NCBI GenBank assembly: GCA_009838845.1
Contig: VXRD01000168.1
Location: 1 to 42,626 of the forward strand
Direction of reading: 5' to 3'
Length of the DNA: 42,626 nt
From: Gemmatimonadota bacterium
GTDB lineage: Bacteria > Latescibacterota > UBA2968
Of the stretch, positions 1 to 42,626 are shown piece by piece. Positions within the stretch are counted from its first letter, which is position 1; each line of letters opens with the position of its first letter. The notes beneath the pieces are model-generated. The model worked only from the letters and a program-made list of their open reading frames with translations, had not been told where the DNA came from and made no database searches. A program made the position numbers and the translations under genes.

Positions 1-288
1 CACCGGGAATAATTCTATTCATTTCGGGACAACTAAAATATACCTTCAATAGATCACAGTCCACTTTTAAAAAAATCAGTATATATATCTTTGAAAGGGC
101 GAAAAGTAACACTATTATCTGATTGATTTTCTACTTATCTTTGCACAATATAAAGAGATAACTGACCGACAAGGGCTACGCATGCTGGGCGAAGCGTAGA
201 GAAGTTGAAGAACTGCACAGCAGGTCATCCCTCGCTCGATAGGCTCAAAATGATCGCCAATCATTCAATATATTGAGGATTGTTGCAA
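1..288. other. AT-rich leader region without a gene
   Basis: No convincing coding frame is visible. The stretch is AT-rich and precedes the dockerin protein gene. A weak sigma-70-like pair can be drawn (TTGATT at 123-128, 17-base spacer, CAATAT at 146-151), but it is one of several possibilities in AT-rich DNA. A GAGGA ribosome-binding site at 275-279 serves the next gene. The end of a gene lying further left cannot be seen. Confidence 0.4.
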
Positions 289-1446
289 ATGTTATTAAAA
301 AAAGGGCTTTTGTTTACTATCACCCTTGCATTACTGGCTTTCGCGGGTCAAGCCTCTGCTGGCCCCAATGCCAATGCGACGGTGTCGCTTGATCTGATCT
401 CCGATGGTGGAGCAGGTAATCAAATAGATAATCGCGTTACTTCAGGCACAGTCTCTGGACAGGGCACAAAAATTGCCGTTGAAGTCTTCGCAAAAGGTGT
501 GACCACACCTCTCGCTGGTATAGTCATCATATTTGAATTTGATGCTTCTGTTTTGAAACTTGATAAAGTCGAGAACAGTGCGTTTCCGTTTGCTATTCCA
601 GAACCGACGGGCGTAAATTTCGCAACGACTACACCTGTCACATTGCCATCGTCTGGTTTTATAGGACGCGCCGAGTTTTCTACCGTAGCAGATATTACGG
701 GTAAAGAGTTTACGCTTGGCATTAAGGCGGTGACACTCGCTCAGAGCTCGGCATCGAGCGATGTAATCACAACGACAAATGTCATATCGTTTAACGAGCC
801 TACAAGTGGCGAATTTGCCGGCATGCAACTCCACCTCGACACACAAATTGAAACACCCGCTGCACAAAACAACGCGCTAACCATTCCCGAACAAAAAGCT
901 GGCGATACAATTCAACTTCAACTCTTTGTTCCAATGGCCGCAGGCAAACAAACCTATGGTTACGAAATAGAACTCGATCTGCCAGGCAAGACATTTTCCA
1001 ACTACATCGGTAGTATATCGGGCAAGGATTTTACCGATGCAGCCCTATTCCCAACACCGGGTAGTCCTATCCTGTCTGCGCTATTGCTCTCTACCCCTGC
1101 TGTGCCTGCCACTGGTTATCTCGGTCAGATTGACTTGCAAGTGACCAATACCCTTGAAGCAGAGACAACGCTCATCGTCAAAACCGCTTCAATGGCAGAT
1201 CTCAATAGGCACCAGGACCCCTTAGATGTGTCCAACGCCATGATCTCTATCCATATTTCTTATCCGGGCGATTTCGATGGCGACCGCGATGTTGACTTTT
1301 CCGATTATCTCACCTTCATTAGCGTATTCGGATTATCGTCATCGGATGCCAATTACGATGCCCGTATGGATATGAACGACGATGGTATCATTAACTTTGC
1401 GGATTTTCTCATCTTTGCTGGCGTTTTTGGCACTACACACTCATAG
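289..1446 (+). CDS. Secreted protein with cohesin-like region and C-terminal type I dockerin repeats
   Basis: A 385-residue exported protein. Residues 1-24 form a signal peptide (Lys-Lys, hydrophobic core, cleavage after ASA). The middle holds two beta-rich segments resembling cohesin or other extracellular beta-sandwich modules (about 30-170 and 185-320). The last 60 residues contain two dockerin/EF-hand-like loops, starting DFDGDRDVDFSDY and DMNDDGIINFADF, each followed by a helix ending in VFG. Dockerins bind calcium and dock onto cohesins; a protein with both module types could self-assemble on the cell surface, but this is inference. The ATG at 289 is chosen over an upstream TTG at 280 because GAGGA at 275-279 lies at proper distance. 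No cellulosome-type enzyme is adjacent. Confidence 0.85.
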   Translation: MLLKKGLLFTITLALLAFAGQASAGPNANATVSLDLISDGGAGNQIDNRVTSGTVSGQGTKIAVEVFAKGVTTPLAGIVIIFEFDASVLKLDKVENSAFPFAIPEPTGVNFATTTPVTLPSSGFIGRAEFSTVADITGKEFTLGIKAVTLAQSSASSDVITTTNVISFNEPTSGEFAGMQLHLDTQIETPAAQNNALTIPEQKAGDTIQLQLFVPMAAGKQTYGYEIELDLPGKTFSNYIGSISGKDFTDAALFPTPGSPILSALLLSTPAVPATGYLGQIDLQVTNTLEAETTLIVKTASMADLNRHQDPLDVSNAMISIHISYPGDFDGDRDVDFSDYLTFISVFGLSSSDANYDARMDMNDDGIINFADFLIFAGVFGTTHS

Positions 1447-1504
1447 CCACCATCTACATTACAGGGAACAAATCTACGATGCAGAACAAAGGGAAAGACG
1501 CAAA

Positions 1505-2353
1505 ATGAACATCTCGCTCACATCAACAGAGCAAAGCTCTGGTGAACTGGCAAAAGACAAATTGGCAAATGCGATAGAGGCAATACGGCACGACGGCTAT
1601 GTCATCATCGAGCAGGTGGTGGATCACGCGATCCTCGACGCCCTCAAAACGCGCATGGATGAAGACTCTGCAAAACTGATTGAAGCACAAAAATGGGGTG
1701 GCGCAGGTGGCGTACAGGGTCATTTACAGCAAGGACCCCCACCATTTGACCCATACCTATCCCCGGACATCCTCGCCAATCCCTATGCCGTTCAGATCTC
1801 ACGAGAAATGCTGGGAACAGAATTTTACTGCTGCTTTTACAACGGGAACACCAATACCCCAAACAGCACCTTCCAACCCCTTCATGCTGACGGCGTTCAC
1901 CTCTGGGGAGAGCAAAACCGCCCCCATCCAGCAACCCAACTCATCATCAACATCTTTCCCCAGGACACATCTGACAAAAACGGATCGACACAAATCTGGC
2001 CAGGCTCACACCTCGACATGCGCCCGGTAACAGACGAAACAGAAGCCGACCGTCGCTCCTTTTCACCACCCATTCAGGCCACCTTGCAAAAAGGCGACAT
2101 CCTGATCCGCGATTCGCGCCTCTGGCATCGCGGCGTACCAAATCCATCTGATCACAACCGCCACATGATCGCAGTTGTTTACAACATTGGCTGGCTGGTC
2201 AGACGACGAACACTCTTCTTTGATAAAAGCAGTGAAAAAATATTCAAAGCAAGCGGCGTTGATCCCAATGCCAAATTCATCGCCCCCCCGTTCGAATACC
2301 TGTTTGAAATGGCGTGCCAAAAAATAGAAAACGACCCCATGCGCGGCGTCTAA
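1505..2353 (+). CDS. Phytanoyl-CoA dioxygenase (PhyH) family protein 1, canonical HxD
   Basis: A 282-residue Fe(II)/2-oxoglutarate-dependent oxygenase of the PhyH family, which usually hydroxylates an unactivated carbon while decarboxylating 2-oxoglutarate. The complete facial triad is visible: His127 and Asp129 in PLHADG and distal His208 in LWHRG, with Arg219 placed to bind 2-oxoglutarate. A PGSH signature (167-170) sits between them. The ATG at 1505 is preferred over an upstream in-frame start because GGGAAAG precedes it and because the extension would overlap the dockerin gene. It is the only plus-strand PhyH here; its stop codon overlaps the stop of the facing PhyH-2 gene. The substrate cannot be read from sequence. 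Confidence 0.93.
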   Translation: MNISLTSTEQSSGELAKDKLANAIEAIRHDGYVIIEQVVDHAILDALKTRMDEDSAKLIEAQKWGGAGGVQGHLQQGPPPFDPYLSPDILANPYAVQISREMLGTEFYCCFYNGNTNTPNSTFQPLHADGVHLWGEQNRPHPATQLIINIFPQDTSDKNGSTQIWPGSHLDMRPVTDETEADRRSFSPPIQATLQKGDILIRDSRLWHRGVPNPSDHNRHMIAVVYNIGWLVRRRTLFFDKSSEKIFKASGVDPNAKFIAPPFEYLFEMACQKIENDPMRGV

Positions 2354-3204
2354 TCCACTTCATCCTTGCTCGGCATCACTGCCCAATCGGTACGCAGTTC
2401 GGCAGCGAGGTCAGCCGGTGGTTGCATGAACCGCTTAACCCGGACACTGGCTTTGGCCTGGCGTCTTGGTCCGGCCAGCCTCCAGGCGTTGTAGTGAAAT
2501 TTGCCTTCGGGTTGCATCACGCGGACATTCAACGTACGGCGTGGCTTCCGGGTCTGGTTCATGCCAGCGCAGTGCAGACAGGCCGCATTGACCACCAGCA
2601 GATCACCGGGATCGCCGATAACCTGAACTCTATTGCCGTAGTAATTTGGGTTGGAATCCGGCACCTCGGGATCTTCGCCAGCCTTAAAGCGATGAGTGCC
2701 CGGTATCACAGAAGTCGCACCGTTTTCCGCCGTGTACCCGTCAATTAAAAAAAAGAACCACAGCCCCCTGTGCTTGCCATTGGCGGTAAGGCCGGGGCGA
2801 AAATCGCGATGGATGCCTTCAGACTGCTCTCCGGGGTTGTAGCGTTGGGTATTGGCGACAAGGTCAGAGAAGTGATAGGTACCCAGGGCAGGCTCGCAGA
2901 TCGCGTGAACAGTATCGTGGTCGAGCAATTCTATCGCCGCATCACCCCACAAGAAACAGGCACGGGCGTTGGGATTCAGATCAAATTTGCGAGTCCCGTA
3001 CCTGTCGCCGATCTTCACTTCAGACAGCTTCATCCCGCCACGCCAGGCGGCAATATAGTCATCGGCGGCACGCTGGGCAATGTCGCGCAAAGGGTTGAGG
3101 TACTCAGGTGCGATCTGGTTCCGTATAATGGTATAGCCGTCGCGGTCGAGATTGGCGAGGTGTTCGTCCAGTTCGCTATCGCTGAGGGGATGGACCGGTC
3201 GCAT
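2350..3204 (-). CDS. Phytanoyl-CoA dioxygenase (PhyH) family protein 2, canonical HxD
   Basis: A 284-residue PhyH-family oxygenase. The Fe(II) ligands are His132 and Asp134 (IHRDF) and His211 (CLHCAG), with an Arg at 222/223 for 2-oxoglutarate; PGTH at 168-171 is the usual inter-ligand signature. The start at 3204 is supported by AGGAGA seven bases upstream; a longer frame reaching into the upstream gene is rejected. It is the last gene of the minus-strand glycan island, 16 bases after the pectate-lyase-fold gene, so probably cotranscribed with it. It is divergent in sequence from the other PhyH proteins here. Substrate unknown. Confidence 0.92.
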   Translation of the reverse strand: MRPVHPLSDSELDEHLANLDRDGYTIIRNQIAPEYLNPLRDIAQRAADDYIAAWRGGMKLSEVKIGDRYGTRKFDLNPNARACFLWGDAAIELLDHDTVHAICEPALGTYHFSDLVANTQRYNPGEQSEGIHRDFRPGLTANGKHRGLWFFFLIDGYTAENGATSVIPGTHRFKAGEDPEVPDSNPNYYGNRVQVIGDPGDLLVVNAACLHCAGMNQTRKPRRTLNVRVMQPEGKFHYNAWRLAGPRRQAKASVRVKRFMQPPADLAAELRTDWAVMPSKDEVD

Positions 3205-3220
3205 GAGCTGATCTCCTATC

Positions 3221-4504
3221 TCAGTCTGCCTGCTTTTGTTGATTTCGCAAAATCTCGTCGAGAAGTGGCAGCCCTTTGAGCCGCGCTTTCCAGTTTCGAG
3301 GCTGTTTTTCGGCAAGACTCATAATGCCTTTGTTGTATTTGAACCCCTCGCTGGTCACATTCTCAATAATCGGATGCCAACTATCCCCCGTGCGATCTCT
3401 CACAACCCCGACAGAGGGACCTCTAACCCGTTTGATCTTCCTGTCATTCTCATCAAACCTGAGCGCTTTCAGGTATTCCTCCGGAACATTCGCAAGTCCC
3501 TTGAGTGCAATAGCCGCGTTTGTCCCAAATATCGCATGGATATTCTTTACCGTAGTCCCATCTGCAAACACACCGGGTTTATAACGCTCATCCGCCTGAT
3601 TCCGTTTCTCCACATAACCAGGTCCCATCGTCACCGCGAAAGCACAACTCTTCACAGTCACACCGTCGATCTTGACAACGCCATTTTGAGCTTTGTGTGG
3701 TCCAAGCAACACCGCAGTACTGCCATTCTCACAATATAGATTCTTTGCCGTAATATCATGCACCCCGCCGTTATGCCCGCCGGCACCCGTCTCCAGTCTA
3801 AAAGTCACCCCACCGCCAATGGCTTCGAGATTTTCAAAATGGATGGTCTCCCCCGCATGCATCTGAACCAAACCGTATCCCGGGCTGGTATTCGTGCTTC
3901 TCAGATTTTTCACCAGACCATCGGTGGGCCTGAAGACGCCCCCACTCTCCACATCCCTATCCCTGGACGGCGTAAAGATAAATGCAGAATAAGTGGTAAA
4001 ACTATCCCTAACGTCAATATCGGAGAGCAGGAAATTTTTGACCTTCCTGCAGTTGACGATCCGTATGCCTTCCCCCGCCACACTTCCGCGATCTGAATAA
4101 TCGACAATAAACTTGCCGCCCAGCCCGCGAATACTGACATTCTCTATGGATTCGGCATTCCTCCCTGTACCCAATCCAAAAACAATGGTCTTCGTACCTT
4201 TGGGCCAATAGGGTTTGATAACCGTGTCTTTCTCGATCAACAGGTGCACATTGGACTTCAAGTTGATGCCCCCAAAACGATAAACCCCTTTCGGAACAAT
4301 CAGGCGTCCACCACCTTTTGCTGAAACCTCATCTATCGCTTTTTGCAATCGCTCACTCTGATTGCTCTCAGCCCCATCATCAACCAGTCCGAAATCCGTC
4401 TTCAGATTCATAGTCAAACCATTTGGATCCATCGTTTCTACGTATGCCCCCTCCGCAACCGCGGTCATTACAAACACGGTTATCATCAACAATATGGTCT
4501 TCAT
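3221..4504 (-). CDS. Exported pectate-lyase-superfamily (right-handed beta-helix) protein
   Basis: A 427-residue protein with a signal peptide (Lys, then a hydrophobic stretch ending near residue 20). After it comes the pattern of pectate-lyase-3/GH28-related proteins: a segment like DFGLVDDGAESNQSERLQKA and then GGGRLIVPKGVYRFGGI, followed by beta-helix coils. It probably binds or cleaves a polysaccharide outside the cytoplasm; lyase versus hydrolase cannot be decided, and I could not identify the Asp cluster of true GH28 enzymes. Start: the ATG at 4504 has GAGGGGG just upstream, whereas the ATG at 4519 overlaps the sulfatase stop and has no site. It follows sulfatase 1 closely and is the only clearly exported enzyme-like protein of the island. 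Confidence 0.85.
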   Translation of the reverse strand: MKTILLMITVFVMTAVAEGAYVETMDPNGLTMNLKTDFGLVDDGAESNQSERLQKAIDEVSAKGGGRLIVPKGVYRFGGINLKSNVHLLIEKDTVIKPYWPKGTKTIVFGLGTGRNAESIENVSIRGLGGKFIVDYSDRGSVAGEGIRIVNCRKVKNFLLSDIDVRDSFTTYSAFIFTPSRDRDVESGGVFRPTDGLVKNLRSTNTSPGYGLVQMHAGETIHFENLEAIGGGVTFRLETGAGGHNGGVHDITAKNLYCENGSTAVLLGPHKAQNGVVKIDGVTVKSCAFAVTMGPGYVEKRNQADERYKPGVFADGTTVKNIHAIFGTNAAIALKGLANVPEEYLKALRFDENDRKIKRVRGPSVGVVRDRTGDSWHPIIENVTSEGFKYNKGIMSLAEKQPRNWKARLKGLPLLDEILRNQQKQAD

Positions 4505-4515
4505 GGTTTTCCCCC

Positions 4516-6282
4516 TCATTGACGTGCAACATAAACATAGTAGGCGCCGCAGATGGGCTGGTTGCGCTCGTCGTCGAACCAGGTGTGCAAAAGCGTGGGA
4601 CCCGGCTCCAGATCCACGGTAAACACAACACCCTGGTCGTCTGGCTCAGCGGGCCTGGTGTAAAAGCGTCCACCGATCAGCACACGCGCTCTGGCAATCG
4701 GCAGCGCAATTCCCGCTTCCAATTCACCGTCGGTCAATTGAGCCGCCTGGCAAGCCTCTCTCAGCTTGAGGCCGCTCTCTCTCGGCCAGCGCCGCAATTC
4801 AAAAGTGTACTTGCCAGCGGCTTCAACCATCAGGTGCCAGTAACTGTTCTTCCGCACGGCCGTCCTCACCTGCCGCTGCTGATCCACAAAGACATCCCTC
4901 CACTCGCAGGCCGATAGCGTCATCGGATTCTCGGCCTCACTGCCGATGGTAATCCGCTGCACTTGATTGGCGACCGGTTCCACTTCACGCCACCAGGCAT
5001 TTAGGTAATCCCGCATCTGCCGGACAATATCAGGGTGCTGATCGGCAACGTCGAGATTCTGTTCGGGGTCGCTATCCAAATCATACAGTGCCGTTCCTTC
5101 AAGCAAGCGCCACCGTTTCCAGAGCACAGCAGCACCCTCGCGTCTTATGAACGAAGGGCTGTCGGGTGTCGGGTAGTCCAGCTCCCCGGGCATACGGCTG
5201 TAATTCACCGTCAACATGCGATCTTCCGGCACCTGCTCCGCACCCCGAAAAACCGGAGATAGGCTAATCCCATCCAAACGCAATTCGGCCGGCGGTTCCA
5301 GCCCACAAAACTCGATCAAAGTCGGCAAAATATCCTGCGCCTGAGTCAGTCCCTCAATCTCCCGGGGTTCGCCCAGATCACCATTTGGCCAATGTAAGAA
5401 AAACGGTACCCGGTGCCCACCTTCCCAAAGCTCACACTTTTTACCCCGCATCCCGGCATTGTAATAGACAGAACCAAAAGTACTGCCATTATCAGTCATA
5501 AAAATCAGGATTGTATTCCTATCTACATCCTGTTCTTGCAGAAAGCGCCGAAGCGCACCGACCTGAGTATCCAAATTTCGAATCATAGCGAGAAAGCGAA
5601 TGATATTCGCTCGCAAATTTTCGGGAAGTGCAGGCAACTGGTGTTCATCCTCTGCAAATGCCGCCTCAATGGCCTCGCGATCTTCGGCAGGCACAAAAAG
5701 TGGGGCGTGTGGGGCATTGGTCGGCAGGAAAGTGAAAAAGGGTTCTGAAGCCGCGATCCGTGCTTGCATCCACGCTTTTGCCGCTTCGAAAAAGACCTCC
5801 GTACAGTATCCTTCCTGTCGCACGCGAGATCCATTGTGACAATATACATCGTCGAAGTAATCGTTCTCCCAGTAGTCGGGCACAGAACTGATATGAGAGG
5901 ATGGAAACCAGAGACTTTCCTCAAAACCGCGGTCCTGAGGACGGTACGGATAGTTGTCGCCCAGATGCCATTTGCCAAACACACCAGTTCGATAACCGTT
6001 CGACCGAAAAATATCGGCCATGGTCGGCAAATCTGGTCTCAGAAGCGAGCGTCCGCTACTCACGTTTACAGCGCCATTGCGTGCCGCATCAAGTCCGCTC
6101 AGCAATTGGCCGCGAGTAGGCGTACACATGGGCGCAACGTGAAAATCCATCAGCCGAATACTTTCTCCGTGCAAGCTGTCCAGATTCGGCGTTCGGGCAA
6201 CGGGATTGCCGTGACAGCCCAGATCGCCATACCCCTGGTCGTCGGTAATGATCAAAATCACATTGGGTTGTGAGGGTTTCAT
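4516..6282 (-). CDS. Type I sulfatase 1 (arylsulfatase A family)
   Basis: A 588-residue sulfatase that should hydrolyse a sulfate ester. The N-terminus carries the metal-binding ITDDQGYGD (Asp14, Asp15). The maturation motif is CTPTRGQLLSG with Cys53 as the residue converted to formylglycine, so a Cys-type formylglycine-generating enzyme is needed; none is encoded here. A second metal site (FMTDNGS, near residue 265) is present. The protein is longer than the minimal ~460 residues, with a C-terminal beta-rich extension of roughly 100 residues. There is no signal peptide. AAAGAGACAG before the ATG is the likely ribosome-binding site. It lies between the GH127 gene and the pectate-lyase-fold gene, suggesting desulfation of the same glycan. 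Confidence 0.94.
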   Translation of the reverse strand: MKPSQPNVILIITDDQGYGDLGCHGNPVARTPNLDSLHGESIRLMDFHVAPMCTPTRGQLLSGLDAARNGAVNVSSGRSLLRPDLPTMADIFRSNGYRTGVFGKWHLGDNYPYRPQDRGFEESLWFPSSHISSVPDYWENDYFDDVYCHNGSRVRQEGYCTEVFFEAAKAWMQARIAASEPFFTFLPTNAPHAPLFVPAEDREAIEAAFAEDEHQLPALPENLRANIIRFLAMIRNLDTQVGALRRFLQEQDVDRNTILIFMTDNGSTFGSVYYNAGMRGKKCELWEGGHRVPFFLHWPNGDLGEPREIEGLTQAQDILPTLIEFCGLEPPAELRLDGISLSPVFRGAEQVPEDRMLTVNYSRMPGELDYPTPDSPSFIRREGAAVLWKRWRLLEGTALYDLDSDPEQNLDVADQHPDIVRQMRDYLNAWWREVEPVANQVQRITIGSEAENPMTLSACEWRDVFVDQQRQVRTAVRKNSYWHLMVEAAGKYTFELRRWPRESGLKLREACQAAQLTDGELEAGIALPIARARVLIGGRFYTRPAEPDDQGVVFTVDLEPGPTLLHTWFDDERNQPICGAYYVYVARQ

Positions 6283-6346
6283 CTGTCTCTTTCTTTATTG
6301 ATCGGGTTTCGCCAAACAGCTTGAACCCAAAATCGGACACCCGGTT

Positions 6347-8317
6347 CTACTTCCACACAATGGGCATCCAAACCGTCATTTCACTTTGCCCCCGATTGCA
6401 CCATGAATAATAGGGAACGAATTGGGTTTGAATGGTTTTCCACTCTGGTTTGACCAGCGTCCGATACATGCCTTCTTTTTTATCTCTGCGCAAGACAACA
6501 TTGCCGCTTATCGTCGTCAGACCGCCCAGAAATTCCGGCTGGTATTCTGCTTTTAAGTCTAAAGAGATCGGCAGATACACGTCCAGAATATCCGTGTTTT
6601 CCGGAAGGTCGGGCGATTCAATGCAGTACACCACAGGGCCACGTTTAATCGCTGCCTGATTGCGGGTTTCTTCAATACGTGGATGGCCTTCAATCAGAGT
6701 AATATCCATCGGCATTTCCAGTGCAACAACATCACCCGCTTTCCAGGCAAGTTCAATTCTGGCAAAAGTTCCAGGTACCGCTTCAACACCAGCATCTCTC
6801 CCGTTGATCGTAATTCTGGTGCCTACCGCCCATTCGGGAATGCGCAGCAGCATTTCAAAGGGCTTGTCCTTGCATTCCTCTATCGTGATTTTCACTGCGC
6901 CATCCCACGGATACTGGGAATCCTGTTTCAGCCTGATCTTCGATCCGTCCAGCATCTGGGCATCCATTTTATTCCCCCCGTACAGAACGACCGCAACACC
7001 GTTCTCCGTCAGGCTGTATGCCCATCCAGACGACCTGGCAATGGTTCGGACAATATTGGGCGGACAGCAAAAACACTTGATATAGGGCAACCGAACAGCC
7101 GTCTCCGTAGGCGTCCTTGAATAATCACGCCCTTCATGGTTCATACGAAGCGGGTTGGCGTAGAAATAGTGCATGCCATCACTGCTGATGCCAGAAAGCG
7201 CACTGTTATATAAAACCAATTCCACAACATCGGCATATTTGCTTTCGCCCTTCAAACTCAGCATACGCCAGTTGAACATGGCATTGCCGATATTCGCACA
7301 CGTCTCATTATAAGCCGTCGAATTGGGCATCATATATTCGTCAATAAATGCTTCATGGACAAAATCCACCCGAGAAGATGCGCCGTGATGCGCCTGTCCG
7401 ACAGCGCCTGTTACATACATCTTCTTATCGGTCACATTTGCCCACAGCCGCTCAAGAGCGTCTATCAGGGCCTGCTCTCCAGTTTCTGCATACACATCCG
7501 CAACGCCAGCATAGAGGTACATAGCCAGAACTGCGTGACCAACGGCCTCCGTCTCCTCGCGAATAGGAACCCGATCCTGACACATATCGCCTTCGAACCT
7601 CGGGTTGACAGTCGGAGCCTGCACGGGACCGTCTCCCCTCATGTTGACAAATATCTCGGCCAGCTCGAGATAACGCGCATCTCTGGCCGTTCGATAAAGC
7701 TCTACCAATCCCATAATCTGAGAGGGATTAAAACCAAAACGCGCCAGTTCCTTTGGACGGGGTTGAAAAACCCCATACAGATAGTCTGCATGTTTAACAG
7801 CGATATCCAGGAAGTTGGTTTTCCCAGTTACGCGATAATGAATACATGCACTGGTCAACAAATGACCACTGTTGTAAAGTTCGTGGTACTGGCGATTGGA
7901 AAACCGATCGAACCCATTGATGGTAACGTGGGTCGATAGATAGCCATCGTCTTCCTGAGCCTTTCCGATGATCTCGATAATCTCATCCAGTTCCTCAACA
8001 ATCTTCTCATCCTTATTGACCCCATAGACATACATGGCGGACTCCATCCACTTGTAGAAATCGCCATCGTGCCACCAGTGGCCCTTATGCTCGCCTTCCT
8101 TGAGACCAGCAGCAATTTTAAAATTATTGTAGCCATGCCCGATATCGCCTTTGAGCAACGTGCCCATATAGGGCACCATCACCTCTTCACATAACCGATA
8201 TTTGTCCGCCCAAAATCCATCCGTCCACTGGCAGTCGCCAATGTTGATACTCTTGAGCACAACATGTGGGCTTTCCGCGTTATTGACGATGCCCTGCGGT
8301 TGGATTCGCTTTCCCAT
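6347..8317 (-). CDS. GH127 family beta-L-arabinofuranosidase
   Basis: A 656-residue GH127 (former DUF1680) enzyme, expected to release beta-L-arabinofuranose from oligosaccharides. The catalytic and zinc-binding residues known from Bifidobacterium longum HypBA1 appear at the same positions: Glu322 in HEAF, Glu338 and Cys340 in NETC, and Cys417 and Cys418 in CFCCPPN, Cys417 being the nucleophile. Length also matches HypBA1 (658). An (alpha/alpha)6 barrel precedes C-terminal beta domains. No signal peptide is present, so it should act on imported oligosaccharides. The ribosome-binding site is weak. Neighbours are two sulfatases and a GH117-like protein. GH127 members acting on other sugars exist, so exact specificity is uncertain. 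Confidence 0.93.
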   Translation of the reverse strand: MGKRIQPQGIVNNAESPHVVLKSINIGDCQWTDGFWADKYRLCEEVMVPYMGTLLKGDIGHGYNNFKIAAGLKEGEHKGHWWHDGDFYKWMESAMYVYGVNKDEKIVEELDEIIEIIGKAQEDDGYLSTHVTINGFDRFSNRQYHELYNSGHLLTSACIHYRVTGKTNFLDIAVKHADYLYGVFQPRPKELARFGFNPSQIMGLVELYRTARDARYLELAEIFVNMRGDGPVQAPTVNPRFEGDMCQDRVPIREETEAVGHAVLAMYLYAGVADVYAETGEQALIDALERLWANVTDKKMYVTGAVGQAHHGASSRVDFVHEAFIDEYMMPNSTAYNETCANIGNAMFNWRMLSLKGESKYADVVELVLYNSALSGISSDGMHYFYANPLRMNHEGRDYSRTPTETAVRLPYIKCFCCPPNIVRTIARSSGWAYSLTENGVAVVLYGGNKMDAQMLDGSKIRLKQDSQYPWDGAVKITIEECKDKPFEMLLRIPEWAVGTRITINGRDAGVEAVPGTFARIELAWKAGDVVALEMPMDITLIEGHPRIEETRNQAAIKRGPVVYCIESPDLPENTDILDVYLPISLDLKAEYQPEFLGGLTTISGNVVLRRDKKEGMYRTLVKPEWKTIQTQFVPYYSWCNRGQSEMTVWMPIVWK

Positions 8318-8357
8318 AAGAATTATCCCGGTATTGTTAAAACAATGTTCCGCATCC

Positions 8358-9800
8358 TCAATACGGATGCGTCCGCACTGGCAGAGGATCGCGCGCTTTG
8401 ATGATGCGTTCCATCAGTTCGTCTTTCAACTGGCGCTTGACCTGCTCCCTGCCAGCATCATCCCACAGATTGACAAATTCGTTGGGGTCAGATTCGAGAT
8501 CGTACAATTCGCCATACCCCTTCCCAACGTAGTAGCTGTAGCGCCATTTCAGCGACCGAAGTGTACATACACTGGGTTCTTGCGGGACGCCGGTCTGGGC
8601 AATATCCGGATTCTCTATCCCATCGACATACGAATCGATAAAAGCCGCATCGTACCCGGTAGCGGTGCTCTCGGTAGTCAGCGCAGACACCTGGGATCGT
8701 CCCTGCACACCAGACGGTAGTATTACACCGGCCAGGTCAGATAGTGTCGGAAAGATATCTATGGACTGCACAATATTGCCCAACCGCTTACCTTGCTGCA
8801 AACGAGAACCCCAGTTGTAAATCATCGGCACACTGGCACTTTGCTCATAATGCACAAAGCCTTTGTACCAGTCGAAATGATCGCCGAGCAGGTCGCCGTG
8901 ATCTGAGGTGAAGACGATAATCGTATTTTCCCGGATTCCCAGGTCATCAAGCGTTTTGAGAATACGCCCCACCGAGTCATCGATCAATGTAACCTCACCG
9001 TAATACTGGGTCCGAGCGGCAGCCACGTTCTCATTTTGCTTGCTACGGGCCAGCGCGCGTTTGCGAACAGGTTCCGGTTTGTCATCCAATTCACCTTCTC
9101 GGCGAATGGGCGCGGGCATATCAGCCTCATTGTACATCTCCCGATAAGGCGAAGGTGGATTGTAACTGTGATGCGGATCGACAAAAGAGCAAAACGCAAA
9201 GAATGGATCACCGCTCTGGTGGCAGTCCTGAATAAACCGGATGGTATGGTCTGCCGACCAGGTACTATTGTGCAATTCCAACGGAATTTCATGATCCGGC
9301 TTGCCAGCGTGTTCTGGATAATTTTCCTTGATCCAATACGCTTGTTCGCCACGGCGACCATCGTCCCCAATATGAAATTCCTGAAATCCATAATAAGGCT
9401 CAGACCACGTATCCATACGAGGTATCGTATGCACAAAAGGCGGCCGGTCAAAGTGACACTGAAAATGAAATTTCCCTGCGCCTCCCGTCCGATAGCCCTG
9501 CTCCATAAAAGTCTGCGCCATGGTGATTTCATCCAGCGGCAGATCCACACCGCAATGTCGCACCCCATGTGCCTGTGGGTACCGACCCGTAAAGATCGAC
9601 GCCCGGGCTGGCATACAGATCGGGTGCTGGGTCCAGCACTGCTCACACAACACACCGTCCGCCGCCAGACGGTCAATATTCGGCGTTTGAATAACCGGAT
9701 CACCGTAACAACCAAGCGCAGCCTTGCGATGCTGATCAGTCATAATGAACAATACATTGGGGCTGGAAGGGTGCAGGCCCGATGATTCGCGTTCTTTCAA
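8358..9800 (-). CDS. Type I sulfatase 2
   Basis: A ~480-residue sulfatase. The N-terminal metal motif is FIMTDQH and the formylglycine motif is CMPARASIFTGRY (Cys62 from the chosen start). A second metal site, VFTSDHGD, follows near residue 285. There is no ATG before the conserved N-terminus: I chose the TTG at 9800 because AAAGGTGA lies eight bases upstream; a TTG at 9818 gives six more residues but has no visible site. It lies just downstream of the GH117-like gene, fully within the operon. No signal peptide. Its sequence resembles choline-sulfatase/iduronate-sulfatase-like members more than sulfatase 1, suggesting a different sulfate position or sugar. Confidence 0.92.
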   Translation of the reverse strand: MKERESSGLHPSSPNVLFIMTDQHRKAALGCYGDPVIQTPNIDRLAADGVLCEQCWTQHPICMPARASIFTGRYPQAHGVRHCGVDLPLDEITMAQTFMEQGYRTGGAGKFHFQCHFDRPPFVHTIPRMDTWSEPYYGFQEFHIGDDGRRGEQAYWIKENYPEHAGKPDHEIPLELHNSTWSADHTIRFIQDCHQSGDPFFAFCSFVDPHHSYNPPSPYREMYNEADMPAPIRREGELDDKPEPVRKRALARSKQNENVAAARTQYYGEVTLIDDSVGRILKTLDDLGIRENTIIVFTSDHGDLLGDHFDWYKGFVHYEQSASVPMIYNWGSRLQQGKRLGNIVQSIDIFPTLSDLAGVILPSGVQGRSQVSALTTESTATGYDAAFIDSYVDGIENPDIAQTGVPQEPSVCTLRSLKWRYSYYVGKGYGELYDLESDPNEFVNLWDDAGREQVKRQLKDELMERIIKARDPLPVRTHPY

Positions 9801-9828
9801 AACAGTTTCACCTTTCAATGAACAATAA

Positions 9829-11040
9829 TCAGGTCTTTTTCAGATCTTCCCTGGCCATTTGCTCCCTTTCTCGACGCATCGCCTCACCCAATCCACTTTT
9901 GTAATAGTATTCCGGTGGCCACCAGTGCTCTGTCTGTCGCATGTTTGGAGCATCGTAGTCCTGACTCAAGTCGCAGTCGAACCGAGCCAGAATACTGTGC
10001 TTCCCAACGCCTGTAAAGTGACAAAGCCCCCACGTGATCCCACGTCCGTTATCGGTATTGGTAAACGCATCCGGCACATAAGGCCCCGGGGCGATGGGCA
10101 TCAGGCTGACGGTAGAAGCAATCTCGAAATTGATTCCATCTGGGGCAAACTGAATCGTATTGTGCTCATTCCCATGTCGAATCGCAAGCGCGGCAATTCC
10201 TCCCTTGAAGGGAAACAGACCCGTTTCATGTCCCGAATTCAACACGGGATTGAGCGGACATTTTTCAAAGGGTCCCAGCGGATCGTCGGCAATGGCCAAT
10301 CCCTGTAACCGGATGTTTTGCTTCTGTGCTGCGTTCATATCCGATTTATAGTACAGGTAGATTCGACCTTTGTACACCAGTGGATAGGGGTCGTGAATAG
10401 AGAACTGATCCCAGGACCCTTTTGGGCCATTGGGAATCACGACCTCCTGTGTCGGTGTCCAGGGCCCATTCGGCGAATCCGCATAGGAGATCGACACAGG
10501 ACAATCATCGCCACGCGTACCCGACATCTCCAGAAAGCTCTGATAGTAGAGATAATATCTGCCCTTCCAAACGAGAATGTCGGGCGTGGAAACAGACCGC
10601 CATCCGGGGTGCGGTTTGGCAGGTCGTGGCACCGCAACGCCCTGTTCTTCCCACACAAAACCATCTTCACTCGTAGCATACCAGATCTCTGACAGATCCC
10701 AGTCAGTCGATGGAATCGATTCCGCACCTCGTCCCGGACCCTGCGGAGGCGCATCCGTACTTCGCCGCGTGTACCATACGTAATACTTGCCGTCGGCTTT
10801 GATTACCTTGCTCGGGTCATGCCTCGTAAGCCTGCCATCTCCTCCCCGGTAATCCAGCCCTTCAAGCTCCGTGTACCGAAACTGGGAATACAACTCATTC
10901 CACCATGTAGAAGGCTCACTGTAGTTCGCAAAGAGCCGGTCCATCGCGCGGCTCAAAGGCAGATCCGGTCTTTCTCTTGGCATGACGTACGGAAAAAACG
11001 CCGCGCCTTTGTTCTTCTCATCGTTCACAGGTATCTCCAT
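9829..11040 (-). CDS. GH117-like five-bladed beta-propeller glycosidase
   Basis: A 403-residue protein resembling GH117 enzymes, which remove 3,6-anhydro-alpha-L-galactose from the non-reducing end of neoagaro-oligosaccharides. Visible hallmarks are RHDPSKVIKADGKYYVWY (Asp75), DWDLSEIWYATSEDG, VPRPAK...GWRSVSTPDILVWKG, SIHDPYP (Asp217) and SGHETG (His271), matching the Asp/Asp/His catalytic arrangement of that family. The gene abuts sulfatase 3 (its ATG directly follows that gene's TAA on the coding strand). No signal peptide. GH117 relatives outside agar degraders have unassigned specificity, so the substrate could be another anhydrosugar or galactan end; the sulfatase neighbours fit a sulfated galactan. 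Confidence 0.85.
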   Translation of the reverse strand: MEIPVNDEKNKGAAFFPYVMPRERPDLPLSRAMDRLFANYSEPSTWWNELYSQFRYTELEGLDYRGGDGRLTRHDPSKVIKADGKYYVWYTRRSTDAPPQGPGRGAESIPSTDWDLSEIWYATSEDGFVWEEQGVAVPRPAKPHPGWRSVSTPDILVWKGRYYLYYQSFLEMSGTRGDDCPVSISYADSPNGPWTPTQEVVIPNGPKGSWDQFSIHDPYPLVYKGRIYLYYKSDMNAAQKQNIRLQGLAIADDPLGPFEKCPLNPVLNSGHETGLFPFKGGIAALAIRHGNEHNTIQFAPDGINFEIASTVSLMPIAPGPYVPDAFTNTDNGRGITWGLCHFTGVGKHSILARFDCDLSQDYDAPNMRQTEHWWPPEYYYKSGLGEAMRREREQMAREDLKKT

Positions 11041-12429
11041 TTAATAAATCAGCCGGCCTTTGCGTAATGCAGGCTCATTGTAGCGCGCCATCTGGGCAAT
11101 CAACTCAGCTTTAAAGTTCTCCGCAATCTCTTTGTATTCGGGATCGGAATATACATTGACCAGCTCATCCGGGTCCTTATGCAGATCGTACAACCAGGGA
11201 TCATCAACCTGTGAGAGAACCAGTTTATAACGTCGGTTAACGGCCATAATGGTCTGCGATGTTGAAGTAGTCATATAGACAATACGATCGTCATCTACCA
11301 CCTTTTCATCACCGAGAAATGCCGCAGCATCATTTAACCCGTGGGCATTTGGAATCTCCTCCTCAATCCCCATAATGCCCAGAATCGTCGGACCGAAATC
11401 AACCGTCGTATAGGCGGTATTCACAACTTTCCCCGGAGCGATCTTTCCAGGCCAGCGAATCACAAACGGAATCTTTGCACTGCCCTCGTAGGGCATCCCC
11501 TTGTTGTGGCGTCTATGTTCGCCCATCAGGTCGCCATGATCGGCGGTAAAAATCACAATCGTATTCTGATCCAGCCCTCCGGCTTCCAGATCTGCCAGAA
11601 TGCGCCCCACATTATCGTCAATGCATTTGACCATACCAAAATACCTCTGCATCTGTCTCTGATTCAGTTCACGAGCCGTATTCCTGTCTCCAAACCGGTG
11701 CCATTTCGGCATTTTCTCCACGGGAAAATCCATCGTGCGCGGATTTTGAAAAACCATGTCTTTGTACATCGTGTCGTAGGGCGCGCGAACCGTGTTTGGC
11801 CCGTGCGGATCCGGTATAGAGACCATAATGCAAAAGGGTTGATTCTGATCGCGCTCAATAATTTCCAGGGTGCGGGTAGTCAACCAATCAGTTGTAAACG
11901 ATTTTTCGTCGGCACCATCTACTCTGCTGGCAGGCCCACCCCTGTTGTTCCTCGCCGCAACATAGGGCGTGCCGTCCTCTTTCAGCCCGAGTTTCTTCCA
12001 GTGACCGCGGTTCCACATATACCGATTGTCCTCAAAACCGAATTTGTGCTCTGGCTCAAAACCGGGCTTGGCTTCTCCACCCAGATGCCACTTGCCGAGA
12101 TATGAGGTGGCATAGCCCTGATTTTTGAGCACCTCGGCAAAAGTGATCAACCCCTCTTTCAGGGGGATATCGTTTTTATACACATCGGTGGCAATCGGAT
12201 AAAGACCGGAAACAAAAGATGCACGCGAAGGCGAGCAAACAGGCGACGACGAATAATAACTGTCGCAAATAGCGCCGTCCCGGGCGAGCGAATCAATATG
12301 AGGCGTATCTACTTTAACACCCGGCCCCCAGACAAAAGCCTGATCTTCCGTCATCAAATCGCGATAACAACCCAACGTGCGAAAATTGTGTTCATCGGTG
12401 TGAATAATCAGCAGATTCGGTTTACTCAT
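11041..12429 (-). CDS. Type I sulfatase 3
   Basis: A 462-residue sulfatase with the N-terminal metal motif LIIHTDEHN, formylglycine motif CSPSRASFVSGLYP (Cys65), and second metal site IFTADHGD near residue 285. An insertion (about 25-42) lengthens the segment between the first metal motif and DTPHIDSLARDG. AAGGGAGAATGAA precedes the ATG. It is followed without gap by the GH117-like gene. The 68-base gap upstream contains a 3' scar of a BPL_N-type gene, the same partner that stands intact before sulfatase 4. No signal peptide; a cytoplasmic location is inferred. Confidence 0.94.
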   Translation of the reverse strand: MSKPNLLIIHTDEHNFRTLGCYRDLMTEDQAFVWGPGVKVDTPHIDSLARDGAICDSYYSSSPVCSPSRASFVSGLYPIATDVYKNDIPLKEGLITFAEVLKNQGYATSYLGKWHLGGEAKPGFEPEHKFGFEDNRYMWNRGHWKKLGLKEDGTPYVAARNNRGGPASRVDGADEKSFTTDWLTTRTLEIIERDQNQPFCIMVSIPDPHGPNTVRAPYDTMYKDMVFQNPRTMDFPVEKMPKWHRFGDRNTARELNQRQMQRYFGMVKCIDDNVGRILADLEAGGLDQNTIVIFTADHGDLMGEHRRHNKGMPYEGSAKIPFVIRWPGKIAPGKVVNTAYTTVDFGPTILGIMGIEEEIPNAHGLNDAAAFLGDEKVVDDDRIVYMTTSTSQTIMAVNRRYKLVLSQVDDPWLYDLHKDPDELVNVYSDPEYKEIAENFKAELIAQMARYNEPALRKGRLIY

Positions 12430-12444
12430 TTCATTCTCCCTTGC

Positions 12445-12485
12445 TCAAATTGGGCCAGCCACCCATCTTACCGCCTTTTCCACCA
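12445..12485 (-). pseudogene. 3'-terminal scar of a BPL_N-type gene
   Basis: Bases 12455-12485 match 16837-16867, inside the 3' end of the intact BPL_N gene, at 30 of 31 positions (single difference at 12461). Read on the minus strand in the matching frame, the scar encodes LVEKAVRWVAGPI and then stops at 12445-12447; the intact protein has MVEKAVRWAAGRQ. Everything upstream of the homologous stretch is missing, because the PhyH-3 stop codon lies at 12498-12500. The simplest reading is that a BPL_N-sulfatase pair existed here and a PhyH cassette replaced most of the BPL_N gene. A 17-codon frame starting at 12498 overlaps the PhyH-3 stop but is probably not a gene. Confidence 0.6.
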
Positions 12486-12497
12486 GATAGATATTCA

Positions 12498-13382
12498 TCA
12501 ACCATGATTCACCTGCGTCTCGGAAGGCTCCGGTTCATCCTCTGCTTCGAGCAATTCCGCAATGCTTTGGCGCCCGCTGTAATAGGGCGGCTCGATAAGG
12601 GCACGGTGGAGTGGTGAAAGTTCATCTGCGAAGGACTCATATTCGTCCGGCTCATACTTTCTTCCATAGGCCATACATGCCGGAATATAGCGGTAAAGAA
12701 GCGTGCGTCGCTCGTGTGAAGCCTTCCAGGGCAGGGCACCGTGCATCAGTGCTTCGGTGAAGATAATCGCAGATCCCGCCCTGACCGGAATATGACGTAC
12801 GTTATCCATCGCGGCTTCCAGGCGACGGATTTCTCTTGGACAGGAATAGTTGGACTTATGGCTTCCTGGAAGGCACGCAAATCCGCCATCACCCGGATTT
12901 ACATCGGCGAGCTGATAGCACACTGCTGTGAGACCATTCCACATCCTGCCATCCTGAAACCGGTAGAAGGAGTGATGCCGCATGGGGGCCCCGCCTCCGT
13001 GGAAGACGTGGCCTTCATTGCCTGCCGTCATCGTAATTCCATTGGCATTCGAATACCGAAAATCATCACCCAGAAAGTCAACCATATAGCGCAGAATCCC
13101 GGGATGAATCAGCAAGTCCCGAAACGGCTCGCACCACGGCTTCGGCCAGTTCAGAAAACCCTTCATATCCCCTCGACCGTGTTCGCCAGCCAGGGCGTCC
13201 GAGGCCTTCCCGCCGTGACGGTCAGCCGCTCCGGACAGACTGTCATGATTGCGAATGCGGATATACTCGCGATTGTGATCGATCGCTTCGTTCATCGCAT
13301 GCACCTGTTCGGGCGTCAGCACATCTTCCACGACCAGATAGCCATTCAGATCGAACAGGTACTTTTCCTGATCTGTCATCAT
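12498..13382 (-). CDS. PhyH-like protein 3, with HxG in place of HxD
   Basis: A 294-residue PhyH-fold protein. The proximal iron motif reads FHGGGAP: His128 is kept, but Gly130 stands where the Asp ligand is expected. PGSHK (172-176), distal His214 (LMHGALPW) and the 2-oxoglutarate Arg (225/226) are present, so the fold and co-substrate site look intact. The segment between holds NPGDGGF instead of the usual acidic-Asn-Gly. Loss of the carboxylate ligand is characteristic of Fe/2-oxoglutarate halogenases, but other explanations exist. GGAGAT precedes the start ATG; a second ATG follows immediately. It is the third consecutive HxG PhyH gene in the operon (PhyH-5, -4, -3) and most resembles PhyH-7. 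Confidence 0.9.
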   Translation of the reverse strand: MMTDQEKYLFDLNGYLVVEDVLTPEQVHAMNEAIDHNREYIRIRNHDSLSGAADRHGGKASDALAGEHGRGDMKGFLNWPKPWCEPFRDLLIHPGILRYMVDFLGDDFRYSNANGITMTAGNEGHVFHGGGAPMRHHSFYRFQDGRMWNGLTAVCYQLADVNPGDGGFACLPGSHKSNYSCPREIRRLEAAMDNVRHIPVRAGSAIIFTEALMHGALPWKASHERRTLLYRYIPACMAYGRKYEPDEYESFADELSPLHRALIEPPYYSGRQSIAELLEAEDEPEPSETQVNHG

Positions 13383-13436
13383 CGGGTTATCTCCCTATGG
13401 GCACTCTTCCGGCGTACTTCCCGGCTTACCTGCGCA

Positions 13437-14297
13437 TCAAAACGATACAGGCGCTAAATGACCAGCATCCATCTGCGTAACCGGTGGTTTTGAAGGCTCA
13501 ATCGGACGAATAATCTTTCGCCGTGCAGGCGTTAATCTCGCCACCAACTCATCGGAGTATTCATACCCCAAACGATCTCGGGTCCAAAAAGACGAATACC
13601 GATAAATCAATGCGCGGCGCTCCCCTTCATTGGTCCTCACGCTGGCACCGTGAATAAGGGCATCTGTAAACACCACGGCATCTCCCGCCTTGAGATGCAC
13701 CTCCTTGAGAAGGGGAGCCATATCACCAGGCTCGAGAACATAATCCTTCCTGCCCTGCCTTTTCTGATGCACCAGCGGATTTGGAATATTGGACTTATGG
13801 GACCCGGGAACGACCAGTGTCCCACCATCCCCTGGACCAATATCATTCAGTGCCAGGAGAATGTTCAAATTGCCACAGAAAAATTTATTGTCGTGATATT
13901 CAAAACTCGTGCGATACATCTTATTGTGACCGCCAGCATGCAACCTCACATGGCTCCCTTGATGGATGATCGGAAGAAAATTCATCCAAATATGCAAACC
14001 GTGGTTATCCACGTACCGCTTGACAAACTCGATCCAGTTGGGATTATCGATCAACGCCTCAAAACACGAACCCCCTTCGATAACATTCCTGAAACTCACA
14101 CTGTGACTATTGGTATTTTCATTCTTCACAACATGAACATTGCCCAACCATTCCTCACCAGCGTCGCTCAAAACAAGCCATTCATCAACCTTCTCATTGA
14201 TCTCGGCAATGAGTTCTGGCTGCACAGCATTCTTTAAAATGAGAAAACCCTCAAGATCAAATCGATAATCATCCCATTCATTCGGTGTCGATATCAT
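13437..14297 (-). CDS. PhyH-like protein 4, with HxG in place of HxD
   Basis: A 286-residue PhyH-fold protein, clearly paralogous to the adjacent PhyH-5 over its full length (both start near TP-EW-DY-FDL and share PELIAEIN, RYVDN, GPGDGGT and VPGSHK). The proximal motif is RLHAGGHNK: His120 and Gly122 instead of His-x-Asp. Distal His216 (LIHGASVRTN) and an Arg pair (227/228) are present. The key residues sit at exactly the same numbers as in PhyH-5, showing a tandem duplication. AAGAAGGGATGG upstream of the ATG provides a ribosome-binding site. Its activity may be oxygenation, halogenation or neither; substrate unknown. Confidence 0.91.
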   Translation of the reverse strand: MISTPNEWDDYRFDLEGFLILKNAVQPELIAEINEKVDEWLVLSDAGEEWLGNVHVVKNENTNSHSVSFRNVIEGGSCFEALIDNPNWIEFVKRYVDNHGLHIWMNFLPIIHQGSHVRLHAGGHNKMYRTSFEYHDNKFFCGNLNILLALNDIGPGDGGTLVVPGSHKSNIPNPLVHQKRQGRKDYVLEPGDMAPLLKEVHLKAGDAVVFTDALIHGASVRTNEGERRALIYRYSSFWTRDRLGYEYSDELVARLTPARRKIIRPIEPSKPPVTQMDAGHLAPVSF

Positions 14298-14318
14298 ATT
14301 CCCATCCCTTCTTTAAAA

Positions 14319-15155
14319 TCATGCAGTCACAGATTGAACAGGCGGTCTTATCGGCACAACGGGCCGCACAATTTTTCTGCGCTCGGGTGTAAGCCTGGCG
14401 AGCAATTCTTCTGACGGCTCAAAACCAGTAGCATTTTTCATCCAAAATGCAGTATATCGATAGATCAGTATCCTGCGCTCGCCGTCATTGGTCCGCACAC
14501 TGGCACCGTGTGTACAGGCATCGGTAAAAATAACAGCGTCGCCTGCATTGAGGTGCATTTCCTTTAAATAGGGCGTCAGTTTCGTCTGCTCAACCACATT
14601 CTTATGTCGCCCATTCTCCTGCTCAAAAACCAGAGGATTAACCACATTGCATTTATGCGATCCAGGCACAATCATAGTACCGCCATCTCCTGGACCAATA
14701 TCGTTCAGCGCGAGCAAAACATTGAAATTGCCACAATAGAAATTATCGTTATGATAGCGAAAACTGGTGCGATAACTCTTGTTGTGCCCGCCAGAATGAA
14801 CAGGTACATAGCTGCCTTTCCGACTGACAGACAAATGGTTAGCCCAGATGTATAACCCATCATTATCGACATAGCGCTTCACGTACTCGAGCCAGTTGGA
14901 ATTATCGATCAACGCCTCAAAAGCTGGTCCACCCTCAATAATATTGGCAAACTTGATATCGGGGCCCTTTACGGGTTCGGGATCGCTACCGCGAACATGG
15001 CCGATCCATTTGTGTCCAGCCTCGTGTAAACGAACCCAGTGATCGACCGTCTCATTAATCTCCGCAATCAACTCTGGAGAAACAACATCCTTCAGAACGA
15101 GATATCCTTGGAGATCAAAAAGATAGTCCTCCCATTCAGTAGGTGTAGAAGTCAT
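14319..15155 (-). CDS. PhyH-like protein 5, with HxG in place of HxD
   Basis: A 278-residue paralogue of PhyH-4. The proximal motif is PVHSGGHNK (His120, Gly122), with distal His216 (CTHGASVRTN) and Arg pair 227/228. The start at 15155 follows AAAGGAGAAGAT; a longer frame to 15218 has no such site and would add a non-conserved leader. The two tandem copies differ in the loop after the first 50 residues, where substrate contacts are often found, suggesting different substrates. Upstream (15156-15408) is a 253-base gap containing a gene-tail scar, so this gene begins a block PhyH-5/-4/-3 that may have moved as a unit. Confidence 0.91.
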   Translation of the reverse strand: MTSTPTEWEDYLFDLQGYLVLKDVVSPELIAEINETVDHWVRLHEAGHKWIGHVRGSDPEPVKGPDIKFANIIEGGPAFEALIDNSNWLEYVKRYVDNDGLYIWANHLSVSRKGSYVPVHSGGHNKSYRTSFRYHNDNFYCGNFNVLLALNDIGPGDGGTMIVPGSHKCNVVNPLVFEQENGRHKNVVEQTKLTPYLKEMHLNAGDAVIFTDACTHGASVRTNDGERRILIYRYTAFWMKNATGFEPSEELLARLTPERRKIVRPVVPIRPPVQSVTA

Positions 15156-15293
15156 ATCTTCTCCTTTCGCCGCAAACTCACATGAAACACTGAAGCCCCC
15201 AGCGTGCCCAGATCCCAACCGAAACCACTGAGGGCAATTGTACTGCTGTAACGACTCCTATGTCGCTTCAAATCGTGCCATACAATTTCCCTA

Positions 15294-15368
15294 TTATTCA
15301 CAGTACAGCTTCGCCACGGCAATCGCATCCTCTTCCCAACAGGTATAAAACAAATACAACTGACCATC
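15294..15368 (-). pseudogene. 3'-terminal scar of the propeller glycosidase-like gene
   Basis: Bases 15313-15368 match 20289-20344 at 55 of 56 positions (difference at 15339 versus 20315). In the intact gene this segment encodes the C-terminal DGQLYLFYTCWEEDAIAVAK. Here the same frame continues LYCE and stops at 15294-15296. Upstream, homology ends abruptly at the Asp codon, and that frame meets a stop codon within about 15 further codons. It is therefore a truncated tail left between sulfatase 4 and PhyH-5. The near-identity implies a recent event or gene conversion. An 86-codon frame (15152-15412) crossing the same bases in another frame is an artefact. Confidence 0.65.
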
Positions 15369-15408
15369 AAAATATTCGGCTTTTTCACATAGGATTCCTT
15401 AATCTCTT

Positions 15409-16812
15409 TCATTGTTGCGCAACAGTGCGTTCGTACTCCATATCATAATACGGATTGGGTTCGTTGGGAATAATGGCTTTTGTATCGCGTTGCCAATTTT
15501 TGAGATCCTTCAAAAGTTCAGCGGCTTTTTCGGTGTGACGTGTGGCAAGGTCATTTTTTTCACCAATATCACGAGCAATATTGTAAAGTTCCACACTCCC
15601 GGTATCAAATCGCTCAATCAGTTTCCAATCGCCTTTGCGGATGGCTCCCGAAGGCACAGTACGCCAACCCGTACCTCGACCCGCGCGACCACCCCGCAAG
15701 GGCGTGATATTTTGGCAATCAGATCCTCCAAGATACAGAGGAAAGTGCCAGTACAGGGTATCGCGTTTAAGGGATGTTGCGCCAGAAAAGAGAGGAACCA
15801 GACTTTCACCATCAACAGGTTGGTGCTCAGGAAGTGTACCAGAGGTGACTTCAGTTAGGGTAGGCATAAAGTCGATACCGTAGATCGGCACATCGCATGT
15901 TGTGCCCGCAGGAATGACACCAGGCCAACGCATGCAGGTAGATACGCGGATACCGCCTTCGTAAAGCGCGCCTTTGCCACCGCGTAACGGATCCATATTG
16001 GTGTATTTGGCTATGCCACCATGATCGGCTGAGAAGATGACAAGCGTGTTGTCTGCAAGGCAGAGATCGTCAAGCGTTTGCATCACGCGACCCACGCTTT
16101 CATCAACGCTTTCAACCATAGCCCCATAAGGCGGGTTGGGATGCTCGGCTTTCTCGTAGGCGGCAATTTTATCAGCTTTGGCTAAAATGGGGGCATGCAG
16201 TGCCCAGTGGGCGAGATAAAGAAAAAAAGGGCCATCCCGATTGTCTTGAATAAATTGAACAGCTTCGTCGGTGAGCCGATCTGTGAGATACTCACCTTCG
16301 GGACCATCGCGCATAGCAGGATTTTTATAAGGACTAAAATGGCGTCCCATGCGCTGGTGACCACCAACGTTGTGATCAAAGCCTTTAGATATGGGTCCCG
16401 CTTCAGGATCATTGCCAAGCTGCCATTTGCCGATAGCACCACAAGTGTATCCCGTAGATTTGAGCACTTGCGGTATGCAAGTGACATCGGGCTTGAGGGC
16501 TATTGGATGATTAGAAGGAAAGTGTTCTAAATCGGCATCGCGAGCAGGCGTTATCAATTTCATCAGACGAACATCGCCTTTAGATGCACCACCAGGTGTA
16601 TAGATCTCATGACGCGGTGTGTACATGCCCGACATAATACTGGCACGGGAAGGTGCGCAATTAGGTCCACAAGAATACGTCTGCGGAAAAATCATGCCAC
16701 CGTGAGCAAGGCGATCAATATTCGGCGTCTCATGCGTCTTACAACCCAGAAAGCCAACATCGCGCCATCCCATGTCTGATATGATGATAAAGACGATATT
16801 AGGCGATGTCAT
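15409..16812 (-). CDS. Type I sulfatase 4
   Basis: A 467-residue sulfatase. It has the N-terminal metal motif IIISDMGWRDVG (one Asp of the usual pair is Met), the formylglycine motif CAPSRASIMSGMY (Cys52), and a second metal site FSADHGG near residue 240. The start codon overlaps the stop of the BPL_N gene in an ATGA arrangement, indicating translational coupling. No signal peptide. The replacement in the first metal motif (S-D-M rather than T-D-D) is also found in active sulfatases, so inactivity should not be assumed. Downstream lies the propeller-gene scar and then PhyH-5. Confidence 0.93.
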   Translation of the reverse strand: MTSPNIVFIIISDMGWRDVGFLGCKTHETPNIDRLAHGGMIFPQTYSCGPNCAPSRASIMSGMYTPRHEIYTPGGASKGDVRLMKLITPARDADLEHFPSNHPIALKPDVTCIPQVLKSTGYTCGAIGKWQLGNDPEAGPISKGFDHNVGGHQRMGRHFSPYKNPAMRDGPEGEYLTDRLTDEAVQFIQDNRDGPFFLYLAHWALHAPILAKADKIAAYEKAEHPNPPYGAMVESVDESVGRVMQTLDDLCLADNTLVIFSADHGGIAKYTNMDPLRGGKGALYEGGIRVSTCMRWPGVIPAGTTCDVPIYGIDFMPTLTEVTSGTLPEHQPVDGESLVPLFSGATSLKRDTLYWHFPLYLGGSDCQNITPLRGGRAGRGTGWRTVPSGAIRKGDWKLIERFDTGSVELYNIARDIGEKNDLATRHTEKAAELLKDLKNWQRDTKAIIPNEPNPYYDMEYERTVAQQ

Positions 16813-17543
16813 ACGGATCTCCTTATAAGCTGCCTACCAGCCGCCCATCTTACCGCCTTTTCCACCATATAACCCAGTGAATCTGTCTTTTCGGGGTGTG
16901 CACTAAAACAAAACACACGGCCTTTTTCAAACTGCGTGCGGACAATAGCTGAAGTGCCTGGCATAACGCCTTCAGGCGCACCTTTTTTTGCGATCTCAGT
17001 GCGGTATAGAGCAAGACTTTCGTAATCGGGGACGAATGGATCATCCAATTCGCGGCGTCCCAGCAGTGGTCCCTGACCATAGAAAATCTGAAGGGTTTTC
17101 TCCTCAATCCCAAAAAACGCCTGGGCAGCCGAAGACAATTCAATCGTCACAATGCCAGTGCCTCGCGCCCAGTGTTCTCGGTCTATCACCATTGCATCTA
17201 TCAAGTCGAGAGACCACGGGTAGTCATTGGTCGCAAGATAGGCTCCGGCACAGATCCCGATAAAACCGCCTCCCTCTTTTACAAATTCCCGCACCGCTTC
17301 TCGTCCCTTTGATTCCAGGGCACGCCCCTGCTTTCCTCCGCTACCACCGGGTTGGATGAGAACATCTACCTCCGAGAGCCCACCCTGACGAATTGCCAGA
17401 GCGTCCATCCTGACGATCTCGAAAACCGGCTTTCCCTTTGCCTTGCCGAGAACATCGAGAAGATCCACGCGACTTGGACCTGCGCCTTCGCCCTCATATA
17501 CAGCGATCCGAATACGGGTATTTTTTATTTTCTTTTCACTCAT
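16809..17543 (-). CDS. BPL_N-type class I glutamine amidotransferase-like protein
   Basis: A 244-residue protein of the biotin-protein-ligase N-terminal (BPL_N) type, a flavodoxin-like class I amidotransferase fold. The catalytic triad pattern is visible: Cys98 in GGGFIGICAGAY, and His216 and Glu218 in CFSAHPEKT. No biotin ligase domain follows, so it is a stand-alone form whose reaction is unknown. The ATG at 17543 is preferred; a TTG six codons upstream has no better site. The stop codon overlaps the sulfatase 4 start (ATGA). A scar of the same gene type also precedes sulfatase 3, suggesting a lasting functional pairing of this protein with sulfatases. Confidence 0.85.
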   Translation of the reverse strand: MSEKKIKNTRIRIAVYEGEGAGPSRVDLLDVLGKAKGKPVFEIVRMDALAIRQGGLSEVDVLIQPGGSGGKQGRALESKGREAVREFVKEGGGFIGICAGAYLATNDYPWSLDLIDAMVIDREHWARGTGIVTIELSSAAQAFFGIEEKTLQIFYGQGPLLGRRELDDPFVPDYESLALYRTEIAKKGAPEGVMPGTSAIVRTQFEKGRVFCFSAHPEKTDSLGYMVEKAVRWAAGRQLIRRSV

Positions 17544-17656
17544 GTTGAGTGATCTCGGCAACTGTGTGTTAGAGGCTGTCGCATCGGGGTGGTGCCACTT
17601 TCAGTCCTTGAAATCGGGATGACAAATAAGCACGCGCCATAGCTTTGATTCTGTTT

Positions 17657-20077
17657 TCACTCCTGCCTCAGCGTCTCAACCGGGTTCCTGCATGCGGCTT
17701 TCCAAGCCTGAAAACTCGCCGTACTCAAAGCGATAGACATGACGGCGATAGTGCCTAATGCAAATGGCCACAACTCTACATCGATACGATAGGCGAATCT
17801 CTGAAGCCAGTGATTGATAATATAATAAGCAAAAGGCCAGGCGATGAAATTGGCGAGGAAGACGGGTTTGAGAAAGTCTTTGGACAGCAGTATGACAACG
17901 CTGGATATAGGCGCACCCAGAACCTTTCGAATGCCGATTTCTCTGGTGCGCTGTTGAGTTGAAAAGGAGATAAGGCCAAACAAACCTAGGCAACCCACAA
18001 AAATAGCGAGTCCAAAAAAAATGGAAAAGATAAGCCCTTGACGTTTTTCAGCACGGTATTGATGAGCGAAATCTTCATCGAGAAAAAAGTAGTCAAAAGG
18101 CTTGTCAGGGATCAATTTTGCCCACGTTGTTTTTAATTTCGTCAAGGTATTCAACAAGCCATCAGAACGGACTTTGACAGTGAAATACGAAAAATGGCTG
18201 GGGTCAAAATAAAACAGATAAGGTTCTATCGGATTGTGCAAAGACACATAGTGGAAATTTTTCACAACGCCAATCAAGTGCCTATTGGATCTGGTGTTGA
18301 AAGTTTTGCCAAGTGCTTCTTCAGGTGTGCCCCATTCAAAATAGGCGACGGCTTTTTCATTGAGTAGAAAGGCTGTGTTTTGATCCGTTTCGATGTCGCG
18401 TGAAAATCCTCTGCCCGATATCAAGGTTAGCCCTAGCGTTTCGAGATAATCTTCATCAATGCTCTGTATGCGAATGCCCTTCAGGACTTCCTCGCCCGAT
18501 GACATTCTGACACGGATGTTCCGAAAGTTGAAGAAACGCCCTGGGACAGTCGCCGATGTGGAGACAGTTAGAACATTGGGAAGTTTTGTGAATTCGGCTT
18601 TAATGGTTGTGTAACGCTGCAGAACATCCGGATCCTTCTTGAAATTAATTACCACAACATGATCTTTGTCAAAACCGAGGGTTTGAGACTGCATATAGTT
18701 GATTTGCGTGTACACAGCGGTGGTGACAATCAGGAGTGTAATCGAAATGATAAATTGGAAGGTCACAAGTCCTTTCCGAATCCATATTCCTTTCTGTCCC
18801 GACTTGAGACTGCCTTTCAAGACCTCGACGGGTTTAAAACTGGAAAGTACAAATGCAGGATAGCTACCTGAAAATACGCCGACCCCCAGAGCGATCCCAA
18901 TTAAGCTAAGAAAGAGAGGAGGATTCTGGAAAATATCCAGCGTCAAATTCTGCTCCGCCAGGTCGTTCAGAAATGGAAGGCTGAGCGCAATGAGCACGAC
19001 AGACAGACAGATCGTTGCAGCAGTCATCAGGAGCGCCTCGCCCAAAAATTGTGCGATTAATTGTCCTCGATAGGCACCCACGACCTTTCGCATTCCCACT
19101 TCTCGTGCGCGATCAACAGCACGCGCCGTGGCCAGATTCACAAAATTAATACACGCAATCAACAGAATCAGAAAGGCAATCGCCAGAGACCCATAAATGT
19201 ATACGATGTCGCTCTGGGGGGCGATATTGTGAATCACATTCGAATAGAGATAAATGTCCTTTAAGGGTTGAAGGTGGTGTACAAATCGAATTTTAAACTG
19301 TTCTTCATCGGCTGCGCCGTATTGTTGAGTAATCCCTTGAATTTGGGCCTCCATCTCATCGTAAGAGGCCGATTCGTGGAGTAAAATATAGGTATGCCAG
19401 CCCAAATTTGGCCACCGCATCCATCGCTCCATAAACGACGCCTGCGTATGGTTAAGGGTTTCAAACGAGATCAGAAAATCAAACGTAAAGTGGGAGTTCT
19501 GAGGTATAGGAGCCAGGATGCCGGTGACTATAAACTGAAGCGTATCCTGAACCGTCAGAATCTGATTCATAGGATCTGTGTCTCCGAAATATTTCTGGCT
19601 CACCGCTTCTGTTAACACGATAGAAAAGGGCTCTTTCAGGGCTGTTTCAGAATCTCCTTGAATAAGTGGAAAAGAAAAAACCTTGAATATAGATGCATCT
19701 GCCACAAAGCCATGAGGCTCATAGGCACTTACCTTCTCGCTTCTTATAAATAGGTCGTTTCCATTAACGGCCTGTACATCATGGAAACGCACAGCCTGTT
19801 CAACAGCAGGATAATTTTGCAACAGAGTGGGTGCGAGTAGCCCAGATGTGGTTCCATAATAACCTGTAGGACTGCTGGCGTAGTGCCATTCGAGCGTCGC
19901 TCGATAAATCCGGTCGACATTGGCATGGTAGGCATCATAGCTCAATTCATATCGAACAAACAGGAGAATTGCCAGGCTACAGGCAATGCCAATTGTCAAC
20001 CCCAATACGTTGATGGTAGAGTAAGCTTTATGTCGGAGTAGATTTCTGATGGCAACGGTCAAATAACTCCTAAACAT
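17657..20077 (-). CDS. ABC transporter permease, double FtsX/MacB type
   Basis: An 806-residue inner-membrane permease: one N-terminal transmembrane helix (about 20-42), a MacB-like periplasmic domain, three helices with an FtsX domain (about 275-420), another helix (about 430), a second periplasmic domain, and a final three-helix FtsX domain with TREIGIRKVLGA near residue 705. Such two-module permeases are common in Bacteroidetes and allied groups and act with a separate MacB/LolD-type ATPase in lipoprotein or peptide export or mechanotransmission. No ATPase is encoded next to it. AAAGGAAAA precedes the ATG at 20077; an upstream in-frame start is rejected. It is the least obviously catabolic gene of the island and may be an insertion. 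Confidence 0.92.
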   Translation of the reverse strand: MFRSYLTVAIRNLLRHKAYSTINVLGLTIGIACSLAILLFVRYELSYDAYHANVDRIYRATLEWHYASSPTGYYGTTSGLLAPTLLQNYPAVEQAVRFHDVQAVNGNDLFIRSEKVSAYEPHGFVADASIFKVFSFPLIQGDSETALKEPFSIVLTEAVSQKYFGDTDPMNQILTVQDTLQFIVTGILAPIPQNSHFTFDFLISFETLNHTQASFMERWMRWPNLGWHTYILLHESASYDEMEAQIQGITQQYGAADEEQFKIRFVHHLQPLKDIYLYSNVIHNIAPQSDIVYIYGSLAIAFLILLIACINFVNLATARAVDRAREVGMRKVVGAYRGQLIAQFLGEALLMTAATICLSVVLIALSLPFLNDLAEQNLTLDIFQNPPLFLSLIGIALGVGVFSGSYPAFVLSSFKPVEVLKGSLKSGQKGIWIRKGLVTFQFIISITLLIVTTAVYTQINYMQSQTLGFDKDHVVVINFKKDPDVLQRYTTIKAEFTKLPNVLTVSTSATVPGRFFNFRNIRVRMSSGEEVLKGIRIQSIDEDYLETLGLTLISGRGFSRDIETDQNTAFLLNEKAVAYFEWGTPEEALGKTFNTRSNRHLIGVVKNFHYVSLHNPIEPYLFYFDPSHFSYFTVKVRSDGLLNTLTKLKTTWAKLIPDKPFDYFFLDEDFAHQYRAEKRQGLIFSIFFGLAIFVGCLGLFGLISFSTQQRTREIGIRKVLGAPISSVVILLSKDFLKPVFLANFIAWPFAYYIINHWLQRFAYRIDVELWPFALGTIAVMSIALSTASFQAWKAACRNPVETLRQE

Positions 20078-20146
20078 AATTGTTTTCCTTTGATGGGCGA
20101 AGATCGGCAATAAGAGCGTAAGTTTTTCCTGAGTTTGACATCTACA

Positions 20147-20251
20147 TCAAGCCTTTTTAGTTATTCGGTCGTTTTTCCTTTTTTTCTTTTTTTTTGGAAC
20201 GGGCTGAACACCGTCAACGGGAAAAAGCGTTACTTGTTGAGATTGGTTCAT
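20147..20251 (-). CDS. Small basic protein, 34 residues, unknown function
   Basis: A short frame, too small for most gene callers, with a near-ideal GGAGGAATTAA immediately before its ATG. The product begins MNQSQQVTLFPVDGVQPVP and ends in a strongly basic tail (five Lys in a row, then RK and KK). It begins 15 bases after the stop of the propeller glycosidase-like gene and lies before the FtsX permease gene, so it is probably in the same transcript. I do not recognise the family. The strong ribosome-binding site is the main evidence; the poly-A run encoding the Lys tract could be fortuitous. Confidence 0.45.
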   Translation of the reverse strand: MNQSQQVTLFPVDGVQPVPKKKKKRKNDRITKKA

Positions 20252-20266
20252 TTAATTCCTCCAAAT

Positions 20267-21352
20267 TCATTGTACCTTATTTAGTTTTGCCACGGCAATC
20301 GCATCCTCTTCCCAGCAGGTATAAAACAAATACAACTGACCATCTTCTTTGAACGCATAAGAATCGTGCACCACATCGCCTTCCCAATCCTCCTCGGCGC
20401 GAATCATCTCTTCGGGGGGATAACTCGTCTGCCACGCCTGCCAATCGCCCGCGCTCAAATCCACAGTCGAACGCATAATATATTCCGGCTCCTCCCATTT
20501 TCGGCTGTAAAACACCTCCAGCGTCTCACCATCCTCCATCACCCGCACACATCCGTGGCGCAATCCCAAACCCCCATTGGGAAGATGATCGCCCGCCAAC
20601 CCATCGGCGACGAGATCATCCTCAATAGGCGACGATTCAGCGGACACCCACAGAGGATCGCTCGTATTCCAACCCACTGGCGCATCCCACGGACATTCGG
20701 GAACAGCCGGCTTCAAAAAAAATCCGCGCTGTGCAAAACCGTACCAATCGCCATGATAGGTAAACACGCGCAAATAATTTCGATCCGCAAATTTCAACCG
20801 CTTCAATCCATGGCCTTCTTCCCCACCTACTTCAGGACGGTTAAAATTCAACCCGTATTTCGACGTCGCCACAAATGAACGCTGGCCATCATTGCTGCTC
20901 CCGTGAACCACCATAATAAAATGCCGATTATCCTCATCCACAACCACCTCGGGAGACGACACATGCCCCTTCAACACAATACCATCCACCACATCAATCG
21001 TCTCAGTCTCATTGCCCAGCCGCAAATCAAAAACCCCGCGCCCTGGAAAACGCGGATCATCCAACCGACCGGCATTAAAAATCGTCCACTCTGCCAAATC
21101 CACCCGATCTGACCACGCCATGTGAATACTCGTCCCGTGATGCGACGCAAAATAGAGATAGTAATTCGCATCCGGATGTGCCCGATCTTCCGCAGGCACC
21201 CAATCGGGAATCCGCACCACCGTGGGAAACATCGCGTCGCCGCGCAATCTCGGCCGGTTGGGATCTGCCCCAATCCTGAGCCGCCGCATATCACTTCCAT
21301 CGACAATCGGCCTGCCGTGCAATTTCTCAACCCGATAAGTCACTTCACCCAT
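20267..21352 (-). CDS. Beta-propeller glycoside-hydrolase-like protein, family unassigned
   Basis: A 361-residue protein with repeated blade-like motifs typical of five-bladed propeller glycosidases (GH32/43/117 and relatives): NYYLYFASHHGTSIHMAWS, SSPEVVVDEDNRHFIMVVHG, LEVFYSRKW and DGQLYLFYTCW. I cannot assign the catalytic acids with certainty. Start: GGAGGAG lies directly before the ATG at 21352; the frame could begin four codons earlier, but that ATG would contain the site itself. The gene begins right after PhyH-6. A near-identical copy of its last ~56 bases is found at 15313-15368. No signal peptide. Role inferred: hydrolysis or binding of an oligosaccharide imported by the cell. Confidence 0.82.
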   Translation of the reverse strand: MGEVTYRVEKLHGRPIVDGSDMRRLRIGADPNRPRLRGDAMFPTVVRIPDWVPAEDRAHPDANYYLYFASHHGTSIHMAWSDRVDLAEWTIFNAGRLDDPRFPGRGVFDLRLGNETETIDVVDGIVLKGHVSSPEVVVDEDNRHFIMVVHGSSNDGQRSFVATSKYGLNFNRPEVGGEEGHGLKRLKFADRNYLRVFTYHGDWYGFAQRGFFLKPAVPECPWDAPVGWNTSDPLWVSAESSPIEDDLVADGLAGDHLPNGGLGLRHGCVRVMEDGETLEVFYSRKWEEPEYIMRSTVDLSAGDWQAWQTSYPPEEMIRAEEDWEGDVVHDSYAFKEDGQLYLFYTCWEEDAIAVAKLNKVQ

Positions 21353-21366
21353 ACACTCCTCCATAT

Positions 21367-22323
21367 TTAACGGCGTTCATTTAGTGGCGTCCAACCGCGC
21401 CCCGGGGCGTGAACCTTCTTTCTATCCCACTCTTTTCGCAACGTGGCAAAAGCCCCGGGATCTCGCACCTCTCGCTCGGGATTTTGCGTATCCTGAATCA
21501 CGAAATACGCCTCACCCGGATGGCACGCCATCGTCACCGGCTCGCGCTCTGGCATATAATCTTCGGGCACCTCGCCGATATTGCTCGGCACGCCAAAATC
21601 CTGATATCGCAAATCCATACTCCACCGCACAATATCGGTCTTGTTTTCAAACGAAGCATGCGGCGTCAGATTCGTCAAAAACAAAACCGACCCTGCCGAC
21701 ATCTCCACTGGTATCGCGCCCTCGGGAACACTTTCAGGTGCAATTTCCAAAAAGCCCGCGTGTCCACCCGTATAATGTCGGATAATCCCCTTATCCTGCA
21801 CCTTCGGAATCACCCACAAACACCCATTATCCAGTGTCGCATCCACCAGCGGTACCCAGCACGTCACCATCAAATACTCGTAACAATGCGCCATTGAATA
21901 ACCCGCATCCTGATGCCAGGGCACTTCCCCGCGCGAATAGCCCGGCACCTTGGGACGTATGCGATAGATCGACGTACCGACGATATCGGGACCAATAATA
22001 TCCTCAATACACGCAATCAATGGCCGATGCCGCAACGCCTTCAAAATCCCCGGCCCGTGAAATCTCCCCGACCAGATCGACATCAACACCTTGTGAGCGG
22101 CCTCCGGGTTGTATCGGTTAAGCCTGGTCAGCCGCGTCTCAAATGGCTCCTCGGCAAAATCGCGATCCAGCTCGCCAGCGGCAATCAACTCATCGCACTT
22201 CTCCTGAACCGCGCCTGTCAACCCATCCTTCAGCAGTTGCAAATCGTCCGAAGAATAAATGGATTCTTTAACCACATAACCAAGCTCTTTGAACTGTCGA
22301 ACTTCCTCTGCTGTAAGCCCCAT
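21367..22323 (-). CDS. Phytanoyl-CoA dioxygenase (PhyH) family protein 6, canonical HxD
   Basis: A 318-residue PhyH-family oxygenase with the full triad: His137 and Asp139 (PWHQDAGY), distal His222 (TPHASFENKTD) and Arg233 for 2-oxoglutarate. WHQD is the most typical form of the motif, and of the seven PhyH proteins here this one looks closest to characterised hydroxylases. The start at 22323 follows AAAGGAAA; a longer frame to 22449 would overlap PhyH-7. It lies 17 bases after PhyH-7, an HxG type, so one canonical and one non-canonical enzyme are paired. Substrate unknown. Confidence 0.93.
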   Translation of the reverse strand: MGLTAEEVRQFKELGYVVKESIYSSDDLQLLKDGLTGAVQEKCDELIAAGELDRDFAEEPFETRLTRLNRYNPEAAHKVLMSIWSGRFHGPGILKALRHRPLIACIEDIIGPDIVGTSIYRIRPKVPGYSRGEVPWHQDAGYSMAHCYEYLMVTCWVPLVDATLDNGCLWVIPKVQDKGIIRHYTGGHAGFLEIAPESVPEGAIPVEMSAGSVLFLTNLTPHASFENKTDIVRWSMDLRYQDFGVPSNIGEVPEDYMPEREPVTMACHPGEAYFVIQDTQNPEREVRDPGAFATLRKEWDRKKVHAPGRGWTPLNERR

Positions 22324-22340
22324 AGATATTTCCTTTCCGA

Positions 22341-23099
22341 TCACATCACCACTGGTTGCCGCCCGCCAATTGATGGCGGCTCCATAATCCGTCGCTGCTG
22401 ATCTGTCACATTGGGATAATCGTCTGGATTGTAATAATTCTGTGCCCACGCCGAATGTCCCGGGCTAAATTTATACAGCAATGAACGGCGCTCGTGCTCG
22501 CCCTCCCATGGCATTGTTCCATGCACCAGTGCCTCTGTAAAAATGATCATATCCCCGGCTTCTGCTTCGGGCTGATGTACATAGTGCGCCGGTCGATCAA
22601 AATTGCGCACATCGCTGGGAATACTGACAAAATTGCTCTTATGCGACCCGGGAACACATGCAAAGCCGCCATCCCCTTTGCGCGCGGGCGCGAGATTATA
22701 CGTAAACACCGTCAACCCATTGCGCATCACACCATCGTGGTATTTGTACCAATGATCGCCCGGCACACCCGCCTGCAATGATGGCCCTCCGTGCAATCGC
22801 CCGCGCCTCGCGCCCTTCTTCATAAAAATGCTATAATCGTGATCCACGCGAAACGTCGGTCCCAACAACTCAATCATATACGGCAACGCATTGGGGTGAT
22901 CAAACAACGCCTGCGTCTCTGGACCCCACATCGAAACGCGACTCGTGCGGCGGTGCCCATCTTTTTCGTCGGCAGGATCAGCCCATACCTCATCAGCCAA
23001 CTTATTCAGCGCATCCACCTCATCTGCGCTCAACACATCTTTAACAACCAAAAACCCCTGCAAATCAAATCGAAATTTCTCTTCTTTTGTCATACCCAT
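22341..23099 (-). CDS. PhyH-like protein 7, with HxG in place of HxD
   Basis: A 252-residue PhyH-fold protein related to PhyH-3 (similar N-terminus, NGLT, GDGGFACVPGSHKSN, ALVHGTMPW and ERRSLLYK). The proximal motif is RLHGGPS: His103 and Gly105 instead of Asp. Distal His193 and an Arg pair (204/205) are kept. AAGGAGCGATTTC precedes the ATG at 23099; a longer frame to 23165 overlaps the end of the HEPN gene and lacks a site. It is the first gene of the catabolic block in transcription order, 62 bases after the HEPN gene, so a promoter in that short gap or read-through must drive it. Confidence 0.91.
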   Translation of the reverse strand: MGMTKEEKFRFDLQGFLVVKDVLSADEVDALNKLADEVWADPADEKDGHRRTSRVSMWGPETQALFDHPNALPYMIELLGPTFRVDHDYSIFMKKGARRGRLHGGPSLQAGVPGDHWYKYHDGVMRNGLTVFTYNLAPARKGDGGFACVPGSHKSNFVSIPSDVRNFDRPAHYVHQPEAEAGDMIIFTEALVHGTMPWEGEHERRSLLYKFSPGHSAWAQNYYNPDDYPNVTDQQRRIMEPPSIGGRQPVVM

Positions 23100-23161
23100 G
23101 AAATCGCTCCTTTTGTGACTTTGAGATAATTCAGGACCGGCAACCGTTGTTTCACACAGCG

Positions 23162-24226
23162 TCAAGTTTCCTCTTCGTTGCGCTCGTCCAAAAAATCCAT
23201 GATTTTCGGTGTGGCGACCTCAATGAAACGCCTGAGCGTATCTGCCAGAGCGTTGGCGAATTCATCGTTCAGTATATTACTGCCAAAATTAACCTCGACT
23301 CGTCCCCAACTGTTACGCTGTCTTAGCCTCTGGCCTTCGTGTATATCCAAATTATTCACGAAACTTTTCAATGACTTGCTCTTACCATAAGAAAGACCAC
23401 CGATTTGCCCGTATTTGTTCTCGCCGTATCTGATTGCGACGAGTGCATTGCTACAGGATGCTGTCTTAGATGGATCGTCGAACGTCATTTCGACTTCGTA
23501 GCATAGGGACCCCCAGTTTCCCCAAGGCTGCTCCCGATACCATAAGTGATAGCAGCGATCATTTTTATTCTCTCTGCCTTTAACGGCCTTTCTGCTATTC
23601 TTTGTTGGTTTGATTTCGTCAGGCAAATCATCTATTGCCAGATCCCTAACTCTTTTGACAAAGGACGTAACGTCATAGTTTTTAATGTTCTGATCGGATT
23701 CAAGCACGTCAGAAACACCATCTTCACTTTGCGTAGAGCGTTTAGGCTGTGCTTCGGCTTTCCCTCTGCCTAAAAGCCAGTCTCTGATATCTTCTACTGC
23801 ACGCTTCGCTTCGGGTGCGTTGATGCGTCCTAGCAGGTCGGCAATGTCATACAGACGAGCCTGGACGTAATCTGCATCCAGGTCCTGCCGCCCTGGATGT
23901 GCAACTTCATTACGCACATCTACGATTACCCACAACAGATTTCCGACCGTTTTATCACCCTTAAACACCTGACTAAAGACTGGTTGCCACTTCCTGATGA
24001 CCAGGTTTGGAAAGTCGTTAATGTCAATCGCATCCTCAACGTTGCCGCTCCGATCCAGGTTTTGCAGGAATAGCTCGCGTTTCTCATATAGCGATTCGCT
24101 TATCGCATCTTCAACTCGCATGCCCTGAACCCGCTTCAAGCATCGGACGATGAACGGGCGCATCGCGTCGCGGTAAATGTCCAGCGCGTTAGAAAGCGCG
24201 TCCCGATTTGGACGATCCTTCATCAT
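23162..24226 (-). CDS. Swt1-family HEPN domain protein
   Basis: A 354-residue protein. The first ~150 residues form an all-helical domain starting DALSNALDIYRDAMRPFI, typical of Swt1-type HEPN domains. The HEPN ribonuclease signature RNxxxH is present as RNEVAH (Arg105-His110). After an acidic, Ser-rich linker (about 165-195), the C-terminal half (about 200-350) is a mixed domain I do not recognise. HEPN proteins of this motif are usually RNases in antiviral or toxin systems. AAAGGT precedes the double ATG. It is followed by the PhyH-7 gene and preceded, after 251 bases, by the Doc gene, on the same strand. Function as an abortive-infection effector is inference. Confidence 0.82.
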   Translation of the reverse strand: MMKDRPNRDALSNALDIYRDAMRPFIVRCLKRVQGMRVEDAISESLYEKRELFLQNLDRSGNVEDAIDINDFPNLVIRKWQPVFSQVFKGDKTVGNLLWVIVDVRNEVAHPGRQDLDADYVQARLYDIADLLGRINAPEAKRAVEDIRDWLLGRGKAEAQPKRSTQSEDGVSDVLESDQNIKNYDVTSFVKRVRDLAIDDLPDEIKPTKNSRKAVKGRENKNDRCYHLWYREQPWGNWGSLCYEVEMTFDDPSKTASCSNALVAIRYGENKYGQIGGLSYGKSKSLKSFVNNLDIHEGQRLRQRNSWGRVEVNFGSNILNDEFANALADTLRRFIEVATPKIMDFLDERNEEET

Positions 24227-24477
24227 TGCAATATACCTTTAAGTGAAACTCTGTTTTGAATGCGCCTACAAGTGATGCTGTTGCCGAATTCCGGATTATG
24301 TCCCGATGCAACTAAACAGAGAGCTTACAGAGCCTAAATGCAAGCCACAAACAGCCATTTTTTTAACCGCAGACTCCCTCTTGATCAATTCGGCAACAGC
24401 ATCACAAGTGGGGTAACTCCAACTTGTATTCACAATTCTTTTTATATAAAAATCCTTTTCGCGTTGTTCCAGAGCAC

Positions 24478-24867
24478 TCAATGTAGCTCACAAATATGCT
24501 CTCTCAACCATTCGACAAGTTGCTCGCGGGAAACCTCTCCTGATGCGACGCCCAAAATAATTTGCTCTTGCATATCTACGGTAGCATCAATTCTATATTC
24601 ATTGGAACGCAAGAATACTTCCATTGCGGCATGCCCCACCCGTTTATTCCCATCCACAAAGGGATGGTTCCGAATCAAAGAAAAACACAAGGCTGCCGCC
24701 TTTTCTATAACGGTAGGATAGAGATCCTGTCCTCCAAACGTCATAAAGGGTTGTGCGATAGCCGATTCCAGTCCGCTATGATCGCGCACTCCCATAGATC
24801 CACCACTTGTTTGAATAATACGCCTGTGAAGTGCTAAAACTGCATCTAAGCTGATATAATACATCAA
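24478..24867 (-). CDS. Doc-family (death-on-curing, Fic fold) protein
   Basis: A 129-residue protein of the Doc/Fic family. The catalytic loop is HPFVDGNKRVGHA (His68, Phe70, Asp72, Asn74, Lys75, Arg76), matching the HxFx(D)xNKR motif of P1 Doc, a kinase that inactivates EF-Tu. The N-terminal SGGSMGVRDHSGLESA is typical of the family. Its start overlaps the stop of the upstream 364-residue gene (ATGA), so translation is coupled. Doc toxins normally follow a small Phd, AbrB or ribbon-helix-helix antitoxin; none is visible, and the upstream partner is a large protein. It may be a toxin controlled by that partner or part of a defence operon. Confidence 0.9.
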   Translation of the reverse strand: MMYYISLDAVLALHRRIIQTSGGSMGVRDHSGLESAIAQPFMTFGGQDLYPTVIEKAAALCFSLIRNHPFVDGNKRVGHAAMEVFLRSNEYRIDATVDMQEQIILGVASGEVSREQLVEWLREHICELH

Positions 24868-25958
24868 CTTAGCCTTTGGTAAAGTTCGCTATTTTTCTTC
24901 AGCACTTGTTCACAGATCTCCGCAAATCTGTGTTCTCGAAATACCCCATTTTGAAAAAAGTTAATCGTGTCATCTTTTATCTGACAATACACTCCAAAAT
25001 CATCTGCCCTGAAACCCAAATGGTGGCCAATGACAATGCGTATGAGTTCAGGAACGACGTTAGCAGCTATATTGACGGTGTATCTTTCTGCCTGCTCGTC
25101 ATCAAGCCCTTTCAACTCTGGTATCCGACCTGTGTGCATCAGGACATTACGCACCCGGTCAACATATTGAACGCGAGTCTTTTGCTCAGGTGTTGGCGAC
25201 GGGTCTATAATCTCAAGTGATTGCAGGAGCGAAAATAATTTCTCTAACAAAGATGGGCCACGATCAATCTGACCATGTAGCAAATTTTTATATCGTTCCT
25301 CGTGATCCGGTTGAAGTTCCGTTTTTTTTGTAAGAAGATCGCTTATCTCATTTTTAAGTTTCTTACGGATAGGCTTGCTGACCTTTTCATAGACCATCTC
25401 ATGCTGGTCGAGAATAATGTTAAGTGCCGTGCAGTATAACGCAGCACGGGATTGCAGGAGATTGGCGTTCATTGCTTCATTGTATAAGTGCAGGGCAATG
25501 TGCAAATTTTTGGATACCAGGCACTCCCTATTTTGCCAAGCAAGTGCTGCTGCAGGCAAGGTCTCAATTGGAACTACTGCATAGCAGTCACCATATATAT
25601 CGGGTCTATACCTTTCCTGGTACTTTTCTGTAACTACGATTCTACCTGTCATAAAAGTGAGCAAATTGCATAGATCCCACAGTCCCCCATCGTCGGCCAC
25701 CTTGTCGAGAAGAATACTTTTTTCTCCAGCCCCTTTCCAGGACACAGTTGCTGTGGCTTGCCAGGTACCTTTTTGTGCTGGCGAGCGTTGTAGCCCTGTT
25801 TCATTGAGGGTCCACATTGGAGGTTGAGGCAGTAGAGAAACCTTGTCATTGTAGTCATCTGTGAGACGTACTGTAAGGCTACCGATTTTATATTCTGACC
25901 ATGGTACGTCAGGGCGTGATTCGTCTATATAGAGATTGAAGAGGTCAATTGTTTTCAT
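24864..25958 (-). CDS. Uncharacterised protein with C-terminal HEPN-like RNxxxH motif
   Basis: A 364-residue protein of unknown family. The first ~130 residues are beta-rich, the rest mostly helical. The segment YVDRVRNVLMHTGRIPE carries an RNxxxH motif (Arg270, Asn271, His275) inside predicted helices, the signature of HEPN nucleases. The layout (beta-rich N-terminus, helical HEPN-like C-terminus) is reminiscent of ApeA-type abortive-infection proteins, but I cannot show homology. The gene starts the three-gene island and overlaps the Doc gene by four bases. It could be effector or regulator. Confidence 0.78.
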   Translation of the reverse strand: MKTIDLFNLYIDESRPDVPWSEYKIGSLTVRLTDDYNDKVSLLPQPPMWTLNETGLQRSPAQKGTWQATATVSWKGAGEKSILLDKVADDGGLWDLCNLLTFMTGRIVVTEKYQERYRPDIYGDCYAVVPIETLPAAALAWQNRECLVSKNLHIALHLYNEAMNANLLQSRAALYCTALNIILDQHEMVYEKVSKPIRKKLKNEISDLLTKKTELQPDHEERYKNLLHGQIDRGPSLLEKLFSLLQSLEIIDPSPTPEQKTRVQYVDRVRNVLMHTGRIPELKGLDDEQAERYTVNIAANVVPELIRIVIGHHLGFRADDFGVYCQIKDDTINFFQNGVFREHRFAEICEQVLKKNSELYQRLS

Positions 25959-26019
25959 ACTTTATTCCCTCTGGATGACTGGCGTTGTGCCTGCGGCGTG
26001 GCGGCCAAAACCCTTCTGG

Positions 26020-26044
26020 ATTGCGGCTTACACCATGCCGCAAT
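26020..26044. repeat. Perfect 8-bp inverted repeat, REP-like hairpin or terminator
   Basis: ATTGCGGC (26020-26027) and GCCGCAAT (26037-26044) are perfect inverted copies around a 9-base loop. The element lies in the 126-base gap between the ExeA gene and the 364-residue HEPN-like gene, downstream of ExeA on the minus strand. There is no U-run on either side, so it is a poor intrinsic terminator; an interspersed palindromic element is the alternative. Confidence 0.4.
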
Positions 26045-26084
26045 GACGGCTTTCATCATCGCCTGATTTGCTGACCGCTGATCG

Positions 26085-26882
26085 CTACAAATTATTAACC
26101 GCGTAAACAGCTTTCTCTATCTGATCCTCTCCGACGGTTTTGACCTTGGCATCAGAACCGAGCAACAGGGCAATATCGCAAATATTATTTATATCTCGCG
26201 GAACACCATTGGACGCTTGATAGAGCGCGTCGAGCGCGTCCTCGTCGAACAAGGACCGATCGGCTCCCGCTTTTTCCAGACGTGTTTGCACATAAGACAG
26301 GGTTTCTTCGCGCTTGAGCGGTGCGAGGTGATATTGCCGCGCGACCTGTTGTCCCAATGCCTCAACGCCCGCGACCCGTTCCTCGAGACCTGCCTGTCCA
26401 ACGAGGAGAAGGGTGAGAAAAAAACGCCCATTGCGTTGAAAGCTGAACAGAGATTGCAACGCTTCAAATGTATTGCCGTCTTCTATTGCATGGGCATCAT
26501 CGACAATGACGACCGTATATTTGCCCGCATTGGCACTTTTGACAGCCTGAACCTCAAGTGCGCGTTGCAATTTTCCGTTCGATTGGTCCTCAACACCCAA
26601 TTGCCCGAGCATATCCCGCAGAAAGTCTTCCGGCGAAAGACCGGGTCTATCCATAAGTGCGATTTTATACCTGTCAGATGACAGTTCCTGGATGAGCATG
26701 CGACTCACAACGGTTTTGCCACAGCCCGTGTCGCCCGTGAGCACGGCAGCCCCCAGGCGGTTATTGATCGCGTAAAACATTTGCAACAATGCTCTCTGGT
26801 GATCTCTCGAAGAATAAAAAAAACGCGGATCCGGCACATTTTCAAACGGCAATGCTGTCAGATTCCAATATTTATCGTACAC
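26085..26882 (-). CDS. ExeA/GspA-type AAA ATPase
   Basis: A 265-residue P-loop ATPase. The N-terminal YWNLTALPFENVPDPRFFYSS is typical of ExeA family proteins. Walker A is GDTGCGKT (50-57), Walker B VVIVDDAH (124-131), and a C-terminal AAA lid (GVPRDINNICDIALL) is visible. In Aeromonas, ExeA with ExeB helps assemble the type II secretin in peptidoglycan; this protein lacks the C-terminal periplasmic and peptidoglycan-binding part (family ~550 residues), so it is the cytosolic module alone. Related short forms accompany transposition (TnsC-like) or exopolysaccharide operons. The start is GTG at 26882. It diverges from the GT2 gene across a 277-base gap. Confidence 0.9.
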   Translation of the reverse strand: MYDKYWNLTALPFENVPDPRFFYSSRDHQRALLQMFYAINNRLGAAVLTGDTGCGKTVVSRMLIQELSSDRYKIALMDRPGLSPEDFLRDMLGQLGVEDQSNGKLQRALEVQAVKSANAGKYTVVIVDDAHAIEDGNTFEALQSLFSFQRNGRFFLTLLLVGQAGLEERVAGVEALGQQVARQYHLAPLKREETLSYVQTRLEKAGADRSLFDEDALDALYQASNGVPRDINNICDIALLLGSDAKVKTVGEDQIEKAVYAVNNL

Positions 26883-27077
26883 GGTCTCAATCCTTTATTT
26901 TAAGTCCGACCATAGATTTTATGAACCTATCGGAATAGTGGTTTAATGCTGCTCATTGCACCTGTTTTATCGCAATCCAATATAGTTACCTCAAACGGTC
27001 TGTGTCAAGTAATCGGCAAAGCGATTTAAGTGTTTCCGGGCGTTTTAGACAACACAGAGACATTGACACAAAATACT

Positions 27078-27105
27078 TTGACGGAACGTATCCAAACCCT
27101 ATATT
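27078..27105 (+). promoter_or_regulatory. Candidate sigma-70 promoter for the GT2-tonB-exbBD run
   Basis: TTGACG (27078-27083) and TATATT (27100-27105) are separated by 16 bases, and the GT2 start codon lies about 55 bases downstream of the -10 box. The remainder of the 277-base divergent gap (26883-27159) shows no gene. An overlapping TTGACA at 27063 has no good -10 partner. Confidence 0.45.
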
Positions 27106-27159
27106 TTGCTGCACTGCACTGGTAACACATCTGTTTTGACTTTCATTATGGAGATCTGT

Positions 27160-28656
27160 ATGGCCTGGTGGCAATCCGTTTTGCTGGCCACTTACAGCCT
27201 CGTGTTTGCATTGCTGATGCTCGTAAGCCTGCATCGACACTTGATGGTACACCTTTACTATAAGCACCGTCGCAAACAACCCATTCCCCGCGGCACCTTT
27301 GATGAACTACCCTTTGTGACAGTGCAATTGCCCGTATTTAACGAACGCTATGTGGTCGAACGACTAATTCGCGCCGTCGCCAAAATGGATTATCCAACCG
27401 ACCGCCTCGAAATTCAGGTTTTAGACGACTCGACCGATGAAACAACCGCAATTGCCAGGCAATGTGTTGATGAACTTCGACATTCGGGACTGAATATCGC
27501 GCTGATACACCGCAAAACGCGCACCGGGTATAAAGCCGGTGCGCTCGCAGAGGGATTGCGGGTTGCACGCGGTGAATTGATCGCAATTTTTGACGCCGAT
27601 TTTCTGCCGCAACCAGACTTTTTGAACAAAACCATCCCGTATTTCGTCGAACCGCAAGTCGGCATGGTTCAGACGCGCTGGGGGCATCTGAATCGGGATT
27701 ACTCCATTTTGACACGCGTACAGGCCATCTATCTCGACGGCCATTTTGTTATGGAACACGGTGCCCGAAGCCGCTCGGGCTTGTTTTTCAATTTTAACGG
27801 CACAGCAGGTGTCTGGCGTCGGGCTTGTATCGACGAAGCCGGTGGCTGGCAGCACGATACCCTGACCGAAGACCTCGACTTGAGCTATCGCGCGCAATTG
27901 GCGGGCTGGCGATTTGTATATCTCGCAGATACCGTAACGCCAGCCGAAATCCCCGTGGAAGTAAATGCCTGGAAATCACAGCAATTTCGGTGGGCAAAAG
28001 GCTCTGTTCAAACCGCCAAAAAAACACTGAAAACCCTGTTGCAAAGCCATCTCCCGTGGCGCGTAAAGGGCGAAGCCGCTTTTCATCTGGTAACCAATTT
28101 TGCATATTGTTTGATGGCAATGATCTCCATTCTCATTTTCCCCGCAATTGTTCTGCGGGAAGACCTCGGCTGGCTCAGAGTACTGATAATCGATTTTCCC
28201 CTCTTTGTAGGCGCGACGGGTGTGATCTCGAGATACTACATCCACTCGCAGCGGGAAATATATTCGGATTGGAAATCGCGCATCCTGTATTTGCCATTTG
28301 TACTCGCCCTGGGCATGGGGATTTCATTGAACAACGCGCGCGGAGTAATTCAAGCACTGCGAGGGCACGAGACCGCATTTAATCGCACCCCTAAATACCG
28401 CGTTATCGGCAGGAATGGAAATTGGTATCGCAAAAATTACGCCCTGAAAAAAAATATAACTGCATTTTTGGAAATTGGACTCGGTTTTTATTTGCTGGGT
28501 GCCATGGCGTATTCGATTGCGAAAGGGCTGTATTTCCCCGTGCCATTCCTTATTTTGTTTGCCTCTGGTTTTTTTTATGTGGGGGGAATGTCTTTATTCC
28601 AGGGCATTTGGGCGAAATTACATTCGCAAGCTATTGAAGTCGCAGAAGCAAACTAA
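27160..28656 (+). CDS. Membrane GT2 glycosyltransferase (cellulose synthase-like)
   Basis: A 498-residue processive-type family 2 glycosyltransferase. An N-terminal membrane helix (about 5-27) is followed by the GT-A domain with LDDSTDET (Asp89/90), DAD (145-147), TED (Asp238) and QQFRW (Gln274-Trp278), the D,D,D,QxxRW pattern of processive beta-glycan synthases. At least four C-terminal membrane helices follow (about 305-330, 340-360, 383-405 and 430-475). It probably builds or elongates an extracellular polysaccharide or glycolipid. The ATG at 27160 is chosen because GGAG lies seven bases upstream. No PilZ domain or BcsB partner is encoded here, so cellulose itself is unlikely. TonB/ExbB/ExbD genes follow on the same strand. 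Confidence 0.92.
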   Translation: MAWWQSVLLATYSLVFALLMLVSLHRHLMVHLYYKHRRKQPIPRGTFDELPFVTVQLPVFNERYVVERLIRAVAKMDYPTDRLEIQVLDDSTDETTAIARQCVDELRHSGLNIALIHRKTRTGYKAGALAEGLRVARGELIAIFDADFLPQPDFLNKTIPYFVEPQVGMVQTRWGHLNRDYSILTRVQAIYLDGHFVMEHGARSRSGLFFNFNGTAGVWRRACIDEAGGWQHDTLTEDLDLSYRAQLAGWRFVYLADTVTPAEIPVEVNAWKSQQFRWAKGSVQTAKKTLKTLLQSHLPWRVKGEAAFHLVTNFAYCLMAMISILIFPAIVLREDLGWLRVLIIDFPLFVGATGVISRYYIHSQREIYSDWKSRILYLPFVLALGMGISLNNARGVIQALRGHETAFNRTPKYRVIGRNGNWYRKNYALKKNITAFLEIGLGFYLLGAMAYSIAKGLYFPVPFLILFASGFFYVGGMSLFQGIWAKLHSQAIEVAEAN

Positions 28657-28676
28657 AACAAAGGCGGAATGGGTAT

Positions 28677-29525
28677 ATGGCAATGAGACTCAACAATCCA
28701 TACCTCTGGGCTTATACCGCAGCCATTCTGCTGCACATCCTGTTCCTGCTCCTGGAGAACCCGCTGTCTGCGATCATTGTACCGCCGGCAAAAAAAATAC
28801 CCGCATCACCGCCTCTAACATTTGAATTTGTCGATGTACCTCAAAATCGAGACGATGCTCCGCCCGAAGAAACTTCATTGCTCGCAGAGCGCGATAATAT
28901 CTCTCGCGATCAACAAACGGCTCCCTTGCCCGAAAGCCACTTGCCATTTTCCGATGGCATATCGCGGGCAAAGAATATAGAGGCGTCAGCACCGGGCAGG
29001 CCGCGCAGTGAGACACAAAGCACAGACCGTACACAGGAAACCACCGACAGCCCCTTTAGCTTTGTGGATGTGTTGCAGAAAAACCCCGAAGAAGCGCGAA
29101 AAGAGCGAGAACGCGCGGTGCTGGGCGGGGAATTGCCCCAATCGCGCATAGATATGGACAATAGCAAAACCCGCGCACTCGAACGCGGGGGATTGCAACT
29201 GAGCACGTATGCCTGGAATTTCGCGCCCTATATGAAATATCTCAAGCGACATATTGACCGTCATATATATCCGCCCCGCGCATTCGAGTTGGGTATGATC
29301 GATGGCATGACCAGGGTGAAATTCAGAATCTGGCGCGATGGTCGGCTCGAAGGCCCCGAATTGATCGACTATAAGGGCCATGACCTGTTGCGCGATACGA
29401 GCCTGAAGGCTGTTGAACTCTCGGCACCATTCAGGGCATTACCACCAGATTTCCCGGATGAGTACCTCGACATTACTGGTACTTTTGAATATTTAATTTT
29501 TGGAAAAGGTCAAAGGCGACAATAA
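28677..29525 (+). CDS. TonB-family energy transducer
   Basis: A 282-residue protein: a single N-terminal membrane helix (about 10-30), a long polar linker rich in Glu, Pro and Arg (about 45-185), and a C-terminal domain with YMKYLKRHIDRHIYPPRAFELG followed by a beta-strand pattern ending in LDITGTFEY, as in TonB C-termini. It would couple the ExbB/ExbD motor encoded downstream to an outer-membrane receptor or envelope complex. The linker is less proline-rich than in E. coli TonB. The stop codon is one base from the exbB-like start, so the three genes form one operon. No TonB-dependent receptor is in the window. Confidence 0.85.
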   Translation: MAMRLNNPYLWAYTAAILLHILFLLLENPLSAIIVPPAKKIPASPPLTFEFVDVPQNRDDAPPEETSLLAERDNISRDQQTAPLPESHLPFSDGISRAKNIEASAPGRPRSETQSTDRTQETTDSPFSFVDVLQKNPEEARKERERAVLGGELPQSRIDMDNSKTRALERGGLQLSTYAWNFAPYMKYLKRHIDRHIYPPRAFELGMIDGMTRVKFRIWRDGRLEGPELIDYKGHDLLRDTSLKAVELSAPFRALPPDFPDEYLDITGTFEYLIFGKGQRRQ

Positions 29526-29526
29526 T

Positions 29527-30150
29527 ATGGGCTGGGCACTATTTGAACAGGGTGGTCTCATGATGTATCCTCTGACCTTGTGCTCAGTACTGGCTTTGGG
29601 CATTGCAATTGAGCGCGGGTTTGCACTGCGCCGTCGCACCGTCATCCGGCCCGAAATTGTCAGTGTAATCGACAATATTCAAGGACCGGATGACATTGGA
29701 TTGGCTTTAAACGTCTGTCGGCAGCACAAAGGGCCTTTCTCCGCGGTAATGCGCGCGGGGTTAGACAATCGCCATTTGTCCTTAGAAGAGGTCCGGGAAA
29801 GTATTCTGGATCAGGGCCGTCAGGAAATGGGCGTATTGCAAAAAGGACTGGTGGTACTGGAGACCGTAGCGGGAGTTTCGCCGCTTTTGGGACTTCTGGG
29901 CACTGTTCTGGGCATGATCAAAGTTTTTCAACAGGTTTCAGAAGTGGGCGTAGGACAAGCCAATCTCCTGGCAGGAGGCATTTCCGAAGCAATTCTAACG
30001 ACTGCCGCCGGACTTTTTATTGCAATTCCATCACTCGTATTTTTCAATTTGTACAGCAGTCGATCAGAAAGCCTGATTTTGGAAATTGAGAAATACGCCA
30101 ATACCCTTCTGAAAAAACTCCGGGGGTTTCAAGGCTCCGAAGGTAGATAG
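29527..30150 (+). CDS. exbB: ExbB/TolQ/MotA-family proton channel subunit
   Basis: A 207-residue inner-membrane protein with three helices: about 12-30, then 115-140 (GVSPLLGLLGTVLGMIKVF) and 155-180 (ISEAILTTAAGLFIAIPSLVFF), the MotA/TolQ/ExbB signature. It should form the proton-driven motor with the following ExbD-like protein and power the TonB-like protein before it. The ATG at 29527 is chosen over an in-frame one at 29500 that lies inside the tonB-like gene; AAAGGCGAC precedes it. TolQ of a Tol-Pal system is an alternative, but the TonB neighbour favours ExbB. Confidence 0.92.
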   Translation: MGWALFEQGGLMMYPLTLCSVLALGIAIERGFALRRRTVIRPEIVSVIDNIQGPDDIGLALNVCRQHKGPFSAVMRAGLDNRHLSLEEVRESILDQGRQEMGVLQKGLVVLETVAGVSPLLGLLGTVLGMIKVFQQVSEVGVGQANLLAGGISEAILTTAAGLFIAIPSLVFFNLYSSRSESLILEIEKYANTLLKKLRGFQGSEGR

Positions 30151-30152
30151 TG

Positions 30153-30581
30153 ATGCGAATGCAAATGCCCCTCAAGCGCCGCCCTGCAATCAACGTGACC
30201 TCTTTGATCGACGTCCTGTTTTTATTGCTTACATTTTTTCTCGTAACCACGCAATTTATCGATCAATCCGCGCTCAAAGTCGAACTACCCGCCATGGAAC
30301 ACGCGGAAAAAACACAACACGCGAGGCGTTATATTCTCAATGTATCGGCAGATGGTCAAATGGCATTGGATGGTCAGATCGTCGATCAACCGGCATTGCG
30401 GGAATTATTAAAACAACACGTGGCGGAGATCGATGAAAGTGGGGGCCTGATTTTGCGAGCAGACCGCCAATTGCCTTATGGCGATGTGATGTCGATTCTG
30501 GACCTCGTCAGAGGTGTGGGAATCAGACGGATTACCAATGCCACAGCGGAACGAATAGACGAGAAAAGCGCGAATAGATGA
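30153..30581 (+). CDS. exbD: ExbD/TolR-family biopolymer transport protein
   Basis: A 142-residue protein with one N-terminal membrane helix (about 15-37) preceded by RRPAINVTSLIDVLFLLLTFF. This contains the conserved Asp (about position 20) that carries protons, followed by a small periplasmic domain ending GIRRITNATAE. It partners the ExbB-like protein three bases upstream. A GTG at 30150 overlapping the exbB stop is an alternative start. The last codons run into a short octamer repeat (30571-30599), so the C-terminus is probably unconserved. Confidence 0.92.
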   Translation: MRMQMPLKRRPAINVTSLIDVLFLLLTFFLVTTQFIDQSALKVELPAMEHAEKTQHARRYILNVSADGQMALDGQIVDQPALRELLKQHVAEIDESGGLILRADRQLPYGDVMSILDLVRGVGIRRITNATAERIDEKSANR

Positions 30582-30720
30582 ATAGACGAATAGACGAATC
30601 CCGCCCAACCACCCAGAGCATGTGCTGACATGATATAAGCCAGTATTGTTACAAACTCCGTCGCTGATTCGCTGATTCGTAGATTCGCTGATTCGTAGAT
30701 TCGCTGATTCGCTGATTCGT
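30571..30720. repeat. Two complementary octamer arrays between exbD and the ECF sigma gene
   Basis: Bases 30571-30599 carry about 3.5 copies of an 8-base unit (GAATAGAC or GAATAGAT). Bases 30661-30720 carry about 7.5 copies of TTCGCTGA or TTCGTAGA. Both have period 8, and the CGAAT core of the first array is complementary to ATTCG of the second, so the transcript could fold into a stem of five-pair helices separated by small internal loops, around a ~61-base loop. The second array ends 15 bases before the sigma factor ATG. It could be an attenuator, an mRNA stability element or a slippage-prone microsatellite. Confidence 0.6.
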
Positions 30721-30735
30721 TGCGAGGTCGGAACA

Positions 30736-31344
30736 ATGCGCGATTCCAAATCGTCCAATTTTTCACATATTGAAGATATCCAAATCGTCGCCCGGGTCTT
30801 AGAAGGCAACACAGAGGCTTTCTCTTTGCTGGTACAGCGACACCATGAACGCGTGTACAATGCGGTTTACAGCCTTATTGGCGATCTCGACGAAGCCGAC
30901 GATTTGGCGCAAGAAGCATTTCTCAAGGCATTTCGCGCCCTGAATCGATTTCGGGGACAATCGCTATTTTCAACATGGTTGCATCGCATCGCTGTCAATT
31001 GCTGCTTAGATCACCTCAAATCCAGACATCGGCGCAGCTTTGTTTCTCTGGATGAACATCGAGAAACTTGGGACGCGCCGCGCATCTGGGCGGGTCAGCC
31101 CCAAAATGCAGATATGCGCGTTGAACGGCGGGAACTTCAAGAAATCCTCGAACGCGCCCTGGACGATCTATCGGAAGAATACCGCGTGACCTTTGTTTTG
31201 AGAGAAATTGAAGGTCTGACCTATGAAGAAATTGCCGAATTGCTCAAATGCTCAATAGGAACCGTTAAGTCTCGCCTGTTTCGAGGGCGAACAAAACTCC
31301 GCGAAATTTTGCAGGTGCAATACGACAACTGGATCGAGGCGTAA
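30736..31344 (+). CDS. ECF-family RNA polymerase sigma factor
   Basis: A 202-residue ECF sigma factor. Region 2 (about 30-100) contains DLAQEAFLKAFRALNRFRG and FSTWLHRIAVNCCLDHLK; region 4 (about 143-195) has LSEEYRVTFVLREIEGLTYEEIAELLKCSIGTVKSRLFRGR, the -35-binding helix-turn-helix. It resembles the RpoE/SigW groups. GAGGT lies upstream of the ATG. The gene is followed two bases later by an anti-sigma gene, so a membrane-anchored regulator probably holds it inactive until envelope stress. The octamer array just upstream may affect its expression. Confidence 0.95.
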   Translation: MRDSKSSNFSHIEDIQIVARVLEGNTEAFSLLVQRHHERVYNAVYSLIGDLDEADDLAQEAFLKAFRALNRFRGQSLFSTWLHRIAVNCCLDHLKSRHRRSFVSLDEHRETWDAPRIWAGQPQNADMRVERRELQEILERALDDLSEEYRVTFVLREIEGLTYEEIAELLKCSIGTVKSRLFRGRTKLREILQVQYDNWIEA

Positions 31345-31346
31345 AT

Positions 31347-31820
31347 ATGGACGCAGACAACACCATTGACATCAACCGCGAATTGTTGTCGGCTTATCTC
31401 GACGATGCATTGACAGAAGCAGATCGAGCCAGAGTTGAGATACTGTTGCGCACATCTGACAGTCTCAGGCGTGAACTGGCCGAGATGGTGCGCGTGCGTA
31501 AACTATTTGCCGCCTGGTCTCCACCTTCACCCGACCGTTTTTTTGTGCGGCGTGTAGATATAAAAGTCCAGGAAGAAGTGGCGCGAATGAAGAACCGATG
31601 GGGATTTCAAAAATTCGCCACTGCCGCAATGTTGCTGATCTCTATTGGCTCGCTGGCATTTTTGACCCAGCGCCTGGACAGAAATGTTGAACCTGTCACG
31701 CTGGATGCTTTTTTACAGGGTTCGCTCGACCGCGAGGTTCGAGAAGTTGTGAGTTTGACCGAAGATGATTTTTCCAAAGACCGCGTACTCGACCTCGTCT
31801 TATCCGACAACACGCGTTAG
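31347..31820 (+). CDS. Membrane anti-sigma factor
   Basis: A 157-residue protein. Residues 8-55 (ELLSAYLDDALTEADRARVE) match the N-terminal anti-sigma domain of ZAS/RseA-like proteins, but the His-x3-Cys-x2-Cys zinc motif is absent, so it is a zinc-free type. One membrane helix spans about 88-107, and a short periplasmic tail ends EDDFSKDRVLDLVLSD. It starts two bases after the sigma factor stop, the usual arrangement for a co-expressed pair. Regulated proteolysis as the release mechanism is inference from family behaviour. Confidence 0.85.
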   Translation: MDADNTIDINRELLSAYLDDALTEADRARVEILLRTSDSLRRELAEMVRVRKLFAAWSPPSPDRFFVRRVDIKVQEEVARMKNRWGFQKFATAAMLLISIGSLAFLTQRLDRNVEPVTLDAFLQGSLDREVREVVSLTEDDFSKDRVLDLVLSDNTR

Positions 31821-31831
31821 AAGGTTTTATT

Positions 31832-32218
31832 ATGTTTATTTCGCGTTTCCGCTTTACATGCCTGATCGTCTTGTGTTTATTACTCGGCGCGGTGATAGGG
31901 ACTGTTTACGAAAGTCTTGCGTCTGGTAATTCTGGAAAAAGGCGAGTGCGCATGTCTGAAATGGTGGCAAAGCTCGACCTGTCAGATAAACAGAAAGCAC
32001 AACTGGACACAATCCTCGAGGAAGGGCGCAAATGCATGGTCGATATCAACACGACCTACCGCTCTGAGTTTGGAAAAGTGAGAAACACAACTCGCGCTCA
32101 AATTCGGGAAATTTTGACACCTGACCAGCGAAAAGAATTTGATGAGATGATGGCCGAACAAGAGGCTCGACGGCGTGCCCAGCACAGAAACAGGATTCAC
32201 AGCAATAAAGCCGAGTGA
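31832..32218 (+). CDS. CpxP/Spy-like periplasmic protein
   Basis: A 128-residue protein with an N-terminal membrane segment or signal peptide (about 8-28) and a helical domain containing KLDLSDKQKAQLDTILEEG and ILTPDQRKEFDEMM. The L(T/S)xxQ repeat is typical of CpxP/Spy/heavy-metal-sensor proteins that chaperone or sense misfolded envelope proteins. Its place between an anti-sigma gene and an RND efflux pair suggests a sensor or adaptor of the same stress response. The C-terminus is Arg/Gln-rich. Confidence 0.8.
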   Translation: MFISRFRFTCLIVLCLLLGAVIGTVYESLASGNSGKRRVRMSEMVAKLDLSDKQKAQLDTILEEGRKCMVDINTTYRSEFGKVRNTTRAQIREILTPDQRKEFDEMMAEQEARRRAQHRNRIHSNKAE

Positions 32219-32295
32219 TAAAGAATTTTGTGCAAAAATAAGTGAGTAATTGTTTACTTTCTTTTAATTTTTATAAGTTTTGAGAAGACGGAGGG

Positions 32296-34005
32296 ATGAT
32301 GCAAAAAATAGCCAAACACCGATGGTTCGTGCTGCTTTTTCTCGCGCTCTTTGCCTGCGGTGAAGAAGCACAACAGACACAGGGCGGACGTGCTGGACGC
32401 GGTGGACGCGGTGGACGCGGTGGCGGCGCTGCTGCGCCCGTCAAGGTCGAGACTGTAAAACAAGGGGATATTTCTGCATATATCCTCAAAAACACAACAC
32501 TCGAAGCCGAAAGATGGGTTGACGTTCGAGCGCGCAGAGCCGGGCAGGTCATCTCGCTACTAAAAGAAGAAGGCGACCCCGTACGCGAGGGCACCGTAAT
32601 GGCGCGGCTCGACGCCGACGCTGCCCAGATCAGCGTCGCGCAGCGAGAAGTTGCCTATCTTGAAGCCAAACAGCGGTATGAACGCGAAGATGCCCTATTT
32701 CAACGCAATCTGGGTAGCAAACAGTCTTATGAAAATGCCAAGACCCAATTCGAATCGGCCAAAGCACAACTCGAACAGGCCAAACTCGATTTGAGCTACA
32801 CGGCGATTAGATCGCCTATTGAAGGCATCATGACGCTGAGAAATATCGAAGTGGGCAACATGGTCACCAACAATCAAGTGGTGGCCTCTGTAGCCAAATT
32901 TGATCCCCTGCTTGCGCGCATCCAGGTAACGGAAAAGGACTTTGGTAAAATCACCGTAGGACAGACTGCGCGCATTACTGTTGAAGCCGCGCCTGAAAAA
33001 GAATTTACGGGCACAGTGAAAATGATCAGTCCCGTGGTAGATCCCGAAAGCGGCACGGTCAAAGTAACCGTCGAGATACCTCGAACAGATGCAAGTCTGC
33101 TGCGTCCCGGGATGTTTGCCTCGGTCTATATTATCACTGAAACGCGAATAAACACCCTGGTCATTCCCAAAAAAGCCCTCGTACTCGAAGGAGAAGGCAA
33201 CCAGGTATTCACCTTTGAAACCGATCCCGAAAGTGGTCGCGGGCAGGCGCAACGCAAACGCATCGAAATCGGCTTTACAGACAGCGACCGTTTAGAGATC
33301 CTCTCGGGCCTTTCCCAGGGAGAGCAGGTCATTACTGTGGGACAGGAGGGTTTGAGACCAGGTTCACCCGTGCGCCTCGTAGGAGAAGCCGCACCTCCCG
33401 CATTTGCCGGACGCGGTGGACAGGGCAGGCAAGGACGTGGGCAAATGGGTCAGGGAGGACAGGGCAGGCAGGGACGCGGACAGATGGGTGAAGGTGGACA
33501 AGGGCGCGCTGGACGTGGGCAAATGAGTGAAGGTGGACAGGGCAGACAGGGACGTGGTCGTGGTGGAAGTGGCCAAATGGGTGAAGGTGGACAAGGCAGA
33601 GGATTTGCAGGTGGCGAGGGGCAGGGCAGACAGGGGCGCGCTGGACGTGGACAGATGGGTGAAGGTGGACAGGGTAGGGGCTTTGCAGGTGGCGAGGGAC
33701 AAGGACGTGGGCGCGGGCAGATGGGTCAGGGAGGACAACGAGGTGGCGAGGGGCAGGGCAGACAGGGACGTGGACAGATGGGACAAGGCGGACAGGGCAG
33801 AGGTTTTGCAGGCGGGCAAGGCGGAGGTGATCCCACAGACCGCATAAAACGCATAATTGAGCGCTTCCCCGAAGTCAAAGCCGAATACGAAAAGCGCGTG
33901 AAAGACGATCCCGAACTCGCAACAAATATGGAAAAACTCCGCGCTTTTGTGACTGAGATGCGAGAAAAAGGATTGATACCATCACGAGGCGGACGAGGTA
34001 ATTAA
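32296..34005 (+). CDS. RND efflux periplasmic adaptor (lipoprotein) with Gly-Arg-Gln repeat tail
   Basis: A 569-residue membrane-fusion protein. A lipoprotein signal ends at Cys21 (LFAC); next comes a short Gly-Arg tract (about 29-46), then the lipoyl and helical-hairpin region (about 75-180), the beta-barrel, and a membrane-proximal domain to about 365. The core is a typical MFP. Unusual is the tail, about residues 372-512, made of repeats such as GQGRQGRGQMGQGG and GRGFAGGEG, followed by a charged helical end (514-560). The tail is encoded by tandem DNA repeats. It should deliver substrate from the RND permease encoded next to an outer-membrane channel, which is not present here. Confidence 0.92.
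   Translation: MMQKIAKHRWFVLLFLALFACGEEAQQTQGGRAGRGGRGGRGGGAAAPVKVETVKQGDISAYILKNTTLEAERWVDVRARRAGQVISLLKEEGDPVREGTVMARLDADAAQISVAQREVAYLEAKQRYEREDALFQRNLGSKQSYENAKTQFESAKAQLEQAKLDLSYTAIRSPIEGIMTLRNIEVGNMVTNNQVVASVAKFDPLLARIQVTEKDFGKITVGQTARITVEAAPEKEFTGTVKMISPVVDPESGTVKVTVEIPRTDASLLRPGMFASVYIITETRINTLVIPKKALVLEGEGNQVFTFETDPESGRGQAQRKRIEIGFTDSDRLEILSGLSQGEQVITVGQEGLRPGSPVRLVGEAAPPAFAGRGGQGRQGRGQMGQGGQGRQGRGQMGEGGQGRAGRGQMSEGGQGRQGRGRGGSGQMGEGGQGRGFAGGEGQGRQGRAGRGQMGEGGQGRGFAGGEGQGRGRGQMGQGGQRGGEGQGRQGRGQMGQGGQGRGFAGGQGGGDPTDRIKRIIERFPEVKAEYEKRVKDDPELATNMEKLRAFVTEMREKGLIPSRGGRGN
33409..33832 (+). repeat. Tandem imperfect repeats encoding the Gly-Arg-Gln tail
   Basis: About 424 bases of imperfect repeats built on GGACAGGGCAGG, GACGTGGGCAAATGGG and GGTGAAGGTGGACA. 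They keep reading frame throughout, so the repeat is maintained as protein. Larger units (QGRGFAGGEG) recur at about 33595, 33673 and 33798. Long minus-strand frames over the same bases (rich in Ser, Thr and Leu) are by-products of the repeat. Confidence 0.85.
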
Positions 34006-34010
34006 AACTC

Positions 34011-37000
34011 ATGAAACTCATTGAATTTTCGACCCGGCGACGGGTAACAGTAACGATGTTTGTGGCTGCGGCAGTGCTATTTGGCATGGTCGCTTTTCAG
34101 CGCCTATCGATCAACCTGCTGCCCGATATCACCTATCCCACCCTGACGGTGCGCACAGAATACGAAGGCACAGCACCCTCGGAGATGGAACGTTTAATCA
34201 CCGAGCCGATTGAGGGATCTGTAGGTGTGGTAAACGGAGTTATCCGGGTAACATCGGCCTCGCGCCCCGGCATATCGGATGTGGTTGTGGAATTTGCCTG
34301 GGGTACGGACATGGATTTTGCTTCTCTCGATGTTCGGGAAAAGCTCGATCAGGTACGCCTGCCACAGGACGTGAGAAAACCCGTACTGCTGAGGTTTGAC
34401 CCTTCGCTGGACCCGATCATGCGTATCGGACTCTACGGCGAAGAAAGTTTGATTTCGCTACGCCTCCTGGCCGAAGAAGAAATTAAGCCCGAGTTGGAAA
34501 GCCTCGAAGGGGTCGCATCTGTGCGCGTCAATGGCGGCCTGGAAGAAGAAATTCAAGTTGAGATTGACCAGCCCAAACTGGCTGCATTGCGCATTCCTCT
34601 ATCTCAGGTCGTCAATCGCTTAGCCCAGGAAAATGTGAACCTGACGGGCGGAGAACTCAAAGATGGCGAAGCAGAATACCTGGTTCGCACATTCAACGAA
34701 TTTAAAACAATAGAAGAAATTCAGGATATTGTGGTGGGCCAGCGGCAGGGCACCATTATCACATTAGCCGATGTGGGGCTGGTGACCCGAGGGCATCGCG
34801 AACGCACGGTAATTACGCGCATTGATCAGCAAGAAAGTGTCGAACTGGCCATATACAAAGAGGGTGATGCCAATACTGTAACAGTTGCACAAGCCGTTAA
34901 AGAAGCCATCGCGCAATTTCGCCGCACATCCGGCGATTTGCTCGGTAATTCGCGCATGGAGGTCGTCTCGGATCAATCGACATTCATTCGAGACTCGGTC
35001 TCCGAGGTCCTCAACACCGCTATTTTGGGCGGTTTTTTGGCCATTATCGTTCTCTATCTGTTTTTGCAAAGCCCCAAAAGCACGGGCATCATCAGCGTAT
35101 CTATTCCCATTTCGGTTGTTGCGACATTTTTCCTCATGTACGCATCGGATGTGAGTCTCAACATCATGTCATTGGGTGGACTCGCCCTGGGAATAGGCAT
35201 GCTGGTTGACAACTCAATTGTCGTACTCGAAAGTGTACAGCGTTACCAGGAAAGCGGCATGAGTCCGCGTGAAGCGACCAATAAAGGGGGGTCGGAAGTG
35301 GGACAAGCTGTCGTGGCTTCTACAATGACGACAATATGCGTCTTTGTCCCCATTGTTTTTGTAGAAGGCATTGCCGGACAGCTCTTCCGAGATCAGGCAC
35401 TTACCGTGACCTATTCGCTCGTCGCCTCCCTCCTCGTTGCCCTCACGGTCATTCCCATGCTGGCTTCGTTAGAATTTTCATGGATCGGTGAATTTGCCGC
35501 CGTAGAAAAACGCAAAAAGGAAAGCGGACACAAAGGCGGTGTCGAAGCTCCGGCTCGTATTGCGGGGTTGCTGGGCACAGTTGTAGGATGGATTGGACGC
35601 GGTATTCTGGCCTGTCTTGCACCCTTATTCTGGATTTTCGACAGAGTGATTGGACGCGCTTATCTCGTCTATCCGCACATTATCAGATGGGCACTCAGAC
35701 ATCGCCTGTATGTGATTGGGTTGGCAATTGCCCTTTTGGGTGGCACCTGGACACTTGGCTCGAGATTGGGCAGTGAACTGATCCCCGAAATGAGCCAGGG
35801 AGCATTCTCAATTGCAGTCGAAATGCCGCTGGGCACACCCCTTGCCGCCACAACCCAAACCATTCAAGCCATTGAGAGGCTTGTTCGCAGTCAACCCGAA
35901 GTGCGCCTGGTTTACAGCATTGTCGGTACACAATCGGCATCTGGGGGCAGCGGCGGAGAAGAAAGGGAAAATGTGGGTGAGGTCAATGTCGTACTCCACG
36001 AGGGCATTATTCGAGATCGCGAAATTGCCGTAATGGATCGCTTGCGCCAGATGATTGTAGAAATTCCCGCCGTGGATACAAAATTTGCCCGCCCATCGCT
36101 ATTCTCGTCTCGCACGCCAATCGAAGTGGAAGTCGCCGGTTATAATTTGCTGTCGCTACAGATGATCGCCGGAGAAATGATGGCGCGCATGCAAACCATT
36201 ACGGGACTGACAGATATTAAAACAACAAGCGAGGGCGGTACACCCGAAGTGCAAATTCGGTTTGACCGCAAGCGCGTGGCGCAAATGGGCACGACGATTA
36301 ACGCCATTGGCGAGATTATCCGCAATCAGGTTCAAGGAGAGGTTGCCACACAATTTACCCGAGGAGATCGGAGAGTCGATATTCGCGTCCGCGCCGAAGA
36401 GGAACATCGAAGCACAGTAGATGATCTGAGGCGATTGATCATCAGCCCCAACAATGCCCCATCGCCGGTGCCTTTGAGTGTAGTCGCCGATTTACAGGTG
36501 GAAATGGGACCTGCTGAAATTCGCAGAATTGACCAGGAGCGCGTGGCATTGATCTCGGCCAACCTGGTGGGTCGAAGTCTGAGTGCTGTCGTCGCAGACC
36601 TCGAACGCGAAATTGATCAGATGGAGTTGCCCGCCGATTTTTCGATTAAAGTGGGTGGGCAAAATGAAGAGCAACAGCGGTCATTTGAAAGTATGCAATT
36701 GGCGATTGGGTTGGCGATTTTTCTCGTTTATCTGGTGATGGCATCGCAGTTTGAATCGCTCGTTCATCCTTTTGTAATCATGTTTGCCATACCTTTTGCG
36801 CTGGTAGGCGTTTTTGCTCTGCTCCTCATAACCGGGCAGACCATCAGTGTGGTCGTGCTCATTGGTTTGATTATGTTGGCTGGCATTGTCGTCAACAATG
36901 CCATCGTGCTCATCGATTATATCAACACGCTCCGAAGAGATGAGGGCATGCCCAAAATGGAAGCGATTGCACAAGGGGGCAGAGTGCGCCTGCGTCCCAT

Positions 37001-37286
37001 TTTGATGACCACCTCGACGACTGTGCTCGGTTTGTTGCCCATGGCACTGGGCATTTTCAATTTTCAGCCCCTTGTCAAAAGCATCGAAGGCGCGTTGGAT
37101 GGCGTGTTATCCGGGCAGGTATTCACCGCGGTCATGGCTGTGGTGGGTATGCTTTTCCCGGTAGGGCAGGGTGCAGAGATACGCGCGCCTATGGCCATTA
37201 CCGTTATTGGCGGCCTGGTCGTATCAACACTGGTAACCCTGGTACTGATCCCAACGCTGTATTCGCTAACCGACCGCAAGGAGTAG
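34011..37286 (+). CDS. RND-family efflux permease (AcrB/HAE1-like)
   Basis: A 1091-residue inner-membrane proton-driven transporter. An N-terminal helix (about 10-30) is followed by porter loops, a helix cluster (about 335-480) with GLALGIGMLVDNSIVVLE, whose Asp belongs to the proton relay, a second porter half, and a C-terminal cluster (about 900-1085) with IMLAGIVVNNAIVLIDYIN and GRVRLRPILMTTSTTVLG. It is slightly longer than the usual 1020-1060 residues, with an insertion near 500-550 and another before the last helix. GAGGTAATT ribosome site. It is paired with the preceding adaptor. Substrate (drug, lipid or metabolite) cannot be inferred. Confidence 0.95.
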   Translation: MKLIEFSTRRRVTVTMFVAAAVLFGMVAFQRLSINLLPDITYPTLTVRTEYEGTAPSEMERLITEPIEGSVGVVNGVIRVTSASRPGISDVVVEFAWGTDMDFASLDVREKLDQVRLPQDVRKPVLLRFDPSLDPIMRIGLYGEESLISLRLLAEEEIKPELESLEGVASVRVNGGLEEEIQVEIDQPKLAALRIPLSQVVNRLAQENVNLTGGELKDGEAEYLVRTFNEFKTIEEIQDIVVGQRQGTIITLADVGLVTRGHRERTVITRIDQQESVELAIYKEGDANTVTVAQAVKEAIAQFRRTSGDLLGNSRMEVVSDQSTFIRDSVSEVLNTAILGGFLAIIVLYLFLQSPKSTGIISVSIPISVVATFFLMYASDVSLNIMSLGGLALGIGMLVDNSIVVLESVQRYQESGMSPREATNKGGSEVGQAVVASTMTTICVFVPIVFVEGIAGQLFRDQALTVTYSLVASLLVALTVIPMLASLEFSWIGEFAAVEKRKKESGHKGGVEAPARIAGLLGTVVGWIGRGILACLAPLFWIFDRVIGRAYLVYPHIIRWALRHRLYVIGLAIALLGGTWTLGSRLGSELIPEMSQGAFSIAVEMPLGTPLAATTQTIQAIERLVRSQPEVRLVYSIVGTQSASGGSGGEERENVGEVNVVLHEGIIRDREIAVMDRLRQMIVEIPAVDTKFARPSLFSSRTPIEVEVAGYNLLSLQMIAGEMMARMQTITGLTDIKTTSEGGTPEVQIRFDRKRVAQMGTTINAIGEIIRNQVQGEVATQFTRGDRRVDIRVRAEEEHRSTVDDLRRLIISPNNAPSPVPLSVVADLQVEMGPAEIRRIDQERVALISANLVGRSLSAVVADLEREIDQMELPADFSIKVGGQNEEQQRSFESMQLAIGLAIFLVYLVMASQFESLVHPFVIMFAIPFALVGVFALLLITGQTISVVVLIGLIMLAGIVVNNAIVLIDYINTLRRDEGMPKMEAIAQGGRVRLRPILMTTSTTVLGLLPMALGIFNFQPLVKSIEGALDGVLSGQVFTAVMAVVGMLFPVGQGAEIRAPMAITVIGGLVVSTLVTLVLIPTLYSLTDRKE

Positions 37287-37287
37287 T

Positions 37288-38112
37288 ATGGAGCAGAGCC
37301 GAAATGAAGCATTTGTCGAATCGCTTCAGAACTATTCGCTTTCAGAACTCGAAGATATTTATGCACATCTGGATCGCGACCTATTTCCAGAGCGATTCGA
37401 TCAAGTCAGGGCAGAAATCGAAGCGCGCTTAAAAGACTTTGATCCAAAATCTATGGACGCAAGTACGCTGACGGATCCCCCTGGGATCTTGAGACGTCTC
37501 GCGTCGAGCGCGATTGATTTCTCCATGCAAGTGCTCGTTCCTTTTTTAATTTTTTTTCTTCTCAAAAGCGTCCTTTTTCCAAGCGCGCAAACCGCAAGTG
37601 CTGGCGGCGGACGAGGCGGAGGACGAGGTGGCGGAGGACGCGGGCGAGGTGGCGGAGGCGGTGGTGGCAATCAATCCGATGATCTCTGGTCAGACATCAC
37701 GGGTTTCGTAGGAAGTGCGAAGGATATCGCCGTTGGATTGATCGAGGGAGACCCCGCAGCGCAGAGCAGAGCGATGATTATCTGGAATGATTTTGGAATC
37801 ATTCTGGTCATCCTGCTCGTTTTTCGAGTCTTCCTGACCTTATCGGGATGGGCGCGTTCTGGATTTACCCCGGGGATGCGCGAATTGGGCATTCGAGTCG
37901 AACGCGTTGGGGGAGGTACTCCAACCTGGTCGCAGGCTGTAGGCAGATTTGTTCTACAGCCTCTGCTTTTTATCGCAACACTGGGATTTAGTGGATTTTG
38001 GATGCTGTGGGATCCCGATAGCCGAGCACTTCACGATAAGCTTCTCGGCACAAAGCTCGTTCGCATGGTGCGCACCTGGGAAAAGACAAAAACCGAAAGA
38101 AAATTTGAATAG
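37288..38112 (+). CDS. RDD-family membrane protein with Gly-Arg tract
   Basis: A 274-residue membrane protein. An N-terminal soluble helical segment (1-65) precedes the first membrane helix, with the Arg and Asp of the RDD motif (RRLASSAIDF, about 69-78). A Gly/Arg-only tract (about 106-127) sits in the loop after this helix; later helices span about 168-188 and 220-245, ending with DSRALHDKLLGT, the third conserved Asp. RDD proteins include Na+/H+ antiporters, but most are uncharacterised. The start codon lies one base after the RND stop, with AAGGAG inside the previous gene, so expression is coupled. Confidence 0.88.
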   Translation: MEQSRNEAFVESLQNYSLSELEDIYAHLDRDLFPERFDQVRAEIEARLKDFDPKSMDASTLTDPPGILRRLASSAIDFSMQVLVPFLIFFLLKSVLFPSAQTASAGGGRGGGRGGGGRGRGGGGGGGNQSDDLWSDITGFVGSAKDIAVGLIEGDPAAQSRAMIIWNDFGIILVILLVFRVFLTLSGWARSGFTPGMRELGIRVERVGGGTPTWSQAVGRFVLQPLLFIATLGFSGFWMLWDPDSRALHDKLLGTKLVRMVRTWEKTKTERKFE

Positions 38113-38190
38113 AATATATCAGTTATCCGAAACTTTTAATCATGTACTCTCGTCTAAACCCTCGAAATCTCAGGGAAGGAGTAAGTAAGT

Positions 38191-38628
38191 ATGCACAGAC
38201 GGATGTATAAAATGTGTTGTGTCGTGCTGGCAACCGCATTTTTTTGGGGGTGTTTGGCCCCTGTTGCCGAAGCGCGGTCCTTTTTTACTGCACGGCGCAC
38301 ATTTGGTGTTTTATTTCTCGGTGGCAGTGCTTATATGGCCAAGCGCGCCATTGATTATAAGCGCGATGCAAACGACATTTACGAAGCCTATAAGACGGCG
38401 AAAGACTCTCGAGAAGCCGAACAGCTTTTTAACCGCACAAGCGATCGAGATACCAAGAGCATGATGAGTGTCGGATTTTCCGCAATTTTGTTGATCAGTG
38501 GTTTGCGTTTGCTCATACACAGCGAAGTGGATGATAAAATGCCCAAAATTGATCGACGAATCAAAATAGATCTCAACAGTGATATTCGCAAAAAATCTGT
38601 TGGGATTGTATTGAAAAAAAAATTTTAA
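38191..38628 (+). CDS. Small exported protein of unknown function
   Basis: A 145-residue protein with a signal peptide or lipoprotein-like N-terminus (hydrophobic stretch with Cys, ending VAEA around residue 28). Next are two segments that look membrane-associated (about 37-50 and 88-108) and a basic C-terminus (IVLKKKF). The middle (KRAIDYKRDANDIYEAYKTAKDSREAEQLFNRTSD) is helical, like one TPR-type pair. GGAAGGAG upstream supports the ATG at 38191. I do not recognise the family. It lies between the RDD and FN3 genes, probably in the same transcript. Confidence 0.75.
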   Translation: MHRRMYKMCCVVLATAFFWGCLAPVAEARSFFTARRTFGVLFLGGSAYMAKRAIDYKRDANDIYEAYKTAKDSREAEQLFNRTSDRDTKSMMSVGFSAILLISGLRLLIHSEVDDKMPKIDRRIKIDLNSDIRKKSVGIVLKKKF

Positions 38629-38658
38629 TCATCAGTAATGGGCAATGAGGAGATTATT

Positions 38659-41600
38659 ATGAAGCACTGGTGGACGCGCCGACTACAACTCGGCCTTTTG
38701 GGGATTGCGATAATTTTAATAGCCATGTGGGGATGCGGACGCGAACGCGTAAATCCGGTTGACTCACAATTTGAAGGAACCACGACGACTTTGAATCCGC
38801 CGGGCAATATTCGCGCCCAGGGCGGTATTGGACGGATCACTTTGAACTGGAATCCCGTGAACAGCACAAATCTTGCGGGATATGGGATATGGCGGTCAAC
38901 ATCGGCCACGGGAGACTTCGTGCTATTGCGCGGCGAATCATCCGCTCCCGACGTGACGACAGCACGCACGACTTATGTGGATTCGACAATAGATGCCAAT
39001 GTATCGAAAATATACTTTTATAAACTCAGCACCGTAGATGTAGAAGGACAATCGAGCGAATTATCTACATTTGTAAGTGCAGAAGTCCTCGATGACACGC
39101 GCGCACCGGCCATGCCAATGAATTTCGTCGCCATCACCGATGCCGATGGAAAACAGGTTGCACTGGGCTGGTCAGCGCCGGAAATGGATGTGGGCAATCA
39201 GGAATTGACCGGCTTGTCCGGGTACAGAATTTTCAGGATCAAAGATTCGCAGGGCAAACTCCAGATACAGGGTTCGCAGGCAGCGCTGGTCCAACTCGCC
39301 ACAGAACTGGGCATCGACCTCGATAATCTGGGAGAAATATCCGCCGAGTTGAAAGATATTTTCGTCGAACTTGGAACCGTACCTGCCAACCAGACTTATT
39401 TCCTCGATACCGATGAACTCGAAGCTGGCGTGCTTCACGTTTACATAGTCATCGCCGTCGATCCAGAAGGCAACACTGGACCTCCGGCACTTACTTTAGT
39501 AACCATAGACACACCAGGCGCGAATATACCAGTACCTGCTAACTTGCGCGCAACGCAAAATGAACAGGCGCGCATTGTCGTATCCTGGAATCCCGTAAAC
39601 GATCCCAACTTGCTGGGCTATCTGGTCTTACGGTCACAATCCACACAAGGTCCCTTTACACCCGTAACAAACGACACGCTCTTTACCACGGGACAGACGA
39701 CCTATGTCGATTCGCTTGTCGCGACCGATCAAGTGTACTACTACAAAATTCAAACCGTTGTGCAAGATCCCAATCTTGGACTATTGCGCAGTGATACTTC
39801 CACTTTCATCGACGGACAGGCACTTGCCGATCAGAGCGCCCCTGGCGCGCCCTCAGATCTCATCGTCAGCCTGGACGATGATAATTTCCAGCGGGTGATG
39901 CTGAACTGGACTGCACCTGTAACAGACAGAAATGGCAATGAACTGACCGGATTGGCCTCCTTTGAAATCTACCGGTCGCGCGAGAACAATACATCCTTTG
40001 CACTGATCGCCACAGTATCGAGCGATCAGGTGAGTTTTGTGGATACTTCTGTCGAATTACTCACGACGTATTTCTATGCGGTCAGAGCATTGGATCAGGC
40101 TGGCAATGCCGGACCCCGGTCTCAGCCGATATCTGTGACCACCAGGGGATTTGCTATCCCGCGCAACGTGCGGGCAACTCCTGGTGTGCAGAAAATCACC
40201 TTGACCTGGACGGCAAACACCGAGCCTGAATTAACGGGATATGAGATATTGCGCTTTACAGATCCCACACACGAAACACCCGACAAAACCTTCTCTTCTG
40301 TGTTGACGACGTATGTGGATACTCCTGTCACAGCAGATCAACCCTTTGTCTATCGGGTGCGGGCGGTTGGCACCGCCAATGTGAAGAGCGAATTGTCGCC
40401 CCCCGTCTCTGCCCAGGCCACGGAAGCTGCTCCAGTTCTGGCAGCACCGCGCAATGTGCAGGCAAGGGGTGGGATTGGTCACATTACCATCACCTGGGCG
40501 GCAAACACCGAGCCTGAACTGACCGGGTATCGCGTCATGCGCTATACAGACCCGGCACAGACAGCAGCCGAAGCGACCTTCGCGACAGTGCAGACGACTT
40601 ATGTCGATTCGCCGCTGGTATCGGGACAGACCTATGTCTATCGCGTACAGGCGGTTGGTACCAATAACGAAGAAAGCGAACAATCGCTCTATGCCTCCGC
40701 AACCGTCTCAGCCGATCAGAGCCCTCCCGGCGCACCCTCGGATCTCATCGCCAGCCTGGATGAGGCGAATTTCCAACGCGTGCTCATCAGCTGGACGGCT
40801 CCCACAAGAGACAGCAATGGCAATGAACTGACCGGATTGACCTCCTTTGAAATCTACCGGTCACGCGAGAACAATACATCCTTTGCGCTGATCGCCGCAG
40901 TATCGAGCAATCAAATGAGTTATGAGGACACATCTGTCGAGTTATTGACGCGATACTTTTATGCAGTCAGAGCATTGGATCAGGCCGGCAATGCCGGACC
41001 CCGATCTCAGCCAGTATCTGTGACCACCAAAGGATTTGCCATCCCGCGCAACGTGCAGGCGACTGGTGGTGAGCTGAAAATCACCTTGAACTGGGCGGCA
41101 AACACCGAGCCTGAATTGACTGGATACGAAATCTTGCGCTTTACAGATCCCACAGATGCAACACCTGACAGGATCTTCTCTTCTGTGTTGACGACGTATG
41201 TGGATACCCCTGTCACAGCCGGACAGACCTTTGTCTATCGAGTGCGTGCGGTTGGTCCCTCCAATATAAAGAGCGATCTATCTGCCTTTGTCTCTGCACA
41301 GGCCGTCGAGCCGCCTCCAGTTCTGGCAGCACCGCGCAATGTACGCGCGACTGGTGGTGAGTTGAAAATCACCTTGACCTGGACGGCAAACACCGAGCCA
41401 GAATTAACGGGATACGAGATCTTGCGCTTTACAGATCCCGCAGATGCAACACCTGACAGGATCTTCTCTTCTGTGTTGACGACGTATGTAGATACCCCTG
41501 TCACAGCCGGACAACCCTTTATCTATCGGGTGCGGGCAGTTGGTGCCGCCAATGTGAAGAGCGAACTATCGGTCTTTGTCTCTGCACAGGCCACCGAGCC

Positions 41601-42525
41601 GCCTCCGGTTCTGGCAGCACCGCGCAATGTACGCGCGACTGCTGGAATTGGGTATATCGCCATCACCTGGTCTGCCAATACAGAAGCAGAACTGATCGGG
41701 TATCGCGTCATGCGCTATACAGACCCGGCACAGACAGTGGCCGAAGCGACCTTTATGACCGTGCATACGACTTATGTCGATTCGCCGCTGGTAGCGGATC
41801 AGACCTATATATACCGCGTGCAAGCGGTTGGTCTAAATAACACAGAAAGCGAATCATCGCTATTTGCCTCTGCAACGGTACAAATCGACGATATCCCGCC
41901 CGCTACCCCCGGCAATTTTGTCGCTATTTTGGCGAGTAGTGGCGCAGCGATTGAATTGAGTTGGGTCGCCCCCACAAGGGATGCTAATGGCGGCGATCTG
42001 ACCGGACTTGCCAGCTTTGTGATTTATCGCGCGGACCCATTGAATACTGTGCCGATTGAGATAGATACCTTAGATGCGATGCATCAGATGTATCGAGATA
42101 CCGACCTGCTAAACCGCACGACTTACAGGTATCAGATCTCTGCCATTGACCACCAGGGTAATGAGAGTGAGCGTTCGCCCATCAGGACAGTGACCACAAC
42201 TGATATAGTCCCCGTGCCTCCAACGGACCTGGTGGTTCGTTACAATGCCGCTGTTCCCGAGATCAATTTGACCTGGGTAGCTCCCGATAAGTATGACCAT
42301 TTCATCATTCAACGGGCAGAAATCGCCGGAGCTGCTTCCGGTTCTGCCATTCGAAATTTAACAGACGGAGATTATACGACTTTGGAAACCGAGGATCCGA
42401 TCACAACCACTTTTTATAGCGATAGAGATATTAAACGTGGTTTCACCTATGTTTACCGGATCCGCACAAGTCTTTCTGGACGGATCAGTGGTCCTTCAGA
42501 TACTGATTTTGATTTTTCCCGATAG
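38659..42525 (+). CDS. Lipoprotein with twelve fibronectin type III domains
   Basis: A 1288-residue surface or periplasmic protein. The signal peptide ends in a lipobox-like MWGC (Cys26). About twelve FN3 modules of ~90-100 residues follow, each with the hydrophobic pattern LTW...ANTEPELTGYEILR and ending YRVRAVG-type strands. Modules 4-6 and 7-10 are copies of each other, with modules 8 and 9 nearly identical, so the gene has grown by duplication. No catalytic or anchoring domain is seen at the C-terminus, which ends in a shorter FN3. It is probably an adhesin, a scaffold or a spacer for glycan binding. GAGGAG precedes the ATG at 38659, preferred over 38638. A terminator follows 25 bases after the stop. 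Confidence 0.92.
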   Translation: MKHWWTRRLQLGLLGIAIILIAMWGCGRERVNPVDSQFEGTTTTLNPPGNIRAQGGIGRITLNWNPVNSTNLAGYGIWRSTSATGDFVLLRGESSAPDVTTARTTYVDSTIDANVSKIYFYKLSTVDVEGQSSELSTFVSAEVLDDTRAPAMPMNFVAITDADGKQVALGWSAPEMDVGNQELTGLSGYRIFRIKDSQGKLQIQGSQAALVQLATELGIDLDNLGEISAELKDIFVELGTVPANQTYFLDTDELEAGVLHVYIVIAVDPEGNTGPPALTLVTIDTPGANIPVPANLRATQNEQARIVVSWNPVNDPNLLGYLVLRSQSTQGPFTPVTNDTLFTTGQTTYVDSLVATDQVYYYKIQTVVQDPNLGLLRSDTSTFIDGQALADQSAPGAPSDLIVSLDDDNFQRVMLNWTAPVTDRNGNELTGLASFEIYRSRENNTSFALIATVSSDQVSFVDTSVELLTTYFYAVRALDQAGNAGPRSQPISVTTRGFAIPRNVRATPGVQKITLTWTANTEPELTGYEILRFTDPTHETPDKTFSSVLTTYVDTPVTADQPFVYRVRAVGTANVKSELSPPVSAQATEAAPVLAAPRNVQARGGIGHITITWAANTEPELTGYRVMRYTDPAQTAAEATFATVQTTYVDSPLVSGQTYVYRVQAVGTNNEESEQSLYASATVSADQSPPGAPSDLIASLDEANFQRVLISWTAPTRDSNGNELTGLTSFEIYRSRENNTSFALIAAVSSNQMSYEDTSVELLTRYFYAVRALDQAGNAGPRSQPVSVTTKGFAIPRNVQATGGELKITLNWAANTEPELTGYEILRFTDPTDATPDRIFSSVLTTYVDTPVTAGQTFVYRVRAVGPSNIKSDLSAFVSAQAVEPPPVLAAPRNVRATGGELKITLTWTANTEPELTGYEILRFTDPADATPDRIFSSVLTTYVDTPVTAGQPFIYRVRAVGAANVKSELSVFVSAQATEPPPVLAAPRNVRATAGIGYIAITWSANTEAELIGYRVMRYTDPAQTVAEATFMTVHTTYVDSPLVADQTYIYRVQAVGLNNTESESSLFASATVQIDDIPPATPGNFVAILASSGAAIELSWVAPTRDANGGDLTGLASFVIYRADPLNTVPIEIDTLDAMHQMYRDTDLLNRTTYRYQISAIDHQGNESERSPIRTVTTTDIVPVPPTDLVVRYNAAVPEINLTWVAPDKYDHFIIQRAEIAGAASGSAIRNLTDGDYTTLETEDPITTTFYSDRDIKRGFTYVYRIRTSLSGRISGPSDTDFDFSR
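39829..41877 (+). repeat. Internal DNA duplications within the FN3 gene
   Basis: Three classes of near-copy occur, in frame: the segment at about 39832-40140 repeats at about 40717-41034; the module at about 40147-40376 repeats at about 41038-41269 and 41329-41560; and the one at about 40441-40690 repeats at about 41614-41870. Long runs of identical codons include synonymous sites, which suggests recent duplication or gene conversion rather than old divergence of modules. Confidence 0.8.
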
Positions 42526-42550
42526 AGAGCCAGCGAGAAAGGAAAAAATT

Positions 42551-42584
42551 GCGTTCTTCTTTTGTGAAGGACGCTATTTTTTTT
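42551..42584 (+). terminator. Rho-independent terminator after the FN3 gene
   Basis: GCGTTCTTC (42551-42559) pairs with GAAGGACGC (42566-42574) with one G-U pair around a six-base loop, followed by TATTTTTTTT. It ends the plus-strand transcript that includes the FN3 lipoprotein gene. Confidence 0.85.
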
Positions 42585-42626
42585 ATATATAGAAGCCAAC
42601 TGTCGCCTTTTATGCGTCAGATGTAC

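Follow-up and report, generated by a model that had tools for sequence, protein, structure and literature searches.

A displaced glycosidase-like gene end points to a probable block insertion in the PhyH/sulfatase island of a Latescibacterota genome

In the PhyH/sulfatase island of the genome studied here (one draft MAG, designated G000, which is the basis of this analysis), the end of a glycosidase-like gene, GLYC, occurs twice: once in the gene itself and once as a fragment lying between a sulfatase gene (sulf4) and PhyH-5. How did a gene end come to be situated there, and which of its neighbours has moved? A preliminary description took PhyH-5, PhyH-4 and PhyH-3 to be a mobile or recombining cassette, flanked on both sides by gene tails from elsewhere in the island. 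The data presented below argue instead, with a probability that we put at roughly 0.7, for the insertion of a block of approximately 4.9 kb just upstream of the native GLYC end in the G000 lineage, the source being a divergent haplotype of the same island. The window referred to throughout is the whole stretch of DNA analysed, 42,626 nucleotides in length.

A repeat search of the window revealed that positions 15307-15368 and 20283-20344 are identical at 59 of 62 bases, with mismatches at 15309, 15312 and 15339 and a longest common exact run of 29 nt. The match of 55 out of 56 bases reported earlier for 15313-15368 is thus confirmed, as part of a slightly longer repeat. Read on the minus strand, the fragment codes for the final 23 aligned residues of the GLYC protein; it is indeed, as first described, the tail of the glycosidase gene. 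When it was compared with the genome, the sole significant match was the GLYC end (E=6e-22; next best, E=1.0), so that the repeat cannot be ascribed to chance. It had been suggested that further copies might coincide with cassette borders, but no third copy was found in the whole 5.75-Mb genome. A conserved small element independent of the gene was also considered, and was ruled out: in every relative this sequence forms the coding end of GLYC.

Gene order was compared among 14 genomes of the family, ten of which (G005 to G014) belong to the same genus as G000; the locus is carried by nine of the ten, G005-G013. The features of the window that have counterparts in the relatives, together with PhyH-3, are as follows.

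12441-12489, minus strand: native 3′ end of a BPL_N gene before sulfatase 3 (the 'BPL_N scar'), 94% identical to the BPL_N-sulf3 junction of G008 and 90% to that of G009
12498-13382, minus strand: PhyH-3, specific to G000, in the place held by BPL_N in relatives
13437-14297, minus strand: PhyH-4, in its ancestral position
14319-15155, minus strand: PhyH-5, next to the native GLYC end, as in the ancestral order
15195-15306, minus strand: native spacer between GLYC and PhyH5, which takes in the final GLYC codons (LYCE*), matching G010 at 111 of 112 bases
15307-15368, minus strand: displaced native GLYC 3′ end, matching the GLYC 3′ ends of G010 and G011 at 62 of 62 bases
20267-21364, minus strand: GLYC, glycosidase-like gene, intact, with 92-96% protein identity to nine same-genus orthologues

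The GLYC ORF comprises 365 aa, with an ATG at 21364 or 21352; its orthologue in G005 is split. Sequence comparisons of GLYC with Pfam, NCBIfam and solved structures yielded no significant match. The AlphaFold model (mean pLDDT 71.6, pTM 0.82) was found by Foldseek to resemble GH43/GH62 propeller glycosidases (probability 1.00, TM about 0.4-0.5). This was the sole informative comparison, and 'propeller glycosidase' is a fair label for the predicted protein at the level of fold.

The matches of the fragment and the adjoining spacer to G010 and G011 identify the fragment as the ancestral GLYC end, still adjoining PhyH-5: what might pass for a stray scrap is in fact the original sequence. The second copy, at 20283-20344, agrees with the GLYC end of G010 and G011 at only 59 of 62 bases, and the sequence beyond it is unrelated to those genomes, matching instead the GLYC-methyltransferase junction of G014. 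The earlier statement that the near-identity of the copies means a young or homogenised tail does not follow. Eight relatives compared in pairs are 97.3% identical at the GLYC end, which ranks in the top ~2% when the gene is divided into 56-nt blocks, and because it is so highly conserved the similarity of the copies gives no date for the event. A value of 59/62 is within the between-species range, as for two haplotypes from different species.

It is apparent that the uninterrupted arrangement prevails in the genus. GLYC is followed directly by PhyH-5 in all nine genomes, and then by PhyH-4 wherever the contig continues. Reading the minus strand in the direction of transcription, the order in G011 is PhyH1-PhyH2-GLYC-PhyH5-PhyH4-BPL_N-sulf4-sulf3; that of G010 is the same, with PhyH5 and PhyH4 matching only in part, and that of G008 is PhyH1-PhyH2-GLYC-PhyH5-PhyH4-BPL_N-sulf3. 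In the window the order is PhyH1-PhyH2-GLYC-(methyltransferase remnant)-MacB-BPL_N-sulf4-(sulfX start)-(GLYC end)-PhyH5-PhyH4-PhyH3-(BPL_N end)-sulf3. A tree of a conserved gene of the window (34011-37286), rooted with G014 and G001 as outgroups, placed G000 with G010, G011 and G006 (support 94), nested within the genus; in a rooted GLYC tree G000 was likewise nested, with G011, G010 and G012 (support 91). The uninterrupted order is therefore ancestral and the interrupted state of G000 is derived.

These results bear on two other accounts of the locus. Direct repeats of such length can support deletion, and the interrupted order might in principle be the ancestral one, recombination between the repeats having removed the block from the nine relatives. 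This is extremely improbable: given the nested position of G000, several identical and precise losses would be needed, no basal member of the genus carrying the block was present among the 14 family genomes, and a truncated fragment fused to another truncated gene is a derived structure. The second account is that of the preliminary description, in which the PhyH trio landed as a mobile cassette between the tails. There are gene ends on both sides of the trio, and PhyH-3 itself is G000-specific, but nine relatives have PhyH-5 and PhyH-4 in this same place adjoining the GLYC end and the tails are native neighbours rather than imports, so that this account is almost certainly incorrect. The tails do mark junctions, as had been noted; it is the MacB/BPL_N/sulf4 block, and not the trio, that came in.

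The components of the putative inserted block, and the joint at its right-hand end, are listed here.

about 15369-20282, minus strand: inserted block (methyltransferase remnant, MacB, BPL_N-like gene, sulf4, sulfX start), for which nine relatives have no counterpart at this site
15360-15371, minus strand: right-hand joint between the sulfX start and the GLYC tail, GATGGTCAG on the coding strand, from alignment of both parental sequences
15363-15412, minus strand: sulfX start, the first ~48 nt of another sulfatase gene (MKEIKESYVKKPNIL...), cut at the junction
15409-16812, minus strand: sulfatase 4 (sulf4), Pfam PF00884, E=4.7e-55
16809-17561, minus strand: BPL_N/ThuA-like gene, Pfam PF09825, E=6.8e-16, with orthologues after PhyH4 in G008-G011
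17657-20110, minus strand: MacB/FtsX-type permease gene, Pfam MacB_PCD and FtsX
20095-20264, minus strand: 5′-end remnant of an N6/N4 DNA-methyltransferase gene, matching the start of the G014 methyltransferase directly after G014 GLYC
20283-20344, minus strand: second GLYC-end copy, part of the inserted block, matching the native end at 59 of 62 bases

All genes of the ~4.9-kb block have the same orientation. The recognised genes between 15369 and 20282 are those for the sulfatase, the BPL_N-like protein and MacB/FtsX, the rest being remnant and spacer; no integrase or transposase was found there, in agreement with the original remark that no transposase is visible. A scan of the block for promoters and terminators gave counts near the shuffled expectation. 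As a separate observation, the 77-nt intergenic stretch from MacB to BPL_N (17566-17642) has copies of 78-82% identity in G008:C28 and G002:C70, in unrelated surroundings.

The left end of the block has a history of its own adjoining GLYC, as the GLYC-methyltransferase junction of G014 aligns with the second copy and with 170 nt beyond it. The homologous G014 gene belongs to Pfam PF01555, the remnant in G000 comprises 170 nt, and elsewhere in the genus a close gene was found in G014 only. The adjacency of GLYC and methyltransferase would accordingly be older than the insertion and would belong to another haplotype. The G014 methyltransferase after GLYC is interrupted by what we take, from its sequence, to be an IS1595/ISXO2-type element. 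This element (L070/L071, G014:C1, about 949500-950800) has inverted ends, and its transposase ORF appears to contain an internal stop.

The remainder of the block is of mixed affinity. Among the 14 family genomes no close relative of the MacB gene was found, only short within-gene matches of at most ~78%, and queries with the MacB segment and the sulf4-BPL_N segment identified no donor of the whole block. The sulf4 gene is 95% identical to the sulf4 that follows PhyH4/BPL_N in G010 and G011. Since the BPL_N-sulf4 segment as a whole is ~95% identical to those genomes, a value equal to that for the rest of the locus, these could be the lineage's own genes, relocated.

At the right-hand end, the sulfX start overlaps the sulf4 stop (ATGA) and is broken off after ~15 codons, at KPNIL, where the GLYC tail begins at GATGGTCAG. 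It is 86% identical to the sulfX starts of G006 and G009 and 84% to that of G000:C128. With the sulfX alleles of relatives standing in for the parent, microhomology of 0-9 nt at this joint is possible. In the fused ORF (15152-15412) the GLYC tail is out of frame, and the ORF probably has no function. The fragment thus has the sharp edges originally described, but with different causes: on the PhyH-5 side it continues into the native GLYC spacer, and on the sulfatase side it meets a truncated sulfatase start. An intact sulfX was not found in G000, and the gene is complete in G006 only. A second sulf4 copy (95%) is present in G000 (L074, G000:C128, 3239-4780), situated after a 93-nt PhyH-4 tail; it ends in the same truncated sulfX start, a few bases from the break point in the window, and from about 4784 it is followed by an element of ~40 nt that is repeated in G005, G007 and G012.

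Alignment with G008 and G009 shows the BPL_N scar to be the place at which the BPL_N gene originally ended. Shorter pieces of this end occur in G006 and G007, after their own losses of BPL_N. In the place that BPL_N holds in relatives is PhyH-3, for which no close match was found in the family (best, 67%). In other species the PhyH4-sulf3 interval (L067, L069, L072, L059/L060; G006, G007, G005, G013) contains different single genes (BPL_N, sulf4, sulfX or another sulfatase), with gene-end remnants at the joints.

Downstream of the scar lies sulf3, as in G008, and downstream of the inserted BPL_N lies sulf4, as in G010 and G011. These different contexts argue for two haplotypes rather than for one recent tandem duplication. 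In such a duplication, within one genome, the segment from the GLYC end through PhyH5, PhyH4, BPL_N and sulf4 to the sulfX start would have been doubled across microhomology, after which PhyH5-PhyH4 in copy 1 was replaced by MacB and BPL_N-sulf4 in copy 2 by PhyH-3. Both tails and the retention of BPL_N-sulf4 in the G010/G011 order would be accounted for, and the type of junction suits a duplication breakpoint. We nevertheless consider it unlikely, as two further replacement events are required, a search of the block for remnants of PhyH5 and PhyH4 found none, and both pairs of tails diverge at the between-species level (3/62 and 2/35). Nor would a local duplication predict a GLYC-methyltransferase junction in common with the distant G014.

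A chimeric assembly of related strains co-occurring in the metagenome must also be weighed, the genome being a draft with a contamination estimate of 3.1%. The longest exact stretch between the copies, however, falls short of the k-mers with which assemblies are usually finished. A chimera would require three distinct composite junctions whose divergence is typical of the genome, and the block includes genes that were not found in the relatives. An artefact of this kind is very unlikely.

The preferred explanation, a single crossover that integrated a fragment of a divergent haplotype, is one that we infer in preference to linear joining and to tandem duplication. The two ends of the block, sulfX and GLYC, would have been joined at a short microhomology to form a circle, which would then have integrated by one crossover within the ~60-bp GLYC end. 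Alternatively, a linear molecule could have recombined with GLYC through homology at one of its ends and been joined illegitimately at the other end. In either case the block would have brought its own GLYC end, leaving GLYC as an intact ORF with a substitute end, and the intact gene does have LNKVQ at its C-terminus in place of LYCE. As would be left by a single crossover, direct repeats (15307-15368 and 20283-20344) flank the block, their homology extends over 62 bp, and the crossover point could be anywhere within those 62 bp. The recipient DNA at the junction is complete, fragment and spacer alike, so that there is duplication and no deletion. Hallmarks of transposition were not observed: the window has no inverted repeats of 30 nt or more, a Pfam search found no transposase domain, and transposon target duplications are usually much shorter than the 62 nt repeated here. 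Nor is there recurrent use of the site, as by a site-specific element, the nine relatives having an uninterrupted GLYC end followed by PhyH-5.

Comparable events are known from other systems. In E. coli, integration of a re-circularised fragment by single crossing-over left the target gene partly duplicated around foreign DNA (PMC3240628). The homologous end of the target gene is likewise duplicated here and flanks foreign DNA, but 109-950 bp were duplicated in that laboratory conjugation assay, compared with ~60 bp here, in a natural event deduced from its outcome (PMC3240628). In homology-facilitated illegitimate recombination, described in S. pneumoniae, Acinetobacter baylyi and Pseudomonas stutzeri, one end is homologous, the other is joined at a short microhomology (3-10 bp in those species) and a recombinase gene is unnecessary, as may be so here; it usually deletes recipient DNA, whereas here there is duplication without visible loss at the junction (PMC3240628). 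Displacement of gene ends has been reported for the type VI effector clusters of Vibrio cholerae and for rhs 3′ regions, in which, as here, an incoming module exchanges the 3′ end and the old end is pushed downstream as an orphan tail (PMC5361080). The displaced end in the present PhyH/sulfatase island differs in being a 62-bp scrap that has neither immunity nor toxin function.

Integrative elements that attach at gene 3′ ends are likewise bordered by short direct repeats of that end and restore the gene, but the block described here has no integrase and its site is not recurrent in relatives. A search of the literature on Latescibacterota/sponge sulfatase islands and on PhyH in sponge symbionts found nothing on this locus among the papers listed.

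Other repeats were noted elsewhere in the window. A large ORF of 1295 aa (38638-42525) has internal repeats at a 288-nt spacing, with copies from 38943 to 41785. The gene at 32296-34005 contains a Gly/Gln-rich coding repeat in units of ~39 nt (33415-33827), and its matched length varies among relatives. An intergenic array of 8-nt repeats (TCGCTGAT/TCGTAGAT) is present at 30653-30730.

Gene-end scars were seen in G000, G006, G007, G010, G011 and G000:C128, and the accessory genes concerned are BPL_N, sulf4, sulfX, a further sulfatase, PhyH-3 and MacB. It is tempting to suppose, although we regard the idea as doubtful, that the island repeatedly swaps single accessory genes at or near ORF boundaries across the genus, leaving such scars, as if a recombinase-free process favoured the gene boundaries of operons.

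The states before and after a gene acquisition can both be read from this locus, in an uncultured lineage and with no mobile-element gene involved. The displaced end is an ordinary yet well-preserved trace of bacterial recombination, and it shows that a duplicated gene tail can pass for the border of a mobile cassette as long as the original gene order has not been worked out. Should the scars at gene boundaries prove general in the genus, the way in which these bacteria exchange genes could be tested directly from genomes.
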